DNA of 64,000 nt. Source: Ancylobacter defluvii. Lineage in GTDB: Bacteria > Pseudomonadota > Alphaproteobacteria > Rhizobiales > Xanthobacteraceae. Shown here one piece after another: positions 1 to 64,000 of this stretch (positions are counted from its first letter, which is position 1; every line of letters starts with the position of its first letter). The position numbers were made by a program, and so were the translations under genes. The stretch lies in the NCBI RefSeq assembly GCF_018390605.1, contig NZ_JAHBGD010000005.1:372001-436000 (forward strand), given 5' to 3'. The notes under the pieces are model-generated. The model had not been told where the DNA came from, searched no databases, and saw only the letters and a list, made by a program, of their open reading frames with translations.

Positions 1-196
1 TGCGGAACAGTTCGATATAGGCGGTGGCGATCAGGTTCGGCACCCGGCGGGAGGAGCCGCGGGCGACGCCGATGAACAGCCCGCACACCAGCGCGCCGGA
101 AAAGGCGAGCACGAACAGCAGGACGGTGAGCTTGAGGCCGCGCAGCAGCAGATCGCCGTTCGCCAGGATCTCGCCGAACTGAAAGGAATAATTCAT
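1..196 (-). CDS. Amino-acid ABC transporter permease, N-terminal part (cut by window edge)
   Basis: Only about 65 N-terminal residues are present; the gene runs off the left edge. The visible part starts MNYSFQFGEILANGDLL and goes into a long hydrophobic stretch, then ends near an IATAYIELFR motif, which is typical of HisM/GltK-type polar amino-acid permeases. The start ATG lies 5 bp downstream of the stop of the next permease gene, so the two are translationally close and probably form a heteromeric permease. The paralogous gene next to it shows the matching AIIEFYRNTPPL motif. The substrate cannot be told from sequence. Confidence 0.85.
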   Translation of the reverse strand, partial: MNYSFQFGEILANGDLLLRGLKLTVLLFVLAFSGALVCGLFIGVARGSSRRVPNLIATAYIELFR

Positions 197-201
197 GGCG
201 C

Positions 202-873
202 TCACCGTGCCGCCCGGCGGGCGAGGCGATGCTCCACCGCGCGCATGCCGAGACTGGCGAGGAACAGGACGGTGAAGAACATCACCGCGACGGTCGAGTA
301 GATCTCCATCGGCCGGTAGGTCTGGGTCGCCAGTACCATCGCCTTGTAGACCAGCTCGCCATAGGTGAGCGTGGCGGCGAGCGAGGTGGTCTTCACCAGC
401 TCGAAGGAGCGCTCCATCAGCGGCGGGATCATCCGGCGGAAGGCCTGCGGCAGGATGACCCGGCGCATCAGCTGCGCGTGGCCCATGCCGATGGCGCGCC
501 CGGCTTCCCACTGGCCGCGCTCGACCGAAACGATGCCGCCGCGGAACACCTCGGCGAAGAAGGCGCCGGACTGCACCGACAGCGCCGCCGCCGCGGCGGC
601 GAAGGGCGTGAGGCTGATGCCGGTCAGGATCGGCAGGCCGTAGAAATACCAGAAGAAATGCACCAGCGGCGGGGTGTTGCGGTAGAACTCGATGATCGCG
701 GTGGCGGGGATCGAGAGGAAGCGCGTCGGCGCCAGCCGCCCCATCGCCAGAACCAGCCCGATGACGAGGCCGAGGCCGATCGAGAAGCCGGAAAGCTTCA
801 GCGTGTTGACCAGACCTTCCAGCAGCACGCCGAAATTGAGCCAGACCGGTCGGAAGTCCCATACATACTGCAT
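202..873 (-). CDS. Amino-acid ABC transporter permease (HisM/GltK family)
   Basis: The 223-residue membrane protein has several hydrophobic segments and the conserved permease loop EFYRNTPPLVHFFW (residues about 64-77), followed by an EAA-type cytoplasmic loop (EAGRAIGMGHAQLMRRVILPQA). Length and motifs match the inner-membrane subunit of polar amino-acid ABC importers. It sits between the binding-protein gene and the partial permease, all on the minus strand, so the three form one importer operon. No ATPase subunit is seen in the window; it probably lies beyond the left edge. Confidence 0.92.
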   Translation of the reverse strand: MQYVWDFRPVWLNFGVLLEGLVNTLKLSGFSIGLGLVIGLVLAMGRLAPTRFLSIPATAIIEFYRNTPPLVHFFWYFYGLPILTGISLTPFAAAAAALSVQSGAFFAEVFRGGIVSVERGQWEAGRAIGMGHAQLMRRVILPQAFRRMIPPLMERSFELVKTTSLAATLTYGELVYKAMVLATQTYRPMEIYSTVAVMFFTVLFLASLGMRAVEHRLARRAAR

Positions 874-913
874 TCGGATCCGCCTTGCCGGGATCGGGAA
901 ACGTAAAAGCAGA

Positions 914-943
914 TCGGCGCACCGCTGTCTCGCGGCGCGCCGA
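914..943 (-). terminator. Intercistronic stem-loop between binding protein and permease genes
   Basis: The spacer after the binding-protein stop codon contains a strong stem: TCGGCGC, one mismatch, CCGC, a 6-nt loop, then GCGG and GCGCCGA. On the minus strand it is followed by a short T-containing stretch (TCTGCTTTTACG). It may act as a partial terminator or an RNA-stabilising hairpin that gives more binding protein than permease. It is not a textbook terminator because the T run is short. Confidence 0.55.
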
Positions 944-960
944 CCGGGGCAGGCGGGTGA

Positions 961-1839
961 TCAGGACTTCCAGCGCTCGCGCATGATCGCCGGCGTCGCG
1001 GCCGGATCGATGCCGCGGAAGGCAAGGTAGTCTTCGAAGATCTTCTGGGTCTGGCCGGTGGCGTAGAAATAGGCCAGGCAGACGCCGAGCCAGTCGCGCC
1101 AGCTCTTGTCGGCGACGTTCGGCACCGCGGCGGAGGACGGCGATTCGCGCAGCGGCTGCGGCAGGATGACCTTGCCGCGCTTGAGGCGCGACTGCAGCAT
1201 CACCAGCGCCGGGTGGAACAGCGAGATGCCGTCCATGCGGCCGGCGATGAAGGCGGCGCCGGTCTCGTCGGCGCTGGGGAAGCGCTCGATGGTGGCCTTG
1301 GGCAGGCGCACGGTGATGTCGCGATCGGGCGAGGTGCCGAGCACGACGCCGATGCGGAATTCCGGCTTGTTCATCTCCTCCCACGAGGTGACGCTGACCC
1401 CGTCGGCGAGCAGCACGCCCTGGGCGTACCAGAACATCGGCTGCACCGGGAAATCCACCGCCAGCGCGCGCTGCGGGGTGGCGTCCATGGTGAACATGAC
1501 GTCGAACTGCCCGGCCTGAAGCGCGGCGACGGCATTGCCCCAGGTGGTCTCGACCGGCACCGGCTTGACGCCGAGCTCCTTGGCCACCGCGACGCCGAGG
1601 CCCCAGCCGAGGCCGTACCATTCGCCGCTGCGCTGGTCCTTGTAGAACCACGGCTCGCCCGGCGCGACGCCGATGCGCAGCTCGCCGCGGTCGCGAATGG
1701 CTTTCAGCGATCCGCCAGCGTCCTGCGCCAGCGCCGAACCCGGCGTGGCGACGACGGAGCTGGCGGCGAGGGCCGCGGTCGCTCCCATGAGCGAGCCGGC
1801 GGTTAGAAAGGCGCGGCGGTTGCCGAGCTGTTCAGTCAT
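961..1839 (-). CDS. Amino-acid ABC transporter substrate-binding protein (Tat-exported)
   Basis: This 292-residue periplasmic solute-binding protein (SBP_bac_3 type) begins with a twin-arginine signal (NRRAFLTAGSLMG, then a hydrophobic Ala-rich stretch ending in SALA). The mature part starts LKAIRDRGELRIGVAPGEPWF and carries the GWGLGVAVAKELGVKPVPVETTW segment typical of amino-acid binding proteins. It is the first gene of the importer operon. A 12-bp palindrome 64-75 bp upstream of the start is a likely site for the XRE-cupin regulator encoded next door. The ligand cannot be named. Confidence 0.9.
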   Translation of the reverse strand: MTEQLGNRRAFLTAGSLMGATAALAASSVVATPGSALAQDAGGSLKAIRDRGELRIGVAPGEPWFYKDQRSGEWYGLGWGLGVAVAKELGVKPVPVETTWGNAVAALQAGQFDVMFTMDATPQRALAVDFPVQPMFWYAQGVLLADGVSVTSWEEMNKPEFRIGVVLGTSPDRDITVRLPKATIERFPSADETGAAFIAGRMDGISLFHPALVMLQSRLKRGKVILPQPLRESPSSAAVPNVADKSWRDWLGVCLAYFYATGQTQKIFEDYLAFRGIDPAATPAIMRERWKS

Positions 1840-1902
1840 GTGAACATCCTCTGGAAATGGATGGCAAATCTATATTTGTTTGGTAGATAATTGAAAGTAC
1901 GT

Positions 1903-1914
1903 TTCTTATAAGAA
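1903..1914. promoter_or_regulatory. Candidate operator of the XRE-cupin regulator (site 1)
   Basis: TTCTTATAAGAA is a perfect 12-bp palindrome in the AT-rich spacer upstream of the binding-protein gene. A second palindrome of the same layout (TTC-YT-NN-AR-GAA) is at 2632-2643 upstream of the regulator gene, at almost the same distance from its start codon. Sharing of layout and position suggests one regulator for both; this is inference from sequence only. Confidence 0.5.
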
Positions 1915-1938
1915 TGTTTTATTCCTAATACGAAACTG

Positions 1939-2559
1939 TCAAGTGGACTCCGGCAGAGTTTCGGCAAAATCGAGATTTTGGTCGGCGGCGCAGACCCAGA
2001 AAATCTCGGCATCGTCGGCGCCGGCACTGAGCAGCGCGTGTCCCATGGTGCTATCGAAATAGACGCTGTCGCCCTCGTCGAGGGTAACGGGGGCGTAGAA
2101 TTCGGTGAGCAGCGTCACCCGGCCCTTCAGCACCAGCACCACCTCCTCGCCGGCATGGGCGACCAGCGCGCCGAATTCGCGCGTCTCATGGGCGCGCAGC
2201 CGCGCCTTCATCGGCTGCATGCGTTTGGCGGTGAGATCCGAACACAGCATTTCCAGCGTGTAGGCACGGGTGCGGATATAATCGCCCTGGCCGACGCGGG
2301 TCAGCGAGCGCCGGCCGTGCGGCGCCTGCTTGCGGGTGGCCGAGAACAGTTCGGAAATATCGATTCCCAGCCCTTGGGCGAGGCGGATGATGTTGTCATA
2401 GGTCGGGGAGAGCAGGTTGTTCTCGATCTTCGAGATGGCGGACGGCGAGATGCCGGAGCGCGCCGCCACCTCCTTGATGGTGAGGCCGGCGCGGCTGCGC
2501 AGCCCCTTCACCCGGCCGCCCAGATCGACGCCGTCGCTCTCGCCGGTCTTCATATCCAT
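1939..2559 (-). CDS. XRE family transcriptional regulator with C-terminal cupin domain
   Basis: Starting at MDMKTGESDG the protein has 206 residues. Residues about 15-65 form a helix-turn-helix of the XRE type (RVKGLRSRAGLTIKEVAARSGISPSAISKIE), and the C-terminal half is a small-molecule-binding cupin (HAGEEVVLVLKGRVTLLTEF and DEGDSVYFDSTMGHALLS). The reading frame is open for over 300 bp upstream, but the family-like sequence begins at the chosen start. Proteins of this class usually control the neighbouring transport or catabolic genes, here the amino-acid importer 99 bp downstream on the same strand. Confidence 0.9.
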   Translation of the reverse strand: MDMKTGESDGVDLGGRVKGLRSRAGLTIKEVAARSGISPSAISKIENNLLSPTYDNIIRLAQGLGIDISELFSATRKQAPHGRRSLTRVGQGDYIRTRAYTLEMLCSDLTAKRMQPMKARLRAHETREFGALVAHAGEEVVLVLKGRVTLLTEFYAPVTLDEGDSVYFDSTMGHALLSAGADDAEIFWVCAADQNLDFAETLPEST

Positions 2560-2631
2560 CACGGCGCCTCCCACAGCGATCCGACCCAATGTGACGCCAT
2601 CAAAGCATCGTCGCCGGAAGCGAACAATATA

Positions 2632-2643
2632 TTCCTTTAGGAA
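2632..2643. promoter_or_regulatory. Candidate operator of the XRE-cupin regulator (site 2)
   Basis: TTCCTTTAGGAA has TTCCT and AGGAA arms around two bases and lies 73-84 bp upstream of the regulator start. It matches the layout of the palindrome at 1903-1914 and suggests autoregulation. Confidence 0.45.
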
Positions 2644-2723
2644 AACTGCACCGCGTGTGCCCTGTGGCGTGCGCCGGGCGGTGGCATCGCGCTGCCGGGC
2701 TTCCCGAAGACGGGTGGAGCCGC

Positions 2724-2753
2724 AAAAAAAAGCCCGCGGACGGTGCCGCGGGC
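2724..2753 (-). terminator. Rho-independent terminator of the CaiB/enoyl-CoA hydratase operon
   Basis: Read on the minus strand, an 8-bp GC stem (GCCCGCGG, 6-nt loop, CCGCGGGC) is followed at once by eight T residues. It lies about 80 bp beyond the stop codon of the enoyl-CoA hydratase gene, as expected for an intrinsic terminator. Confidence 0.85.
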
Positions 2754-2833
2754 GTATCGCTGATCTGACGGGAGCCGAATCGCCGCGGAAGGCGCTCAGC
2801 CGCGGCGGGCGGCGCGTCGCGACGGCGCGCCGG

Positions 2834-3673
2834 CTATTCGCCGCGCCATGCCGGCGGGCGCTTGCCAAGAAAGGCCTCGACGCCCTCGCGGAAATCCGCC
2901 GAGCCATAGGTTTCGCGCACCAGATCGGCGTCGGCGGCGTCGGGGTCGTGGGCGAGGCGGCGCAGCATCTCCTTGGTGACGCGCAGCGTGATCGGCGCGT
3001 GCGAAACCAGGCGGGCGCACAGTTCCGCGACGCGGGCGTCGAGTTCCTCCGGCGGCACCACCGTCACATAGCCCGGCGGCAGTTCCTCGGCCTTCGGCGT
3101 CTCGGCGAGCAGCAGCATGCGCTTGACCGTGCTCACCCCCAGCGTCGCCACCAGCCGCTGCACATTGGAGGCCGACAGGCAGTTGCCCAGCGTGCGGGCG
3201 ATCGGCACCCCGAAGCGGGCGCCCGGCGTCGCCAGCCGGAAATCGCAGGCATTGGCCAGCGCCATGCCGCCGCCGACCGCCCAGCCTTCCACCACCGCGA
3301 CGGTGGGCACGGCAAGCGCTTCCAGCGTGCCGACATAGTGCTCGACCTTCTCCTCATAGGCGATGCCGTCGCCGCCGGAGGAGAAGGCGCGGAACTGCTC
3401 GATATCCGTGCCGGCGATGAAGGCCTTGCCGCCGGCGCCGCGCAGCACCGCGACCCGCACCTCGCGGGTGGCCGAGATGACGCGGCAGGCGTCGGCAAGC
3501 TCCTCATACATGCGCCAGGTCATGGCGTTGCGGGCCGAAGGGCGATCGAAGGTGAGGCGGGCGACCGGACCTTCGATGGCAAGGCGCACGGTGCCTTCGC
3601 TGCTTTCCGCCCGGGCGGCCTCGGATTTGACGGCCTCGGATTTGGCGGCCTCGGGTTTGGCGACGACGTTCAT
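2834..3673 (-). CDS. Enoyl-CoA hydratase/isomerase family protein
   Basis: This 279-residue crotonase-fold protein has the usual motifs: RLTFDRPSARNAMTWRMYEEL near residue 45, the oxyanion-hole segment GGKAFIAGTDIEQF near residue 90, and AVVEGWAVGGGMALANACDFRLA near residue 125. It probably hydrates or isomerises an acyl-CoA thioester in the cytoplasm. The start overlaps the stop of the CoA-transferase gene by 4 bp (ATGA), so the two are translationally coupled. The N-terminus carries a low-complexity Ala/Lys/Glu/Ser run encoded by a 15-bp triplicate. The acyl substrate is unknown. Confidence 0.92.
   Translation of the reverse strand: MNVVAKPEAAKSEAVKSEAARAESSEGTVRLAIEGPVARLTFDRPSARNAMTWRMYEELADACRVISATREVRVAVLRGAGGKAFIAGTDIEQFRAFSSGGDGIAYEEKVEHYVGTLEALAVPTVAVVEGWAVGGGMALANACDFRLATPGARFGVPIARTLGNCLSASNVQRLVATLGVSTVKRMLLLAETPKAEELPPGYVTVVPPEELDARVAELCARLVSHAPITLRVTKEMLRRLAHDPDAADADLVRETYGSADFREGVEAFLGKRPPAWRGE
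3617..3661 (-). repeat. Three tandem 15-bp units in the 5' end of the enoyl-CoA hydratase gene
   Basis: Three consecutive 15-bp units that differ at one or two positions encode the KPEAAKSEAVKSEAA-like N-terminal extension. The repeat keeps the reading frame and lies outside the crotonase fold. Confidence 0.8.
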
Positions 3674-4938
3674 GACGCGAAGGCTCCGCGAGCGGTGAGA
3701 TTTTCGATGGCGGCGCTGTCGAGGCCGATCTCCTTCAGCACCTCGTCGGTGTGCTGACCGAGCAGCGGCGGGTGGCGGCGCACCTGCTGCGGGGTGCCGG
3801 TGAGCTTCACCGCAAAGCCGATATTCGACACCTTGCCCTCGTTCGGATGATCGATCTCGATGCGCATCTGCCGATGGCGGCCGTGCTCGCTCTCGAACGC
3901 CTCGGGATAAGTGTACATCGTGCCGGCCGGAATGCCGACGGCGAGCAGCGCCTCCACCCACTCATCCGAGGTGCGGGTGACGAAGGTCTTCTCCAGTTCC
4001 TCGATCAGCACCTCGCGATGGGCGAGGCGGTCGGGATTGGTCTTGAAGCGCGGATCCTCGACCAGTTCGGGGCGCGCCAGCGTGTCGCACAGCAGCAGCC
4101 AGAGCTTCTGGTTGGTGGCGCCCATGACGAAATAGCCGTCCTTGGACTTCACCGCCTGATAGGGCGCGCTCATGCGGTTGGCAGTGCCGAGCGGGATCGG
4201 CTGGGTGCCGCGGCCCCAATATTCCGAGATGTCCCATACCGAGAAGGCCAGCGCCGCCTCGAACAGCGAGGCATCGATGTACTGGCCCTCGCCGGTGGCC
4301 TTGGCGCCGATATAGGCGGCGAGCACCGCATAGGTGGCGAACAGGCCGCAGCCGATATCGGCGACCGGCACGCCGGCCTTCACCGGCAGCCCGCCGGGAT
4401 GGCCGGTGACGCTCATGACGCCGGACATCGCCTGCGCCATCAGGTCGAAGCCGGGCCGCCCCGCCCAGGGACCGGACTGGCCGAAGCCGGAGATGGAAGC
4501 ATAGACCAGACGCGGATTATGGTGGCGAATGGTCTCGTAGTCGCATTTCAGCTTCTTCATCACCCCCGGCCGATAGTTCTCGACCAGGATGTCGGCGCTC
4601 TTGACCAGTTCGTAGAACAACTCGCGGCCGGCGTCGCTCTTGAGGTTCACCGCCACCGAGCGCTTGTTGCGGTTCATGTTGAGGAAGCCCATGCTGTCGG
4701 GCCCCTTCATCTTGAACCCCATGGCGCCACGGGTCTGGTCGCCGGTGCCCGGCGGCTCGATCTTGATGACGTCGGCGCCGAGATCGCCGAGCAGCATGCA
4801 GCTATACGGGCCGGCCATGACCTGGCTGACATCGAGCACCCGCACGCCGGCAAGGGGGAGCGGCCGCGGCGGCGCTGCATTGTCCTCCTGGCGCTGGGTG
4901 GCCGGCTTCTCCCGCGATTGGTCCAGAACATCGGTCAT
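3670..4938 (-). CDS. CaiB/BaiF family CoA-transferase
   Basis: This family III CoA-transferase has 422 residues from the chosen start MTDVLDQSREK, which has an AAAGG ribosome site upstream; an in-frame ATG 39 bp further up is less well placed. Motifs include LAGVRVLDVSQVMAGPYS, GDLGADVIKIEPPGTGDQTR, FLNMNRNKRSVAVNLKS and the catalytic-Asp region GFDLMAQAMSGVMSVTGHPGG. It would move CoA onto a carboxylic acid in the cytoplasm. It is coupled to the enoyl-CoA hydratase and lies downstream of a TctCBA importer and a GntR gene, suggesting CoA activation of an imported acid. Confidence 0.92.
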   Translation of the reverse strand: MTDVLDQSREKPATQRQEDNAAPPRPLPLAGVRVLDVSQVMAGPYSCMLLGDLGADVIKIEPPGTGDQTRGAMGFKMKGPDSMGFLNMNRNKRSVAVNLKSDAGRELFYELVKSADILVENYRPGVMKKLKCDYETIRHHNPRLVYASISGFGQSGPWAGRPGFDLMAQAMSGVMSVTGHPGGLPVKAGVPVADIGCGLFATYAVLAAYIGAKATGEGQYIDASLFEAALAFSVWDISEYWGRGTQPIPLGTANRMSAPYQAVKSKDGYFVMGATNQKLWLLLCDTLARPELVEDPRFKTNPDRLAHREVLIEELEKTFVTRTSDEWVEALLAVGIPAGTMYTYPEAFESEHGRHRQMRIEIDHPNEGKVSNIGFAVKLTGTPQQVRRHPPLLGQHTDEVLKEIGLDSAAIENLTARGAFAS

Positions 4939-4977
4939 CGGTTTCGAGCCTTTCTGCGGGAGGAGCCCGCATAACAA

Positions 4978-4990
4978 ATCAATAATTACA
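4978..4990. promoter_or_regulatory. Shared 13-bp motif upstream of the CoA-transferase gene
   Basis: ATCAATAATTACA occurs 40 bp upstream of the CoA-transferase start and again, base for base, at 9132-9144 upstream of the tctC-type gene at the head of the cluster. Both sit in short AT-rich stretches in GC-rich DNA. The local GntR regulator is the obvious candidate to bind them, but this is inference. Confidence 0.45.
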
Positions 4991-4999
4991 AACTGCGCG

Positions 5000-5033
5000 G
5001 AGCGCGGCCCCCGGAAGGGCCGGCGCCGCGCTC
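5000..5033 (-). terminator. Stem-loop at the end of the GntR gene
   Basis: A 9-bp perfect stem (GAGCGCGGC with GCCGCGCTC) with a further GC inner stem overlaps the stop codon of the GntR gene. There is no good T run, so it may be a weak terminator or an RNA-processing hairpin separating the transporter/regulator genes from the CoA-transferase genes. Confidence 0.45.
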
Positions 5034-5769
5034 AACCGGTGAGCGCGGCCGTGGGCTTGCGCCCGCGCGGCCTCGGCTTGGCCGCCGCCGCTTGCGCCTC
5101 GCCGCCGGTCTGGAGACGACTTACGAAGGCGCGGGCGATGCCCACCGTGGTGCCGGTGACATGGGTCTCGAGGATGGCGGCGAGGCGCGGGGCATCGCGC
5201 GCCGCCAGCGCCTCGATCATCTGCGTGTGCTCGGCCACCGCCGCCTGCCAGTGCTCCCGGCTCTTGCGCACCACGAAACGGCAGGCGTGGATGCGGGTGA
5301 GGATCTGCTGGTAGAAGGCGGAGAGGGTGGCGTTGCCGGCGATGGTGAAGAAACCCTCGTGGATCAGCCGGTTGTGGCGCAGATACTCGACCTCGTCGTC
5401 GGCCTCGTAGCAGGCGATCATCCGCTCGTGCAGCGCGCGCATGCGCGCCACATCGGCATCGGTGGCGTTCTGGCAGGCGAGCAGGCCGGCCAGTCGCTCC
5501 AGCGAGGCCATGATCGGGAACAACTCCTCGATCTGCTCCTCGGTGATGCGGGCGACGATGGCGCCGCGATGCGGCAGGATCTGCAGCACTCCTTCCGCCG
5601 CCAGCACCTTCAGCGCCTCGCGAATCGGCGTGCGCGACACGCCGAAGCGCTCGCACAGCTCCTCCTCCGGCACTTTCTCGCCCGGCCGCAGCTCGCCTTG
5701 CAGGATCATCTCGCGCAAGGGCGCGACGAGGGATTCGTGGAGAGAATGACGGACGATGGGCGAGGACAT
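5032..5769 (-). CDS. GntR family regulator, FCD (FadR) subfamily
   Basis: The 245-residue protein has an N-terminal winged helix (LREMILQGELRPGEKVPEEELCERFGVSRTPIREALKVLAAEG, residues about 16-60) and an all-helical FCD effector domain with the metal-ligand-type segment NRLIHEGFFTIAGN and the late histidine HVTGTTVGIARAF. The frame is open upstream, but MSSPIVRHSLHES is the family-like start. It lies in line with and 83 bp after the TctA gene. FCD regulators often sense carboxylic acids, which suits a tricarboxylate-type transporter and CoA-transferase operon. Confidence 0.92.
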   Translation of the reverse strand: MSSPIVRHSLHESLVAPLREMILQGELRPGEKVPEEELCERFGVSRTPIREALKVLAAEGVLQILPHRGAIVARITEEQIEELFPIMASLERLAGLLACQNATDADVARMRALHERMIACYEADDEVEYLRHNRLIHEGFFTIAGNATLSAFYQQILTRIHACRFVVRKSREHWQAAVAEHTQMIEALAARDAPRLAAILETHVTGTTVGIARAFVSRLQTGGEAQAAAAKPRPRGRKPTAALTG

Positions 5770-5852
5770 GCGGTCTGTTCCTGACGGCTTCTGCGAGCCT
5801 GTGCGTTTCCCGGTGGCAGGATAGGCGGGAACCGCCTGTGTCGGAAAGTCGA

Positions 5853-7388
5853 TCACGCCGACCTCCCTTCCGGCGCCGGGGCGGCGCCGTCCTTGGGCGT
5901 GGCCGCGCGGCCCTTGAGCAGCAGCGAGATCGCCGGCAGGCACAGCAGCAGCAGGCCGAGGCCCATCATGGTCGCGACGAGGCCGTTGGAGAAGAAGATC
6001 GCCGGCGAACCGTCCGAGGTCAGCATGGCCTGGCGGAAGGCATCCTCCGCCTTGTCGCCCAGCACCATGGCGAGCACGAAGGGCGCCAGAGGGTAGTCGA
6101 GCTTCTTGAACACGTAGCCGACGATGCCGAAGCCCAGCGCCAGCCAGACATCGAACATGTGGTTGGCCACGGTATAGGCGCCGATGACGCAGACGACGGT
6201 GATCAGCGGCCCGACGACGGTGAAGGGCGCCCGCAGGATGAAGGCGAACAGCGGCACGGTGGCCAGAACCAGCACGACGGCGATGAGGTTGCCCATATAC
6301 ATCGAGGCGATCAGGCCCCAGACGAAATCCGGCCGTGTCGAGAACAGCATCGGGCCGGGCGACAGGCCCCAGATCATCAGCCCGCCCATCATCACCGCGG
6401 CGGTGGCGGAGCCGGGAATGCCGAGCGCCAGCATGGGCAGCAGCGCGCACGAGCCGGCGGAATGGTCGGCGGTCTCCGGGGCGACGATGCCTTCCGGCTC
6501 GCCTTTGCCGAAGAAGCGGCCGCGGCGGGAGAAGCGGCGCCCCAGCGCGTAGCTCATGAAGGACGCGGCGGTGGGGCCGCCGGGGGTGATGCCCATCCAG
6601 CAGCCGATGAGGGCGCTGCGGATCAGCGTCGCCCAGTAGCGCGGCATTTCCGCGACGGTGCGCGCGATGACGCGAATGTCCAGCTTGGCCTTCACGCCCT
6701 CGAACTTCAGCCCCTCTTCCATGGTGAGCAGCAGCTCACCGAGGCCGAACAGGCCGATGACTGCGATGAGGAAGGAGATGCCGCCGATCAGCTCGTCGAA
6801 CTCGAAGGTGAGGCGCGACTCGCCGGAGATGGTGTCGATGCCGACGGTGGCGGCGGCGAAGCCGAGCATCATCGACACCAGCGTCTTGAACGGCGAGCCG
6901 CCGGACATGCCGATGAAGCTGGCGAAGGCCATGAAATAGACGGCGAAATATTCCGCCGCGCCGAAGCGCAGCGCGAAGTTGGCCACCCAGCCCGACAGCA
7001 GGGTGATCACCAGCACGCCGGTGAGCGCGCCGATGCCGGCGGAGGTGAAGGCGAGGGTGAGCGCCCGCGCCGCCTGCCCCTGTTTCGCCAGCGGGTAGCC
7101 GTCGAAGGTGGTGGCGACGGAGGAGGGCTCGCCGGGAATGTTGAACAGGATGGAGGTGGTCGATCCGCCGAACAGCGCGCCCCAATACATCGAGGTGAGC
7201 AGGATGATGGCGGAAATCGGATCCATGGTGAAGGTGAGCGGCAGCAGCAGCGACACGCCATTGGGGGCGCCGAGGCCCGGAAGGACGCCGACCACCAGTC
7301 CGAGAAGCACGCCCACCACCATGATCATCAGGTGATGGGCGGTGAGCGCGACGGCGAAGCCGTCCATCAATTGCCCGAAATTGCCCAT
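5853..7388 (-). CDS. Tripartite tricarboxylate transporter large permease (TctA family)
   Basis: This 511-residue polytopic membrane protein carries the family signatures [40 protein letters not shown] and GITPGGPTAASFMSYALGRR. It forms the large membrane subunit of a binding-protein-dependent secondary transporter. The small subunit and the binding protein lie upstream on the same strand in the order C-B-A. The substrate is probably an organic acid, given the CoA-transferase downstream. Confidence 0.95.
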   Translation of the reverse strand: MGNFGQLMDGFAVALTAHHLMIMVVGVLLGLVVGVLPGLGAPNGVSLLLPLTFTMDPISAIILLTSMYWGALFGGSTTSILFNIPGEPSSVATTFDGYPLAKQGQAARALTLAFTSAGIGALTGVLVITLLSGWVANFALRFGAAEYFAVYFMAFASFIGMSGGSPFKTLVSMMLGFAAATVGIDTISGESRLTFEFDELIGGISFLIAVIGLFGLGELLLTMEEGLKFEGVKAKLDIRVIARTVAEMPRYWATLIRSALIGCWMGITPGGPTAASFMSYALGRRFSRRGRFFGKGEPEGIVAPETADHSAGSCALLPMLALGIPGSATAAVMMGGLMIWGLSPGPMLFSTRPDFVWGLIASMYMGNLIAVVLVLATVPLFAFILRAPFTVVGPLITVVCVIGAYTVANHMFDVWLALGFGIVGYVFKKLDYPLAPFVLAMVLGDKAEDAFRQAMLTSDGSPAIFFSNGLVATMMGLGLLLLCLPAISLLLKGRAATPKDGAAPAPEGRSA

Positions 7389-7429
7389 GGCGCGTCCCTC
7401 GATGTTTTTTGCAGCGGTGTTTTTGTTGG

Positions 7430-7939
7430 TCAGTAGATGCCGAAGGCTTCGAGGATCGGTCCCTTGAGCAGCGGGACCATGAACAGCTTCTCGAAGATGA
7501 CGAAGTTCACCGCCACCACCGCCAGCGCCGCCAGCGCCGCGGTGAGGGTGCGGAAACCGGCGGCGATGCGCAGGGCGTAGAAGATGTAGAGCGCCATGCC
7601 GACATAGAGGCCGAGCCAGGCCGAGACGGCGACCATGGCGACGATCGGCAGGAAGAAGGCGAGGATGGTGCGCAGCCGCTCGCCATCGAGGAAGCTGTCG
7701 GCTCCGGCGTCCGCTCCCGGCCTGTCATGCCCGGCGGCGCGGCGGCGCCAGGCCTGCACGATGGTGCCGGCGCTGCCGAGGATGATCAGGCCGCCGACAT
7801 AGAAGGGGAAATAGCCGGGCTCCGGCCCGGAATCGCCCCAGGCGATGCCGTTCAGCGTGGCGCCGTAGCAGACCACCGCGCCGACGGCGGCGGTGGCGCA
7901 GGCGGCGGCGATGTCCATGGTGCTGCGCGAGATATCCAT
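7430..7939 (-). CDS. Tripartite tricarboxylate transporter small subunit (TctB family)
   Basis: A small membrane protein of 169 residues with four probable membrane segments, including VGAVVCYGATLNGIAWGDSG, PGYFPFYVGGLIILGSAGTIVQAW (the TctB signature), ILAFFLPIVAMVAVSAWLGLYVGMALY and a C-terminal ALAALAVVAVNFVIFEKLF. I chose the ATG at 7939, which has GGAG about 8 bases upstream, over an in-frame GTG nine bases earlier. It lies between the TctC and TctA genes. Confidence 0.92.
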   Translation of the reverse strand: MDISRSTMDIAAACATAAVGAVVCYGATLNGIAWGDSGPEPGYFPFYVGGLIILGSAGTIVQAWRRRAAGHDRPGADAGADSFLDGERLRTILAFFLPIVAMVAVSAWLGLYVGMALYIFYALRIAAGFRTLTAALAALAVVAVNFVIFEKLFMVPLLKGPILEAFGIY

Positions 7940-7970
7940 ATGCCTCACTCCGACGCGGCGGGAAGGAAAG

Positions 7971-8033
7971 GCGGACGACGGCGGCCGCCGTCCGCAAGGA
8001 ACGCCATGGGGGCCGTCTTCACGACGGCGCCCC
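7971..8033 (-). terminator. Two stem-loops between the binding-protein and TctB genes
   Basis: The 100-bp spacer after the TctC stop holds two hairpins. One at 7971-7995 has 12-bp arms with one mismatch around a palindromic core. One at 8008-8033 has GCCGTC and GACGGC arms with flanking G and C runs. Neither has a T tract. They probably stabilise the upstream binding-protein message or weaken read-through, as is common after binding-protein genes. Confidence 0.5.
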
Positions 8034-8042
8034 GGCGGGCGC

Positions 8043-9047
8043 TCACTGCTCGGCGCGCAGCCAGCCGTTGCGCTTGTAGATCTCGGCGTAGCTCGCCTCG
8101 TGCTTCTTGATGAAGTCCTTGAAGGCGTCGCCGGTCAGCAGGCGCGGGATCTGGGCGCCGCGCTGCTGATAGGCCTTGAACTCCGGCGCGGCGGCCGCCT
8201 TGGTGAACAGGTCGGTGTAATAGGCCAGCGCTTCCGGCGGCAGGTCCGCCGCCGCCCAGATGGTGCGCGGCTGGGCGAAGCTGTCGACCGCGATGCCGGC
8301 TTCCTTGCAGGTCGGGATGTCGTGCCAGGACAGGCCATCGGCAATCACGGTGGTGTCGGCGAGGCGCTCGTTCTCGAAGACGCAGAGCGGCTTCTGCACG
8401 CCGGCCTTCCACTGCTCGACGCTCTCGCTCGGATTGTTGACATTGGCGGTAATGTGCCCGCCGGCGACCTGGATCGCCGCCTCGCTGCCGCTCTTATAGG
8501 GGATGTAGGTGAGGTCGACGCCGGTGGCATGCTCGATGAGCGTCATCAGCGTCTCGTCGGCCTCCTTCGCCTTGGCGCCGCCGAGCTTGAGCTGGCCGGG
8601 GGCTTCCTTCGCCTTGGCGATGAAGCCCTTCACGTCCTCGATGCCGGAGGTCTTGGGGTTCACCCACAGCATGAAGGGATCGAACACCATCGCCGCAATG
8701 GGGGTGAGGTCCTTCAGGCTGTAGGAGAGCTTGTTGGCCAGCGGCAGCACATAGGCGTCCTGGGTGCCGAAATACAGCTTGTAGGGATCGCCCTTGTTCG
8801 ACTTCGCATAGATGAAGGTTTCGGCGCCCGAGCCGCCGGCCTTGTTGCTGACGATGATCGGCGTGGTCAGCAATTCGTTCTTGCTGAGCGCGGATTGCAC
8901 GACACGGGCGAAGGTGTCGGTGCCGCCGCCGGGACCGGCCGCCGCCACGAACTCCACCGGACGGTTCGGCTTCCATTCGGCGAGCGCCACGCTCGGCACA
9001 GCAAGGCCGAGGCAGAGAGCAAGCGCAGTAAGGGCATGTTTCGGCAT
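8043..9047 (-). CDS. Tripartite tricarboxylate transporter substrate-binding protein (TctC/Bug family)
   Basis: This 334-residue periplasmic protein has a Sec signal peptide (MPKHALTALALCLGLAVPSVALA) followed by WKPNRPVEFVAAAGPGGGTDTFARVV, the start of the Bug-family fold. Other family segments are TPIIVSNKAGGSGAETF and LGGAKAKEADETLM. It captures the ligand for the TctBA membrane pair downstream and is probably the first gene of the operon. The 13-bp motif shared with the CoA-transferase promoter lies 85 bp upstream. The ligand cannot be deduced. Confidence 0.93.
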   Translation of the reverse strand: MPKHALTALALCLGLAVPSVALAEWKPNRPVEFVAAAGPGGGTDTFARVVQSALSKNELLTTPIIVSNKAGGSGAETFIYAKSNKGDPYKLYFGTQDAYVLPLANKLSYSLKDLTPIAAMVFDPFMLWVNPKTSGIEDVKGFIAKAKEAPGQLKLGGAKAKEADETLMTLIEHATGVDLTYIPYKSGSEAAIQVAGGHITANVNNPSESVEQWKAGVQKPLCVFENERLADTTVIADGLSWHDIPTCKEAGIAVDSFAQPRTIWAAADLPPEALAYYTDLFTKAAAAPEFKAYQQRGAQIPRLLTGDAFKDFIKKHEASYAEIYKRNGWLRAEQ

Positions 9048-9467
9048 CGTTTTCCTCTTCCCATGGGGTTTTTGCGCGGATCGTAGCGTCCGCAGGTTAT
9101 TGAGGTGACGTTATCGCATCACTCATCTCATATCAATAATTACAGATTATGTTTTTGGCGGCGGCGTGATTGGGGCGTCAGGGGATGCGTCATCTGCGGC
9201 CCGGATGAGGAGAGACAAGGCTTTCATGGTGGCCCGCACGCCGGCCTGTCTCGGCAGCGCCGCCGATCGGCTGTTGTGCAGGCTTGCGCAGGTGGCAGTA
9301 GGGGAGATGCGCCGGTCGCTCGGCGCCTCTGCCGGGCGAGGGGCTTCCGGAGTAGCGCCTGCCATCCGCGTTGCTGACCGTGTCAGAGGTCGCCGCGCCC
9401 GAAGGGGCCGGGTCGCCGAAGCGCTCGGGCCGGCTCGCTCCACCGGCGGCCGGCACCGGCACGGTGC
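9048..9467. other. Intergenic region, no gene recognised
   Basis: This 420-bp stretch separates the tctC-type gene from the Rrf2 regulator gene. Open frames exist on both strands but none has a family-like sequence; they look like GC-rich chance frames. The part near 9100-9170 is AT-rich and contains the shared motif at 9132-9144, so it probably holds the transporter operon promoter. Confidence 0.6.
9132..9144. promoter_or_regulatory. Shared 13-bp motif upstream of the tctC-type gene
   Basis: This is an exact copy of the ATCAATAATTACA motif found at 4978-4990. It lies 85 bp upstream of the binding-protein start in an AT-rich promoter-like stretch and may be the operator for the cluster GntR regulator. 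Confidence 0.45.
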
Positions 9468-9887
9468 TCACGACGCCTTCAAAAGATGCCGGAAGTCGCC
9501 GCGCTTGCTCAACACATCGGCCAGCGAATAGCGATCGAGAGTCGCGAGGAAGGCCTGCAGGGCCTCGTCGAGCACACAGGTCAGGCCGCAGGCCGGCGCG
9601 ATGATGCAGTTGCCGCAGCCGACCAGGTCGAAATCGTCCTCGGTATGTCGTATCAGCGCGCCGACATTGATGTCGCCGGCCGGCCGCGCCAGCCGGACGC
9701 CGCCGGAACGGCCGCGCACGCTCTGCAGATAGCCGGCATTCACCAGATCATTGACCACCTTCATCAGGTGATTCTGCGAAATGGCGTAGGCGCGGGCGAT
9801 CTCGGCGATCGAGCACAGCCGGTCCGGGTGCGAGCCGAGATACAGCAGCACCCGCATCGCGTAATCGGTGTAGCGCGTCAGGCGCAT
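9468..9887 (-). CDS. nsrR: Rrf2 family iron-sulfur regulator, NsrR-like
   Basis: The 139-residue protein starts MRLTRYTDYAMRVLLYL, the usual opening of Rrf2 regulators, and has the winged helix ISQNHLMKVVNDLVNAGYLQSVRGRSGG. Cysteines at 91, 94, 100 and 104 (CGNCIIAPACGLTC) are placed as in NsrR/IscR-type cluster-binding proteins, with the IIAPAC segment typical of NsrR. It probably senses nitric oxide through a Fe-S cluster. It is divergent from a truncated globin gene and a site fitting the NsrR box lies between them. The symbol rests on motif and context. Confidence 0.8.
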   Translation of the reverse strand: MRLTRYTDYAMRVLLYLGSHPDRLCSIAEIARAYAISQNHLMKVVNDLVNAGYLQSVRGRSGGVRLARPAGDINVGALIRHTEDDFDLVGCGNCIIAPACGLTCVLDEALQAFLATLDRYSLADVLSKRGDFRHLLKAS

Positions 9888-9900
9888 GTCGGCTCCGCGT

Positions 9901-9930
9901 GAAAACGATGTATCATGTTTGCATGTTTTC
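9901..9930. promoter_or_regulatory. Candidate NsrR box between the regulator and globin genes
   Basis: The core ATGTA-N7-TGCAT (9908-9924) fits the known NsrR layout ATGYA-N7-TRCAT. Outside the core the arms continue as GAAAAC and GTTTTC, so the 30-bp block is a long imperfect inverted repeat. It starts 14 bp upstream of the regulator and ends 32 bp upstream of the globin start, so it could control both directions. Confidence 0.7.
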
Positions 9931-9961
9931 CTGCCGGCATATAGATGGGCGCCGGTGAAGC

Positions 9962-10381
9962 ATGAGGCGGGTCATGGCGGTTTTGCGGTTGGACGAGCCG
10001 GGGCTGAAGGCGCTTGTCGAGGCATTCTACGCGCGGGTCCGGGCGGATGCCGAACTCGGGCCGGTGTTCGCCGACGCGGTGTCGGACTGGCCGGCGCATC
10101 TCGAGACGCTGGCGGCCTTCTGGTCCTCGGTGATGCTGACCAGCGGCCGCTACAAGGGCCGGCCGGTGCCGGCGCATTTCAAGCATCGCCACCGCATCTC
10201 TCCCGCGCTGTTCGGGCGCTGGCTCGCCTTGTGGGGCCAGACCGCCGACGAACTCATGGAGCCGGCGGTGGCGCAGGCCCTGAAACTCCGGGCTTTGCGC
10301 ATCGCCCACAGCCTGCAATCGGTGCTGTTCGCGCCGCAGGGCGCCGGCGGCCCCTCTCTGCCGCTGCCCGCCGCGAACTGA
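9962..10381 (+). CDS. Group III truncated haemoglobin
   Basis: The 139-residue protein has the group III pattern: LKALVEAFYARVRADAELGPVF, then DWPAHLETLAAFWSSVML, GRYKGRPVPAH and FGRWLALW. The histidine at residue 72, in PVPAHF, lines up with the proximal haem ligand of the Campylobacter group III globin Ctb. It is expected to bind haem and oxygen or nitric oxide in the cytoplasm. The divergent NsrR-like gene and the box between them point to a nitric-oxide response. A second possible start lies 12 bp in. Confidence 0.9.
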   Translation: MRRVMAVLRLDEPGLKALVEAFYARVRADAELGPVFADAVSDWPAHLETLAAFWSSVMLTSGRYKGRPVPAHFKHRHRISPALFGRWLALWGQTADELMEPAVAQALKLRALRIAHSLQSVLFAPQGAGGPSLPLPAAN

Positions 10382-10427
10382 CGGCGCGGCCCCGCCGCGC
10401 CAGGCTCCGCGCGGCGCCGCGGCGGGC

Positions 10428-11489
10428 CTAGCCGAGGCCACGCGTCAGCACGTGGAGCCAGTCCGCCTCCGTGACCACCCCCACCGGTCGACGGGCCGCA
10501 TCGATGACGAACACCGCGTGCACCCGGTCGCGGGCATAGCGCTCCAAGAGGTCGATCGCCGGCGACGCGGGGGCCGCCGCCGCGGCCGGGGTCATCGCAT
10601 CCCGCACCTGTCCGGCCGGATGCACGAGTTCGCGCAGGCCGACAGAACCGACGAGGCGTCCCTCGGCATCGACCACCGCCAGCCGGCGGATGTCGCGCTT
10701 GACCAGCAGCGCACGGGCCTGCTCGGGCGAGGCGTCTTCCGGCACGCTGATGACGTTCTTCACCATCAGATCGGCACAGCTCAGCTGATGGTAGGAGCGG
10801 GCGACAGCCCGCTTTTCGATATGGCGCACCAGCTCCTCGAGATCTTCGGCGCCGATGTCGTAGGCCTCGCCGACCTCAGCCAGCGTTGCCGCGATGTCGG
10901 CCTTGCTGATGGTCCAGGGCAGGTCCCGCGCGCGGGCCGGCTGCGGCGGCGCGGCGACATGCGGGTAGCTGTGGCCGGACAGCCGATGATAGAGCCACGC
11001 GCTCGCCACCAGCACGACGGCATTCAGTCCGACCGGCACGAAGGGAAACAGCAGGCTCGACGACCCGCCGATGAACAGACCGACCAATGCGGCGGCGCCG
11101 CCGGGTGGGTGCAGGCATCGCAGCAGCGACATGGCGCCGATGGCCAGCGCCACCGCCAGCCCGGCCGAGAGCGCGGTGAGCGGCATGAAATGGCCGATGG
11201 CGACGCCGATGGCGGCGGAGATCACATTGCCACCGATGGCCGGCCAGGGCTGCGCCATCGGGCTTGCCGGCACGGCGAACAGCAGCACCGCCGACGCGCC
11301 CATCGGTGGAACGATCCATACCAGATGATTGAGATCCGCCGCGGCGAGGCCGCCGATCACCGCCGACAGGCCAATCCCCATCAGGGCGCCGAAACAGGCC
11401 AGGGCTCGATCCCGCAGCGTGGCACCGGCGAGGATCGGTCGAAACAGTCGCAAGCGTGCAAAGGCTGACAAGGCCCACTCCAAATGCAC
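10428..11489 (-). CDS. HPP family membrane protein with C-terminal CBS pair
   Basis: This 353-residue protein has an N-terminal HPP membrane domain of four segments with the signatures VWIVPPMGASAVLLFAVPASP and CLHPPGGAAALVGLF (the HPP motif), joined to two CBS domains (LMVKNVISVPEDASPEQARALL and VRDAMTPAAAAAPASPAIDLLERYARD). HPP proteins of cyanobacteria and plastids are reported nitrite transporters. An NsrR-type box lies 100-116 bp upstream of the start, which ties the gene to nitrogen-oxide biology. CBS domains suggest control by an adenine nucleotide. The transported ion is inference. Confidence 0.88.
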   Translation of the reverse strand: MHLEWALSAFARLRLFRPILAGATLRDRALACFGALMGIGLSAVIGGLAAADLNHLVWIVPPMGASAVLLFAVPASPMAQPWPAIGGNVISAAIGVAIGHFMPLTALSAGLAVALAIGAMSLLRCLHPPGGAAALVGLFIGGSSSLLFPFVPVGLNAVVLVASAWLYHRLSGHSYPHVAAPPQPARARDLPWTISKADIAATLAEVGEAYDIGAEDLEELVRHIEKRAVARSYHQLSCADLMVKNVISVPEDASPEQARALLVKRDIRRLAVVDAEGRLVGSVGLRELVHPAGQVRDAMTPAAAAAPASPAIDLLERYARDRVHAVFVIDAARRPVGVVTEADWLHVLTRGLG

Positions 11490-11963
11490 CGCGCCGAAAG
11501 GGGGCTACGGACCCACTCCAGCGGGGATGGACGGAAGCGCCGCCGGACGATGGTCATTTATGCGTCACGGTGCGCCTGTTTTTTAAACATGCAGAAACTA
11601 TGCATGAATAAGGCGGGAGTCCAGCCGGGCGGACGGCGATAGGCCCGAGGCGCGTCGGTCCGCGACATCCGGACCGGCCGGTCGGCGATGGCGTCGGGCA
11701 GGTGTAGAAAGGGCCGAGATGGCTTTCCCTATATCTCATGCAAGACGCGCGGCGCTTTCGGCACCCTAATCCTTCGCCTTTGAAACTAAAATCCATACAC
11801 ATCCTGCGCCGGTGGAAAATTATCCATACGCGGCAAACGATGCTTGCCGGTGCCGCCGCTTCGATGTTCTTTACCCACTCGATGTACTAAAATGCGGCAG
11901 GCGCTTTGCTCCTGCTCACCTCGCCGTCGACACTGGCGACAGACTCGAAGGTGACGTAACGAC
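11490..11963. other. Divergent intergenic region with NsrR-type site
   Basis: This 474-bp stretch separates the HPP gene from the DUF3302 gene that opens the sulfatase locus. Open frames here do not resemble proteins. It holds the inverted repeat at 11589-11605 and several AT-richer patches near 11570-11610 and 11790-11900 that could be promoters for the two divergent units. No RNA gene was recognised. Confidence 0.6.
11589..11605. promoter_or_regulatory. Second candidate NsrR box, upstream of the HPP gene
   Basis: ATGCA, seven bases, then TGCAT: perfect arms with the N7 spacer of the NsrR consensus. Read against the reverse complement of the box at 9908-9924, both share AACATGCA, N7, TRCAT. 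It lies about 100 bp upstream of the HPP start in an AT-rich patch. Confidence 0.6.
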
Positions 11964-12215
11964 ATGGCCACCATCGATATTTTCGCCATCGTGGTTCTCG
12001 TCGTCGCCGTGGCGTCGCTGGTGGCCGTCCTCGTCATTCTCGGCATGGCGCCCGGCTATGTGGCGCGGCGGCGCGGCCATCCCTGGGCTCAGGCGGTCGC
12101 GGTCGCCGGCTGGGTAACGCTGGTCTTCGGCTTCGTGCTGTGGCCACTCGCCTTTATCTGGGCCTATGTCGACGTGCCCGGCCGGCCGGCCGGCAAGCGG
12201 GAGGCGAACCCGTGA
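11964..12215 (+). CDS. DUF3302 (YiaW-like) small membrane protein
   Basis: This 83-residue protein has two membrane segments (IFAIVVLVVAVASLVAVLVIL and AVAGWVTLVFGFVLWPLAFIW) joined by the GYVARRRGHPWAQA loop that marks the DUF3302 family, known as YiaW in E. coli. Its stop overlaps the GTG start of the HlyD-like gene (GTGA), the same pairing as yiaW and yiaV in E. coli. The function is unknown. It is the first gene of the run that ends with a sulfatase. Confidence 0.85.
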   Translation: MATIDIFAIVVLVVAVASLVAVLVILGMAPGYVARRRGHPWAQAVAVAGWVTLVFGFVLWPLAFIWAYVDVPGRPAGKREANP

Positions 12216-13150
12216 TCGTCTTCCTTCTCAACGGCTACATCGCGATTCTGTTGGCGCTGATCTGGCTGAAGATCGTCCCCGCCAACCTGTTCTGGAAAAT
12301 CTCGCCGCTGCTGGTGCTGCTGTTGCTGCTGGTCGGGCTGTTCATCCCCATGGGCTGGGGGGCGCCCGCCGGCGCGGCGTTGGTCGCCCGCCAATCCGTG
12401 CGGATCGTGCCGGACGTGGCGGGCGAGGTGATCGACGTTCCCGTGCAGCCGAACACGCCGCTGAAAGCCGGCGACGTGCTGTTTCGCATCGATCCGGTTC
12501 CCTATGAGGCGCAGCTCCGCGCGCTCGAGGCGCAGTTGGAATTGGCCAGGACCCGCCTCGGCCAGATGACCGAGCTCGCGCAGAAGCAGGCGTCGCCGGA
12601 GTTCAACGTGGAGCAGCGCCGCTCCGAGGTCGACCAGTTGCAGGCCCAGGTCGATGGCGCGGCGTGGAACCTGGACAAGACCACCGTGCGGGCTCCCGCC
12701 GACGGCTATGTGACCAATCTCGCGCTGCGCAAGGGCGCGCGGGTGTCCAACCTCTCGTTCGCGCCGGCGATGGCGTTCATCGACACCTCGGAGACGCTCA
12801 TCGTCGTCGAGGTGCCGCAGATCTACGCTCGCTACATCGAGCCCGGCCAGAAGGCCGAACTGAGCTTCAAATTCCTCCCCGGACAGGTGTTCACCGGCCG
12901 GGTGGAGACGGTGCTTCAGGCGATCGCCAGCGGGCAGGCGGCGCCGTCCGGCAGCGCGCTGGAGCCGAAGGCGATCGAGGCGGCACCGTTCGCGGTGCGG
13001 GTGACGCTGGACGATGCCTCGCTCGCCGAGCGCCTGCCTGCCGGCAGCGTCGGATCGGCGGCGATCTATACCGAACACGTGAAGGTGAGCCACGTTATCC
13101 GCCAGGTGGTGCTGCGGCAGCAGGCCATCCTGAACTATGTTCTGCCGTGA
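12212..13150 (+). CDS. HlyD/YiaV-like membrane fusion protein
   Basis: With the GTG start coupled to the preceding stop the protein has 312 residues. Two N-terminal hydrophobic segments (YIAILLALIWLKIVPANLFW and SPLLVLLLLLVGLFIPMGWG) are followed by a biotinyl-lipoyl-like strand pair (VRIVPDVAGEVIDVPVQPN, then GDVLFRIDPVPYEAQLRALEAQLE), a helical hairpin and a beta-barrel part. It resembles the periplasmic adaptor EmrA/YiaV type. No outer-membrane or pump partner is adjacent, so its partner may be DUF3302 itself. An upstream in-frame ATG would extend it but lies inside DUF3302. Confidence 0.85.
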   Translation: MIVFLLNGYIAILLALIWLKIVPANLFWKISPLLVLLLLLVGLFIPMGWGAPAGAALVARQSVRIVPDVAGEVIDVPVQPNTPLKAGDVLFRIDPVPYEAQLRALEAQLELARTRLGQMTELAQKQASPEFNVEQRRSEVDQLQAQVDGAAWNLDKTTVRAPADGYVTNLALRKGARVSNLSFAPAMAFIDTSETLIVVEVPQIYARYIEPGQKAELSFKFLPGQVFTGRVETVLQAIASGQAAPSGSALEPKAIEAAPFAVRVTLDDASLAERLPAGSVGSAAIYTEHVKVSHVIRQVVLRQQAILNYVLP

Positions 13151-13176
13151 ACCCGCGCGCATGTGACGAGGGAGCC

Positions 13177-14172
13177 ATGAGTCGAGAACACCGCCAACGC
13201 TTCCGACAGACGCCGCCGCGTGCCGACGAGATGGCGTGGATCGAGGGCGGCACCTTCCGCATGGGCTCGGACAGCCATTATCCCGAGGAACGCCCGGCCC
13301 ATCGCGTCAGCGTCGCCGGCTTCTTCATCGACGTGACGCCGGTGAACAATGCGCAGTTCCGGGCCTTCGTCGAGGCGACCGGCCATGTCACGGTGGCGGA
13401 GATCGCGCCCGACCCCAAGGACTATCCCGGCGCGCGGCCGGAGATGCTGAAGGCCGGTTCCTTGGTGTTCACGCCGCCGGATCATCCCGTCGATCTGCGC
13501 GACTGGCGGCAGTGGTGGGATTTCCGCTTTCGTGCCAGCTGGCGCAAGCCCTATGGGCCGGGCAGTTCCCTCAAGGGGCTGGACGAGCATCCGGTGGTGC
13601 ACATCGCCTATGCGGATGCGCTGGCCTATGCGCGCTGGGCCGGCAAGGAACTGCCGACCGAGGCGGAATGGGAGTTCGCCGCCCGCGGCGGCCTCGACGG
13701 AGCGGAATATGCCTGGGGTGAGGAGTTCGCTCCCGACGGCCGGCAGATGGCCAATACCTGGCAGGGCGAGTTCCCGTTCCAGAATCTCGCCCTCGACGGC
13801 TATGAGCGCACCTCGCCGGTGAAGTCCTACCCGCCCAACGGCTACGGCCTGCACGACATGATCGGCAATGTCTGGGAGTGGACCGCCGACTTCTGGTCGA
13901 CCCGGCATCCGGAGGAAGCACTCAGCCCCTGCTGCGTGCCGCAGAACCCGCGCGGCGGCCCGGAGGAGGCGAGCTTCGATCCGGGGCAGCCGACGATCCG
14001 CATCCCGCGCAAAGTGGTCAAGGGCGGTTCGCATCTGTGCGCGCCCAGCTATTGCCGGCGCTACCGGCCGGCCGCGCGACATGCCGAGCCGGTCGACAGT
14101 TCGATGAGCCATATCGGCTTTCGCTGCGTGCGGCGGCCCAAGGCTAGCGACATACCGGGAGATGTATCGTGA
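13177..14172 (+). CDS. Formylglycine-generating enzyme (sulfatase-modifying factor, SUMF1/FGE family)
   Basis: This 331-residue protein starts at an ATG with GAGGGAG just upstream. It has EMAWIEGGTFRMGSDSHYPEERPAHRVSV at the N-terminus, the ELPTEAEWEFAARGG core and GLHDMIGNVWEWTADFW. The active-site pair is present: cysteines 288 and 293 in GGSHLCAPSYCRRYRP, the C-x4-C arrangement of true formylglycine-generating enzymes. It would oxidise a sulfatase cysteine to formylglycine. No signal peptide is seen, so it should act in the cytoplasm before Tat export of the sulfatase encoded 7.4 kb downstream in the same run. Confidence 0.93.
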   Translation: MSREHRQRFRQTPPRADEMAWIEGGTFRMGSDSHYPEERPAHRVSVAGFFIDVTPVNNAQFRAFVEATGHVTVAEIAPDPKDYPGARPEMLKAGSLVFTPPDHPVDLRDWRQWWDFRFRASWRKPYGPGSSLKGLDEHPVVHIAYADALAYARWAGKELPTEAEWEFAARGGLDGAEYAWGEEFAPDGRQMANTWQGEFPFQNLALDGYERTSPVKSYPPNGYGLHDMIGNVWEWTADFWSTRHPEEALSPCCVPQNPRGGPEEASFDPGQPTIRIPRKVVKGGSHLCAPSYCRRYRPAARHAEPVDSSMSHIGFRCVRRPKASDIPGDVS

Positions 14173-15203
14173 GGCGGTTCATGAAGACGGGCGTGCGGCC
14201 CAGCCGGCGGAGCGTTCTCGCATCGGCGCTGCTGGCCTTCGCAGTGTTTTCCGCTCCGGCGGGGCTCGTCGCCCAGACCGCCGATCCGCTGCCCTCGTGG
14301 AACGCGGGACCGGCCAAGCAGTCGATCCGCGCCTTCGTCGAGCGGGTCACCCAGCAGGGGGGCGCCGATTTCGTGCCCGTCGCCGAGCGCATCGCCGTGT
14401 TCGACAATGACGGCACGCTGTGGTCGGAGCAGCCGGTCTATTTCCAGTTCATGTTCGCGCTCGACCGGCTAAAGGATCTGGTGAAGGCGAATCCGGCGCT
14501 GGCCGGGCAGGAGCCCTACAAATCCGCGCTGTCCGGCGACCCCAAGGCGCTGGCGGCGCTCGGCGAGAAGGGACTGCTGCAGATCGTGGCGCTCACCCAT
14601 GCCGGCCTCACCGTCTCGGATTTCCGCGCCCTCGTGCTCGACTGGATCAAGACGGCGCGGCACCCGCGCTTCGACCGGCCCTACACCGAGCTGGTGTTCC
14701 AGCCGATGCTGGAACTGCTGGCCTATCTGCGGGCGAATGGTTTCAAGACTTTCATCGTCTCCGGCGGCGGCGTGGAGTTCATGCGGCCTTGGGCCGAGGG
14801 GGTGTACGGCATCCCGCCCGAGCAGGTGGTCGGCTCCTCCGGCAAGACCGAATTCGTGCTCGACGGCGACACCCCGGTGATGCGCAAGCTGCCGGAGGTC
14901 GAGTTCATCGATGACGGCCCCGGCAAGCCGGTCGGCATCAACCGCTTCATCGGCCGGCGCCCGGTGTTCGCCGCCGGCAATTCCGATGGCGATCAGCAGA
15001 TGCTGCAATGGACGACGTTGAACGCCGGGCCGCGCTTCGGCCTGATCGTCCACCACACCGACGCGGTGCGCGAATGGGCCTATGACCGGACCTCACATAT
15101 CGGCAAGCTCGACAAGGCGCTCGACGAGGCGCCGGCGCGCGGCTGGCTCGTCGTCGATATGAAGACCGACTGGAACATCATTTACCCCTTCGAGAAGAAG
15201 TGA
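14169..15203 (+). CDS. HAD family phosphatase-like protein, Tat-exported
   Basis: The 344-residue protein opens with a twin-arginine-like signal (PSRRSVLASALLAFAVFSAPAGLVAQ). HAD motif I is FDNDGT (nucleophile Asp79, second Asp81), motif II is SGGG near residue 198, Lys lies in GSSGKTEF, and motif III is AGNSDGD. This places it near the phosphoserine-phosphatase class. It probably hydrolyses a phosphoester in the periplasm. The GTG start overlaps the stop of the formylglycine enzyme gene; a GGGAG element precedes it. Its link to sulfatase function is unknown. Confidence 0.88.
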   Translation: MRRFMKTGVRPSRRSVLASALLAFAVFSAPAGLVAQTADPLPSWNAGPAKQSIRAFVERVTQQGGADFVPVAERIAVFDNDGTLWSEQPVYFQFMFALDRLKDLVKANPALAGQEPYKSALSGDPKALAALGEKGLLQIVALTHAGLTVSDFRALVLDWIKTARHPRFDRPYTELVFQPMLELLAYLRANGFKTFIVSGGGVEFMRPWAEGVYGIPPEQVVGSSGKTEFVLDGDTPVMRKLPEVEFIDDGPGKPVGINRFIGRRPVFAAGNSDGDQQMLQWTTLNAGPRFGLIVHHTDAVREWAYDRTSHIGKLDKALDEAPARGWLVVDMKTDWNIIYPFEKK

Positions 15204-15204
15204 C

Positions 15205-16176
15205 ATGTCGGCGCGCGACCCCATCCTTGAGATCCAATCCCGTGTGAACCGCTCCGTCATCGGCCAGGAGCGGGTGGTCGAACGCCTGGTCATCGCCTTG
15301 CTCGCCAATGGCAATGTGCTGCTGGAAGGCTTGCCGGGCCTCGCCAAGACCCGCGCCATCAAGAGCCTCTCGCAGGCGCTGGAGAGCGAATTCAGCCGCA
15401 TCCAGTTCACCCCCGACCTGCTGCCCTCCGACGTCACCGGCGGCGAGATCTACCGCACCGATGCCGCCGGCTCGGGCAGCTTCGAGTTCCGCAAGGGGCC
15501 GATCTTCGGCAATCTGGTGCTGGCGGACGAGATCAACCGCGCTCCGGCCAAGGTGCAGTCGGCGCTGCTGGAGGCGATGGAGGAGCGGCAGGTCACCGTC
15601 TCCGGCACCCGCTATCCGCTGCCGGAGCTGTTCATGGTGCTGGCGACGCAGAACCCCATCGAGCAGGAGGGAACCTATCCGCTGCCCGAGGCGCAGATGG
15701 ACCGTTTCCTCATGCATGTGCGCATCGACTATCCGAGCGATGCCGACGAGGCCAAGGTGCTGCGGCTGGTGCGCGCCGAACAGGCCGGTACCGCCGAGGC
15801 GCCGCCGCCAAAGGTGGTGCAGAGCGCGATCTTCGATGCCCGCAAAGAGATCGACGCGGTGAAGATGGTCGAGGCGGTTGAGAGCTACATGGTGGCGCTG
15901 GTCGCCGCCACCCGCCGGCCCGCCGAGTTCGGCGACCAGCTGAAGGCGTGGATCGGCATCGGCGCCAGCCCGCGCGGCACGCTGGCGCTCGACCGCGCCT
16001 CGCGCGCCTTCGCCTGGCTGCAGGGGCGCGATTATGTGACGCCCGAGGATGTGCAGAACGTCGCGCATGACTGCCTGCGCCACCGCGTCTCGCTCACCTA
16101 TGAAGCGAGCGCCGACGGCAAGCGCGCCGATGACGTGATCGACGAACTGATCCGCCAGGTCGCGGTGGCAGTGTAG
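15205..16176 (+). CDS. MoxR family AAA+ ATPase
   Basis: This 323-residue cytoplasmic ATPase has Walker A GLPGLAKT (residues 42-49), Walker B VLADEINRAP, sensor 1 MVLATQNPIEQEGTYPLPEAQMDRF and a C-terminal lid. MoxR ATPases act with VWA proteins as chaperone or metal-insertion machines. The gene starts 2 bp after the HAD stop and is followed by the classic MoxR partners DUF58, DUF4381, two VWA proteins, TPR and BatD. Here the module is embedded between the sulfatase-maturation enzyme and the sulfatase. Confidence 0.95.
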   Translation: MSARDPILEIQSRVNRSVIGQERVVERLVIALLANGNVLLEGLPGLAKTRAIKSLSQALESEFSRIQFTPDLLPSDVTGGEIYRTDAAGSGSFEFRKGPIFGNLVLADEINRAPAKVQSALLEAMEERQVTVSGTRYPLPELFMVLATQNPIEQEGTYPLPEAQMDRFLMHVRIDYPSDADEAKVLRLVRAEQAGTAEAPPPKVVQSAIFDARKEIDAVKMVEAVESYMVALVAATRRPAEFGDQLKAWIGIGASPRGTLALDRASRAFAWLQGRDYVTPEDVQNVAHDCLRHRVSLTYEASADGKRADDVIDELIRQVAVAV

Positions 16177-16185
16177 GGGGCGGCG

Positions 16186-17208
16186 ATGGCAGGGAACGCC
16201 CATCCGGACGCCCGCGCCCAAGACGTTCGCGCCCAAGACGTTCGCGCCCAAGACGCTCGTGCTTATGTCACGCTCGACGACCTGCTGCGGCTGCGCCATC
16301 GCGCCAAGGGCTTCAGCTTCCTGCCGAAACAGCCGGTGCATTCGCTGCTGGCGGGGCGCCACGCCTCGCGGCTGAGGGGGCGCGGGCTCGAATTCGAGGA
16401 ACTGCGCCATTATTACGAGGGCGACGACGTGCGCGCCATCGACTGGCGCGCCACCGCCCGGCTCGGCGAGCCGCAGCTGCGCGTTTATACCGAGGAGCGC
16501 GACCGGCCGGTGCTGCTGCTGGTGGACCAGCGGCTCGGCATGTTCTTCGGCAGCCGCCTCGCCATGAAGTCGGTGGTGGCGGCCGAAGCGGCGGCGCTGG
16601 CGGCGTGGCGGGTGACCTCGCTCGGCGACCGGATCGGAGGAATCGTCTTTTCCGAGAATGGGATGGACGAAATCCGCCCCCGCGCGCGGCAGGCCGCCAT
16701 CGGACCGCTGTTCGACGCCATCGTCCGCCGCAATGGCGAGCTTCGGGCCGAGGACCCGCGCCCATCCGACCCTTCGCTGCTCAACGCCGCGCTCGCCAAG
16801 GTGCCGCAATTGCTGCCGCATGACGGGCTGCTCACCCTGATTACCGATGCGGCGGGGGCGGATGCCGAGACGGTGCGGCTGGTGACGCGGATCACCGCCC
16901 ATAACGACGTGCTCACCGTCTTCGTCTTCGATCCGCTGGAGGCGGAGCTGCCGGATGTCGGCCGCGCCGTGGTCGCGGATGCAGGCAGCCAGATCGAAAT
17001 TGACAGCGCCGGCAGTAGCTTACGACGCAGCTTCGCGGCCGGGTTCCTCCAGCGGCGGGAGGCGGTCGAGGGGTTTTCCCGCCAACGCGCCATCCCGGTG
17101 CTGCCGCTCTCCACCGGGCGCGACACCGCCGACCAGTTCCGCGAACTGCTCGGCCGGCGGCTGGCGCGATCGCTGACGGCGGGCCATCAGGCGAGTGCAG
17201 TGAGATGA
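16186..17208 (+). CDS. DUF58 protein of the MoxR/VWA module
   Basis: A 340-residue protein with the DUF58 signature LEFEELRHYYEGDDVRAIDWRATARLG and VYTEERDRPVLLLVDQR, and a VWA-like C-terminal half. DUF58 proteins nearly always follow MoxR genes and are thought to act with the ATPase. The stop overlaps the start of the DUF4381 gene by 4 bp. The N-terminus carries three AQDVR-type pentapeptides from a 15-bp tandem repeat, outside the conserved domain. Confidence 0.92.
   Translation: MAGNAHPDARAQDVRAQDVRAQDARAYVTLDDLLRLRHRAKGFSFLPKQPVHSLLAGRHASRLRGRGLEFEELRHYYEGDDVRAIDWRATARLGEPQLRVYTEERDRPVLLLVDQRLGMFFGSRLAMKSVVAAEAAALAAWRVTSLGDRIGGIVFSENGMDEIRPRARQAAIGPLFDAIVRRNGELRAEDPRPSDPSLLNAALAKVPQLLPHDGLLTLITDAAGADAETVRLVTRITAHNDVLTVFVFDPLEAELPDVGRAVVADAGSQIEIDSAGSSLRRSFAAGFLQRREAVEGFSRQRAIPVLPLSTGRDTADQFRELLGRRLARSLTAGHQASAVR
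16213..16257 (+). repeat. Three tandem 15-bp units in the 5' end of the DUF58 gene
   Basis: Three consecutive 15-bp units (the third with one change) encode RAQDV-type pentapeptides just after the start. The number of units could vary without frameshift. Confidence 0.85.
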
Positions 17209-17666
17209 CCGATCAGGCCGATCTGTCGCGTCTCGCCGACATCGTCGTGCCGGCGCCGGTGCCGTGGTGGCCGCCGGCGCCGGGCTGGTGGATGCTGCTT
17301 GCCGCCCTCCTCGCCGGGCTGCTCATCCTGCTCGTTGCGGCGGTGCGGCGCTGGCGGCGAAATGCCTATCGGCGGGAGGCGCTGGCGGCGCTCGACCGGC
17401 TCGGCCCCGCCACCGATGCGGCGGGCGTGGCGGCCATCTCGGCGATACTGAAGCGGACGGCGCTGGTCGCCTATCCGCGCGCGCAGGTGGCGCCGCTTAC
17501 CGGGCGGGCCTGGCTCGCCTTCCTCGACCGCACCTCCGGCACCGATGCCTTTACGGGCAGCGCCGCCAGCCTGGCGCCGGCAGTGTCCGGCGTCCCGGCC
17601 GGCGATGGCGCGGCGCTGCGGGCGGCGGCGCGGCGCTGGGTGAAGCATCACCGGGCGGAGGGCTAG
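17205..17666 (+). CDS. DUF4381 membrane protein
   Basis: This 153-residue protein has the N-terminal pattern LADIVVPAPVPWWPPAPGWWMLLAALLAGLLILLVAAVRRWRR, with one membrane anchor, and a helical cytoplasmic part (AVAAISAILKRTALVAYPRAQVAPLTGRAWLAFLDRT in general outline). These features mark DUF4381, a constant partner of MoxR/VWA operons. Function is unknown. It overlaps the DUF58 gene and precedes the first VWA gene by 2 bp. Confidence 0.9.
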   Translation: MTDQADLSRLADIVVPAPVPWWPPAPGWWMLLAALLAGLLILLVAAVRRWRRNAYRREALAALDRLGPATDAAGVAAISAILKRTALVAYPRAQVAPLTGRAWLAFLDRTSGTDAFTGSAASLAPAVSGVPAGDGAALRAAARRWVKHHRAEG

Positions 17667-17668
17667 CG

Positions 17669-18694
17669 ATGCTGTCCTTCGCCTATCCCTGGCTCGCCTT
17701 GCTGTTGCCGATGCCGGCGCTGATCTATTGGCTGCTGCCGGCCTATGAGACCCGCCGTCCCGCCGTCCGGGTGCCGTTCTTCGCCGAGCTGGCGCGGCTC
17801 TCCGGGGCGCAGCCGCACGAGGGGGCCAGCATCGGCCGGCGCGGTTTCTGGCGGCTCATTGCTCTGGTGCTGTGCTGGCTGCTGGTCCTCGGCGCGCTGA
17901 TGCGCCCGCAATGGGTGCTGCCGCCGATCCATCAGGATAGGCCGGCACGCGATCTGCTGCTGCTGGTCGACCTCTCGGCGTCGATGGACACGCAGGACTT
18001 CACCGACGCCTCGGGCAACAAGGTGAACCGGCTCGTCGCGGTGAAGCAGGTGCTGGACGATTTCCTCGCCCGCCGGCAGGGCGACCGGGTCGGCGTCGCC
18101 GTGTTCGGCAATGCGCCGTTCGCGCTGGTGCCGTTCACCACCGATCTCGGGCTCGCCCGGCAATTGCTCGGCGAGATGCAGGTCGGCATGGCCGGGCCGC
18201 GCACCGCCCTTGGCGACGCCATCGGCCTCGGCATCAACCTGTTCGCCGGCTCGACGGTGCCGGCCAAGACCATCATCGCGCTCACCGACGGCAACGACAC
18301 CGCCAGCCAGGTGCCGCCGGCCGAGGCGGCGCGGGTGGCGCATGACAAGGGCATCGTCATCCACACTGTCGCCGTAGGCGATCCGGCGGCGGCGGGCGAG
18401 GAGAAGCTCGACGAGGCGGCGCTCAAGCAGGTTGCCGAACTGACCGGCGGCGGCTTCTACCGCGCGCTCGACCGCGACCAGCTGGCCGGAATCTATACCC
18501 AGCTCGACAGCATAGAGACGCGCAAGGTCGATACGGTGTCGTTCCAGCCCAAGGTCGAGCTGTTCTGGCTGCCGCTGGCGGCGCTCACGGCGCTGTCCAT
18601 GCTGGTGCAGGCGCTGCGGCTGCTGCGCTGGCCGCGCCGGCGCACGGAGGCGACGCCATCATCCTCGTCCTCGTCCTCGGAGGCGGCGCGATGA
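17669..18694 (+). CDS. VWA domain membrane protein (BatA-like)
   Basis: The 341-residue protein has an N-terminal aerotolerance-type hydrophobic pair (FAYPWLALLLPMPALIYWLLPA and a second segment near residues 62-78), then a von Willebrand A domain with an intact MIDAS: DLSAS (Asp101, Ser103, Ser105), a Thr in the TALGDAIG loop and Asp in ALTDGND. A C-terminal membrane segment follows. The VWA domain should face the periplasm and bind a divalent metal. The start ATG lies 3 bp beyond the DUF4381 stop, and the stop overlaps the next gene by 4 bp. Confidence 0.92.
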   Translation: MLSFAYPWLALLLPMPALIYWLLPAYETRRPAVRVPFFAELARLSGAQPHEGASIGRRGFWRLIALVLCWLLVLGALMRPQWVLPPIHQDRPARDLLLLVDLSASMDTQDFTDASGNKVNRLVAVKQVLDDFLARRQGDRVGVAVFGNAPFALVPFTTDLGLARQLLGEMQVGMAGPRTALGDAIGLGINLFAGSTVPAKTIIALTDGNDTASQVPPAEAARVAHDKGIVIHTVAVGDPAAAGEEKLDEAALKQVAELTGGGFYRALDRDQLAGIYTQLDSIETRKVDTVSFQPKVELFWLPLAALTALSMLVQALRLLRWPRRRTEATPSSSSSSSEAAR

Positions 18695-19599
18695 TGGACG
18701 GGCTCGCGCAACTGCATTTCCTGCGCCCGTGGTGGCTGCTGCTGGTACTGCCGGCGCTGGGCCTGTGGTGGCTGGGGCGGCGCGAGGCCGACACCACGGC
18801 GCGCTGGCGGCGGGCCATCGATCCCGCGCTGCTGCGCCATCTCATTATCGGCGGCGACGCCCGCCGGTGGCTGAACCCGGAAAACCTGCTGCTGGCGGCC
18901 TGGATCGTCGGCATTCTCGCCGTGGCCGGCCCGACATGGCGGCAGCTGCCATCGCCCTTCGCCCAGGCAGCGCGGCCGGCGATGTTCGTCGTCAAGGTCA
19001 CGCCTTCCATGCTGGAGCGCGACCTCGCCCCGACCCGCCTCGACCGCGCCCGGCAGAAGATGGCCGACCTGCTGAAGCTGCGCGAGGGCGCGCCGACCGG
19101 GCTGGTCGCCTATGCCGGCTCGGCGCATCTGGTGTTGCCGCCGACGCCGGATGCCGCGGTGGTGGGCACGATGGCGGCGGCGCTGGCGCCCGATCTCATG
19201 CCGCGCCAGGGCGACGCGCTGGCCGATGCGGTGACGCTCGCTTCCGACGCCCTGCGGCGCGGCGGGCAGGGCGGCTCGGTGCTGGTCTTCGCCGATGCGG
19301 CGCCGGCGCTGGACGACGGCGCAGCGGCAGCGCCGGTGACGCTGTACGCCCTGCATCCGCCCGGACGCGATGCCGACCCCTCGATCGCGGTGGCGGCGGC
19401 GGCGCTTCATGCCGACGTCGTCGATCTGACCCTGGATGATGGCGATGTCGGCGATCTCGCGCATATCCTCGCCACCGCCGGGCCGCCGCCGCCGGCGCCG
19501 GGCGAGGGCGTGCAGTGGGAGGAGGCGGGCTATTGGCTGACGCCATTGCTCGCCCTTCTGGCGCTGCTCTGGTTCCGGCGCGGATGGGTGCTGGCATGA
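18691..19599 (+). CDS. Second VWA-type membrane protein (BatB-like) with degenerate MIDAS
   Basis: This 302-residue protein keeps the FLRPWWLLLVLPALGLWW N-terminal pair and a C-terminal membrane segment, so it is built like BatB. The MIDAS is not conserved: where family members have VLDVSPSM, this one has VKVTPSM at residues 101-107, with Lys102 in place of the metal-binding Asp and Thr104 in place of Ser. The later Asp-Gly motif is also replaced (FADAAPAL). It may have lost metal binding and act as a structural partner of the intact VWA protein upstream. Confidence 0.85.
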   Translation: MMDGLAQLHFLRPWWLLLVLPALGLWWLGRREADTTARWRRAIDPALLRHLIIGGDARRWLNPENLLLAAWIVGILAVAGPTWRQLPSPFAQAARPAMFVVKVTPSMLERDLAPTRLDRARQKMADLLKLREGAPTGLVAYAGSAHLVLPPTPDAAVVGTMAAALAPDLMPRQGDALADAVTLASDALRRGGQGGSVLVFADAAPALDDGAAAAPVTLYALHPPGRDADPSIAVAAAALHADVVDLTLDDGDVGDLAHILATAGPPPPAPGEGVQWEEAGYWLTPLLALLALLWFRRGWVLA

Positions 19600-20237
19600 G
19601 CACATGGCGCGCTTTTGCCATTGTCGGCATGGCCTTGGTCGCGGCGCTCGGCGCCGGCGTCTGGGCGATGGGCTGGAAGCCGCTCTGGGCCAGCGCCGAC
19701 CAGCGCGGGCGATATCTTTTCGAGCACCAGCGCTGGGCCGATGCCGCGAATGCCTTCCGCGACCCGATGTGGCGCGGCGTGGCGCAGATGCGCGCCGGCG
19801 ACTTCAAGGCGGCGGAGGCTTCCTTCGCCGGCGTCGACACCGCCGACGGGGCGTATAATCAAGCCAATGCATTGGTGATGCTCGGTAAATATGACGAGGC
19901 GGTAAAGCGCTACGACCACGCGCTGGAGCGGCGGCCGGGCTGGCCTGAGGCGCAGGCCAATCGCGAGATCGCCGCCTTGCGCGCCGAGCGGCTGAAGGCG
20001 CCCGGCGCCGATGCCGGCGACCAGCGCGAGGGCGCCGACCAGATCGTCTACGACAAGGACGCCAAGAACCCGGAGGGCCAGGAGACGCAAACAGCCGGCG
20101 CGCTGATGAACGATGAAGCCGTGCGCGCGTTGTGGCTGAAGCGGGTGCGCACCGAGCCGGCGGATTTTCTGCGCGCACGCTTCGCCTATCAGCTGGAGCA
20201 GCAGGCCGGCACGCAGAAAGGGAGCGGTGCGCCATGA
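19596..20237 (+). CDS. TPR protein of the MoxR/VWA module
   Basis: The 213-residue protein has one N-terminal membrane anchor (FAIVGMALVAALGAGVWAMG) and a TPR-like region (residues about 45-130: RYLFEHQRWADAANAFRDP, AYNQANALVMLGKYDEAVKRYDHAL). The C-terminal part is charged and ends with RTEPADFLRARFAYQLEQQ. This matches the TPR partner (BatC type) of aerotolerance operons. Both ends overlap the neighbouring genes by 4 bp. Confidence 0.88.
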   Translation: MSTWRAFAIVGMALVAALGAGVWAMGWKPLWASADQRGRYLFEHQRWADAANAFRDPMWRGVAQMRAGDFKAAEASFAGVDTADGAYNQANALVMLGKYDEAVKRYDHALERRPGWPEAQANREIAALRAERLKAPGADAGDQREGADQIVYDKDAKNPEGQETQTAGALMNDEAVRALWLKRVRTEPADFLRARFAYQLEQQAGTQKGSGAP

Positions 20238-21535
20238 GAACGATGCTGGCTCTGCTTCTGCTGATGCTGGCCGGCCCGCTCGCGGCGCAGGAGGCCGCGC
20301 CCTCCGCTGCCGCGTCGCCCGCTGCGGCTCCATCCGCGGCGCCGCCGGTGGTGGTGCGCGAGGGGCTCGACCCGGCTTCGGGCGCGGTGGTCGGCCAGCA
20401 TGTGACGCTGCATGTCGACGTGCTGTTTCCGGGCGCCATGGCGCATCCGCCGCGCGTCAGCCTGCCGGACGTGCCCGGCCTGCAGATCATCCGTTTCGAG
20501 ACGCAGGGCACCACGATGCGCGAGAGCATCGGCGGCAACGCCTATGTCGGCCAGCGCTTCGAGTTCGCCCTGTATCCGCGCCGTGGCGGCGGCTTCGACA
20601 TTCCGCCCGCCGCGGTGACGCTGCTCGACCGCGAGGGCGGCGAGACCGGCAGCGCGCAGGGCCAGCAGGCGCGGCTCGAGGTGAGCGTGCCGCCGGGCGT
20701 CGATGCCTCGCAGCCTGTCGTCGCCACCCGCCGGCTGACATTGGACGAGCAATGGGCGCCGGTGCCGACGGGGCGGTTCAAGGCGGGCGATGCCGTGGTG
20801 CGCACCGTCACCCGCAGCGCCGAGGACATTCCCGGCCTCGCCATGCGCGATCTCGACATCGCGGCGCCGGACGGCGTGCGGGTCTATGCCGATCCGCCGG
20901 ATATCGAGGACCGCAGCAATCGCGGCGTCGTCACCGGCCGCAGGGTCGATCGCATCACCTATGTCTTCGCGCAGGGCGGCCGCTTCGTGCTGCCGGCGAT
21001 GGCGCAGCCCTGGTGGGATCTCGGCACGCGCAGCCTGAAGAGCGCGGCGGCGGCGGCGGTGACGGTGGATGTCGCGGCGACACCGGCGGCGGCTGGCGGC
21101 GCCGGCCACGGGAGCTGGAGGCGCCTGGCCTGGCCGGCAATCGGCCTGGCCGTGCTGATCGTGCTGGCCTGGGGAGCATGGCAGGTGAGGGCGCGGCGGC
21201 GGGCGCGGGGCGCCGATCCCGAGCGCGCCGCCTTCGCCGCGCTGCGGCGCGCCTGCGCCGGGACCGATGCCGACGAAATCTATCGCCGTTTCTCCTCCTG
21301 GACGAGCCAGTTGCCGCCGCAGCGGCGCCAGGCGGCCAATTGCGAGGCGGGCACGCTTCAGGCGGCGCTGTTCGCCGCCGGCACCCCGCCATGGACCCAC
21401 GAGGACTCGCGCCTTCTGCTGGCCGGCCTCGAGACGCTTCGCCGGCGGCACCCGCCTGCCGGCCCGCCGGCGGCGCTGCCGCCGCTCAATCCCGCCACGC
21501 CGGCCCACGGGGTCGGATGGAAGGTAAGTTCATGA
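20234..21535 (+). CDS. BatD-like periplasmic protein with C-terminal anchor
   Basis: The 433-residue protein has a Sec signal (MRTMLALLLLMLAGPLAAQ), beta-rich domains (VGQHVTLHVDVLFPGAMAHPP, GGGFDIPPAAVTLLDREGG) and a membrane helix near residue 300 (PAIGLAVLIVLAWGAWQV) followed by a cytoplasmic tail. This is the architecture of BatD/oxygen-tolerance proteins. It ends the MoxR/VWA block, 50 bp before the sulfatase gene. The role is probably to hold substrate or complex partners in the periplasm. Confidence 0.87.
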   Translation: MRTMLALLLLMLAGPLAAQEAAPSAAASPAAAPSAAPPVVVREGLDPASGAVVGQHVTLHVDVLFPGAMAHPPRVSLPDVPGLQIIRFETQGTTMRESIGGNAYVGQRFEFALYPRRGGGFDIPPAAVTLLDREGGETGSAQGQQARLEVSVPPGVDASQPVVATRRLTLDEQWAPVPTGRFKAGDAVVRTVTRSAEDIPGLAMRDLDIAAPDGVRVYADPPDIEDRSNRGVVTGRRVDRITYVFAQGGRFVLPAMAQPWWDLGTRSLKSAAAAAVTVDVAATPAAAGGAGHGSWRRLAWPAIGLAVLIVLAWGAWQVRARRRARGADPERAAFAALRRACAGTDADEIYRRFSSWTSQLPPQRRQAANCEAGTLQAALFAAGTPPWTHEDSRLLLAGLETLRRRHPPAGPPAALPPLNPATPAHGVGWKVSS

Positions 21536-21585
21536 AAAACAAGAAAATTATCGAAGCCCCCGCAGGACATTAAGGAGAGACACAT

Positions 21586-23235
21586 ATGTCGACGGACAAC
21601 ACTGGCACGCCCGCGAATGGCAGAGTGAGCCGCCGCTCGCTGCTGGCGGGTTCGACCGCGCTGGTCGCCGCCGCGGCGGCGATCGGGACGGCGTCGCAGG
21701 CTGCCGCGCAGGGGCAGCCCGCCGCCGGCGCTTCCCCTTCCGGCAAGGCGCCGAACATCCTCGTCATCTTCGGCGACGACATCGGCGTCTCGCAGATCAG
21801 CGCCTACACCATGGGGTTGATGGGCTATCGCACGCCGAACATCGACCGCATCGCCGCGGAAGGCGCGATCTTCACCGATTCCTACGGCCAGCAGAGCTGC
21901 ACCGCCGGCCGCGCCTCCTTCATCCTCGGGCAGGAGCCGTTCCGCACCGGGCTGCTCACCATCGGCATGCCGGGCGACCCGCATGGCATCGCCGACTGGA
22001 TGCCGACCATCGCCGACGTGATGAAGACGCGCGGCTACGCCACCGGCCAGTTCGGCAAGAACCATCTCGGCGACCAGGACCAGCATCTGCCGACCAATCA
22101 CGGCTTCGACGAATTCTTCGGCAATCTCTACCATCTCAACGCCGAGGAGGAGCCGGAAGGCTATTTCTACCCGAAGGATCCGGAGTTCCGGAAGAAATAC
22201 GGCCCGCGCGGGGTGATCCATTCCTATGCCGACGGCCGCATCGAGGACACCGGGCCGCTCAACACCAAGCGCATGGAGACCATCGACGAGGAGTTTCTCG
22301 GCGCCGCCAAGGACTTCATCGACCGCCAGCACAAGGCGGACAAGCCGTTCTTCGTCTGGTTCAACTCGACCCGCATGCATGTCTTCACCCACCTCAAGCC
22401 GGACAGCAACGGCAAGACCGGCAAGGGCATCCACGCCGACGGCATGGTCGAGCATGACGGCCATGTCGGGCAGCTGTTGAAGCAGCTCGACGACCTCGGC
22501 ATCACCGAGGACACCATCGTGCTCTACACCACCGACAACGGCGCCGAGCTGGCGCTGTGGCCGGATGGGGCGATGACGCCGTTCCATGGCGAGAAGGGCA
22601 CCACCTGGGAAGGTGGCATGCGCATCCCGATGATGGTGCGCTGGCCGGGCGTGGTGAAGCCGGGCTCGCAGATCAACGACATCGTCACGCTGATGGACTG
22701 GATGCCGACCTTCGCCACCGCGGGCGGCCTTCCCGACCTGAAGGAAAAGATGAAGACCGGTTTCCAGGCCGGCTCCAAGACCTTCAAGGTGCATCTCGAC
22801 GGCTATGATCTGACCGACCTGCTGAAGGGCACCGCGCAGACGCCGCCGCGCGACGTGATGTACTACTTCGACCAGGGCGGCAACCTCAATGCCATCCGCT
22901 GGAACGACTGGAAGCTCAGCTTCGCCGTCGCCAGCGAGGGCAACATCGCCACCGCCACCCGTGAGCAGCCGAGCTGGGCGCTTATCGAGAACCTGCGCAT
23001 GGACCCCTACGAGCGGGGATCGAAGGAAGGCGGCGGCGCGATGGAATTCATTGCCCGCAACATGTGGCTGCTGGTGCCGATCCAGGGCAAGGTCAAGGAG
23101 CTCTTTGCCGACTTCAACGACTACCCCTTCCAGGAAGGCAGCACGCTCAATCCGAGCGGCATCAATTACGGGATGCTGAAGCAGCAGGCCGCCATGAAAC
23201 GCCTGCAGGACGTGGAGCGGCTGGCCCCGCGCTAG
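21586..23235 (+). CDS. Type I sulfatase (arylsulfatase family), Tat-exported
   Basis: This 549-residue enzyme has a twin-arginine signal (SRRSLLAGSTALVAAAAAIG) and the alkaline-phosphatase-like sulfatase fold: metal ligands in NILVIFGDDIG, the formylglycine site CTAGR at residues 105-109 (Cys105), GKNHLGD, and TTDNGAE with a following Lys in GEKGTTWEGG. Cys105 would be converted by the formylglycine enzyme encoded upstream. The site has Ala where the classic motif has Pro. Being Tat-exported, it can be modified and folded in the cytoplasm first. The sulfate ester hydrolysed is unknown. Confidence 0.93.
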   Translation: MSTDNTGTPANGRVSRRSLLAGSTALVAAAAAIGTASQAAAQGQPAAGASPSGKAPNILVIFGDDIGVSQISAYTMGLMGYRTPNIDRIAAEGAIFTDSYGQQSCTAGRASFILGQEPFRTGLLTIGMPGDPHGIADWMPTIADVMKTRGYATGQFGKNHLGDQDQHLPTNHGFDEFFGNLYHLNAEEEPEGYFYPKDPEFRKKYGPRGVIHSYADGRIEDTGPLNTKRMETIDEEFLGAAKDFIDRQHKADKPFFVWFNSTRMHVFTHLKPDSNGKTGKGIHADGMVEHDGHVGQLLKQLDDLGITEDTIVLYTTDNGAELALWPDGAMTPFHGEKGTTWEGGMRIPMMVRWPGVVKPGSQINDIVTLMDWMPTFATAGGLPDLKEKMKTGFQAGSKTFKVHLDGYDLTDLLKGTAQTPPRDVMYYFDQGGNLNAIRWNDWKLSFAVASEGNIATATREQPSWALIENLRMDPYERGSKEGGGAMEFIARNMWLLVPIQGKVKELFADFNDYPFQEGSTLNPSGINYGMLKQQAAMKRLQDVERLAPR

Positions 23236-23254
23236 GCGTCGACCATTGCGCATG

Positions 23255-23285
23255 GCGTGGCGGCGGCTCATCGCTGCCGCCACGC
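23255..23285 (+). terminator. Hairpin after the sulfatase gene
   Basis: A 13-bp stem (GCGTGGCGGCGGC, loop TCATC, GCTGCCGCCACGC, one G-T pair) lies 20 bp after the stop codon. It has no T run, so it is a likely but T-poor end of the twelve-gene unit. Confidence 0.55.
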
Positions 23286-23411
23286 TTCGGCGAGGTCCCG
23301 AGTTGACTGCTGGCCGGTGCCATCCGGCGGGGCCGTGGCGGGCGGTTCGTCGATGTCTCTGCGATCCGCTCGGCAGCGCCGTTCACCAGGCGATCAGGTG
23401 GCCCGATGTCG

Positions 23412-23845
23412 TCAGGGCGCGGCCAGCCGTTCGAGCGTGCCGGGATCGGGCGCGCCTTGATAGAACTGGCGCAGCCCTGCTTCGAAAAGCTGCGCATCGT
23501 CCGGCGCCGGCGCCGCGGCCCGGAACAGCGTCAGGCAGGAGCGGAACTTGAGATCGTCCGGCGTGCCGAGGATCTCCCGAACCGGCATGCCGGTGTGCCG
23601 GAGCAGCGCGCGCACATGGCGCCGCAGGCGTTCGCGAGCACGGGATCGGCGAGATAGCGCCGCGCCTGATCGAGATCGGCGAGGGCGAAGAACCGGGCGT
23701 TCGGCGAGGAGCCGAGACCGGCCAGCTGCGGAAAGACGAACCACATCCAATGCGTCCGCTTGCGGCCGGCGGCCAGCTCCGCCTCGACCTGCCCGATCAC
23801 CGGGTTCTGAGCGGTGACGAAGCGCAGGAGATCCGCATCGGTCAT
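23412..23845 (-). pseudogene. DUF1810 family gene broken by a one-base deletion
   Basis: The N-terminal half (23845 down to about 23640) reads MTDADLLRFVTAQNPVIGQV, RKRTHWMWFVFPQLAGLGSSP and ARRYLADPVLA, which are DUF1810 hallmarks. The C-terminal half is in another frame (RLRRHVRALLRHTGMPVREILGTPDDLKFRS, then LTLFRAA) down to the stop at 23412. The join is near 23633-23640; one added G there would give a continuous VLGERLRRHV. The gene overlaps the CoxG gene by 4 bp. The break may be decay or a sequencing error. DUF1810 function is unknown. Confidence 0.85.
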
Positions 23846-24285
23846 GTCGCCGCCAGCCGCTCCGTGAGGCTGGAGAAGAACTGGTCGGCCAGCTTGCGCG
23901 AGGTCGCCTGCACCAGGCGCCCGCCCAGCGAGGCGAGCTTGCCGCCGATCTCGGCCCTGGCGACGTAGCTCAGCACAGTTTCCTCTCCATCGGCGGCGAG
24001 CGTCACCTCGGATGCGCCCTTGGCGAAGCCGGCGACGCCGCCATTGCCCTGGCCGACGATGCGGCAGCCCTGTGGCGCATCGATGTCCTGCAATTCGACG
24101 GTGCCGGCGAAGGTTGCCGAGACCGGGCCGACCTTGAGCTGCACCGTGGCTTTGAAGCTGGTCGGCGAGGTGCGCTCCAGCTCCTTGCAGCCGGGAATGC
24201 AGGCCTTCAGCGCCTCGACGTCGAACAGCGCGGCCCAGACCGCCTCGCGCGACGCCGCGATGCGGTGTTCGCCGGTAATATCCAT
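23842..24285 (-). CDS. CoxG-like SRPBCC protein (carbon monoxide dehydrogenase subunit G family)
   Basis: This 147-residue protein has the CoxG pattern: MDITGEHRIAASREAVWAALFDVEALKACIPGCKELE, then VQLKVGPVSATFAGTVEL and GNGGVAGFAKGASEVTL, ending LADQFFSSLTERL. CoxG proteins help molybdenum hydroxylases of the CODH family associate with the membrane. It is the usual companion of coxMSL-type genes, here separated from them by an ABC transporter but on the same strand. Confidence 0.9.
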   Translation of the reverse strand: MDITGEHRIAASREAVWAALFDVEALKACIPGCKELERTSPTSFKATVQLKVGPVSATFAGTVELQDIDAPQGCRIVGQGNGGVAGFAKGASEVTLAADGEETVLSYVARAEIGGKLASLGGRLVQATSRKLADQFFSSLTERLAAT

Positions 24286-24366
24286 GGATGTCCTCCGAAG
24301 CCGCCCAAGTCTTGTTGGATCGCGTTCTCTCGACGCGATCCGGTATCCACGTCGCTCAAAAATGCT

Positions 24367-25077
24367 CTAGACCGCGCAGTAGCGTTCCTGAATGGCCTTG
24401 TCGGCGAGCAGCGCCGCCGCGGTGCTGTGGTGGACGATCTCGCCCTGGTCGATGATGACGGCGCGGTCGGCGAGCCTGAGCGCCCATTCGACGTTCTGCT
24501 CCACCAGGAGCAGCGTCACGCCCTCATCGCGCAGGCGGCGGAACAGCGCGCCCATCTCCTCGACGAGGACCGGCATGATGCCCTCCGACGGTTCGTCGAG
24601 CAGGATCATGCGCGGGCCGGCGATCATGGCGCGGGCGATGGCGAGCATCTGCTGCTCGCCGCCGGACAGGGTGACGCCCTGCTGGTCCAGCCGTTCCTTC
24701 AGCCGCGGGAAGGTGCGGGCGATCTCGTCGATGGCCGCCCGCTCGTCGATCGCCCCCTTGGCGGCGAGCAGGCCGAGCTGGAGGTTCTCCCGCACCGACA
24801 GCCCCGGCACGATCCGCCGCTCCTCCGGCACATAGGCGAGGCCGAGGCGGAAGCGGGCATGGGCGGGCAGCGCCAACAGCTCGGTGCCGGCGAAGCGCAC
24901 CGCGCCGGTCGCCTTCGGCATCAGCCCCATGATGGAGCGGATGGTGGTGGTCTTGCCGGCGCCATTGCGGCCGACCAGCGCCACGATCTCGCCCGGCTCC
25001 ACTGCCAGCGACAGGCCGTGCAGCACATGGCTGGCGCCATACCAGGCGTTCAGGCCCTCGATCTCAAGCATAGCCAT
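24367..25077 (-). CDS. Branched-chain-type ABC transporter ATPase (LivF family)
   Basis: The 236-residue ATPase starts MAMLEIEGLNAWYGASHVLHGL. It has Walker A GRNGAGKTTT, signature LSGGEQQMLAIARAM, Walker B MILLDEPSEGIMP and the LivF-typical YVPEERRIVPGLSVRENLQLG. A second possible ATG lies two codons in. It overlaps the end of the LivG gene by 14 bp. With LivG it powers the LivHM permease. Confidence 0.93.
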   Translation of the reverse strand: MAMLEIEGLNAWYGASHVLHGLSLAVEPGEIVALVGRNGAGKTTTIRSIMGLMPKATGAVRFAGTELLALPAHARFRLGLAYVPEERRIVPGLSVRENLQLGLLAAKGAIDERAAIDEIARTFPRLKERLDQQGVTLSGGEQQMLAIARAMIAGPRMILLDEPSEGIMPVLVEEMGALFRRLRDEGVTLLLVEQNVEWALRLADRAVIIDQGEIVHHSTAAALLADKAIQERYCAV

Positions 25078-25819
25078 CGTTCTGTCCCAGATAGACGCGG
25101 CGGACCTCGGGGTCCGTCTGGATGTGCTGCGGGCTGCCATCGGCGATCAGCCGGCCGTGATGCAGCACGAGGATGCGGTCGCTGAGGCCGAGGATCATCT
25201 TCATCTTGTGCTCGACCAGCAGGATGGTGCGGTCGGCCGCCAGCTTCTCCAGGAGCGCGACCATGTCGCGGGTCTCCTCCGGTCCCATGCCGGCGGTCGG
25301 CTCGTCGAGCAGCAGCAATTCGGGATCGGCGACCAGCGCGATGGCGATCTCCAGCGCCCGCTGCTGGCCGTGGGCGAGGAACTTCGCCGTCACCGCCCGC
25401 CGCCCGACGAGCCCCACCGCCGCCAGCGCGGCATCGGCGCTGTCGTCGAGCTCGGTCATCGCCGCGCGGTTGCGCCAGATGTCGTAGCGGGTGCGGAAGG
25501 CCTGCGCGGCGACGCGGACATTCTCGTGCACCGACAGCTCCGGGAAGATGTTGGTGATCTGGTAGGAGCGGGCGATGCCGAGATGCACGAAACGGTGCTG
25601 AGGCGTGCCGGTGATGTCGCGGCCCTTGAAGCGGATCGCGCCGGTGGAGGGCGCCAGCACGCCCGAGAGCAGGTTGAAGAAGGTGCTCTTGCCGGCGCCG
25701 TTGGGGCCGATGATCGCGGTGACCTTGTTCGGCTCGAAGGCGGCGGTGACACCCTCCAGCGCGACGAAGCCGCCGAAGCGCCGGCCGATGTTCTCGACCG
25801 CGAGAAGCGGCGTGCTCAT
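25064..25819 (-). CDS. Branched-chain-type ABC transporter ATPase (LivG family)
   Basis: The 251-residue ATPase begins MSTPLLAVENIGRRFGGFVALEGV. It has Walker A GPNGAGKST, the signature region LAHGQQRALEIAIAL (HGQQR in place of SGGQ, as in LivG) and Walker B LLLLDEPTAGMGPEET. The start overlaps the LivM stop by 4 bp; the much longer open frame upstream is chance. It works with the LivF gene that follows. Confidence 0.93.
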   Translation of the reverse strand: MSTPLLAVENIGRRFGGFVALEGVTAAFEPNKVTAIIGPNGAGKSTFFNLLSGVLAPSTGAIRFKGRDITGTPQHRFVHLGIARSYQITNIFPELSVHENVRVAAQAFRTRYDIWRNRAAMTELDDSADAALAAVGLVGRRAVTAKFLAHGQQRALEIAIALVADPELLLLDEPTAGMGPEETRDMVALLEKLAADRTILLVEHKMKMILGLSDRILVLHHGRLIADGSPQHIQTDPEVRRVYLGQNDGYA

Positions 25820-26814
25820 CGGCCGGCCCTCCAGGCGATGAGCGTGCCCCAGATGCCCTTGGGCAGGAACAGCACGAACAGGATGAACACGGTGCCGACC
25901 ACGATCTGCCAGTGCGGCGTCCACAGCGCCACCACGTCCTCCATCAACAGGAAGGCGAGGGCGCCGACGAAGGGGCCGAAGAAACTGCCGGCGCCGCCGA
26001 GCAGCGTCATCATCACGATCATGCCGGAGGTCTGGATGCTCAGCGTATCCAGCGGCACGATGGCGAGGTGCAGCGCGAACAGCGTGCCGGCCAGCGCGCA
26101 GACCAGCCCCGACAGGGTGAAGGCCATCACCTTGGTGCGCTCGACATCGTAGCCGCAGGCGCGCGCCCGGGTCTCGTTCTCGCGGATGGCCTCGATCACC
26201 GCGCCGAAGGGCGAGGCGAGCACGCGCGAGACCAGCCACAGCGCGACGGCGGCGAACACCATCAGCACGTAGTACTTCTTGACCGGATCGAGGAAATCGA
26301 CCGACCAGCCGAACAGCTCGATCCGGGCGACGGTGAAGCCGCGCAGGCCGTTCTCGCCGCCGGTGATCGAGGACGATTGCAGCGCCGCGTAATAGACGAG
26401 CTGCGCCAGCGCCAGCGTCACCATCGAGAAGTAGATGCCGCGCGTGCGGATCGAGAGCAGGCCGACGGCGAAGGCCAAGGCGCCGCCGACCAGCATGCCG
26501 AACGGGATCGCCGCGTACCATGGCAGGCCGAGCTGGCCGATGCCGAGGCCGGCGGCATAGGCGCCGGCGCCGAAGAAGGCGGCATGGCCGAAGGACAGCA
26601 TGCCGGTATAGCCGAACAGCAGGTTGTAGCCGACGGCGAGCAGCCCGTAGATCAGCACGTTGACGGCCAGCGCCTGCGAGGGCAGCACCCAGGGCAGCAG
26701 GCACAGCACCAGGATGGAGAGCGGCACCCGCCAGGCGGTGAGGCGGGCACGCCAGCCGCGATGGCCGGTCGGCCCGGTCATCACCTCGGCGATGGAGTGG
26801 ACGGAGGCGGTCAT
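25816..26814 (-). CDS. Branched-chain-type ABC transporter permease (LivM family)
   Basis: This 332-residue membrane protein has the LivM signatures NVLIYGLLAVGYNLLFGYTGMLSFGHAAFFGAGAY (in outline), SIRTRGIYFSMVTLALAQLVYY and AIRENETRARACGYDV. It forms the permease with LivH. The cluster context, next to a molybdenum hydroxylase, suggests that the imported ligand is the hydroxylase substrate rather than an amino acid. Confidence 0.93.
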   Translation of the reverse strand: MTASVHSIAEVMTGPTGHRGWRARLTAWRVPLSILVLCLLPWVLPSQALAVNVLIYGLLAVGYNLLFGYTGMLSFGHAAFFGAGAYAAGLGIGQLGLPWYAAIPFGMLVGGALAFAVGLLSIRTRGIYFSMVTLALAQLVYYAALQSSSITGGENGLRGFTVARIELFGWSVDFLDPVKKYYVLMVFAAVALWLVSRVLASPFGAVIEAIRENETRARACGYDVERTKVMAFTLSGLVCALAGTLFALHLAIVPLDTLSIQTSGMIVMMTLLGGAGSFFGPFVGALAFLLMEDVVALWTPHWQIVVGTVFILFVLFLPKGIWGTLIAWRAGR

Positions 26815-26826
26815 GTCGGGATCTCC

Positions 26827-27699
26827 TCACGCCCGTCCGGGCTTGCCGAACAGCCCCTGCGGGCGGACCAGCAGCACCAGGGCCATCAGGGCGAACATCA
26901 CGATGGTCGCCATTTCCGGGGCGAACAGCGCCGTCATGCTGATGGCGATGCCGATGAGCAGGCCGGCGACCACGGCGCCGACCAGCGAGCCCATGCCGCC
27001 GATGACGGTGACGACGAAGGCCTCCGCCAGCACCAGCGCCCCCATTTCCGGATCGACGCTGCGCATCGGCGCCGCGAGTACGCCGCCGAGCGCGGTGAGC
27101 CCGACGCCGAGGCCGAACACCAGCAGCCAGACCTTCGCGACATCGACGCCCAGCACCCGCATGATCTGCGGATCGCGGGCGCCGGCCCGCACGATCAGGC
27201 CGAATTTGGTCTTCTCCAGCCCCAGCCAGAGCAGCAGCAGGACCACCGCCACCACGCCGACGACGAACAGGCGGTAGATGGGAAAGTAGCCGATGCCGAG
27301 ATCGGCGACGCCCGCCAGCTCCGGCGGGGTGGGGAAGGGCATGCCCTCATTGCCGAACAGGATGCGCACCGCCTCCACCAGCACATAGGCGAGGCCGAAG
27401 GTGAGCAGCAGCGGATCGTCGATGGAGCGCTTGTAGAGCGGGCGGATCAGCACCCGCTCGATCAGCATGCCGAAGGCGCCGACGAGCAGCGGGGCGAGGA
27501 GCAGCCCCCACCAGAAGCTGCCGGTGAGCGAGGCGATCCAGAGGCCGGCATAGGCACCGACCATGAACAGCGCGCCATGGGCGAAGTTCACCACGCCCAG
27601 CATGCCGAAGATGATCGACAGGCCGAGCGCGACCATGACCAGGATCGCGCCGAGCGCGACCCCGGAAAACAACTGCATGGCGATGAGTTCGGCATCCAT
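26827..27699 (-). CDS. Branched-chain-type ABC transporter permease (LivH family)
   Basis: This 290-residue membrane protein has the LivH segments GVALGAILVMVALGLSIIFGMLGVVNFAHGALFMVGAY (in outline) and VVTVIGGMGSLVGAVVAGLLIG. I chose the ATG at 27699, about 8 bases after a GGAGG element; an adjacent GTG one codon upstream is possible. It lies 28 bp after the binding-protein gene. Confidence 0.93.
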   Translation of the reverse strand: MDAELIAMQLFSGVALGAILVMVALGLSIIFGMLGVVNFAHGALFMVGAYAGLWIASLTGSFWWGLLLAPLLVGAFGMLIERVLIRPLYKRSIDDPLLLTFGLAYVLVEAVRILFGNEGMPFPTPPELAGVADLGIGYFPIYRLFVVGVVAVVLLLLWLGLEKTKFGLIVRAGARDPQIMRVLGVDVAKVWLLVFGLGVGLTALGGVLAAPMRSVDPEMGALVLAEAFVVTVIGGMGSLVGAVVAGLLIGIAISMTALFAPEMATIVMFALMALVLLVRPQGLFGKPGRA

Positions 27700-27727
27700 C
27701 ACGGCGCCTCCCTGACGAGGTGGCGGT

Positions 27728-28969
27728 TCACGACGGGAAGCCGAGCTCGGCGCAGCTGCGCAGGATGTCCTCCGACGCCGGCTCGACCGCCAGGATGCGG
27801 AACGGATCGGCCTCTTCCGGCGTGTCGGCCTTGGCTTTCGATTCCAGCACCAGCACCGACTGCACCGACTGGTGGTCGCATTTGCGGTAGTGCTGCGGCC
27901 CCTTGGCGACGTCGTAGGTGAGCCCCTCCAGCGCCGCGATCACCTTGTCGGTGTCGGTGCCGCCGGCCTTGGCCATGGCGAGCAGCAGCGAGGAGACGCC
28001 GGTATAGCCATAGGCGCCGTAATCGGTGGGGTAGGCGCCGGAATAAGCGGCCTTGTAGGCGTCGTTGAAGGCTTTCGCCGAGGGCAGGGTGTCCTGGAGC
28101 CGCCAATAGTAGTTGGCGCCGCCGACCACCCCCTCGAAGGCCTCGGCGCCGATGCCGAGGCGCTGGGTGTAGAGCAGCACCGGCACCACGATCCTGTCCT
28201 GCTTGTTGAGGCCGAAATCCACCGCCTGCTTGATCGAATTGGCCTGGTCGCGGCCGAAATTGCAGATGCACAATATGTCCGGCTTCATGGCGCGCAGCCG
28301 CGGCATGAAGGTCGAGTAATCGGGAGCGCCGATCGGGTGCAGGATCTCGCCGACGCTGGTGGCGCCGATCGCCGCCTGCGCCCGCTTGAAGCCGCGCAGG
28401 ATCTCATGGCCGAAGGCGTAGTCGGCGACGAGATAGGCGATCTTCATGCCGGGCTTGAAGGTGTGCTTGGCGACGGCGGCCGTGGTCATGTGCGGGTTCA
28501 GCGCCTCGTGGAAGGTGAAGCGGCTGAAGTCCTTGACCTCGTTGATGGTGTCGGACTGGCTGATCGAGACGAAGATCACGCCGCGGGCGCGGGTGACCTC
28601 GTTGATCGCCAGCTGCACCGCGCTCGACAGCGAGCCGACCACGGCGTGGACCTTCTCCTTCTCGATCAGCTCCAGCGTGCGGGTGGCGGCCTCGCCGGCG
28701 TTCAGCTTGTCGTCGCGGACCAGGAGCTCGACCTTGCGGCCGGCGATGCCGCCCTTGTCGTTGACCAGCTTGACGGCGAGCTCGGCGCTGCGGACCTGGT
28801 CCTTCGCCTCGGCGGCATAGGGGCCGGTCAGCGGGGTGGGGAAGCCGATGCGGATGGTCTCACTTTGCGCGCGCAGCAGGCCGGGCATGGCGAGCGTGGC
28901 GGTGCCGGCGGCGAGGCCGGCCAGCGCGTGCCGGCGGGTGATGGGAAGCGTAGGCAGGCCCTTGGTCAT
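27728..28969 (-). CDS. ABC transporter substrate-binding protein (Leu/Ile/Val or amide/urea type), Tat-exported
   Basis: The 413-residue protein has a twin-arginine-like signal (PITRRHALAGLAAGTATLAMPGLLRA) and a type I periplasmic-binding fold: IRIGFPTPLTGPYAAEAKDQ, GRKVELLVRDDKLNAGEA, AVVGSLSSAVQLAINEVT and AYLVADYAFGHE. It supplies ligand to LivHM. It lies just downstream of the CoxL-type gene, so uptake and oxidation are probably co-expressed. The ligand is not identifiable. Confidence 0.92.
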   Translation of the reverse strand: MTKGLPTLPITRRHALAGLAAGTATLAMPGLLRAQSETIRIGFPTPLTGPYAAEAKDQVRSAELAVKLVNDKGGIAGRKVELLVRDDKLNAGEAATRTLELIEKEKVHAVVGSLSSAVQLAINEVTRARGVIFVSISQSDTINEVKDFSRFTFHEALNPHMTTAAVAKHTFKPGMKIAYLVADYAFGHEILRGFKRAQAAIGATSVGEILHPIGAPDYSTFMPRLRAMKPDILCICNFGRDQANSIKQAVDFGLNKQDRIVVPVLLYTQRLGIGAEAFEGVVGGANYYWRLQDTLPSAKAFNDAYKAAYSGAYPTDYGAYGYTGVSSLLLAMAKAGGTDTDKVIAALEGLTYDVAKGPQHYRKCDHQSVQSVLVLESKAKADTPEEADPFRILAVEPASEDILRSCAELGFPS

Positions 28970-28984
28970 GGTTTCCTCCGCAGA

Positions 28985-29020
28985 TTGTCATTTTTGTCAT
29001 TGTCGTTTTGTTTGTTGTCA
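28985..29020 (-). repeat. TTGTCA direct repeats upstream of the binding-protein gene
   Basis: The T-rich spacer between the CoxL-type gene and the binding-protein gene has TTGTCA at 28985, 28994 and 29015 and TTGTCG at 29000. The composition is unlike the surrounding GC-rich DNA. They could be binding sites for a regulator or simply part of a leader. Confidence 0.3.
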
Positions 29021-29031
29021 GTGGCTTGGCG

Positions 29032-31407
29032 TCAGATCTTGCCGAGCGACTTTAGAAGTCGCGCCGGTGTCATCGGTATCTGGGCGATGCTGGCCCCGAA
29101 GGGGACCATGGCGTCGTTGACGGCATTGAGCGCCGCTGCCGCGGCGGCGGCGGTACCGGCCTCGCCGCAGCCCTTGGCGCCGAGCACGGTGTCGGCGGTC
29201 GGGGTCTCGATATGGCCGACGACGATGTCGGGCATCTCGCCCGCCATCGGCACCAGATAGTCGGCGAGCGAGCCATTGGTGAGCTGGCCGCCGGCGTCGT
29301 AGCGGCACTCCTCGAAGAAGGCGGCGCCGAGCCCCTGCACCACGCCGCCGCGCACCTGCTCGTCGACCAGCAGCGGATTGATGATGCGGCCGCAATCCTC
29401 GACCACCCAGTGCTTCAGGATTTTGACGAGGCCGGTGTCGACGTCGAGCTCGACATGGCAGCCCTGGATGCCGTTGGTGAAGGCGAAGGGGTAGCCCTGC
29501 GGCGCGTAGTGATGGGTGATCGACAGCTGCGCGCTGGCATCCGGCGGCAGCGTATCCGAGCGGAAATAGGCGATGCGCGCCACCTCGGCGAGACTGACCC
29601 GCTCGGCGCCGGAGAGCGCGTCGACGACGATGCCATCGCGCAGGTCGAGTTCGCCGGGGCGGGCCTGCAGAATGGCGGCGGCGAGCGCCAGCACATTGTC
29701 GCGCAGCCGGCGGGCGGCCTGCAACGCCGTCTCGCCGCCGATGCCGGCGCCGCGGCAGGCCCAGGTCGCGCCGCCATGCGGCGTCGTCTCGGTGTCGCCG
29801 GTGATGACCCGCACCTTTTCCCGCACCACGCCGAGCTGGTCGGCGACGATCTGGCCGATGATGGTCTCGGTGCCCTGGCCCTGCTCGGTCACCGAGATCA
29901 GGCAACGCACCTCGCCGGAGGGGGTGATGCTGAGGGTGGCGCCGTCCTGCGCCGAGATGCGGGCGCCGCCAATGCCGTAAAAGGCCGGGCTGGGATTGGA
30001 GATCTCGACGAAGGCGGCGAGGCCGATGCCACGATGCACGCCGCACGCCCGCAGCGCCGCCTGCTCGGCGCGCAGCCCGTCATAGTCCATCAACGCCTTC
30101 AGCCTGGCGAGGCTCGCCTGATGCGACAGCGCCTCGAACCGATAGCCGGTGGGCGAGGCGCAGGGATAGGCCTCGTCGGGAATGAGGTTCTTCGCCCGCA
30201 TAGCCACCGGATCGAGCCCGGCGCGGGTGGCCGCCATGTCGACCAGCCGCTCGGTGACGGCGCAGGCGATGGGGTGGCCGACGGCGCGGTACTGGCTGGT
30301 CTGCACCTTGTTCTGGAACACCACCGCCAGTTCCGCCCGGTAGTTGCGGAAGCCGTAGGGTGCGCCCATCAGCCGGATGACCTGATTGCCCTCCACCGCG
30401 CTGGTGCGCGGATAGGCGGAGAAGGCGCCGATGGCGGTGACGTCGTCGACATCCATGGCGAGAATGCTGCCGTCGCCATCCACCGCCATGCGGGCGCGCA
30501 CGCGATGGTCGCGGGCGTGGATGTCGGAGACGAAGGATTCCATGCGGTCGGCGACATATTTCACCGGGCGGCGGCACAGCAGGGCGAGGCCGATGACCGC
30601 CATGTCCTCGTGATAGACATGCAGCTTCATACCGAACGAGCCGCCAATATCGGGCGCGATCACCCGCACGCTGGCTTCCGGGATGCCGTAGTGGCGGGAA
30701 TACAGATCCTGGAACTGGTAGGGCGTCTGGGTGGCGTGATGGACGGTGAGCTTGCCCTCGCTGGCGTCCCAGTCGGCGAGGATGGCGCGCGGCTCCAGCG
30801 TCACCGCCGTGTGGCGGCCGAAATGGAATTCCTCCTCGACGACATGGGTGGCGCCGGCGAAGATCGCCTCGATACCGCCAGTGTCGAGACGGCTGCGGAA
30901 GCAGAGATTGTCCTCGACCGCCAGCGCCGCGCGATCGGCGCCGGACTCGCGCGCGATGTCGATATCGGCCACCGGCGGCAGGTCCTCGAACTCGACGAGG
31001 ATGGCCTCGACGGCGTCCTCGGCCTGTGCGCGGGTATCGGCCACCACGGCGACCACCGCCTGGCCGGCCCACAGCACTTCCTCGAGCGGCAGCGGCAATT
31101 GCGGCGCCGACTTCATGCCGGTGAAATGATCGAGCGTGCCGACCCATGGCGTGCACAGCGTCGCCAGATCGGCGCCGGTGGCGACGAGCCGGACGCCGGG
31201 CATGGCGCGCGCCGCCTCCGCATCGATGGCGACGATGCGGGCATGGGCATAGGGGCTGCGCAGGAAGGCGGCGTGCAGCATGCGCGGCAGCGCGAGATCG
31301 GTGACATAGCGCCCGCGCCCGGCCAGCAGGCGCTTGGCGTTCGGCCGCGCGACCGAGCGGCCGATATAGGAATTCGGGCGGTCGAGGCTGCCGAGCGGGG
31401 CGTTCAT
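29032..31407 (-). CDS. Xanthine dehydrogenase/CODH-family molybdopterin-binding large subunit
   Basis: This 791-residue catalytic subunit has the Ald_Xan_dh N-terminal part (RSPYAHARIVAIDAEAARAMPG), the molybdopterin segments PDIGGSFGMKLHVYHED and ATWACRGAG, and the catalytic glutamate in GCGEAGT (Glu749). The active-site loop that reads AYRCSFR in form I CO dehydrogenase reads QYRAVGHP here (residues 372-379), so it is not a true CO dehydrogenase and also departs from the form II AYRGAGR. It probably hydroxylates an aromatic or heterocyclic compound or an aldehyde. It overlaps the 2Fe-2S subunit gene by 4 bp. Confidence 0.92.
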   Translation of the reverse strand: MNAPLGSLDRPNSYIGRSVARPNAKRLLAGRGRYVTDLALPRMLHAAFLRSPYAHARIVAIDAEAARAMPGVRLVATGADLATLCTPWVGTLDHFTGMKSAPQLPLPLEEVLWAGQAVVAVVADTRAQAEDAVEAILVEFEDLPPVADIDIARESGADRAALAVEDNLCFRSRLDTGGIEAIFAGATHVVEEEFHFGRHTAVTLEPRAILADWDASEGKLTVHHATQTPYQFQDLYSRHYGIPEASVRVIAPDIGGSFGMKLHVYHEDMAVIGLALLCRRPVKYVADRMESFVSDIHARDHRVRARMAVDGDGSILAMDVDDVTAIGAFSAYPRTSAVEGNQVIRLMGAPYGFRNYRAELAVVFQNKVQTSQYRAVGHPIACAVTERLVDMAATRAGLDPVAMRAKNLIPDEAYPCASPTGYRFEALSHQASLARLKALMDYDGLRAEQAALRACGVHRGIGLAAFVEISNPSPAFYGIGGARISAQDGATLSITPSGEVRCLISVTEQGQGTETIIGQIVADQLGVVREKVRVITGDTETTPHGGATWACRGAGIGGETALQAARRLRDNVLALAAAILQARPGELDLRDGIVVDALSGAERVSLAEVARIAYFRSDTLPPDASAQLSITHHYAPQGYPFAFTNGIQGCHVELDVDTGLVKILKHWVVEDCGRIINPLLVDEQVRGGVVQGLGAAFFEECRYDAGGQLTNGSLADYLVPMAGEMPDIVVGHIETPTADTVLGAKGCGEAGTAAAAAAALNAVNDAMVPFGASIAQIPMTPARLLKSLGKI

Positions 31408-31916
31408 GCCGGCTCCTCCGTGAAGCGCGGCGCGGCCTCGCCGGCCGCCCGCTTGTGCGCGACGGTCTCGATGGCGTCGACGATGGCCTCATAGCCGGTG
31501 CAGCGGCAGTAATTTCCCGACAGCGCGTCGCGGATTTCCGCGCGGCTCGGCACCGATGTGCGGGCGAGCAGCCCCTGCGCGGTGATCAGCATGCCCGGCG
31601 TGCAGAAGCCGCATTGCAGGGCGTTGCGCTCATGGAAGGCGCGCTGGAGATCGGCGACGGCGGCGCTTTCCGTCAGCCCCTCCACGGTGGCGATGTCGGC
31701 GCCGGCGGCCTGCACCGCGAAGATCAGGCAGGCATGCACCGGCACGCCGTCGAGCATGACGAGGCAGGCGCCGCACACCCCCATCTCGCAGCCGGTATGG
31801 GTGCCGGTGAGGCCGAGATCGCGGCGGAGGAAATCGGCCAGCGTCTCGCGCGGCTCGATCAGGTGGCTCAGCGTCTCGCCATTGACGGTGAGGGTGACGG
31901 GCAGGGGCGCGCTCAT
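31404..31916 (-). CDS. Molybdenum hydroxylase 2Fe-2S subunit (CoxS-like)
   Basis: The 170-residue protein has both cluster motifs of this family: a plant-ferredoxin type with Cys43, Cys48, Cys51 and Cys63 (CEMGVCGAC and HAC) and a C-terminal type with Cys102, Cys105, Cys137 and Cys139 (CGFCTPGM and CRCTGYE). It passes electrons from the molybdenum site to the FAD subunit. It overlaps the genes on both sides by 4 bp, which fixes the M-S-L order. Confidence 0.95.
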   Translation of the reverse strand: MSAPLPVTLTVNGETLSHLIEPRETLADFLRRDLGLTGTHTGCEMGVCGACLVMLDGVPVHACLIFAVQAAGADIATVEGLTESAAVADLQRAFHERNALQCGFCTPGMLITAQGLLARTSVPSRAEIRDALSGNYCRCTGYEAIVDAIETVAHKRAAGEAAPRFTEEPA

Positions 31917-32830
31917 GCCGCCTCCGCGATCTGGTCCTGCAACCGGCCGAGCAGGCGGCCGAGCAGCACGCGGGCGAGATGCAGCCGCATGGCCGGCGGC
32001 ACCTCGCCGTCCTCCGGCGGATCGAGATCCCGCGCCAGCGCCGCCTGCGCCCGGCGAATGGCCTCGGCATCGAGGCGTGCGCCGATGAGCGCCGCCTCCG
32101 CCGCCGGCGCCCGCATCGGCGTCGGCCCCACGGCGAGGAAGGCGATGTGGGCCTCCTCCACCCTGTCCCGCGGCATGGTTAGCCGGATGCCGCAGCCGAC
32201 CAGCGCATAGTCGCCGCGGCGGCGGGCGATTTCGTCGAAGGCGCAGCGCTGTTCCGGCCGCGCGACGGGGATATGCAGGGCGGCGAGCAGTTCGCCGGGT
32301 TCCAGCGCCGTCTGGTAGAGGTCTTGGAAGAAGGCGTCGGCCGGAACGCGCCTTGTGCCTTCCGCGCCCACGATCTCGATCTCGGCAGCCATGGCGAGCA
32401 TCATCGCCGGGAATTCCGACGCCGGGTCGGCGAGGGCGACGCTGCCGCCGAGCGTGCCGCGGTTGCGGATCGCCGGATGCGCGACATAGGGGGCGGCGAG
32501 CGCCAGCAGCGGCGCATGCACCGCGATCAGCGGGTGGTCATGGGCCTCGACATGGCGGGTCAGCGCGCCCAGCCGCAGCCAGCCATCCTCGACGGCGATG
32601 CCGCGCAACGCGGCGATATGGCCGATATCGATCAGCCGCGCCGGCGCCTGCAGCCGCAGCGCCAGCGCCGGGATCAGGCTCTGCCCGCCGGCGATATAGC
32701 TGGCGTCGCCCTCCGCTTCGGCAAAGGCCGCAAGCGCCTCCGCGACAGTGGCGGGGCGGATATAATCGAAGGCTCGGGCTTTCAAGGCACCGAACTCCCT
32801 GGCTGCGTTTCCATCCAGATTTGTAACCAT
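31913..32830 (-). CDS. Molybdenum hydroxylase FAD-binding subunit (CoxM-like)
   Basis: The 305-residue subunit has the FAD motifs YIAGGQSLIPALALRLQAPARLIDIG and AHPAIRNRGTLGGSVALADPASEFPAMMLA, and a CO_deh_flav_C domain. It is the first gene of the coxMSL-like operon. A palindrome that matches the TetR-type site upstream overlaps its start codon, so the regulator may block initiation directly, or the true start may be a little further in. Confidence 0.93.
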   Translation of the reverse strand: MVTNLDGNAAREFGALKARAFDYIRPATVAEALAAFAEAEGDASYIAGGQSLIPALALRLQAPARLIDIGHIAALRGIAVEDGWLRLGALTRHVEAHDHPLIAVHAPLLALAAPYVAHPAIRNRGTLGGSVALADPASEFPAMMLAMAAEIEIVGAEGTRRVPADAFFQDLYQTALEPGELLAALHIPVARPEQRCAFDEIARRRGDYALVGCGIRLTMPRDRVEEAHIAFLAVGPTPMRAPAAEAALIGARLDAEAIRRAQAALARDLDPPEDGEVPPAMRLHLARVLLGRLLGRLQDQIAEAA

Positions 32831-32836
32831 CTGGTC
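32827..32836. promoter_or_regulatory. Candidate TetR operator A over the CoxM start
   Basis: ACCATCTGGT is a perfect ACCA-N2-TGGT inverted repeat that covers the ATG of the CoxM-like gene. The same core occurs at 32881-32890 in a longer palindrome. Two copies in one short divergent spacer favour real binding sites. Confidence 0.45.
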
Positions 32837-32878
32837 TCAAAATGAACGCACGACAGAAGCAGGGCGTCAAGATAAAAT

Positions 32879-32892
32879 GACCAAATGGTCAC
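32879..32892. promoter_or_regulatory. Candidate TetR operator B in the coxM/tetR spacer
   Basis: TGACCAAATGGTCA has perfect 6-bp arms around AA. It lies about 56 bp from the TetR start and 49 bp from the CoxM start, between the two divergent genes. The ACCA-N2-TGGT core is shared with the site at 32827. Confidence 0.6.
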
Positions 32893-32948
32893 AAGATTGC
32901 GCAGGCAAATCAAAGCGCTATATTTGTTAATGCATAACGAGAAGGCGA

Positions 32949-33623
32949 ATGACGATTTCTGAAGACGAGCTGACGGCGGCGCGTCCCCGCCGGCGCAACA
33001 TGCGCGCACCGGAGCGCGAACAGGCCATTCTGGACGCGGCGATCCGCTTTTTCGCCGAACAGGGTTTCGAGGGGCAGACCCGCGAGCTCGCCAAGCGCAT
33101 GGGCATCACCCATTCGGCGATCTACCGGCATTTCCCCAGCAAGGAAGCGCTGATCGAACGCGTCTACGAGCATGTCTATGTGAGCCGCTGGAAGGCGTCC
33201 TGGGGGCCGCTGATCGCCGACCGGTCACGGCCGCTGGACCAGCGGCTGGAGCAGTTCTACCGGGAATATGTCGAGCAGGTTTTCGACCATGACTGGGTGA
33301 GGATCTTCGTGTTCTCCGGCCTGCGGGCCGTCGACATCACCAGCCGCTACCTCGACATCGTGCGGCGCGAGGTCATCGAGCCCGCCTGCGCCGAGTTGCG
33401 GGCGGAATTCGGCCTGCCGGACGTGGAGCAGGCGCCGCTTACCGAGCGGGAGACCGAAATGTTCTGGGGTCTGCACGGCCGCATCTTCTACATCGCGATC
33501 CGCCGCTATGTGTACCAGGCGCCGGCCCCTCGCGATCTCGACGACATCATCGCCGATGCGGTGCGGATATTCGTGATCGGCGCCCGCGAGGTGTTGCCGG
33601 ACATCGTGCGACGCGGCGGGTGA
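32949..33623 (+). CDS. TetR family regulator
   Basis: The 224-residue protein has the TetR helix-turn-helix (REQAILDAAIRFFAEQGFEGQTRELAKRMGITHSAIYRHFPSKEAL in outline, residues about 22-68) and a helical ligand domain. It is divergent from the coxMSL-like operon, and two ACCA-N2-TGGT palindromes lie in the spacer. It is therefore likely to control the molybdenum hydroxylase and transporter genes and itself. Confidence 0.92.
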   Translation: MTISEDELTAARPRRRNMRAPEREQAILDAAIRFFAEQGFEGQTRELAKRMGITHSAIYRHFPSKEALIERVYEHVYVSRWKASWGPLIADRSRPLDQRLEQFYREYVEQVFDHDWVRIFVFSGLRAVDITSRYLDIVRREVIEPACAELRAEFGLPDVEQAPLTERETEMFWGLHGRIFYIAIRRYVYQAPAPRDLDDIIADAVRIFVIGAREVLPDIVRRGG

Positions 33624-33645
33624 GGCGTCTCTAGTGAGAGGTGGG

Positions 33646-34599
33646 CTATGCGCGCCCGCTGTCTGCCGCCGCCGGGGCGGGATCCGTGAGGCTCGCCGAT
33701 TTGGCCTGGGTCCAGAATCGCTCGGCGGACTTCTTCAGCCGCGAGCGCGGACGGAACAGGCGGATCTCGACCGCCACCTCCCACGCCGGCGATCCGGCGT
33801 GAACCAGCCGGCCGGCGTCGAGGTCCTGATGGATGAGCACGGTCGGCAGCCAGGCGAGGCCGGCGCCGTCCAGCGCCATTTCGGCGAGCAAGGTCGCCGG
33901 GCCGGTGAATGCCGGGGCCAAGGACGAGGATTTCTCGCGGGTTCTCAGGAAATTGTCGAGTATCCGGCCGACGCCGGAGCCTGAATGATAGGTGAGATAG
34001 GGCAGCGGCTCCTTCTGGCTGCCCGGCAGCTCGAAGCGCGGCGTGGCGGAACCCGGCTCGCGCGGAACGCTGACCGGAACCAGTTGCTCCCTCCCCAGGA
34101 CGATGGAATGGAATCGCGAGGCCTGAAGCCGCGTCGGCGTCGCCGGGTGGTCATAGGCGAGCAGGAAATGCACCTCGCCGTCGATCAGCAGGCGCTCGCA
34201 GATCGACATGTTGGCGGCGAAGAGCTGGATGGTGATGCCGGGTTCGCGACTCTGGATCTTGCGGATCCAGTTGGGGAAGAAGCGCTGCGACAGCACATGC
34301 GTCGAGGAGAACTGCACCGATTCCGACGTCGCCTGGGCGGTTTCCAGCACTCGCTCCCGGCCGGCCTCCACCCGCCGCAGCATGTCTTCGGCGAAGGGCC
34401 GAAAGCTGCGGCCGGCGGGCGTCACCTGCACCGAATGGGTGTTGCGCTCGAAGAGCGGCGTGCCCAGCCATTCCTCCAGCGCCCGGATGCGCCGGCTCAG
34501 CGCCGGCTGCGAGACGTGCCGGCTCTCGGCGGCGCGGGAGAAGCCGCCGGCATCGATGACGGCAATGAAGTCCTTGAGCCAGCCAAGTTCCAGATCCAT
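33646..34599 (-). CDS. LysR family regulator
   Basis: From MDLELGWLKDFIAVIDAGGFSRAAE the protein has 317 residues with a typical LysR winged helix (SRAAESRHVSQPALSRRIRALEEWLGTPLFER) and a periplasmic-binding-like effector domain. An in-frame GTG two codons upstream is an alternative start. It is divergent from the PdxA-type gene, and a 12-bp palindrome lies 11 bp upstream of its start. It probably controls the PdxA/TctCBA/dehydrogenase run. Confidence 0.92.
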   Translation of the reverse strand: MDLELGWLKDFIAVIDAGGFSRAAESRHVSQPALSRRIRALEEWLGTPLFERNTHSVQVTPAGRSFRPFAEDMLRRVEAGRERVLETAQATSESVQFSSTHVLSQRFFPNWIRKIQSREPGITIQLFAANMSICERLLIDGEVHFLLAYDHPATPTRLQASRFHSIVLGREQLVPVSVPREPGSATPRFELPGSQKEPLPYLTYHSGSGVGRILDNFLRTREKSSSLAPAFTGPATLLAEMALDGAGLAWLPTVLIHQDLDAGRLVHAGSPAWEVAVEIRLFRPRSRLKKSAERFWTQAKSASLTDPAPAAADSGRA

Positions 34600-34609
34600 G
34601 CGCACAACG

Positions 34610-34621
34610 CATCAATTGATG
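34610..34621. promoter_or_regulatory. Candidate LysR binding site
   Basis: CATCAATTGATG is a perfect 12-bp palindrome just upstream of the LysR start, in the 210-bp divergent spacer before the PdxA-type gene. It contains the T-N-A type symmetry of LysR sites. Binding is inferred. Confidence 0.5.
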
Positions 34622-34809
34622 TCATACCCTTATTACCATGCCGCCACCGGCGTCGCTATTGTCCGCTCATCGGGACGGCATCGAGCGAGAGCGAGACGGT
34701 CAGGCTCGGCGCAAGCGCGACAAGCTGGCGCCGGCAGGCGCGTGCCGCCTGCGGATGATGGCAGCGATCGACGATCTCTCCTCCGCCCTTCACATCGAAG
34801 AGGACTGCA

Positions 34810-35832
34810 ATGACCAAAGAGCGGCCAATCATCGCCCTGGTACCGGGAGACTGCACCGGCATCGGCCCTGAACTGACCGCCAAGATCCTGGCGGACGGGC
34901 GCATGGCGCAGGTGGCGCGCCTGGTGGTGGTCGGCGACGCCCGGGTGCTGGCGCTCGGCATGCGGCAGGCCGGGGTGTCGTTCGACGTCGCGACCATCGC
35001 CTCGCCGAAGCTGGCCGACTGGTCGAACCCGGCGGTGCCGCTGATCGACCTCGCCAATACCGACCCGTCGCTGTTCCCGCCGGGGATTGCCAGCGCGGAA
35101 TCCGGCCGGCTCGTCGGCGACACGCTGGCGGCGGCGATCGCCTTCGCCCAGGCCGGCGAGATCGACGCCGTGACCTTCGCGCCGCTGAACAAGCGCGCCA
35201 TGTTCGACGGCGGCTGGAAGTTTCCCGACGAACACAAGATGTTCGCCCATCTCCTCGGCCATACCGCCTATTTCTCGGAGATGAACGTCCTCGACAATCA
35301 GTGGATGTCGCGGGTGACCGGCCATACGTCGCTGCGCGAGGCGCTCGACATGATCAACGAGACCAGCATCACCGACTCGATCGTGCTGGTCGACCGGATG
35401 CTGCGCAAGGCCGGCTTCGAGCGCCCGCGCATCGCGGTCGCCGCGCTCAACCCGCATGCCGGCGAGAGCGGCCTGTTCGGCCGCGACGAGATCGAGCTGA
35501 TCCGCCCGACCGTCGAGAAGGTGGCGCAGACCGGCATCGATGCGCGCGGCCCGTTCCCGGCCGATACCGTCTATGTGCGGGCATTCGGCGGCGAGTTCGA
35601 CAGCGTGGTCGCGATGTATCACGACCAGGGCCAGATCGCGACGAAACTCAAGGGTTTCAACCGCGGCGTGACCGTCACCGCCGGACTGGAGACGATCTTC
35701 ACCACGCCGTCGCACGGCACCGCCTTCGACATCGTCGGGCAGGGTATCGCCCGTACAGGCGCGCTGGAAAGCGCCATCGCTCTGGCCAGCCAGCTGGCGG
35801 GCGCCACGGCGTCCTCCGCCAAGGCCGCCTGA
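34810..35832 (+). CDS. PdxA-family decarboxylating dehydrogenase
   Basis: This 340-residue NAD-dependent enzyme has the PdxA signatures GDCTGIGPE, TFAPLNKRAMFDGG, AALNPHAGESGLFGRDEIE, GPFPADTVY, AMYHDQGQIATK and TPSHGTAFDI, with metal-binding histidines. The position that is usually TTH in biosynthetic PdxA reads TGH here. It sits with a TctCBA importer and not with pyridoxine genes, so it is more likely a catabolic relative (such as 4-phosphothreonate or cis-dihydrodiol-acid dehydrogenases) than the vitamin B6 enzyme. Confidence 0.88.
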   Translation: MTKERPIIALVPGDCTGIGPELTAKILADGRMAQVARLVVVGDARVLALGMRQAGVSFDVATIASPKLADWSNPAVPLIDLANTDPSLFPPGIASAESGRLVGDTLAAAIAFAQAGEIDAVTFAPLNKRAMFDGGWKFPDEHKMFAHLLGHTAYFSEMNVLDNQWMSRVTGHTSLREALDMINETSITDSIVLVDRMLRKAGFERPRIAVAALNPHAGESGLFGRDEIELIRPTVEKVAQTGIDARGPFPADTVYVRAFGGEFDSVVAMYHDQGQIATKLKGFNRGVTVTAGLETIFTTPSHGTAFDIVGQGIARTGALESAIALASQLAGATASSAKAA

Positions 35833-35931
35833 CCGTCACGCGATCAAGGGCGGCGATTTCGTTCGCCCATGCTCGCACCCATGCTCGACAAGCCCGGCAA
35901 ACGGGCCCCATCCATTGTCTGGGAGGACAAC

Positions 35932-36894
35932 ATGAAGAACTGGATATGCCTTGCCGTCGCATCGGCGCTGGTTCTCGGCACCGGCGCCGCGAGCCCGGCC
36001 ATGGCCGAACTCAAGCGGCTCGAAATCGTCGCCCCGGCCGCTCCGGGCGGCGGATACGACCAGAATGCCCGCATCATGCAGTCGATCTTCCAGAAGAAGG
36101 GGCTGGCTTCCGGCATTCAGGTCGAGAACGCGCCGGGCGCGGGCGGCACCATCGGCCTCGCCAATTTCGTCAACAAGAACAAGCGCAATCCCAGCGTGCT
36201 GATGGTGGGCCTGGCGCTGGTCGGCGCCGTGCTGACCAACAAGTCCGTGGTCTCGCTCGACGACACCTATCCGCTCGCCCGCCTCAGCGGCGAGTATCAG
36301 CCGATCGTGGTCGCGCCCGACTCGCCGCTGAAGACGCTGGATGATCTCGTCGCCAAGCTGAAGGCCGATCCCGGCTCCGTGTCCTGGGGCGGGTCGGGGC
36401 CGGGCAGCTCGGACCACATCCTCTATGGCCTGCTGGCGAAGGCCGCCGGCGTCGATCCGAAGAAGATCAACTATGTGGTTCTGACCTCCGGCGGCGAGAT
36501 GCTGTCCGGCGTGATGGGCGGGCATGTGACGGTCGGCACCGGCGGCTACAGCGAACTGTCCTCGCAGATCAAGACCGGGCAGGTGCGCGCGCTCGGCATC
36601 GCCTCTCCCGAGCGGCTGCCCGGCGTCGACATCCCGACCTTCCGGGAGCAGGGCTACGACGTCTCGTTCGTGAACTGGCGGGCCGTGGTCTCCTCCGCCG
36701 ATCCCAAGGGACAGGAGCGGGCCGAGCTCGAGGCGGCGGTGGCGGAGATGGTGAAGACCGAGGAGTGGAAGCAGACCATCGGCGAGCGCGGCTGGCAGGA
36801 CATCTACATGCCGCCGGCGGAATTCGCCGCCTTCCTCAAGGAGGAGCAGGCGCGGGTGCAGGCGCTGTTCAAGGACCTCGGCCTGATCCAATGA
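35932..36894 (+). CDS. Tripartite tricarboxylate transporter substrate-binding protein (TctC/Bug family)
   Basis: From the ATG preceded by GGGAGGAC the protein has 320 residues, with a signal peptide (MKNWICLAVASALVLGTGAASPAMA) and the Bug-family opening LKRLEIVAPAAPGGGYDQNARIM. Family segments are VENAPGAGGTIGLANFV and VSWGGSGPGSSDHIL. It captures the ligand for the TctBA pair downstream. It follows the PdxA-type gene by 99 bp. Confidence 0.93.
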   Translation: MKNWICLAVASALVLGTGAASPAMAELKRLEIVAPAAPGGGYDQNARIMQSIFQKKGLASGIQVENAPGAGGTIGLANFVNKNKRNPSVLMVGLALVGAVLTNKSVVSLDDTYPLARLSGEYQPIVVAPDSPLKTLDDLVAKLKADPGSVSWGGSGPGSSDHILYGLLAKAAGVDPKKINYVVLTSGGEMLSGVMGGHVTVGTGGYSELSSQIKTGQVRALGIASPERLPGVDIPTFREQGYDVSFVNWRAVVSSADPKGQERAELEAAVAEMVKTEEWKQTIGERGWQDIYMPPAEFAAFLKEEQARVQALFKDLGLIQ

Positions 36895-37081
36895 TGGCGG
36901 ACGCCGCTGCGCCGGGGCCGGACGCCGGCTTCGGTGCGGCGGGTGCCCTGTGGCCGCCGCGCCGTGCTCGCCGCGCTCGAGGTCGTCCGGAGACGGGTTC
37001 CGGGCGATCTTCCGCGGCCCCCGGCGTGGCCTTCCGGTCGTGCATCCACATCGGCCAACGTGCAGATTGGGGAGTTCATCG

Positions 37082-37561
37082 ATGAACCCGGCAGCAAAGC
37101 TGCGAACCGCCCATGCCGTTCTCGGCGGGATCATGCTGCTGATCGCGATCGCGATCTTCGCGGACACCATCACCCATGTCTCGTCCGGGCAGCAGGCCGT
37201 GGTCGGGCCGGCATTCTTCCCGTTCCTCATCGCGCTGGGTCTTGCCGTCAACGGCACGGTGCTCGTCGTCAACGCGCTGCGGGCGACCTTCGCGGAGGAG
37301 GGCTGGAGCCAGATCGACATCGGCCCGGTCGCCCTGGTCCTCGCCGGCCTGCTGCTGCAGCTGCTGGTCCTCGAAACGGTGGGCTGGATCGCCGCGACCA
37401 CGCTGCTGTTCGCCATCGTCGCGCGGGCGTTCGGCAACCGGAACCTGCTGGCCAACCTCGCCATCGGGCTGATCGTCGCCGGCCTGTCCTACTACGTGTT
37501 CAACGAGCTTCTCGGACTTTCGCTTCCGGCCGGCTGGATCGTCGAGCATTTCCTCGACTGA
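37082..37561 (+). CDS. Tripartite tricarboxylate transporter small subunit (TctB family)
   Basis: The 159-residue protein has four predicted membrane segments and the TctB signature [25 protein letters not shown]. The start [13 protein letters not shown] has GGGGAG upstream. A 185-bp spacer after the TctC gene has no recognisable gene. It pairs with the TctA-type protein that follows. Confidence 0.9.
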
Positions 37562-37608
37562 ATTCGGTTGCTGTTCTGCTCGCCCGAACATCCGGAGCCC
37601 AGGATCAC

Positions 37609-39108
37609 ATGCAGACCCTCCATTTTCTCCTCGACGGCTTTCTCGTGGCGCTGGCGCCGGCCAATCTCCTGTGGGCGGCGATCGGCGTGCTGGTCGGCAC
37701 CGCCATCGGCGTGCTGCCGGGCATCGGTCCGGCACTGACGGTGGCGCTGCTGCTGCCGGTGACCGCCTCGCTGGAGCCGACCGCCGCCTTCATCATGTTC
37801 GGCGGCATCTTCTACGGCGCGATGTATGGCGGCTCCACCACCTCGATCCTGCTCAACACGCCCGGCGAATCCGGCTCGATCGTCACTGCCATCGACGGGC
37901 ATGCCATGGCGCGGAAGGGACGCGGCGCCCAGGCGCTGGCGACGGCGGCCATCGGCTCCTTCGTCGCCGGCACCATCGCGACGCTGGCGCTCACCTTCGT
38001 CGCCCCGGCCATGGTGCGTTTCTCGCTGCATTTCGGGCCGGCCGAATATTTCGCGCTGATGATGGTCGCCTTCGTCACGGTGACGGCGGTGCTCGGCTCC
38101 TCGCTGCCGCTCGGCTTCGCCAGCCTGCTCATCGGGCTGGCACTCGGCCTCATCGGCACCGACCGCCAGACCGGCGTCGCCCGCCTGACCATGGGTTTCC
38201 CGGAACTTCTCGACGGCGTCGGCATCGTGATCGTCGCCGTCGGCCTGTTTGCCGTCGGCGAGGCGCTGTATCAGGCCGCCCGCTACCGCTACGAGACCGA
38301 GGAGATCTACGCCATCAAGGGCTCGTTCTGGATGAGCCGGGAGGATTGGAGCCGCTCGTGGAAGCCGTGGCTGCGCGGCACGCTGATCGGCTTCCCGATC
38401 GGGGCGCTGCCGGCCGGCGGCTCGGAGATACCCACCTTCCTCTCTTATGCGGTCGAGAAGCGCTTCGCCAAGCATCCCGAGGAATTCGGGCACGGGGCGA
38501 TCGAGGCGGTTGCCGGACCGGAGGCGGCGAACAACGCCTCGGCCGCCGGCGTTCTCGCCCCCTTGCTGGCGCTGGGCCTGCCGACCTCGGCCACCGCCGC
38601 GATCATGCTCGCCGCCTTCCAGCAATACGGCCTGCAGCCCGGCCCGCTGCTGTTCGAATCCAGCCCGGAACTGGTCTGGGGCCTGATTGCCAGCCTCTAT
38701 GTCGGCAATCTCTTCCTGCTGCTGCTCAACCTGCCATTGGCGGGGGTGTGGGTGAAGCTGCTGCTGATCCCGCGGCCGTGGCTCTATGCCGGCATCCTCA
38801 CCTTCGCGACGCTGGGCGTCTACACGATCAACAACAGCGTGTTCGACCTGGCCCTGCTGTGGATCATCGGCATTGGCGGCTTCGGCATGCGGCTTGTCGG
38901 CGTACCGGTGGCGCCCTGCATCGTCGGGCTGATCCTCGGGCCGATGGCCGAGCAGCATCTGCGCCGGGCGCTGGCGATCAGCCAGGGCGACATCTCGGTA
39001 TTCTACAATCCCTTCACCCATCCCCTGGCGTCCGGCCTGCTGGCCGTCGCGATCGCGGCGCTGGTCATCCCGATGCTGATGCGGCTGCGCAAGGGCGCCG
39101 TCGCCTGA
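37609..39108 (+). CDS. Tripartite tricarboxylate transporter large permease (TctA family)
   Basis: This 499-residue polytopic protein starts [22 protein letters not shown] and has [42 protein letters not shown] and [22 protein letters not shown]. It is the large membrane subunit of the second TctCBA system of the window and differs in sequence from the first. Longer open frames upstream of the chosen start are not family-like. Confidence 0.95.
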
Positions 39109-39160
39109 TCGCCCGCGTCCCGCGCGCCGGCCCAACCTCTCCGCCTGCATGGAGCACGTC

Positions 39161-40237
39161 ATGTCTTCGCTAAAGATCGCGGTTCTTCCGGGCGACCATA
39201 TCGGCCCCGAAATCACCGCGGCGGCGGTTCTCGCGCTTCGAGCCGCCGACCGGCGCTTCTCGCTCGGGCTGGCCTTCGAGGAACACGCCATCGGCCATGA
39301 AAGCCTGGCCGCGCACGGCACGACGCTGACCGACGCGGTGTATGCCGCTGCGGTGGCGGCCGACGGCATCCTCCTCGGCCCCTGCGACAATGGCGGCTAC
39401 CCGGCCTCGGCCGGTGGCATCAACGTGCCCGGGCGCTTCCGCCACGATCTCGATCTCTACGCCAATCTGCGGCCGTCCAGGTCCTCGCCCAGCGTGCCGA
39501 ACGCCCGTCCGGGGCTCGACGTGCTGGTGGTGCGCGAGAATTCCGAGGGCTTCTATCCCGACCGGAACATGTTCGAGGGCTATGGCGAGATGATGCCGGT
39601 CGAGGGTGTGGCGATCTCGATGCGGAAGATCACCGCGCAGGCGTCGAACCGCATCGCGCATTCCGCCTTCCAGTGGGCGCGGCGGCGGCGCAACCAGGTG
39701 ACGATCCTCAGCAAGAAGCACATCTTCAAGATGACCGACGGCCTGTTCTACGACGAGTGCGTGAAGGTGGCCGCGGAATATCCCGATGTCCGCTGGAACG
39801 CGGCGATCGTCGATGCCTTCAACGCCGACATCTACATACGTCCCGACCGCTACGACGTGGTGGTGATGACCAATCTCATCGGCGACATCATCTCGAATCT
39901 CTGCTCGGCGCTGGCGGGAAGCCTCGGCCTCGGCGGCGGGCTGAATGCCGGTGCCCGCCATGTGATGGCGAACGCCTCGCATGGCTCGGCGCCGGACATC
40001 GCCGGCCAGGACAAGGCCAATCCCATCAGCATGGTGACTTCCGCCGGCATGATGCTCGGCTGGCTGGGCGCCCGGCATGGGCGCGACGATCTCCTGCTCG
40101 CCGAAAAGGCGATCGCCGCCGCCGTCGACCGGGCGCTCGGCGCCGCCGGGACGCGGACGGTGGATGTCGGCGGCACCGCCTCCTGCCGCGCCTCCGCCGC
40201 CGCCATTGCCGAGGCCGTGCGGAAATACGACGCCTGA
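39161..40237 (+). CDS. Isocitrate/isopropylmalate dehydrogenase family enzyme
   Basis: The 358-residue enzyme starts at the ATG with GGAG 7 bases upstream. Family motifs are IAVLPGDHIGPEI, DLYANLRPSR, VVRENSEGFYPDR, KKHIFKMTDGLFYDE and VVMTNLIGDIISNL, with GSAPDIAGQDKANPISM near the end. It oxidises and probably decarboxylates a beta-hydroxy acid using NAD(P) and a divalent metal. Tartrate/malate-type relatives share the context of organic-acid uptake. It shares its fold with the PdxA-type enzyme at the start of the same gene run. Confidence 0.9.
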   Translation: MSSLKIAVLPGDHIGPEITAAAVLALRAADRRFSLGLAFEEHAIGHESLAAHGTTLTDAVYAAAVAADGILLGPCDNGGYPASAGGINVPGRFRHDLDLYANLRPSRSSPSVPNARPGLDVLVVRENSEGFYPDRNMFEGYGEMMPVEGVAISMRKITAQASNRIAHSAFQWARRRRNQVTILSKKHIFKMTDGLFYDECVKVAAEYPDVRWNAAIVDAFNADIYIRPDRYDVVVMTNLIGDIISNLCSALAGSLGLGGGLNAGARHVMANASHGSAPDIAGQDKANPISMVTSAGMMLGWLGARHGRDDLLLAEKAIAAAVDRALGAAGTRTVDVGGTASCRASAAAIAEAVRKYDA

Positions 40238-40392
40238 GACAAAGCGGGGAGGCCGGACGTCGGCGAGGCGCGGTATCTTCGGCGCCGCTGCACCCGCCTG
40301 TGCTGAAGCATCGGGGCGGGGCGTTTCCCTTGGCGTTTGCCGGGAACCGCCGGGAGCTTCTATGATGGCGCCACCAAAGCCAGCGGTGTGCG

Positions 40393-41373
40393 ATGCAACT
40401 GCCTATCCGCGCCATCTTCGTGTTTCATACCGCCGCGCGCCTCGGCAGCATCTCCAAGGCGGCGGAGGAACTGAGCGTCACGCCCTCCGCCGTCAGCCAG
40501 CAGATCCAGACACTGGAGACCCAGCTCGGCCTGACGCTGATGAGCAAGGTCGGGCGTCGCGTCATGCTCACCGAGGCGGGCGAGCGCTATTTCGCCACCA
40601 TCACCGACGAGGTCGAGCGGATCGCCGAGGCAACCAATCTCATCCGCGGCTATCGCTCGGTCACCACCTTGACCGTGCGCGCCACGCCGACGCTTTCCAA
40701 CAAATGGCTGCTGCCGCGGCTCGGCGCCTTTCTCGACCGCAATCCCGATCTAGACATCCGCATCGACGGCACCAACGAGCCGACCACCTTCCGGCGCGAG
40801 GTGGTGGACATCGAAATTCGTCACGGCGACGGGCGCTGGCCCGGCATGTTCGTCGAGGGCCTGGCGGAGGAAGACTTCTTTCCGGCCTGCTCGCCCGATT
40901 ACGCCCCCGCCGGCAGCCTCACCGCCGCCGAGCTGCCGCGCTTCCGGCTGATCCATTCGGTGAAATCGCAGGCGCAATGGCCGCGCTGGTTCGCGCTCGC
41001 CGGCGTGGAGCCGGGCGAGCGCTGGGCGCGGGTGTCGTTCGACCGCAGCCACATGGCCATCGACGCCGCCGCCGGCGGCATGGGCATCGCGCTCGAAAGC
41101 ACGCTGATGATGGAGCGCGAGCTGGAGAGCGGGCGGCTCATCTGCCCGGTGGCGGCCCCGCCGCCGATACGGCTGGTGACGCAATGGATCGTGTGCCCGC
41201 ACGAGCATTTGCGGCAACGCAAGGTGCGGCTGTTCCTTGATTGGCTGCGGGCCGAGCGGGCCGGATGGGAGATGCGCCGGCGCAATGCCCGCGCCGCGCT
41301 CAGCGCGCCGGAGCCTCCGCCGGCCGCACTCTCCGCAGCACCGCGTCGACGATCTGTGCCGGCTCCAGGGTAA
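40393..41373 (+). CDS. LysR family regulator (GcvA-like)
   Basis: The 326-residue protein opens LPIRAIFVFHTAARLGSISKAAEELSVTPSAVSQQIQTLE, the GcvA-like LysR pattern, and has an effector domain with SNKWLLPRLGAFLDRNPDLDIRI and GMGIALESTLMMERELESGRL. Its last 74 bp overlap the 3' end of the convergent gluconokinase gene, and the overlapping tail (Ala/Pro/Arg-rich) is not conserved in look. It may control the transporter run upstream or the TRAP cluster downstream. Confidence 0.88.
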   Translation: MQLPIRAIFVFHTAARLGSISKAAEELSVTPSAVSQQIQTLETQLGLTLMSKVGRRVMLTEAGERYFATITDEVERIAEATNLIRGYRSVTTLTVRATPTLSNKWLLPRLGAFLDRNPDLDIRIDGTNEPTTFRREVVDIEIRHGDGRWPGMFVEGLAEEDFFPACSPDYAPAGSLTAAELPRFRLIHSVKSQAQWPRWFALAGVEPGERWARVSFDRSHMAIDAAAGGMGIALESTLMMERELESGRLICPVAAPPPIRLVTQWIVCPHEHLRQRKVRLFLDWLRAERAGWEMRRRNARAALSAPEPPPAALSAAPRRRSVPAPG

Positions 41374-41821
41374 GCGGGACGGCAAAGGCGTCCGCTTCCC
41401 CGGTCGGCGGCTCCAGCGTCGCCAGCTGGCTGTCGAGCAGCGAGGTGGTGGCAAAATGCGCCGGCCGCCCGCGAAGCCGCTCGGCGATGAGTTCACGCGG
41501 CCCGTCCAGGAACACGAAGCCCACATCGCCGAGCTCGCGTCGCAGGACGTCGCGATAGACGCGGCGCAGCGCCGAGCAGGCGATGACCACCGGGCGGCGC
41601 GGCTCGGCCCGCGCCGCGGCGCAGACCGCCGCCAGCCAGGGCCAGCGCATCTCGTCGGTCAGCCCGATGCCCTGGGCCATGCGCGCGACATTCTCCGCGC
41701 TGTGCAGGCGGTCGGCCTCGATGAAGGGCGCTGCGAGGGCGCCGGCGAGCCGCTGGGCGATCTCGCTTTTGCCGGAGCCGGATACGCCCATCACGATGAT
41801 GAATTCTGCGGCGGTGTCCAT
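41300..41821 (-). CDS. gntK: Gluconokinase (GntK family)
   Basis: From MDTAAEFIIVMGVSGSGKSEI the protein has 173 residues, the usual length for GntK. It has Walker A GVSGSGKS, FIEADRLHSAENVARMAQGIGLTDEMRWPWL and VIACSALRRVYRDVLR. It would phosphorylate gluconate or a related sugar acid with ATP. It is the last gene of the minus-strand TRAP transporter cluster, 14 bp after DctM, which supports a sugar-acid substrate. Its end overlaps the convergent LysR gene. Confidence 0.9.
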   Translation of the reverse strand: MDTAAEFIIVMGVSGSGKSEIAQRLAGALAAPFIEADRLHSAENVARMAQGIGLTDEMRWPWLAAVCAAARAEPRRPVVIACSALRRVYRDVLRRELGDVGFVFLDGPRELIAERLRGRPAHFATTSLLDSQLATLEPPTGEADAFAVPLTLEPAQIVDAVLRRVRPAEAPAR

Positions 41822-41835
41822 CGCTGCCGCCGCGC

Positions 41836-43119
41836 TCAATACAGGCCGAGGGCGCGGATCGGCCCGAGCGTCAGCACCGGGAACAGCACCAGCGCGAAGA
41901 TGGCGAGGGTGAGCACCGTCATAGGCGCCAGAGAGCCCTTGATCACATCCTCGATCCGCATCTCGGCGACCTGCGCCGCGGCGAACAGGCACCCCCCGAC
42001 CGGCGGGGTGACGAGGCCGAGGGTCAGCGTCATCACCGTCACGATGAGGAAATGGATCGGATCGATGCCCAGCGTCGCCACCGGCGGCATCAGCACCGGA
42101 ATGAGGATGAACATCGCCGGGATCGCTTCCATGAAGATGCCGATGAGCAGCAGGAACACGAAGATCGCCAGCATCCCGGTGGTGGGGCCGAGATCCATCG
42201 CCGCCAGCAGCAGCGACAGCTTCTGCGGCAACCCTTCATAGGCGAATATCCAGGCGGCGATCTGCGAGGTGGCGGCAATGAAGAGGATGGTGCCGGACAG
42301 CCGCGCCGTGGAGATCAGTATGCCGGGAATGTCCGAGAGCGGAATGGTCCGGTACACCAGCACGCCGAGCACGCCGACATAGAGCACGGCGACCGCCGCC
42401 GCCTCGGTCGGGGTAAACACGCCGCTGGCGATGCCGATGATCAGGATCAGCGGCGTCAGCATCGGCAGGATCGCCCGCAACCCGGTGACGAACACCATGC
42501 GCAGACTGAACTGCGAGGGCGGGTTGTAGCCGTAGCGCACCGAATAGAAGTGGTTGAACACCAGGAAGGCGAGGGCGATGAACAGGCCCGGCACCAGCCC
42601 CGCCACCAGCAGCGTGCCGATCGAGACATTGGCGATCGAGCCGGCGATGACGATCAGGATCGACGGCGGGATGATCGAGGACAGCGTCGCGGTGCACAGC
42701 GTCATGCCCACCGCATAGCCCTTGGGAAAGCCGTGGCGTTCCATGGCCTTGATCTCGATGGCCCCGACCGAGGCGATGTCGGCGACCGAGGAGCCCGAGA
42801 CGCCGGAGAAGATCACCGAGGACAGCACGTTCACATGGCCGAGCCCGCCCGGCAGCCAGCCGACCATGGATTCGGCGAAGTCGAAGATGCGCTCGGCGAC
42901 GCGCCCGCGTTCCATCACCGCGCCGACCAGGATGAACAGCGGCACCGCGACCAGCAGGAACGAGTTCATCGACGAGAACATCGTCTGGGTCAGCAGGTCG
43001 AGCGGCATGGAGGTGAACATCAGCAGCGTCGCCACGCCGGCAAGGCCGAGCGCTATGGCCAGCGGCACGCCGATCATGCTGAGCACGATGAAGATGGCGA
43101 ACAGGATGAGGCTCATCAT
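41836..43119 (-). CDS. dctM: TRAP transporter large permease (DctM family)
   Basis: The 427-residue membrane protein starts MMSLILFAIFIVLSMIGVPLAIALG, with GGAGG about 9 bases upstream. It has the DctM signatures NSFLLVAVPLFILVGAVMERG, SSVIFSGVSGSSVADIASVG and IIPPSILIVIAG. The open frame continues upstream by chance. It forms the transport channel with the DctQ subunit whose stop lies 3 bp before its start. Confidence 0.93.
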   Translation of the reverse strand: MMSLILFAIFIVLSMIGVPLAIALGLAGVATLLMFTSMPLDLLTQTMFSSMNSFLLVAVPLFILVGAVMERGRVAERIFDFAESMVGWLPGGLGHVNVLSSVIFSGVSGSSVADIASVGAIEIKAMERHGFPKGYAVGMTLCTATLSSIIPPSILIVIAGSIANVSIGTLLVAGLVPGLFIALAFLVFNHFYSVRYGYNPPSQFSLRMVFVTGLRAILPMLTPLILIIGIASGVFTPTEAAAVAVLYVGVLGVLVYRTIPLSDIPGILISTARLSGTILFIAATSQIAAWIFAYEGLPQKLSLLLAAMDLGPTTGMLAIFVFLLLIGIFMEAIPAMFILIPVLMPPVATLGIDPIHFLIVTVMTLTLGLVTPPVGGCLFAAAQVAEMRIEDVIKGSLAPMTVLTLAIFALVLFPVLTLGPIRALGLY

Positions 43120-43121
43120 GG

Positions 43122-43682
43122 CTAATGCCCTCCGGTGACGGAAACGTCGGCATGGAGCATCTCGCGGGCGAACTCGTCCTGCATGAGGCCGGGTTCCGGC
43201 ACCGCGATCAGCTCGCGACGGCTGCGTACCGATTCGATGATGGCAAGGATGGCGATGGCGGAGGACAGCGGCATGATGAGGCCTATCACCCACATCGGCA
43301 GCGGCAGCGTCGCGGCCTCCTCGTTCATCATGATCTGCTGCTCGACCAGGGCGATGCCGGTCCAGCCGATCAGCACGAAGAAACCGACGCAGAAGAGGAC
43401 GTAGATCGGCACGGCGAGATGCCGCGTGACCTCGCGCGCCATGGCGAGGAACACGATCACCCGTGCGTTCTCGACCGTGCGGAAACCGGCGGCCAGGCCG
43501 AGAAACACCATCCAGATGAAGAGGAAGCGTACCGCTTCCTCGGTCCATGGCAGCGGATGGCCGACAAGGCGGCCCGTCACCTGGAGAAGCACCACGATGA
43601 GGATGCCGCCACAGGCCGCGCCGGCGGTGTAGTCGGCGACGATCTGCACGAAGCGTCCAAGCGTGAAACGGCGGGAGGACAT
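43122..43682 (-). CDS. dctQ: TRAP transporter small permease (DctQ family)
   Basis: The 186-residue protein has four membrane segments with the DctQ pattern GGILIVVLLQVTGRLVGHPLPWTEEAVRFLFIWMVFLGLAAGFRT (in outline) and PLPMWVIGLIMPLSSAIAILAI. It lies between the binding-protein and DctM genes. Confidence 0.92.
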   Translation of the reverse strand: MSSRRFTLGRFVQIVADYTAGAACGGILIVVLLQVTGRLVGHPLPWTEEAVRFLFIWMVFLGLAAGFRTVENARVIVFLAMAREVTRHLAVPIYVLFCVGFFVLIGWTGIALVEQQIMMNEEAATLPLPMWVIGLIMPLSSAIAILAIIESVRSRRELIAVPEPGLMQDEFAREMLHADVSVTGGH

Positions 43683-43714
43683 GAGATCACCCTGTATCCA
43701 CTGGGAAGGGGGAG

Positions 43715-43735
43715 GGCGGCCCCGAGAGGGCCGCC
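43715..43735 (-). terminator. Stem-loop between DctP and DctQ genes
   Basis: GGCGGCCC, a 5-nt loop, then GGGCCGCC: a perfect 8-bp stem 8 bp beyond the DctP stop. No T run follows. Like the hairpins after the other binding-protein genes in this window, it may stabilise the upstream message. Confidence 0.5.
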
Positions 43736-43742
43736 GTCAGGG

Positions 43743-44738
43743 TCAGCTCTTGCCGGTGAAGGCGGTGGTGCGGTCGAAGAACGACGGGTCCTTCACCAGC
43801 CCCTGGAAGACCGGATAGAGGCTCTTCGAGACGGCGACGAAGGCGGCGCGCTGCTCGGCGGTCAGCTCGTTCATCTTCATGCCGTTCTGCTCGAGCGTGG
43901 CGATCGATTTGGCGATATCGGCCGCATCGTTCTTCGCCTTCCACTCCTCGGTCTCGACCGCCGCCTGGTTGAGCGCGGTCTTGAACGCCTCCGGCAGCGC
44001 CTGGTAGCGCCGGGGATTGATGCCCACGACCCACGCATCGGCGATGTGATTGGAGATGGTGAGGTATTTCTGCACCTCATAGAGGCGGGCGCTCACCGGC
44101 ACGTTGACCGGGTTTTCCTGCCCGTCCACCACACCGAGCTGCAAGGCGTTGTAGACCTCGGCGAAGGCCATCGGGGTGGGAGCGGCACCCATGGCGCCGA
44201 AGAACTTGACCCAGAGCGGGTTGTTGGGAACCCGCAGCTTCAGCCCCTTCAAATCGTCGGGCTTGGTGATGGGCAGCTTGGAATTGGTGATCTGCCGCAG
44301 CGGCCGCGACCACAAATCGAGCCCCATAATGCCGATCTTGGAAAGATCGCCGCGCAATTCCTCGCCGAGGGGGCTGTTGAGATAGGCGCGCAGCTGCTCG
44401 ACGTCGTCGAACAGATAGGGCACGGCGATCGCGGTGAATTTGGGATTGAAGGTGGCGTAGAGCGAGGTGGCGTTGAACAGCATGTCGAGCGAGCCGCTCG
44501 CCAGCTGCTTCACCCCCGCCGCCGGATCGCCGCCATAGAGCGTGCCGTTAGGGAACACTTTGATTTCCAGCTCGCCCTTGGTCTTCTGCTTCACCAGCTC
44601 GGCGAAGTGATTGGCGGCAAGCGTGATCTCGGACGTGTCGGCATCCGGTGTGGAAAGGGTCAGCGTCTCGGCGCCGGCCGGAACGGCGAGCGCGAGCGAG
44701 GCGGCAATCAGCAGGCCGCGGATCGAGAAGGCGGTCAT
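43743..44738 (-). CDS. dctP: TRAP transporter substrate-binding protein (DctP family)
   Basis: From the ATG with GGAGGAAACGAC upstream the protein has 331 residues, a signal peptide (FSIRGLLIAASLALAVPAGA) and the DctP fold (ITLAANHFAELVKQKTKGELEIKVFPNGTLYGGDPAAGVKQL in outline, and GLKLRVPNNPLWVKFFGAMGAAPTPMAFAEVYNALQLGVVDGQENP). The conserved arginine in KLRVP usually binds the ligand carboxylate. Neighbours point to a sugar acid. Confidence 0.93.
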   Translation of the reverse strand: MTAFSIRGLLIAASLALAVPAGAETLTLSTPDADTSEITLAANHFAELVKQKTKGELEIKVFPNGTLYGGDPAAGVKQLASGSLDMLFNATSLYATFNPKFTAIAVPYLFDDVEQLRAYLNSPLGEELRGDLSKIGIMGLDLWSRPLRQITNSKLPITKPDDLKGLKLRVPNNPLWVKFFGAMGAAPTPMAFAEVYNALQLGVVDGQENPVNVPVSARLYEVQKYLTISNHIADAWVVGINPRRYQALPEAFKTALNQAAVETEEWKAKNDAADIAKSIATLEQNGMKMNELTAEQRAAFVAVSKSLYPVFQGLVKDPSFFDRTTAFTGKS

Positions 44739-44795
44739 GTCGTTTCCTCCGTATCGGGATTCTCTGTCCCGGTTTGTTGACATTATTGAACGTTG

Positions 44796-45701
44796 TCAGG
44801 CGTCGAGGGCAGTCTCCGCCGAGCGATTGGCGCGTCGCAGTTCGACGAGTACCGCGCTGTGGTCCATGTCGGCGCCGCCATGATCGACGAGATTCTGGAA
44901 CAGGCGGTCGACGGCGTCGGCGATGGGCAGGCTGAGGCCGAGCGAGCGCGCCAGGCGTAGGGCCGTCGACGTGTCCTTCACCTGGTACTTGGCCGGGCCT
45001 CCCGGCGTGAAATCACCGCGCACCATGCGCTCGCCATGCTGGCGCAGCACGGTCGAGTCGGCGAAGCCGCCCAGCAAGGCCTCGCGCACCCGCGCCGGGT
45101 CGGCCCCGCCGCGCTCGGCGAGCAGCAGCGCTTCCGCCACCGCGCAGATGTTGGAGGCGACGATGAGCTGGTTGGCCAGCTTGGCGAGCTGGCCGGAGCC
45201 CGCCGGGCCGACATGGGTGGTCCGGCCGAGCGGCGCGAAAAGCGGTGCCAGCTCCTCGACGGTGCCGGCCTCGCCGCCGGCCATGATGGCGAGCGTGCCG
45301 TCACGCGCCCCGCGCTCGCCGCCGGAAACCGGCGCATCGAGATAGCCGAGTCCGCGCCGGGCGCAGGCGTCGGCCTGGGCCCGCGCCGTCTCGACCGGGA
45401 TCGAGCTCATGACCACCAGCGTCGCGCCGGTGCGCATGGCGGCAATGACACCGTCGCGCCCGCCCAGCACCGCGTCGCAGACCGGGCCGGAGCTGAGCAT
45501 GCAGATCACGACTTCCACCCCCGCCGCCGCCGCGGAGGCGGAGGCGGCGATCTCGATGCCATGGTTGGCCAGCGCCTCGGCCTTTTCCGCCGTGCGGTTC
45601 CAGGCGCGGAGCCGGAAGCCCGCCTCGGACAGCCGGCGGGCCATATGGCCGCCCATGATGCCGGTGCCGATGAAGCCGATGGACGGAAGCGCTGCGGACA
45701 T
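44796..45701 (-). CDS. Beta-hydroxyacid dehydrogenase (GarR/3-hydroxyisobutyrate dehydrogenase family)
   Basis: The 301-residue protein has the N-terminal Rossmann motif IGFIGTGIMGGHMARRL, the substrate motif LDAPVSGGERGARDGTLAIMAGG and the catalytic-Lys helix GPAGSGQLAKLANQLIVA. It reduces or oxidises a small beta-hydroxy acid such as tartronate semialdehyde. With gluconokinase and the TRAP transporter it suggests a sugar-acid pathway. It precedes the DctP gene by 57 bp. Confidence 0.92.
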   Translation of the reverse strand: MSAALPSIGFIGTGIMGGHMARRLSEAGFRLRAWNRTAEKAEALANHGIEIAASASAAAAGVEVVICMLSSGPVCDAVLGGRDGVIAAMRTGATLVVMSSIPVETARAQADACARRGLGYLDAPVSGGERGARDGTLAIMAGGEAGTVEELAPLFAPLGRTTHVGPAGSGQLAKLANQLIVASNICAVAEALLLAERGGADPARVREALLGGFADSTVLRQHGERMVRGDFTPGGPAKYQVKDTSTALRLARSLGLSLPIADAVDRLFQNLVDHGGADMDHSAVLVELRRANRSAETALDA

Positions 45702-45726
45702 GGCGGGTCGCTCCTGCGCGCCGGGA

Positions 45727-46059
45727 TCAGGGATGGTGCCGTTCGCCGAAGCGGACCGGCCGCTCCTCGACGATCAGCGACGGGAAGGCGGTGCGGAATC
45801 GCGCCAGGTGGGGCGTTTGCAGATGCGCGTCGAAGGCGGCGCGGCTGTCATACACCTCGTAGAACAGCACGCTGTCGGCCTCGCCCAGTGGGCGCACGAC
45901 ATCGAACTGCCGGCATCCCGGCTCGTCGGCGACCGAATGGCGGGCATCGTCACCGGCCGCGGCGAGAAACGCCTCCATGGCGCCCGGCTTCACCCGGAAT
46001 TCGGCGATGACGATGAAGGCGTGATCGTGGACGGAACGGGTCATCATGTCCTCATGCAT
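45727..46059 (-). CDS. ABM-domain protein (putative quinol monooxygenase family)
   Basis: This 110-residue protein has the ABM dimeric ferredoxin-like pattern: HAFIVIAEFRVKPGAMEAFLAAAGDDARHSVADEPGCRQFDVVRP (in outline) and VLFYEVYDSRAAFDAHLQTPH. The start is uncertain because ATG codons occur at positions 1, 5 and 6. YgiN-like proteins often accompany sugar-acid and lactone clusters. The true reaction is unknown. Confidence 0.85.
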   Translation of the reverse strand: MHEDMMTRSVHDHAFIVIAEFRVKPGAMEAFLAAAGDDARHSVADEPGCRQFDVVRPLGEADSVLFYEVYDSRAAFDAHLQTPHLARFRTAFPSLIVEERPVRFGERHHP

Positions 46060-46104
46060 GGGGCGGGGGATCCTGCGGCCGGATCCCCTCGCCGTGCCGC
46101 CGTG

Positions 46105-47463
46105 TCAGGCGGCGACGCTGGTACCCGGACAGAAGGTGTCTTCCATCTCGCGGCGCAGGCCCACCACATCGAGATCGGCGGTGAGCTCGACATCGTCGAA
46201 GCTGACGATCTGGTCCTTCTTGATCGGCCGCTTCAGCTTGACGTTGTGCGCCAGCCCGATCGGTAGGGCGCGCAGATCGAGGCTGCGGGTGGCGGGAATG
46301 GCGTTCGCCCACACCGCATAGCCGCCTTCGCCATCCAGCATCTCGCCGGGCTGCATGTCCTTCTTGGCGGTGGCGACGGCATCGCCGCGGAACTCCTTGG
46401 AGCAGCCGGTCGGCTCGTTGCGCAGGCAAGCCGAGAGCACGCTGACCGAAGTCTCCAGCCCGATGATGTGGAAGGGACGCCACATGGAGGCGTACCAGCC
46501 GGACGGATCGGTAAGCAGGCCGTACTGCTTGAAGCAGGCGCGGGCATATTCATTATGCGCCTTGAAGGTGACGAACACGCCGTAGCGGATGTTGTTGTAG
46601 ACCTCGCGCCCGTCCGGCTCCTGGCTGGCGGCGATGTCGACGAGGCCCGAGCGCGCCATCCGTCCACCATCGGCGGCGGGGCGGAACACCTTGGCGAGGT
46701 CGTGCAGGCCGGCCGGCGGGAAGGCGAGGCCGTCATCGGGGCAATCGAGGCCGGTGCCGTTGGCGACCGCCGCCATCTCGATGGCGGCCTTGGTGCCGTC
46801 GGTGAAGGAATTGTACATTTTCGGATTGAAGTCGCCGGCCTTGACCTCTTCATCGGTCCAACCGAAGAAGCCCCACACCGTGTCCGGCGTCGAGTAGCGG
46901 TAGCGCGGCTCGAAATTCATCCCCTTGCCGGCAGCGGTGATCTCGAAGCCGGTGGCGCGGGCCCAGTCGACCAGCTCGCAGATCAGCGCCGGCTGGTCGC
47001 CATAGGCCATGGAATAGATGACGCCCTTCTTGCGGGCGCGCTCGGCGAGGATCGGGCCGACCATGACGTCGGCCTCGACATTCACCATCACCACATGCTT
47101 GCCGGCGTCGATGGCGCCGAGCGCATGCCGGGTGCCGGCGATGGGATGGCCGGTGGCCTCGATGACGCATTCGATCTCGTCGCAGGCGAACATTGCGTTC
47201 ACATCGTCGGTGACGAAGGTCTTGCCGGTCTTCACCGCGTCGCCGGCGCTGGTCGCGGTGTAGCGCTCTTCCGGCCAGCCGACGCGGGCCAGCGATTCCT
47301 TCGCCTTGCCGACATTGAGATCGGCGATGACGACGATCTGCAATCCCTCGATGCGCTGCGCCTGCGCCAGCACCATCGAGCCGAATTTGCCGGCGCCGAT
47401 CAGGCCGGCGCGAACCGGGCGGCCCTTGGCGGCGCGAGCGTTGAGTAAGGTCGAGAGATTCAT
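46105..47463 (-). CDS. Homoserine-dehydrogenase-like oxidoreductase with C-terminal SAF domain
   Basis: The 452-residue protein has an N-terminal Rossmann motif (RAGLIGAGKFGSMVLAQAQ), the stretches VECVIEATGHP-like ECVIEATGHPIAGTRHAL and VVMVNVEADVMVGPILAERA, and a C-terminal SAF-like part (PIKKDQIVSFDDVEL). This is the COG4091 type of predicted NAD(P)H oxidoreductase. Related proteins occur in sugar and sugar-acid catabolic clusters, which suits its place at the head of this TRAP/gluconokinase operon. I do not name a substrate. Confidence 0.85.
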   Translation of the reverse strand: MNLSTLLNARAAKGRPVRAGLIGAGKFGSMVLAQAQRIEGLQIVVIADLNVGKAKESLARVGWPEERYTATSAGDAVKTGKTFVTDDVNAMFACDEIECVIEATGHPIAGTRHALGAIDAGKHVVMVNVEADVMVGPILAERARKKGVIYSMAYGDQPALICELVDWARATGFEITAAGKGMNFEPRYRYSTPDTVWGFFGWTDEEVKAGDFNPKMYNSFTDGTKAAIEMAAVANGTGLDCPDDGLAFPPAGLHDLAKVFRPAADGGRMARSGLVDIAASQEPDGREVYNNIRYGVFVTFKAHNEYARACFKQYGLLTDPSGWYASMWRPFHIIGLETSVSVLSACLRNEPTGCSKEFRGDAVATAKKDMQPGEMLDGEGGYAVWANAIPATRSLDLRALPIGLAHNVKLKRPIKKDQIVSFDDVELTADLDVVGLRREMEDTFCPGTSVAA

Positions 47464-48139
47464 CGGGCGATCCTCAATACGATGCTGTTGCCTGTGACGG
47501 CGTTTCGGCCAAGGGGGCGGCCATTGGGGGCGGCCATAGGTTCGCGCTCACGCCGCGGCCGTGCCGAGGCGTCATTGCGTTCTGCGCAGATCGCCGTCAC
47601 GCGCGGCCAGTCGGCCGGCGTCGGGGCGAAGCGGGTCATCGGAAGCGGCGTATGTTCCTCCGCCGGAACCAGGAGCGACCCTGCGGTTCACGGCGTGGCA
47701 GCGTTGTTTTCTTGCTGCTCGAGAGCGACCATGGAGGAAATCGGCCATTAGCGCTATTTAGAAAGTCACGCCGACTTGTTAGTTCAGCTAAACATTCGAC
47801 GTGAAGCGAGCCGGCGATCGGCGATGTTCCGGGGCCTTGGGCACGAAACTGGCGTTCCTGGCCATGGCGGCTTCTACAATCGGGGGCGTTGCACCGCCGG
47901 GCTGTTGGAGATGCCGGCCGCATGCTGTCGGTGACGGCTGGAAGGCGCCGCCTCTCAGTCGCACCGCTATTGGCCGTCGCGCTATGATGCCTTTGTGCTC
48001 GGCACCGTCCCGGAGCACTCTGAACACACACGAAGCGCACTATCATACCGCCTTGGGCGCTCGTCTTAACGGGCCACCGCCACAGCTGCGTATTATAGAG
48101 TGGAAATCGCTGTTGGCGGGAAAAATGGCCTTTCCCCAA
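47464..48139. other. Region without recognisable genes next to the IS21 remnant
   Basis: This 676-bp stretch follows the start of the SAF-domain oxidoreductase gene and ends at the broken istB copy. Open frames on both strands lack any family-like sequence. The part close to 47464 should contain the promoter of the sugar-acid operon; the rest is probably decayed mobile or accessory DNA. Confidence 0.5.
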
Positions 48140-48586
48140 GGTCTTCTTCTGTTTGAGCTCGTTGACGAGTTCGACGGTGGAGAACAAGCGGAACCGCCAG
48201 TGATGATGCTCGATGGCGTGAACGCCGAGAGCCGTGGCGAGGTGGGGCTTGCCTGTACCCGGCCTGCCGACCAGGACGACGTTGTGTACGTCGTCGAGGA
48301 ACTCGCAGCGAAATAGCTGGCGCACGAGCGCCTCATCGACCTCGTTGCTGGCTAAGGCCGGCGAGGTCGCGATAGGCCGGGACGCGTGCCACCTGGGCTG
48401 GTAGGCGGTCGATCTCACCTCCCGCGCGGCGGTCTCGGCCTGCAAGAGTTGCGAGAGGATCGGCATGGCGGTCTAGACGGCTTGAGAGCCCTGCTCGGTG
48501 AGTTCGGCTACGGCTTGCGCCATGCCGTGCATTTAGAGGCTGCGCAGCATAATGAAAATGGCCCCGCTGGCCGGATCATGACGCAC
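48140..48586 (-). pseudogene. Remnant of IS21-family istB (helper ATPase)
   Basis: The frame from 48586 reads VRHDPASGAIFIMLRSL, a stop, then MHGMAQAVAELTEQGSQAV, a second stop, then MPILSQLLQAETAAREVRSTAYQ and NEVDEALVRQLFRCEFLDDVHNVVLVG. These are the N-terminal two thirds of IstB. Damage includes two nonsense codons, two compensating frameshifts (QVARVPAYRDLAG is in another frame) and a Walker A changed to GRPGTGKP. Similarity ends near 48140, so the C-terminal part is missing and no istA was seen. The element is dead. Confidence 0.85.
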
Positions 48587-48597
48587 GGCGTACCTGC

Positions 48598-48789
48598 CTG
48601 GTCCGGCGCAGCAGCCACATAGATTGGTCGATTGCGGCGCTGTTCATCGACAGCGCCGGCAGCAGGACAGGTGCGGAAGCTACGGCAATTGAACTCCTCC
48701 TTGACAGGTTTCGTGACGTTATTCGGGAAACGAAGGACCCGAAAAACTTCGGAAATCTGACACGGCGTTGTGTACCAGTTCGGGTTTGA
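48598..48789 (+). pseudogene. Orphan 3' end of an unidentified gene
   Basis: Immediately beside the istB remnant, on the plus strand, a frame without a start reads DWSIAALFIDSAGSRTGAEA and continues through LLLDRFRDVIRETKDPKNFG to a stop at 48789. The sequence looks protein-like and its codon use is fairly normal, but I do not recognise the family. It may be the C-terminal stub of a gene cut by the insertion sequence, or a chance frame. Confidence 0.3.
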
Positions 48790-48852
48790 CTGGCCGGAAC
48801 GTTATGCGCATTCCAATCTAAAGGATGCGACAATTATGCAACCTTGTCGCGC

Positions 48853-49926
48853 TCACGCCCTATCGCGTTGGTCGTTAGCGTTTCTGGTTTGGAAATTGGG
48901 GATCTGCGCCATGATGCGCTGAAGCTCACGATCGTCCGAGATGCCCTGAAAGTCATGGCGCGGCGTGTAAGGCGCCTCGAGCCTCCGTACCTCTTCATCC
49001 GAAAGTTTGATCGACAGGGAGGCCACCGCGTCGTCGATCTGGCTGATCGTGCTAGCCCCCACGATCGGGGCGGCGATCCCTGGCTTGCCACGCAGCCACG
49101 CCAGCGCGATCTGCGCGCGCGAAACGTTGCGTCCCTCCGCGACGTCCCCAACGGCCGCGACGATGGCCTTGTCACTCTCCGCAGTCAGAGATGTATAGAG
49201 CATGTCGGCGAACGGATCGCTGCCGGAGCGCGCCGTCGCTTTCGCCGCGCCCCATTCGCGCGCCAGCCGGCCGCGCGCGAGCGGGCTCCAGATCATCGTG
49301 CCCACGCCCTGGTCCCTGCAAAGGGGCAGCATTTCGCGCTCCTCCTCGCGCGCCAGCAGATTGTAGTGGTGCTGCATGGTTACGAAGCGTGACCAGCCAT
49401 TAGCCTTCTGCATGTGCAGGGCCTTGGAGAATTCCCACGCATGCATCGATGAGGCGCCGATATAGCGGGCCTTGCCGGCCTTCACGACGTCATGCAGCGC
49501 TTCGAGCGTCTCTTCCAGCGGCGTGGACGGATCGTTGCGATGGATCATGTAGACGTCGACGTAATCGGTGCCGAGCCGGCGCAGGCTGTGGTCGATCTCG
49601 GTCAAGATGACCTTGCGCGACAATCCCTTGCCGTTCGGCCCCGGGCGCATGGGATGGCGAACCTTGGTGACGATCACGACATCGTCGCGATCGGCGAAAT
49701 CCTTGAGCGCCCGGCCGAGAATCTCCTCGCTGGAACCCTGCGAATAGAGATTGGCCGTATCGAAGAAATTGATTCCCGTCTCGATCGCATGCTGGATCAG
49801 AGGGCGGCTCTGCTCTTCCGGCAGCGACCAGACGGGATGACCGCGGGTGGGGTCGCCATAGGTCATGGCGCCCAAGGCGATTGGCGAGATGTCCAGCCCC
49901 GTGTTTCCTAGCTTGATATAGTCCAT
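48853..49926 (-). CDS. Aldo/keto reductase
   Basis: The 357-residue NADPH-dependent reductase starts MDYIKLGNTGLDISPIALGAMTYG. Catalytic residues are seen in INFFDTANLYSQGSSEE (Asp and Tyr), VIVTKVRHP (Lys) and VDVYMIHRND (His). The nucleotide-binding end reads AAPIVGASTISQIDDAVA. It resembles the YajO/Gcy-type reductases. It is divergent from a TetR gene, and two matching palindromes lie in the spacer, so it is probably repressed by that protein and induced by an aldehyde or ketone. Confidence 0.93.
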   Translation of the reverse strand: MDYIKLGNTGLDISPIALGAMTYGDPTRGHPVWSLPEEQSRPLIQHAIETGINFFDTANLYSQGSSEEILGRALKDFADRDDVVIVTKVRHPMRPGPNGKGLSRKVILTEIDHSLRRLGTDYVDVYMIHRNDPSTPLEETLEALHDVVKAGKARYIGASSMHAWEFSKALHMQKANGWSRFVTMQHHYNLLAREEEREMLPLCRDQGVGTMIWSPLARGRLAREWGAAKATARSGSDPFADMLYTSLTAESDKAIVAAVGDVAEGRNVSRAQIALAWLRGKPGIAAPIVGASTISQIDDAVASLSIKLSDEEVRRLEAPYTPRHDFQGISDDRELQRIMAQIPNFQTRNANDQRDRA

Positions 49927-49946
49927 GGTGGCTCCTATGCTCCGTC

Positions 49947-49989
49947 CGGAGAGTTCTCCGTTTGTATCTTTTTATCGGAGAACTCTCCG
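49947..49989. promoter_or_regulatory. Paired operators between the aldo/keto reductase and TetR genes
   Basis: CGGAGAGTTCTCCG at 49947-49960 and CGGAGAACTCTCCG at 49976-49989 are exact reverse complements of each other, and each is itself a near-palindrome (CGGAGA with TCTCCG arms). Their centres are 29 bp apart. This is a typical double site for a TetR dimer controlling a divergent pair. Confidence 0.75.
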
Positions 49990-50010
49990 TTTATCAGGCG
50001 TGCAGCGCCA

Positions 50011-50628
50011 ATGCCGGTAAAGGATGTGGACGTGTCAGAGAGCTTTCCGGCATCAAGGCGCGCCGACGCCGTCAAGAATCGCGAGCACATCCTGCAGATC
50101 GCGCATGATGCCTTCGCCGAATCCGGGCTGACCTCGCTCAACGAGATCGCCAAGCGCGCAGGGATCGGCGCGGGCACCCTGTATCGCCACTTCCCGACGC
50201 GGGAAGCGCTTATCCTGGCGGTCTACCAGCATGACATCGAGCGGCTGGTGGCATCGGTGCCGCACTTGCTGGCCGAGCGGACGCCGCTCGAAGCCTTCCG
50301 CCGATGGTTCTTCACGCTCGCGGACTATGTCCGCTTGAAGCACGGGCTAGGCGAGGCGCTGCACAGCCCGGCGGCGCAGGAGGCGATCCGCGGCAGCTAT
50401 GCCCCCGTCACGTCGGCGGTCGAGACCCTGATCCGGGCCTGTGTCGCCGACAGCAGCATGCGCCCGGGCGTGCAGGCCGCTGACATACTGCTGCTGATGG
50501 GCTTCCTCTGGCGCATTGCGCCTGGGCCGGAAGCCGGCCGGCAGGCCGAGCGGATGATGGATCTGGTTCTCGACGGCCTCGCAAGCCCAAAGGGGACGAC
50601 CGCCAGGGCTGGCGAGCGACAGGAATAG
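50011..50628 (+). CDS. TetR family regulator
   Basis: The 205-residue protein has the TetR helix-turn-helix (NREHILQIAHDAFAESGLTSLNEIAKRAGIGAGTLYRHFPTREAL in outline) and a C-terminal SBP-type helical domain. It is divergent from the aldo/keto reductase gene with paired palindromes between them, so it is the likely repressor of that gene and itself. No strong ribosome site precedes the ATG; an in-frame GTG follows a few codons later. Confidence 0.92.
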   Translation: MPVKDVDVSESFPASRRADAVKNREHILQIAHDAFAESGLTSLNEIAKRAGIGAGTLYRHFPTREALILAVYQHDIERLVASVPHLLAERTPLEAFRRWFFTLADYVRLKHGLGEALHSPAAQEAIRGSYAPVTSAVETLIRACVADSSMRPGVQAADILLLMGFLWRIAPGPEAGRQAERMMDLVLDGLASPKGTTARAGERQE

Positions 50629-50728
50629 GCAATTATTGGAGCGGATCGGGCTGTCGAGGCGACAATTTCATCTTATCTTCGATCTGAACCCGTCCCATTG
50701 TCATCAGCCGGTTTTCGGGAGGCCAGAG

Positions 50729-51689
50729 ATGGCCGTCGCAGACAGCGAAACCACCAGCCAGAATGCGATGATCGCGTTCGCGCGCGGACGCATCGCCGAT
50801 ATTCGTAAAGCGCCATCTGTGCGGAACGGGGCAGGCTGAAACCGGGGGCGCGGGCCTAACCATCCACGGCAAGACCGGACCGGCCGAGCCGACCTCGTTT
50901 CTCTACGATCCCTCCTTCGCCCTGATCGCCCGAGGCTCGAAGCGAGTCGTGCTGGGAAGGGAATGCTATGTCTACGACGAATCGCACTTCCTGCTGACCG
51001 CAGTCGGACTTCCGACCATCGTCCAGGTTCTGAATGCCTCAAGATCGGAGCCTTACTACTCGATCAAGCTGAATATCGATCTGGAATTGGCGCGCGAGCT
51101 CATCTCCGAGGTCGCCCAATCCGGCGCGGAAACGAAGCTCGCCGGTACGGGCATGGCGATTGGCCCTGTTACTCACTCCCTAGCTCTGGCGACCATGCGT
51201 CTGACGGAACTTCTCGACAGCCCGCAGGACATCCCCATCCTTGCGCGTTCGCTGCAAAGGGAAATCCTCTATCACGTCCAGACGAGCCCGATCGGTATCC
51301 GCCTTCGTCAGGCGGTCCAGTTCGGAACACGCACGAACCGTGTCGCTACCGCAATTCGCTGGATCCGTGAGAATTTCACGGAAGCTCTGAAGATCGACGA
51401 ACTTGCGGCGATGGCGGGTATGGGGGAATCGACCCTGCACCATCATTTCCGCGCGATCACCGCGATGAGCCCGCTCCAATTCCAGAAGCATCTTCGACTG
51501 CACGAGGCGCGGCGGCTGATGGTGAATGATCGGATAGACGCCAGCATGGCCGCCTTCAGAGTCGGCTACGAGAGCGCGACCCAGTTCAATCGAGAGTACG
51601 GCCGTTTATTCGGCGCGCCTCCGAAGCGCGATGTGACGATGATCCTCTCCCGGACCGTGCCCTCCGAGCCGCCTGCTGCGTCGCCTTAA
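50729..51689 (+). pseudogene. AraC family regulator split by a one-base frameshift
   Basis: An ATG with a good GGGAGG element opens MAVADSETTSQNAMIAFARG, which runs into a stop at 50839. The next frame carries AETGGAGLTIHGKTGPAEPT, YDPSFALIARGSKRVVLG and then an AraC N-terminal domain and two helix-turn-helices (ELAAMAGMGESTLHHHFRAITAMSPLQFQKHLRL in outline) to the stop at 51689. Dropping one G from the GGGG run at 50828-50831 joins the two parts as VRNGQAETGG. The downstream frame alone would start at a GTG inside the cupin-like domain. The break is either real or a homopolymer error. Confidence 0.75.
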
Positions 51690-51759
51690 GACCGCCGTCG
51701 AACAGATAGGGCGGCAAGAGTATAGACCCACTGTAGGGGTGGGCCCGCGACAGTCCGAA

Positions 51760-52683
51760 TCACGCAGAACCTGTTGACCGGAGCTCAACGAATTCTCGAG
51801 CAAGCCGCGTCGCGATGAAGTCGACGAAAACGCGCACTTTGGGGAGCGGATAGCGGCTCGCAGGCCAAAGAAGGTTGAGAGATCCGACTTCTTTGCTTTG
51901 AGCGGGCAGTACCTCCACGAGAAGGCCGGCCTCAATCTTCCTAAAGACCGCGAAATGCGGAAGGAAGGCGATGCCGCGGCCCTTCTCAGCCAGTTCAAGC
52001 AGCGGTCCCATCATATTCGCGGCGATCGTCACGGGGACCGCCGCCGCTTCCAGGACCGATTCAACCGGCCACGGCATCAGCCGTCCTGTTTCGGGGTAAC
52101 GATGACGGAGGCAGCGATGCCCGGCAAGGTCGCTCGCCGCCATGGGGGCGCCGTACGTGCCGACATAGTCCGGTGAAGCGACGAACCTCCATTCAAACGT
52201 GCCGAGCTTGCGGTGAAGCAATCGGCTGTCCTTGGGCACGCCGGACCGGATGACGGCATCGAAGCCTTCCTCGATGACGTCGACGAAGCGATCATTGATG
52301 TCGAGGTCCAGCTCGATGTCCGGATACGCCTCAGTGAACTCCGACACCACGGGCAGGAGGAGCGTTGGCTCGACCGGCAAGCTGATCTTGAGGCGCCCTC
52401 GGGGCGCTGCACCGGCGACGGCGAGTTCGGCTTGCGCTGCTTCGACTTCGGCCAGAATCCGCCGACATCGATCAAGGAAGAGCAATCCCTCATCGGTAAT
52501 TGTAATCGAGCGGGTCGACCGGTGAAACAGCCGCACGCCAAGCTGATCCTCCAGCTTCTGGATGGCCTTGCCGACCGCTGACGGCGTTAAGCCAACGGTT
52601 TGGCCGGCCAACTTGAAGCTTCTCTTGTCCGCGGCCTGAACAAAGGCCTGCATCGCGCCGATGCTCTCCACCCTAGAGGCCAT
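51760..52683 (-). CDS. LysR family regulator
   Basis: From MASRVESIGAMQAFVQAADKRSFKLAGQTVGLTPSAVGKAIQKLEDQLG (in outline) the protein has 307 residues, the usual length, and a CrgA-like effector domain. The open frame extends further upstream without family-like sequence. It is divergent from the old yellow enzyme gene with a 98-bp AT-rich spacer, so it probably controls that gene. It is convergent with the AraC gene. Confidence 0.92.
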   Translation of the reverse strand: MASRVESIGAMQAFVQAADKRSFKLAGQTVGLTPSAVGKAIQKLEDQLGVRLFHRSTRSITITDEGLLFLDRCRRILAEVEAAQAELAVAGAAPRGRLKISLPVEPTLLLPVVSEFTEAYPDIELDLDINDRFVDVIEEGFDAVIRSGVPKDSRLLHRKLGTFEWRFVASPDYVGTYGAPMAASDLAGHRCLRHRYPETGRLMPWPVESVLEAAAVPVTIAANMMGPLLELAEKGRGIAFLPHFAVFRKIEAGLLVEVLPAQSKEVGSLNLLWPASRYPLPKVRVFVDFIATRLAREFVELRSTGSA

Positions 52684-52781
52684 AAGCGAAAATCCGTCCG
52701 TAGTGAAAAGAATTAAAGAAAATTTTTTGGCATCGTCCCATTTGGTAGTCAAGAGCCAGCACAGACAACAGCAGGCTCGAC

Positions 52782-54020
52782 ATGACGGACTTGTTTTCTC
52801 CTTTCGACCTATCGGGACTTCTCCTTCCCAACCGCATCTTCATGCCCCCGCTGACTCGCTCTCGCGGGCCGCAGGATGCCGCCACCGAGCAAGTGGCCCT
52901 CTACTACGCGCAGAGGGCGACCGCCGGGCTTATCATTTCGGAAGGCTCGCCGATTTCGATCGAAGGCCAGGGCTACTTCTACAATCCCGGCATCTTTACG
53001 CCTGAGCAGGTCGCGGGCTGGCGGCTGGTGACGGACTCCGTCCACAGCGTCGGCGGCAGGATGTTCATCCAGCTCTGGCACGTCGGCCGGATCTCGCACA
53101 CCTCCATCCAGGCCAATGGCGCCGAGCCGGTGAGTTCGACGGATCGCATGGCCGAAGGTTCGATGGCGTTCGGCCGCGACGAACACGGGCAGATCGGGTT
53201 TGTTCCGGCATCGCGGCCACGTGCTCTGGCGACCGAAGAGATCGGCCGGGTTGTTGCCGACTTCGTGCAAGCCGCGCGCAACGCAATGGAGGCCGGTTTC
53301 GACGGCGTCGAGCTGCACGCCGCCAATGGCTATTTGTTCGACCAATTCCTCAATCCCCTGATCAACGATCGCAGCGACCGTTATGGCGCGGCCACGATGG
53401 AAGGGCGGTTGCGCTTCACACTTGAAGTTGTCGAGGCTGTCGGCAAGGCGATCGGCCCAAGCAAAGTCGGCATCCGCCTGACCCCCTATGGGGTGATCGG
53501 TTCGGTGCCGCTGTTCGAGGATGCCGAGAAAACCTATCTGGCGCTAGGCAAGGCCCTCGGCGAGCGGCGCATCGCCTATTTCCATGTGATGGATCAGACA
53601 GGCTTCTTCAACACGCCCGTCGGTCAGAAGCCGACCAGCGATCTTATCAAAGAGCTGCTGATCAAGTGGCGCTCCGTTGCGCCGAATACAGCAATCCTGC
53701 TTGACGGCGGCCTGACCAAGGCGCGGGCGAACGAACTGATCACCAACGGCGTCATCGATCTGGCAGGGTTTGGCCAGGCCTTTATCGCGAACCCGGACCT
53801 GGTCGCCCGGCTTCGCAACGACTGGCCGCTCAATCCCGCTGACCGAGCCACCTACTACACGGGCGGCAGCAAGGGTTACGTCGACTATCCGCCATACCGA
53901 TCTGAGGCCCAGAGCGCCGGGACGCGACGAAGCGTTTCGCTGACGCTCGGCTCCGATGGAGCCACGTCATTGGCGATAGGCGTCTCTGGACATGCGTCGT
54001 GGAGGGGATCTCAAACCTGA
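52782..54020 (+). CDS. Old yellow enzyme family FMN ene-reductase (NemA-like)
   Basis: This FMN enzyme has 412 residues and starts LFSPFDLSGLLLPNRIFMPPLTRSR. It shows AGLIISEGSPIS, FIQLWHVGRISH, the substrate-binding HAANGYLFDQFLNP (His and Asn) and the FMN-binding ILLDGGLTKARANELI and GFGQAFIANPDL. It reduces activated double bonds or nitro groups with NADPH. Family members usually end soon after DYPPY; here about 40 further residues follow and the stop lies 10 bp inside the convergent MFS gene. Its LysR neighbour is probably the regulator. Confidence 0.92.
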   Translation: MTDLFSPFDLSGLLLPNRIFMPPLTRSRGPQDAATEQVALYYAQRATAGLIISEGSPISIEGQGYFYNPGIFTPEQVAGWRLVTDSVHSVGGRMFIQLWHVGRISHTSIQANGAEPVSSTDRMAEGSMAFGRDEHGQIGFVPASRPRALATEEIGRVVADFVQAARNAMEAGFDGVELHAANGYLFDQFLNPLINDRSDRYGAATMEGRLRFTLEVVEAVGKAIGPSKVGIRLTPYGVIGSVPLFEDAEKTYLALGKALGERRIAYFHVMDQTGFFNTPVGQKPTSDLIKELLIKWRSVAPNTAILLDGGLTKARANELITNGVIDLAGFGQAFIANPDLVARLRNDWPLNPADRATYYTGGSKGYVDYPPYRSEAQSAGTRRSVSLTLGSDGATSLAIGVSGHASWRGSQT

Positions 54021-55504
54021 CCCTCTGCCCCGTCGTGCGGAGGAGGCGCCCGCCGGACGAGGGTGATGCTCAGAGCCACGCCGCCAGTGAGACAGAAGGC
54101 GATGCAAAGGATGGCGACGATGAGCGCCTGCGTGATGGCGGCCGGATCGGTTCGCGCGCCCAGCATCTGGTAGAAGATCCCACCGATCACGGCGACGCTG
54201 AGGGCGGTGCTGACTTGGAGAGTCGAGCTGGCGATGCCGGCGATCATGCCGGAAAAGGCCGGCGCGACCCGGCCTGTCACCATCCGCATCAAAGTGGGCA
54301 GCGCGAGCCCTTGCCCGAAGCCGATGACAAACAGGTGGGCGGCAAGCGGCATCGATGCGGGATGCACGCCGGTCAGTGTCGCCGCGATGAGCCCGGCGAG
54401 GCCCAGAAACCCGACAACCTCCAGCCCCATGCCGATCGGATTAACAAAGGCGCCGCAGAACCGTCGGAGAAAGGGCGTCGAGAGCGGCCCGAGCAGGAAT
54501 CCGGCACCAAACGGCAGGAAGACGAGGCCCGCCTGCAGCGCGGTCACATGCAGCGCGTCCTGCAGATAGACAGAGAACAGCTGGAAAAAGCTGCCGATCG
54601 AGTAGAACAACAGCGCGATCAGCAGCGCGTGGCCCAGTCCCGGTGCCCGCAAGGCGCCCGGGTCGAGTAGGGGGGTACCTCCCGCTTGTGCAAGCCGGCT
54701 CTCATGGCGCCAGAAGAGCCACGCCAGCAGCGGCACCCCGACGAGTGACAGCCAGGACCAGAGCGGCCACCCAGCTTCGCGCCCCTCGATCAGCGGCACG
54801 AGCAGCGCACCGAGCGTCAGCATCGACAGCGCCATGCCGCCGAGATCCAGCCGGCGTGCGTCGCGCGCGCGCGTCTCTTTCAGCAGAGGAATGCCGAACA
54901 TGAGGACGAGCATCGCCACCGGCAGGTTGAATAGGAAGATCGCCCGCCACCCCAGCCCCATGAGATCCAGCGATATCAGGAGGCCGCCCAACGCCTGCCC
55001 GATCACCGCGGCTAGGCCGAAGACCGCACCATAGATGCCGAGGGCGAGCGGCTTCTCCCTCTCCGGGAAAATAACCTGCACCGAAGCGAGCGCCTGCGGC
55101 GCCATCACGGCGGCCGTTACGCCCTGCAAGGCGCGCCCGGCGACCAGCACCCAGGGCGACCAGGCGAAGCCGCACAGCGTCGAGGCGGCGGCAAAGCCGA
55201 TCAGGCCAAGGAAGAACACGCGGCCGCGACCGAACAGATCGCCAAGCCGCCCGCCGGTCGTCAGCGTCACGGCATAGAGCGCGGCATAGGAAGCAATGAC
55301 GAGTTGCTCGGCAGAGGAGGAGGCGCCCAATTCCCCCCGGATCGAGGGAAGCGCAACGTTGACGATGAAGAAGTCGAGCGGCGGCAGGAACGCGCCGACC
55401 AGCAGGATCACGAACATCGTCCAGCGCCGCGGCTCGAGCAGGGCGTCACCGTCCCGGACGCTAACGGCCGCAAGGGCCGCGGCTTCACATGTTGTCGCGC
55501 GCAT
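54011..55504 (-). CDS. MFS exporter (DHA2, EmrB/QacA-like, 14 membrane segments)
   Basis: The 497-residue membrane protein has motif A in GGRLGDLFGRGRVFF, the DHA2 opening DFFIVNVALPSIRGELGAS, the antiporter motif GIYGAVFGLAAVIGQALGGLL and about 14 hydrophobic segments. It should export drugs or toxic organics in exchange for protons. It lies on the same strand as, and 253 bp downstream of, the EthD/SDR pair, and its 3' end overlaps the ene-reductase gene by 10 bp. Confidence 0.92.
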   Translation of the reverse strand: MRATTCEAAALAAVSVRDGDALLEPRRWTMFVILLVGAFLPPLDFFIVNVALPSIRGELGASSSAEQLVIASYAALYAVTLTTGGRLGDLFGRGRVFFLGLIGFAAASTLCGFAWSPWVLVAGRALQGVTAAVMAPQALASVQVIFPEREKPLALGIYGAVFGLAAVIGQALGGLLISLDLMGLGWRAIFLFNLPVAMLVLMFGIPLLKETRARDARRLDLGGMALSMLTLGALLVPLIEGREAGWPLWSWLSLVGVPLLAWLFWRHESRLAQAGGTPLLDPGALRAPGLGHALLIALLFYSIGSFFQLFSVYLQDALHVTALQAGLVFLPFGAGFLLGPLSTPFLRRFCGAFVNPIGMGLEVVGFLGLAGLIAATLTGVHPASMPLAAHLFVIGFGQGLALPTLMRMVTGRVAPAFSGMIAGIASSTLQVSTALSVAVIGGIFYQMLGARTDPAAITQALIVAILCIAFCLTGGVALSITLVRRAPPPHDGAEGQV

Positions 55505-55757
55505 GAGTGTGTTTCCGTTCCTGAACCTAAACGTCGCCGCCGCCGATCAATTCGGGCCGCCCTATCCGGTGCCGACTGCCGCACCCATCCGGGCATGGGC
55601 CGGCGCAGGCACCGGCAGCCCGCGCTGGCGGCAGCACCCTCGGCCATGGCCCAATGGCCGAGGCGATCATCACGTTGAAGAGAGCCTGGCTGTCTTTGCC
55701 GCGGGCGTTTAGCCGCCTGTCGGCCAGCCTCCCGCGGGTCGACCGGGTCGGTTCCCC

Positions 55758-56087
55758 TCAGCCGTTCGCCGTGGCCGCCGCGTTGTCGCTGAGCGGCGTC
55801 GCCAGACTGCGCTGCGGCCTAACGGTGGTGACGAGATCGACGTCGGCCATCACGCGCGCCGTTTCCGGCGAGGCCAACGCCGCCTTCATGGCCGCCTCGT
55901 CTCGAAAGATGCAGGTCGCGATCGCGATCAGGCCGCCGCCGTCTCCCTGCGGGAAAAAGCCGGCGAGGCTTTCAAGCCCATAGGGGCCCCAGCATTCGCG
56001 CACGAGCGGGAAATGGACGTTGATCCAGTGTTCGCGGTCGAAGGGCGTGTCGGCATCGCCGGCATAGGTCACGTACATGGTGGTCAC
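55758..56087 (-). CDS. EthD family protein
   Basis: The 109-residue protein has the EthD pattern: MYVTYAGDADTPFDREHWINVHFPLVRECWGPYGLESLAGF (in outline) with the conserved H-x-P region, then LIAIATCIFRDEAAMKAALASPE. EthD-like ferredoxin-fold proteins act in small-molecule degradation, but the reaction is often unknown. It lies 10 bp after the SDR gene, so the two form an operon. Confidence 0.88.
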   Translation of the reverse strand: MTTMYVTYAGDADTPFDREHWINVHFPLVRECWGPYGLESLAGFFPQGDGGGLIAIATCIFRDEAAMKAALASPETARVMADVDLVTTVRPQRSLATPLSDNAAATANG

Positions 56088-56097
56088 GGCGGGGTTC

Positions 56098-56934
56098 CTA
56101 GTCGTGCGTGTCGAAATCGGTCGCGATGGAGATGTCGCGCCAGGCGGCGATGTCGGCGCGGAAGGAGTCCAGCTTCTGCTCCGCTATCGCGTGGGCGCGC
56201 GGCCCGATCGGGAGGTGCAGCGGCGGATGCTCTGCATCGACGGCTTGCAGCATCACGGCGACGGCTTTAGTCGGGTCGCCAGCCTGCCGGCCATTGTTGG
56301 TCTGGCGGTAATGGCGTCTCGCCGGCACCGTCTCGGCGTAAGCGGCGATCTCCCGCGCCCCGGTGATCATCGAGCGACCGAGAAACTCGGTGCGGAAGGG
56401 GCCGGGCTCGACGATGATCACGTGCACGCCGAGCGGACGAAGCTCCTGTGCGAGCGCTTCAGAGAGGCCTTCGACGGCAAACTTGCTCGCATTGTAGAAG
56501 CCGAAACCCGCCGAGCCGGCGATCCCGGCACCAGAGGAGAGATTGACGATGCGGGCTCCGGCACGCTTGCGCAGCGCCGGCAGAGCGGCCCGGGTCGTCT
56601 CGATCAGGCCGAAGACGTTCACCTCGAACATCGGCCGATATTCGTCGGGCTCTCCCTCTTCGATCGCGCCGATGAAGCCGAAGCCGGCATTGTTGACGAG
56701 GACGTCGAGACCGCCGAACGCGCGCTCAGCCAACGCCACGGCATTAGCGGCGTCGCCGGCGCGGGTGACGTCCAGCGCAATGCAGCGCACCGTCTCGGGA
56801 TAGCGTTCGCACAGCGATTTCAAGCTATCCGTCGATCGGGCGGTGGCGACGAGGCTATCACCTCGTGCGGCTACGGCCTCAGCCAGTTGCCGGCCGAGGC
56901 CCGACGAGCATCCTGTGATCAGCCAAGTCTTCAT
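56098..56934 (-). CDS. Short-chain dehydrogenase/reductase
   Basis: From the ATG after AAGGAGAATGTG the protein has 278 residues. It has the classical SDR coenzyme motif TGCSSGLGRQLA, NNAGFG and the catalytic YNASKFA (Tyr and Lys) with an upstream Ser in NLSSGAG. It resembles oxidoreductases of the DltE/YbbO-like group. It is divergent from a LysR gene and in operon with the EthD gene. Confidence 0.92.
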   Translation of the reverse strand: MKTWLITGCSSGLGRQLAEAVAARGDSLVATARSTDSLKSLCERYPETVRCIALDVTRAGDAANAVALAERAFGGLDVLVNNAGFGFIGAIEEGEPDEYRPMFEVNVFGLIETTRAALPALRKRAGARIVNLSSGAGIAGSAGFGFYNASKFAVEGLSEALAQELRPLGVHVIIVEPGPFRTEFLGRSMITGAREIAAYAETVPARRHYRQTNNGRQAGDPTKAVAVMLQAVDAEHPPLHLPIGPRAHAIAEQKLDSFRADIAAWRDISIATDFDTHD

Positions 56935-57089
56935 CACATTCTCCTTCATCGCAATCGGGCGCCGCGGAAGTTGAAGCAATCAACAGCCGGTGCGCTTGGC
57001 ACCCGTGGGATGAGGCGAATGTAGGTGATTGGATTTGTTCGAGAACTGACACTATCGTATGTTCGCCGTTCATATTTGTGGGGGTAACG

Positions 57090-57956
57090 ATGGAGTGGAG
57101 TGACGTTCGGGTTTTTCTGGCCATAGCCCGTACCGGCACACTGGGCGCTGCCGCCCGCGCGCTTCATCTGAGCCATCCCACGGTCGGACGCCGCCTTCGG
57201 GCTCTTGAACAAGCCACCGGCCACACGCTGTTTCAGCGAACGGCCGACGGTTTCATTCCGACCGAAGAAGGCAACGCCGTCATCGCTCTGGCCGAGCAGA
57301 TGGAGGAGGGCGCCCTGGCCATCGAACGGCGGCTGGCCGGTCAGGAGCAAAATCTTCAAGGGACCTTGCGCATATCGTCTGCCGACTGGTTTGGCGCCTA
57401 TGTCCTGCCGCCGATCATCGACGATTATGCGAAGGCCTATCCGCACGTTGATCTGGAAATTCTCACCGGCACCCGCCTGTTTAGCCTCGCTCAGCGGGAG
57501 GCCGATATCGCTTTCCGGATTGTGCCGTTCGACAACCCCGATGTCGTGCAGCGACGACTGGTCCGTCTTCCTTATGGCGTCTACGTCGCGGCAGGCGCAC
57601 CCGAGCCGGTGTATGGTGATGGAGCCGGCTTCCGGCTCATCACCCACGACACGTCGACCGGCCAGTTTCCGGATATTGCCTGGCTCACCGAGAGCTTTCC
57701 GAACGCGAAGCCGCTCCTCCGGTCGAACAATCGGAACGTGCAGGGGCGGATGTGCCGCCAGGGCATCGGCATCGCCGTCCTGCCACAGGTGGTCGGAAGT
57801 CAGATCGTCGGTCTTCGCCAGCTCGATCTGCCGGCAGAGCCACCCTCACGGGATATCTGGATGGGCTATCACCGGGACATCCGGCGCCTTCAGAGGCTGC
57901 GGGCCTTCATAACCGTCGTGACCGATCATATTGCGAAGATACCATTCCAACTATGA
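57090..57956 (+). CDS. LysR family regulator
   Basis: From MEWSDVRVFLAIARTGTLGAAARALHLSHPTVGRRLRALEQATG (in outline) the protein has 288 residues. The effector domain includes GTLRISSADWFGAYVLPPIIDDYAKAYP. It is divergent from the SDR/EthD pair with a 155-bp spacer and probably controls it. An insertion sequence begins 77 bp after its stop. Confidence 0.92.
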   Translation: MEWSDVRVFLAIARTGTLGAAARALHLSHPTVGRRLRALEQATGHTLFQRTADGFIPTEEGNAVIALAEQMEEGALAIERRLAGQEQNLQGTLRISSADWFGAYVLPPIIDDYAKAYPHVDLEILTGTRLFSLAQREADIAFRIVPFDNPDVVQRRLVRLPYGVYVAAGAPEPVYGDGAGFRLITHDTSTGQFPDIAWLTESFPNAKPLLRSNNRNVQGRMCRQGIGIAVLPQVVGSQIVGLRQLDLPAEPPSRDIWMGYHRDIRRLQRLRAFITVVTDHIAKIPFQL

Positions 57957-58033
57957 ACGCTGCAGTCGGCACTTAATTGTTAGCGCTAGAATTGGAAGCT
58001 CGTTGCGGCGAGGACGAATGGACGGTTTGGGGG

Positions 58034-59598
58034 GAGGCTGTGTGAGAACTCACTGTGGCTGGGTCGCGCGGTTTGTTGCCGTGGCGCGCGATAGCTCGGT
58101 TCACCCGGTTATCGCTTTGAGGGTCGATGCAACGCCGGCGACGGCGACGACGCGCTTGATGTTGTAGGCCAGGATCGCCAGGCTGGCTTCAGTGGAGACG
58201 TTCTTGAGGCCACGGGTTCGGAAGTGGGTGGCGCCCATCCATCCTTTTATGGTGCCGAAGACGTGCTCGACCGTGCAGCGGCGGACCGCCATGGCTTCGG
58301 GCGTCGCTTGAAGCCTGCGCTCCATGGCATCGAGCACCGCTTCGTGCTCCCATCGTCGGATGCGCTTCTCTTTGCCGGCCGTGCACAGCGCACGGGATGC
58401 GCAGGCACCACAGGCCTTTTGGTTGAAGTACACGCTTATGAGCTTGCCGCCCTCCACCCTGGCAAAGCGCTTCTGGAGCTGCGCGCCGACTGGGCAGCGG
58501 TAGGTGTCGGTCTCAGGCTCATGTACGAACATGGCCTTGCTCCAGAAACCACGCGCCTGAGCCGGTGAGGTATTTGGCTTGGGCACCATCGGGATGATGC
58601 CAGCTTCGGCGCAGGCGCGGATCTGCTCGCCCTCATAGTATCCACGATCGGCAAGGACGATCATCTCGGCAGCGCCGATCTCGGCCTGTGCGGCCGTGGC
58701 CATCTCAAGCAGATGCGACCGGTCATGGCCGCGGTTCGTCACCGTGGTGGTGACCACGATATGATGCTTGGTATCGACGGCCGCCTGGACGTTGTAGCCG
58801 ACTACGCCGCGATGGTCGCTCCCGGTCGCCATGGCACGGGCATCCGGATCGGTGAGCGACACCTGCTCATCGGGAGCGGCTTGCAGTTGCTGGCCAATCT
58901 CCTCGAGTTCGCGAAGCCGACCACGCAGCGACGCCAGTCGCTCAGTCAGGTGATGGATCCGGGGAGTGGCCGGTCTGGTTTCCGCACTGTCGGCTTCCTC
59001 AAGCTCGGCGAGATAGCGCGCGATGCTTTCCTCGACATGGGCCTTCCGGCGCGCCAGCTTGCCCTTGGTGTAGTTCTTCTCGTGCGTGTTCACCGCGCGC
59101 AAGCGTGACCCGTCGATTGCGACCATGCCGCCACCGACAAGACCCAGTGCACGACAGATGGCGACGAAGCGCCGGCACGCGATCTGGATCGCGCTGGCAT
59201 TGTCATGGCGGAAGTCCGCGATCGTCTTGAAGTCGGGTGCCAGCTTGCCGGTCAGCCACATCAGTTCGATGTTGCGGCCCGCCTCGCGCTCCAGCTTCCG
59301 GCTCGAGGTCAGCTGATGCAGGTATCCATAGACATAAAGCTTGAGCATCGTGCCCGGCGGGTAGCCGGGCCTGCCGGTCGATGCCGGCTGCACGCGGGCA
59401 AAACCGAGCTCGGCAAGATCGAGTTCATCGACAAAGGCATCGATGATGCGGACCGGATTATCCGCATCGACATAGTCCTCCAAAAAAGCGAGCAGAAAGC
59501 TCGCCTGATGACGGTCGGCAGCCTCGACAAAACGTCCCATCTGGCACCTCCGAAGCAGTGCCTAAACATAGCAAAGTCAGGGGTTTTCACACAGCCTC
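58034..59598 (-). mobile_element. IS1182-family insertion sequence
   Basis: The 1565-bp element is bounded by 16-bp inverted repeats: GAGGCTGTGTGAGAAC at 58034 and the complement of GAGGCTGTGTGAAAAC ending at 59598 (15 of 16 match). It holds one intact transposase gene. The flanks share only GGG, so a clear target duplication is not seen. It inserted between a LysR gene and another insertion sequence. Confidence 0.88.
58101..59540 (-). CDS. IS1182 family transposase
   Basis: The 479-residue transposase is intact. It starts MGRFVEAADRHQASFLLAFLEDYVDADNPVRIIDAF and has DDE residues in MVAIDGSRLRAVN, VLADRGYYEGEQI and EHVFGTIKGWMG, with a Cys-rich insert (KACGACASRALCT). This is the IS1182 pattern of the IS5-like DDE group. 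No frameshift or stop was seen, so the element may be active. Confidence 0.92.
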   Translation of the reverse strand: MGRFVEAADRHQASFLLAFLEDYVDADNPVRIIDAFVDELDLAELGFARVQPASTGRPGYPPGTMLKLYVYGYLHQLTSSRKLEREAGRNIELMWLTGKLAPDFKTIADFRHDNASAIQIACRRFVAICRALGLVGGGMVAIDGSRLRAVNTHEKNYTKGKLARRKAHVEESIARYLAELEEADSAETRPATPRIHHLTERLASLRGRLRELEEIGQQLQAAPDEQVSLTDPDARAMATGSDHRGVVGYNVQAAVDTKHHIVVTTTVTNRGHDRSHLLEMATAAQAEIGAAEMIVLADRGYYEGEQIRACAEAGIIPMVPKPNTSPAQARGFWSKAMFVHEPETDTYRCPVGAQLQKRFARVEGGKLISVYFNQKACGACASRALCTAGKEKRIRRWEHEAVLDAMERRLQATPEAMAVRRCTVEHVFGTIKGWMGATHFRTRGLKNVSTEASLAILAYNIKRVVAVAGVASTLKAITG

Positions 59599-59695
59599 GG
59601 GCCGGTTGCAGACTGTCGGCTTTTAGGCAGTGGCCACATAAATTTGCGGCCAGGCTCGGAGCATGATTCAACCTCTCCCGATATAGGAGAGAGCG

Positions 59696-60531
59696 ATGCG
59701 CCGCCACGAATTGACCGACGAGGAATGGGCGGTCATCGCCCCGTTTTTGCCGAACAAGCCGCGCGGGGTCGCACGGGTAGATGACCGCCGGATGATCAAC
59801 GGCATTCTCTGGCGGTTCCGCACCGGGGCGCCATGGCGAAACGTTCCGGAGCGCTATGGACCTCGTACAACCCCGTACAACCGTCTCTGGCGGTTCCGCA
59901 CCGGGGCGCCTTGGCGAAACGTTCCGGAGCGCTATGGACCTCGTACAACCCCGTACAACCGTTTCGTGCGCTGGCGGGCGGCCGGGGTCTGGGACAGGCT
60001 GCTGGAAGCGGTCTCGGCCGCCTATGATGGCGACATCGTGATGATCGACGCATCCTGCGTTCGCGTGCACCAGCATGGTGCCGCGATCAAAAAGGGGGCG
60101 ACGACGATCGTTGCATGGGACGCTCCCGGGGCGGCCTGACCACCAAGGTCCACGCTCTGGTCGATGCTGAAGGCCGGCCGATCCACCTCCTGCTCACCGC
60201 CGGGCAGGCGGGCGACGCGCCGGCTGGGCGGGAGTTGCTGGCCCGGCTCGCACGGGGCGGCATCCTCCTCGCCGACAAGGCCTATGACACCGACGCCATC
60301 CGCGCCGAGATGGCGGGGCGCGGCGGATTTGCCAATGTGCCACCGCGCACGATCCGCAAGCGTACCTTCGCCTTCAGCCCCCGGCTCTACCGCCAGAGGA
60401 ACCTCGTCGAGCGCTTCTTCAACAGGATCAAGCAGATGCGGGGCCTCGCCACCCGCTACGACCGGCGCCCGGACAACTTCCTCGCCGCGCTCAAGCTCGC
60501 CGCCGTCCGCATCTGGATCAACGCATTATGA
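59696..60531 (+). CDS. IS5/IS427 transposase in two frames joined by a probable -1 frameshift
   Basis: Frame A (59696-60139) begins MRRHELTDEEWAVIAPFLPNKP and carries the first catalytic Asp in MIDASCVRVHQH. Frame B (ATG at 60115, to 60531) carries MGRSRGGLTTKVHALVDAEG, ILLADKAYDTDAI and RNLVERFFNRIKQM with the second Asp and Glu. A -1 slip on the A5G5 run near 60090 gives a continuous KKGGDDDRCMGRSRGG, as in IS427-type programmed frameshifting. The N-terminal domain contains a 26-residue duplication, so the enzyme may be inactive. Confidence 0.85.
59807..59962 (+). repeat. 78-bp tandem duplication inside the IS5 transposase
   Basis: 59807-59884 and 59885-59962 are identical except for one silent change (CCA to CCT). 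Each copy encodes LWRFRTGAPWRNVPERYG and eight further residues. Normal family members have this segment once. Confidence 0.95.
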
Positions 60532-60543
60532 GTCCGCTGCCTA

Positions 60544-61118
60544 GCGTCAGGCCAATCAAAGCGGCCGTCGTGGTTGACCGACGCGGAGCCCTGAAGTGAC
60601 CCATCGCGGGCGTTCGGAATGTGCGTTTCCGGGTCTATTAGAGGTGATGTAGGGCTAACGAAAAATTGTCTCCGGTCAGGCCTCCGCGGCCCTTCAGGGG
60701 AGCCGCGTCGATTAGGCATCCGCCTCTGACAACACCGCCAAATCCAGTTCCTTTCGACACGTTGTGCTTCGCCGTTGTACTCCGAATTTGTTTCTCGACC
60801 TCGGCCAACTCCTTGCGTGTGGCTGTGAGGTCGATTGCGATCTCATCTTTGGCATGATCAGCCGAGCACTGACCGCTACCTGACCAAGGACCATCACTAG
60901 CCGAGGTTACTTCCAAGTGAAAATCCAGGGTCAGGTCTCCACAGAAATCAACGGTCGCAGCGAAAGCCTAATTTTTACTTTTATCAACATTGGCGCGCTA
61001 AATTTCGACCTTTCCAGAACCGAACTGGACGCTCGTGCCGGAGCAATTCCTCTGCCCACACTTCCAGAACCGTCCGTGTCGAAGTTGTCGATCACGGCGC
61101 GGAGACAAGCGCGACAGG
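60544..61118. other. Region after the insertion sequences, possible recombinase fragment
   Basis: This 575-bp stretch has no clear gene. On the minus strand a frame at 60638-60916 contains ADHAKDEIAIDLTATRKELAEVEKQI, which recalls the coiled-coil part of large serine recombinases, but nothing else of such a protein is present. A plus-strand frame at 60917-61144 is not recognisable. It is probably a decayed mobile remnant. Confidence 0.35.
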
Positions 61119-62081
61119 TCAAACGGCAACGTCTGTTTCCGTAAGGTCTACTTGCCTTCTCACACTCTCAGGACGGCGAACTGCTCTGTATCGCCCAGGC
61201 GATAAGCCGTGATGTCGGAGGAACAACTTCGAAAATGCGGCCGCGGTCTCATAGCCGACACGGTTCGCAATCCGTGCAATCCCATCGTTGCTTGTTTCGA
61301 GTAGAAACGCAGCCTCCGCCATCCGGCGTGCGATCAGATAACGGTACATAGACTCGCCAACGAGCTTGGTGAAGCGAGCCGAAAACGCTGAGCGACCGAG
61401 CCCAACGCGATTCCCGAGCTCGCCAAGGGTCCAAGGCCGATCGGGTCGTTCGTGGATCAACTGAAGCGCCGGTCCTATCTGCGGGTCCGCCATCGCCCCC
61501 AGCCATCCGCCCTCTCCGGAATCGAGAGACTTGATCCAGCTCCGCAACACCTCGACGAAGAGTATTTCTGTCAGTCGAGAAAGGGCGACGTCCTGGCCGG
61601 GGCGCGCGAAGGCCGATTCGCTCACCATGCGTTCCAGAATCGTCTCTAGCCCTCCGCCGCCGTCTGTCGACTTCAGGAGAAGCAGGGGCGGAAGCAATTT
61701 CAAAACGCTGCCGCGCGAGGGCCGCTCCACAGTGAAATTGCCGCAGATCATCGCTGAGAGTGGCTGGGCGTTGCCTCCATGACGAACGACGCCGAGGCGC
61801 CCGGACGGTCGGTCGAGGTCCAGGATCGCTAAAGGCTTCGCCCGGTGGTCCGAATAAATCAGGTGAGGCTCGCCGCGCGTGACGACAACCAAGTCGCCCT
61901 CGACCATGTGTAATTCTCGCCCCTGTTCAAGCACCAGGGTAGCTGAGCCGCGACTGAGATAATGGAACAGGGCGTAGGGACGCGCCGGCAATGCCAGGTT
62001 CCATGGATGCCCCAGCTCGAAGTGGAAGAGCAGAGTCCCACCTAGGCGGACGCGATCGAGAACTTGGGCAAGGATGTCCAT
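61119..62081 (-). CDS. AraC family regulator with cupin N-terminal domain
   Basis: From MDILAQVLDRVRLGGTLLFHFELG the protein has 320 residues. The N-terminal half is an AraC-type cupin (FHYLSRGSATLVLEQGRELHMVEGDLVVVTRGEPHLI in outline), and the C-terminal part has two helix-turn-helices (WTLGELGNRVGLGRSAFSARFTKLVGES and GIARIANRVGYETAAAFSKLF). It is divergent from a secreted hydrolase gene, which it may control. No strong ribosome site precedes the start. Confidence 0.9.
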   Translation of the reverse strand: MDILAQVLDRVRLGGTLLFHFELGHPWNLALPARPYALFHYLSRGSATLVLEQGRELHMVEGDLVVVTRGEPHLIYSDHRAKPLAILDLDRPSGRLGVVRHGGNAQPLSAMICGNFTVERPSRGSVLKLLPPLLLLKSTDGGGGLETILERMVSESAFARPGQDVALSRLTEILFVEVLRSWIKSLDSGEGGWLGAMADPQIGPALQLIHERPDRPWTLGELGNRVGLGRSAFSARFTKLVGESMYRYLIARRMAEAAFLLETSNDGIARIANRVGYETAAAFSKLFLRHHGLSPGRYRAVRRPESVRRQVDLTETDVAV

Positions 62082-62295
62082 CTTACGGATCGTAATGTGA
62101 CGGACGGTCGGACACAATATTCGGACGATTGGGGCCTGACGTCCGAAAACCACCCCTCCCACTTGATCTCAGGTCGACACAACAGGTCGCGCGGCAAGCC
62201 ATCTCGCAAAACGGCGGATGGAAGAAGCGCGACTTTGCCGACACGCCTGGCCTCCCCAGGACCCGCGTCGCCCATCATCTCAACAGGAGCAATCA

Positions 62296-63066
62296 ATGCG
62301 AAATCTTCTCCTCTCGGTCGCCACCATCCTCATGGCCGGAGCAACAGTCGCCGCCCCCGCCCAGTCGGCCGAACTGCCCAAGGGGGCGGCTCACAATATC
62401 GTCCTCGTCCACGGTGCTTTCGTCGACCAGACGAGCTGGAAGCCGGTTGCCGATATCCTCACGAAGAAGGGCTACAATGTCACGCTCGTCGCAAACCCGC
62501 TGACCTCCCTTGCGGCTGACGTCGACGCCACCGATCAGGCGCTCGCGAAGCAGAACGGCAAGACCGTTCTCGTCGGCCATTCCTGGGGCGGCGTGGTCAT
62601 CACGGAAGCCGGTGACGATCCCAAGGTCTCGGCGCTCGTCTACGTTTCCGCATTCGCACCCGACGTCGGACAATCGCTGGCGACGCTCGCCAAGAGCGGT
62701 CCGGCAACCGAAGGCACTGCGGCAATTCACCCTGACGACAAGGGCAACCTCTACATCGACCCCAAAGTGTTTCCGTCAGCGGTTGCGGCTGACCTTCCCC
62801 CGCAGATCGCCGAATCTTTGGCCAACCACCAGCTTCCGTTGAACCACACGGCGTTCGAGGCCCCGGTCGATACGGCCGCCTGGCGCGACAAGCCGACGTT
62901 CTACGTGATCAGCACCAAGGACAAGGTGATCGCACCCGAGGCCCAGAAGTTTTTCGCCACCAGAATGAAGGCCCGGACGACGGAAGTCGCCGGCAGTCAT
63001 GCTTCGCTCGTCGTCCATGCGAAGGAAGTCGCCGCGGTGATCGAAAAGGCCGCGCTCGTCAAGTGA
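62296..63066 (+). CDS. Alpha/beta hydrolase with signal peptide
   Basis: The 256-residue protein has a signal peptide (MRNLLLSVATILMAGATVAAPAQSA), VLVHGAFVDQTSWKPV (oxyanion region), the nucleophile elbow GHSWGG, an acid residue in STKDKVIAPE and a catalytic His in AGSHASLVVH. It is exported and probably hydrolyses an ester or lactone. The start has CAGGAGC upstream. It is divergent from the AraC gene and followed by a second hydrolase gene. Confidence 0.9.
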   Translation: MRNLLLSVATILMAGATVAAPAQSAELPKGAAHNIVLVHGAFVDQTSWKPVADILTKKGYNVTLVANPLTSLAADVDATDQALAKQNGKTVLVGHSWGGVVITEAGDDPKVSALVYVSAFAPDVGQSLATLAKSGPATEGTAAIHPDDKGNLYIDPKVFPSAVAADLPPQIAESLANHQLPLNHTAFEAPVDTAAWRDKPTFYVISTKDKVIAPEAQKFFATRMKARTTEVAGSHASLVVHAKEVAAVIEKAALVK

Positions 63067-63212
63067 CGATACTGCTCCCGGCACCTTCGTGCCGGGAGCA
63101 TCAGCTTGCTCGGACCTCGGAATGCCCAGGACCGCGAGCGGCTCAGACCTGGCCAGATCGGACCATTTCTACGCCCCCTCAATTATTTCTTGCCAAGCAT
63201 CCGGAGGATGAC

Positions 63213-64000
63213 ATGACTGAACTTGACACCGCGAGCCAGAACGCCGCGACACTAGAAACGGCGCCCACCCGATATATCGAGGGCCAGGGAATCCGCTTCG
63301 CCTATCGCCACCTCGGCCCTGCGACCGGAACGCCGCTGGTGCTTCTGCAGCATTTCTCGGGAAATATTGACGCGTGGGGACCCCGCCGTCGTCAACGCCC
63401 TTGCTGCCCATCGCCCTGTCATCGCCTTCGACAACGCGGGAGTCGGTCGGTCGACCGGTGAAACGCCCGACAACGTCGCGGCGATGGCACGCGACGCGGT
63501 CGACTTCATCAACCTGCTCGGCCTCACCGAGGTCGACCTGCTGGGCTTTTCCCTCGGCGGCTTCATCGCCCAGCAGATCGCTGCCGAGCACGGGCCGCTG
63601 GTCCGAAAGCTCATCCTCGCCGGCACAGCGCCGAGGGGCGGAGAGGAACACCTGTTGGCGGTTCTCCAGGAGGCGTTTTCCGATACCGATGCGCCGGATC
63701 CCCGCCTGCCGCTATTCTTCACGAAGTCATCCGACAGCCGGTCGTCCGGCCTGGAATTCCTTAAGCGGACGAAGATGCGCAAGGACGATCGGGACACCGA
63801 TAGCGGCAGCGCGGTAACCGATCCGCAGGCCAAGGCGGTGATCACCTGGTGCGCTACACCCGATCCCGAGCACGCCATTCTGCGGGCCATCCGCCAGCCA
63901 ACCCTTGTGGTCAGCGGCAGCCACGACACCATGCTGCCGGCTGACAATGCCTACGTAATGTTCAAGGCTCTCAGCAACGCTCAGTTGGTTCTTTATCCCG
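63213..64000 (+). pseudogene. Alpha/beta hydrolase gene with a one-base frameshift, cut by window end
   Basis: After a GGAGG ribosome site the N-terminal part reads MTELDTASQNAATLETAPTR and VLLQHFSGNIDAW, then leaves frame. Skipping one G of the GGGG run at 63376-63379 restores DPAVVNALAAHRPVIAFDNA, the nucleophile elbow GFSLGG and the acid-residue segment SGSHDTMLPADNA up to the window end. It belongs to the haloperoxidase/esterase-like hydrolases without a signal peptide. It is either a pseudogene or an assembly error. Confidence 0.8.

What the first reader, a model, noticed from the sequence alone, without database searches (positions are those of the whole stretch)
11964..23285. Sulfatase maturation genes fused in one run with a complete MoxR/VWA (Bat) module
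Twelve same-strand genes, most overlapping or within a few bases, run from DUF3302 and HlyD-like through a true formylglycine enzyme, a Tat-exported HAD protein, MoxR, DUF58, DUF4381, two VWA, TPR and BatD to a Tat-exported sulfatase, with a hairpin at the end. MoxR/VWA systems help assemble or metallate enzymes in known cases (methanol dehydrogenase). Here the client may be the calcium-dependent sulfatase, giving a dedicated assembly or surface-display machine. I do not know of a described function for this combination.
Basis: partly seen in the sequence, partly recalled or inferred. Interest (0 to 1): 0.85.

Follow-up and report, generated by a model that had tools for sequence, protein, structure and literature searches.

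The report
Sulfatase genes with MoxR-VWA maturation machine
A bacterial operon joins a sulfatase and its activating enzyme to an ATP-driven, membrane-spanning helper machine related to the one that loads calcium into methanol dehydrogenase, and the same pairing recurs in distant bacteria, which suggests a machine specialised for making sulfatases work.

Summary
The twelve genes are present as described. The core (MoxR, DUF58, DUF4381, VWA, VWA, TPR, BatD) belongs to one well-supported clade of Bat-type modules tied to sulfatase genes: in a 90-row tree all 46 sulfatase-linked modules fall into one clade of 54 (100% support; 100/100 in a second tree), labelled alpha- and gamma-Proteobacteria, Bacteroidota, Acidobacteriota and others. 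A sulfatase HMM finds none at 78 other Bat loci (63 of them at least 15 kb). The sulfatase lies upstream, downstream or on the opposite strand, so linkage seems kept by selection. Three clade members have FGE but no sulfatase in reach. The window's genome also has an mxa cluster; profiles give each of MxaR, S, A, C, K, L a partner in this module. Best reading: a dedicated trans-envelope machine that finishes exported sulfatases, probably by loading the active-site Ca2+. Against strict need: 18 genomes with this sulfatase family show no such module, one with an 86% identical sulfatase. DUF3302/HlyD are optional; surface display has no support. No paper on the combination was found in the held library. 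New variant of a known kind; decisive evidence must be experimental.

The parts
11964..12215 (+). DUF3302 membrane protein; optional member
   Evidence: Pfam PF11742 1.5e-29; absent in L031 and L033, beside module-less sulfatases in L034 and L043
12212..13150 (+). HlyD-like membrane fusion protein; optional member
   Evidence: PF16576 2.3e-13; same distribution as DUF3302
13177..14172 (+). Formylglycine-generating enzyme (FGE)
   Evidence: PF03781 1.9e-80; solved FGE 6s07 4.9e-68 with the cysteine pair aligned
14181..15203 (+). Exported HAD hydrolase (alternative GTG start at 14169)
   Evidence: PF12710 2e-11; solved relative 4ovy 1.7e-118
15205..16176 (+). MoxR AAA+ ATPase
   Evidence: PF07726 9.8e-64; Walker A and B motifs; pairs with MxaR 8e-46
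16186..17208 (+). DUF58 protein
   Evidence: PF01882 2.3e-36; pairs with MxaS 4e-17
17205..17666 (+). DUF4381 protein, one predicted membrane helix
   Evidence: PF14316 4.2e-40; no sure Mxa partner
17669..18694 (+). VWA protein 1 (BatA-like), full MIDAS motif
   Evidence: PF00092 4.9e-14; DxSxS, T and DG in 42 of 42 rows; pairs with MxaC 8e-26
18691..19599 (+). VWA protein 2; first MIDAS aspartate replaced by lysine
   Evidence: PF13519 4.4e-12; aspartate present in 23 of 40 rows, not here; pairs with MxaC and MxaL
19596..20237 (+). TPR protein with N-terminal membrane helix
   Evidence: PF07719 2.1e-9; pairs with MxaK 1e-8
20234..21535 (+). BatD-like protein (signal peptide, C-terminal helix)
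   Evidence: PF13584 21.6 bits, below cut-off 24.1; pairs with MxaA 1e-5, 81%
21586..23235 (+). Sulfatase with twin-arginine signal, C-T-A-G-R motif; proposed client
   Evidence: PF00884 1.1e-45; active-site and metal positions invariant in 17 sequences
23255..23285 (+). Hairpin after the operon, no T-run
   Evidence: not conserved in sequence

Best explanation
A sulfatase production line with its own trans-envelope machine. FGE turns C105 of the sulfatase into formylglycine in the cytosol (established for this enzyme class). The sulfatase is exported (twin-arginine signal here). The module then finishes the exported apo-enzyme: the cytosolic MoxR ATPase, with DUF58 and the cytosolic parts of DUF4381 and BatD, drives membrane-anchored VWA, TPR and BatD domains that hold the sulfatase so that its active-site divalent metal, most likely Ca2+, can enter. 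This copies how the MxaRSACKL machine serves methanol dehydrogenase. Shown here: linkage, one clade, homology to Mxa, conserved motifs. Inferred: the sulfatase as client, Ca2+, energy coupling, site of action outside the inner membrane.
For: All 46 sulfatase-linked modules in one clade of 54, support 100 (45 of 53; 36 of 42 at 100/100). No sulfatase at 78 other Bat loci, four positive controls found. Position of the nearest sulfatase in 45 linked loci: upstream same strand 28, downstream 14, opposite strand 3. In an even draw of 385 genomes of the class the clade module is in 3 of 8 genomes with the sulfatase and was not seen in the other 377 (p = 5.9e-6). Three clade modules stand with FGE, two of them also with HAD, without a sulfatase in the stretch (L164, L165, L176), which points to maturation rather than substrate use. 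[quoted passage not shown] VWA1 MIDAS intact in 42 of 42 rows. Metal and formylglycine positions invariant in 17 sulfatases.
Against: 18 genomes with the sulfatase family show no clade module, including L084 with an 86% identical sulfatase; 8 of those 18 are MAGs by title and may be incomplete. Sulfatases with and without module are interleaved on the sulfatase tree (24 changes). Five clade modules have neither sulfatase nor FGE in reach, one of them on a 4.2-kb contig. Linked rows were mostly found through the sulfatase. FGE was seen in only 5 and HAD in 8 of 26 linked loci. No biochemical evidence of any kind.
Confidence: 0.5

Rival explanations
1. The module is specialised for this pathway but its client is another exported protein of it: the HAD hydrolase, a linked PF01663 phosphodiesterase, or the multihaem cytochrome with TPRs found beside some clade modules.
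For: HAD is near 8 of 26 linked loci and also near module-less sulfatases; the cytochrome family is in 13 and the phosphodiesterase family in 5 of 52 clade loci (one representative of each scanned). L164 and L176 have module, FGE and HAD without sulfatase.
Against: None of these is as regular a neighbour as the sulfatase (46 of 54 clade rows, though most rows were found through the sulfatase); the cytochrome and the phosphodiesterase were not seen at the window's locus.
Confidence: 0.17
2. The module remodels, folds or regulates the sulfatase or its export without metal loading, as a general chaperone.
For: MoxR-VWA pairs act in diverse ways; CbbQ-CbbO is thought to remodel rather than insert metal (passage in PMC12657314). 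Sulfatase metals are commonly thought to bind without helpers (recalled).
Against: The nearest machine with the same parts in the same genome is the calcium-related Mxa one.
Confidence: 0.2
3. Neighbourhood without function: ordinary Bat modules that happen to travel with sulfatase genes, for example by transfer of whole islands.
For: Transfer occurs: Gilvimarinus L100 groups with alphaproteobacterial modules. Ordinary Bat genes are studied in stress tolerance, not sulfatases (titles and abstract starts). The sulfatase often lives without the module.
Against: No sulfatase at 78 other Bat loci; order and strand differ between linked loci; of 12 genomes that hold both types, counted by hand, 10 have a sulfatase at a clade copy and none at the ordinary copy.
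Confidence: 0.1

Closest known systems
MxaRSACKL module of Ca2+-dependent methanol dehydrogenase (also in this genome, L201)
   Same: MoxR, DUF58, two VWA, TPR and BatD-like parts each have a partner; next to an exported enzyme with an active-site divalent metal
   Different: Client is a sulfatase; DUF4381 has no sure Mxa partner; other gene order; MoxR only 35% identical to MxaR
Ordinary Bat (Bacteroides aerotolerance) module
   Same: Same seven components; best sequence relatives outside the clade
   Different: Separate clade; no sulfatase, FGE or HAD match at 78 loci; VWA1 structure 4rck belongs to this kind
NorQ-NorD, RavA-ViaA, CbbQ-CbbO and CO dehydrogenase MoxR-VWA pairs (as listed in PMC12657314)
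   Same: MoxR with VWA partner gene-linked to a client metalloenzyme
   Different: Those listed act on other enzymes; the trans-membrane Bat-type parts (BatD, TPR, DUF4381) are, from memory, not part of them
FGE (SUMF1-type) sulfatase activation
   Same: FGE gene with cysteine pair beside its sulfatase
   Different: No MoxR-VWA module is part of the described pathway in what was searched

Membership tests
MoxR-VWA enzyme-maturation machines (Mxa type) | MoxR AAA+ ATPase with Walker motifs and VWA partner with MIDAS | tested here: met
   VWA1 MIDAS in 42 of 42 rows
MoxR-VWA enzyme-maturation machines (Mxa type) | Homologues of MxaR, S, A, C, K, L | tested here: met
   MxaA-BatD is the weakest (81%, 1.2e-5)
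MoxR-VWA enzyme-maturation machines (Mxa type) | Conserved gene linkage to one client enzyme class | tested here: met
MoxR-VWA enzyme-maturation machines (Mxa type) | Client inactive or metal-free without the module | not testable with these tools
   Needs mutants; indirect evidence is mixed, since 18 genomes have the sulfatase without the module
Mxa proper | Next to methanol dehydrogenase mxaF/mxaI | tested here: not met
   The genome's mxaI is about 200 kb away with its own RSACKL set
Bat module | MoxR, DUF58, VWA, VWA, TPR, BatD in one run | tested here: met
   BatD below the Pfam cut-off
Type I (formylglycine) sulfatase | Sulfatase fold family, C-x-P/A-x-R motif, metal-binding Asp/Asn | tested here: met
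   roles of residues recalled from arylsulfatase A
Type I (formylglycine) sulfatase | Hydrolyses sulfate esters and binds Ca2+ | not testable with these tools
   No assay
FGE | FGE domain with catalytic cysteine pair | tested here: met
Tat substrate | Twin-arginine signal used for export | tested here: inconclusive
   Motif seen by eye and by regular expression only

The most novel reading that the evidence does not exclude
A further, unnamed class of trans-envelope MoxR-VWA machine, parallel to Mxa, that uses cytosolic ATP to complete the metal site of formylglycine sulfatases after export; sulfatase biogenesis would then have a second dedicated step after FGE in many bacteria.
Probability: 0.4. 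Interest if true: 0.82.

Novelty: new variant of a known kind. Interest (0 to 1): 0.68.

Why it matters
Bat-type MoxR-VWA modules are common, yet their clients are mostly unknown; the abstract of PMC3557215 (listing) says of Bat proteins that a specific function had not been demonstrated. A clade whose steady neighbour is an enzyme that is easy to assay makes the client question directly testable. If sulfatases gain from such a machine, that also bears on making active sulfatases in other hosts.

Tried and rejected
One unit of twelve genes: rejected (DUF3302-HlyD stands beside module-less sulfatases in L034 and L043).

Strict need of the sulfatase for the module: rejected. 18 genomes searched with VWA1 and DUF58 gave at best 101.5 and 110.4 bits against 264-502 and 241-397 in three control genomes; the lowest tblastn scores inside the clade are 157 (VWA1, a cut contig; otherwise 187) and 176 (DUF58; 64 for the cut L163). 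Ten stretches around next-best hits in nine of these genomes show other MoxR types and no sulfatase; one, L263, is an mxa cluster.

A feature that separates sulfatases with and without module: none found. On the sulfatase tree the label needs 24 changes (16 forced by starred branches), fewer than in shuffles (31.6) but far from one clade. Tat-like motif in 14 of 59 rows with module at the locus and 2 of 15 in module-less genomes, by regular expression only.

Hairpin as a conserved element: not conserved in sequence; no Rfam match in 11400-23600.

A solved structure of a clade VWA: 4rck is nearer to an ordinary Vibrio Bat VWA (1.4e-100) than to the clade one (1.5e-45).

No structure prediction was run; single chains would not test the client question.

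Rows dropped: L034:4356-5945 left out of alignment A1. Left out of the second tree: L079-L083, L163, L198. 8 of 33 class-sample loci and 1 of 40 gamma loci had too few of the three genes for the trees. 40 of 51 strong gamma DUF4381 loci were fetched; of the 11 left out by hand ten lie within 5 kb of a contig start and one is a second copy in one genome. 27 of the 52 loci without module have both flanks of at least 9 kb; 25 are cut short.
Full report
Observation. FGE has the cysteine pair and aligns along its length with solved FGEs. The sulfatase has C-T-A-G-R; in an alignment of 17 sequences (window and 16 relatives) D64, D65, C105, R109, K158, H160, H265, D317, N318 and K337 are invariant. 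From memory of human arylsulfatase A these are the metal, formylglycine and catalytic positions. The 13-nt inverted repeat at 23255-23285 folds well but has no T-run.

Conservation in relatives. The sulfatase was sought in 61 genomes, the window's own included, and 20 stretches chosen from the best matches were fetched and mapped with tblastn. Eight of the 20 have the module with a sulfatase. L032 has all twelve genes in the same order; L031 and L033 have ten. Others keep sulfatase and module together in other orders (L035, L038, L040, L041, L042). DUF3302-HlyD also stands directly before sulfatases without a module (L034, L043).

Conservation at large. A scan of genome contigs with the sulfatase alignment kept the best 80 loci (more exist). 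26 have at least three of five core module genes within the stretch; two more are cut by a contig end; 27 with both flanks of at least 9 kb have none; 25 without module are cut short. FGE is seen in 5 and HAD in 8 of the 26 linked loci. Linked loci carry the labels Alpha- and Gammaproteobacteria, Bacteroidota (L111, L113, L114, L125), Acidobacteriota (L126), Campylobacterota (L118) and a record named Gemmata (L095); L163 (Calditrichota) is one of the two cut loci. L118, L126 and L163 are MAGs, so these labels are less secure than those of isolates.

Controls. In an even draw of 385 genomes of the class, DUF4381 is over its cut-off in 31. 33 loci were fetched (all 29 with 61 bits or more outside the window's genome, and 4 weak ones). 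Only L061 and L072 have the sulfatase, and they also have the DUF58 (41, 44%) and VWA1 (41, 42%) nearest to the window's; the others reach at most 37 and 38%. The sulfatase at E up to 1e-100 is in 8 of the 385. The clade module is in 3 of these 8, the window's genome included, and was not seen in the other 377 (p = 5.9e-6; presence judged through DUF4381, and 8 of the 33 loci could not be placed on the tree). In 114 Gammaproteobacteria, 51 strong DUF4381 loci were found besides the two of the centre genome; 40 were fetched and none has the sulfatase. An HMM of diverse sulfatases (E up to 0.001, frames of 150 or more residues) finds none at 78 loci taken as ordinary and none at the 8 clade loci without family sulfatase, while four positive controls are found. 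69 of the 78 are placed outside the clade by the tree; 9 had too few genes to be placed. 63 of the 78 are at least 15 kb long; no FGE or HAD match is at any of the 78, HlyD at one.

One clade. A tree of MoxR, DUF58 and VWA1 from 90 loci puts all 46 sulfatase-linked modules (window included), three with FGE only and five with neither into one clade of 54, SH-aLRT 100; the 36 rows outside have no linked module. With 39 gamma loci added and seven distant or incomplete rows left out, the clade has 53 rows, 45 linked, and no gamma-draw row. A 71-row tree gives 100/100 for the clade, 36 linked of 42. Calditrichota (L163, a third of the columns) is only in the first tree. Linked rows were mostly found through the sulfatase, which inflates their share inside the clade but cannot explain the lack of sulfatases outside it.

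A less biased set. 17 clade modules were met through DUF4381 at places other than the query locus (L164-L167, L169, L171, L173-L177, L179, L180, L182, L183, L188, L193): 9 have a sulfatase, 3 FGE without sulfatase, 5 neither; the 12 ordinary copies met in the same search have none (p = 1.2e-4 for 12 of 17, 0.003 for 9 of 17; counted by hand, tests). L169 is on the contig of the query locus L105; without it the figures are 11 and 8 of 16, p = 2.5e-4 and 0.008. By hand, 12 genomes hold both types: 10 have a sulfatase at a clade copy, none at the ordinary copy; several contigs are short.

Limits of the link. Of 49 genomes with a close sulfatase, 22 have the module at that locus, 14 elsewhere or beyond the 10-kb flank, 13 not. 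These 13 and 5 more from the class draw were searched with VWA1 and DUF58: nothing near the clade's scores. 8 of the 18 are MAGs by title. Sulfatases with and without module are interleaved on the sulfatase tree, though less than at random. So the module implies the sulfatase far more than the reverse: it looks like a dedicated helper, not an absolute need.

The Mxa parallel. The window's genome is the only one of 240 in a class draw with mxaI; the order draw has it in 16 of 150. The cluster reads mxaF, J, G, I, R, S, A, C, K, L, D (L201; names by recall of the mxa order, mxaI by PF02315). Profiles from 14 mxa clusters and from clade loci, all against all: MoxR-MxaR 8e-46, VWA1-MxaC 8e-26, DUF58-MxaS 4e-17, VWA2-MxaC 3e-13, VWA1-MxaL 2e-13, VWA2-MxaL 2e-11, TPR-MxaK 1e-8, BatD-MxaA 1e-5 (81%). 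Of the non-corresponding pairs VWA1-MxaS is high (90%, 2e-6) and VWA2-MxaS reaches 24%; the rest are at 15% or less. DUF4381 has no sure partner (MxaA C-terminal part 8.5%, MxaK 15%). [quoted passage not shown] PMC12997753 (passages) says that MxaJ-type proteins may help insert PQQ and metal, so the calcium step may involve other helpers too. PMC12482762 (passages) gives partly different names and functions for Mxa proteins. Morris et al. 1995 was seen only as a reference.

Mechanism. Hydropathy and charge fit an outside VWA domain of VWA1, an outside N-terminal domain of BatD and an inside domain of DUF4381; for TPR and VWA2 the charge pattern does not decide. MoxR and DUF58 have no helix. 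No topology program was run. VWA1 keeps DxSxS, T and DG in 42 of 42 rows; VWA2 keeps the first aspartate in 23 of 40 and has lysine in the window. FGE acts in the cytosol before export (established knowledge). The step left for the module is during or after export: metal entry or remodelling. Metal entry is favoured by the Mxa parallel; that the metal is Ca2+ is inferred. The role of the HAD hydrolase (solved relative 4ovy) is open.

Literature. Searches with MoxR and sulfatase, BatD, BatA, DUF58, DUF4381, arylsulfatase, metalloenzyme, calcium gave no paper on this combination. Papers that hold both MoxR and (aryl)sulfatase were opened for passages: PMC5579227 and PMC6704131 list them as separate proteins in metaproteomes; PMC7159879 and PMC8195603 mention the FGE-like domain in MoxR-VWA conflict systems. 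Only open-licence papers are held, so older or subscription work may exist.

Verdict. A real, widely recurring, clade-specific association with a testable mechanism, homologous to known machines, with a client class not described in what I could search.

Noticed in passing
L201:5763-16074 (same contig, about 200 kb from the window start): Complete-looking mxa cluster (mxaFJGIRSACKLD) in the window's genome, so two homologous MoxR-VWA modules with different neighbours live side by side.
   Followed up: yes
L121:5440-7827 and 12 other clade loci: A multihaem cytochrome c with TPRs recurs beside the module in 13 of 52 clade loci (one representative scanned); role unknown.
   Followed up: partly
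L061:5850-7595; same cluster in L040, L110, L163, L171: A PF01663 phosphodiesterase of the alkaline phosphatase superfamily sits near the module in 5 of 52 clade loci: a possible second client.
   Followed up: partly
18691-19599: VWA2 lacks the first MIDAS aspartate here; it is kept in 23 of 40 clade rows, so the second VWA has lost it repeatedly while the first never did.
   Followed up: partly
L044:9119-10633: A sulfatase paralogue of the same family in the window's genome has an in-frame TGA, next to another sulfatase.
   Followed up: no
L110 and L131: The FGE-like hits beside these clade modules show no FGE cysteine pair where the region was read; for L147 and L163 the matched stretch showed no motif either and may be cut.
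   Followed up: no
9468-10381: Rrf2 regulator next to a 139-aa ORF without Pfam match that looks by eye like a truncated globin.
   Followed up: no
23842-24285: CoxG-like protein beside a branched-chain-type ABC transporter set, no CO dehydrogenase looked for.
   Followed up: no
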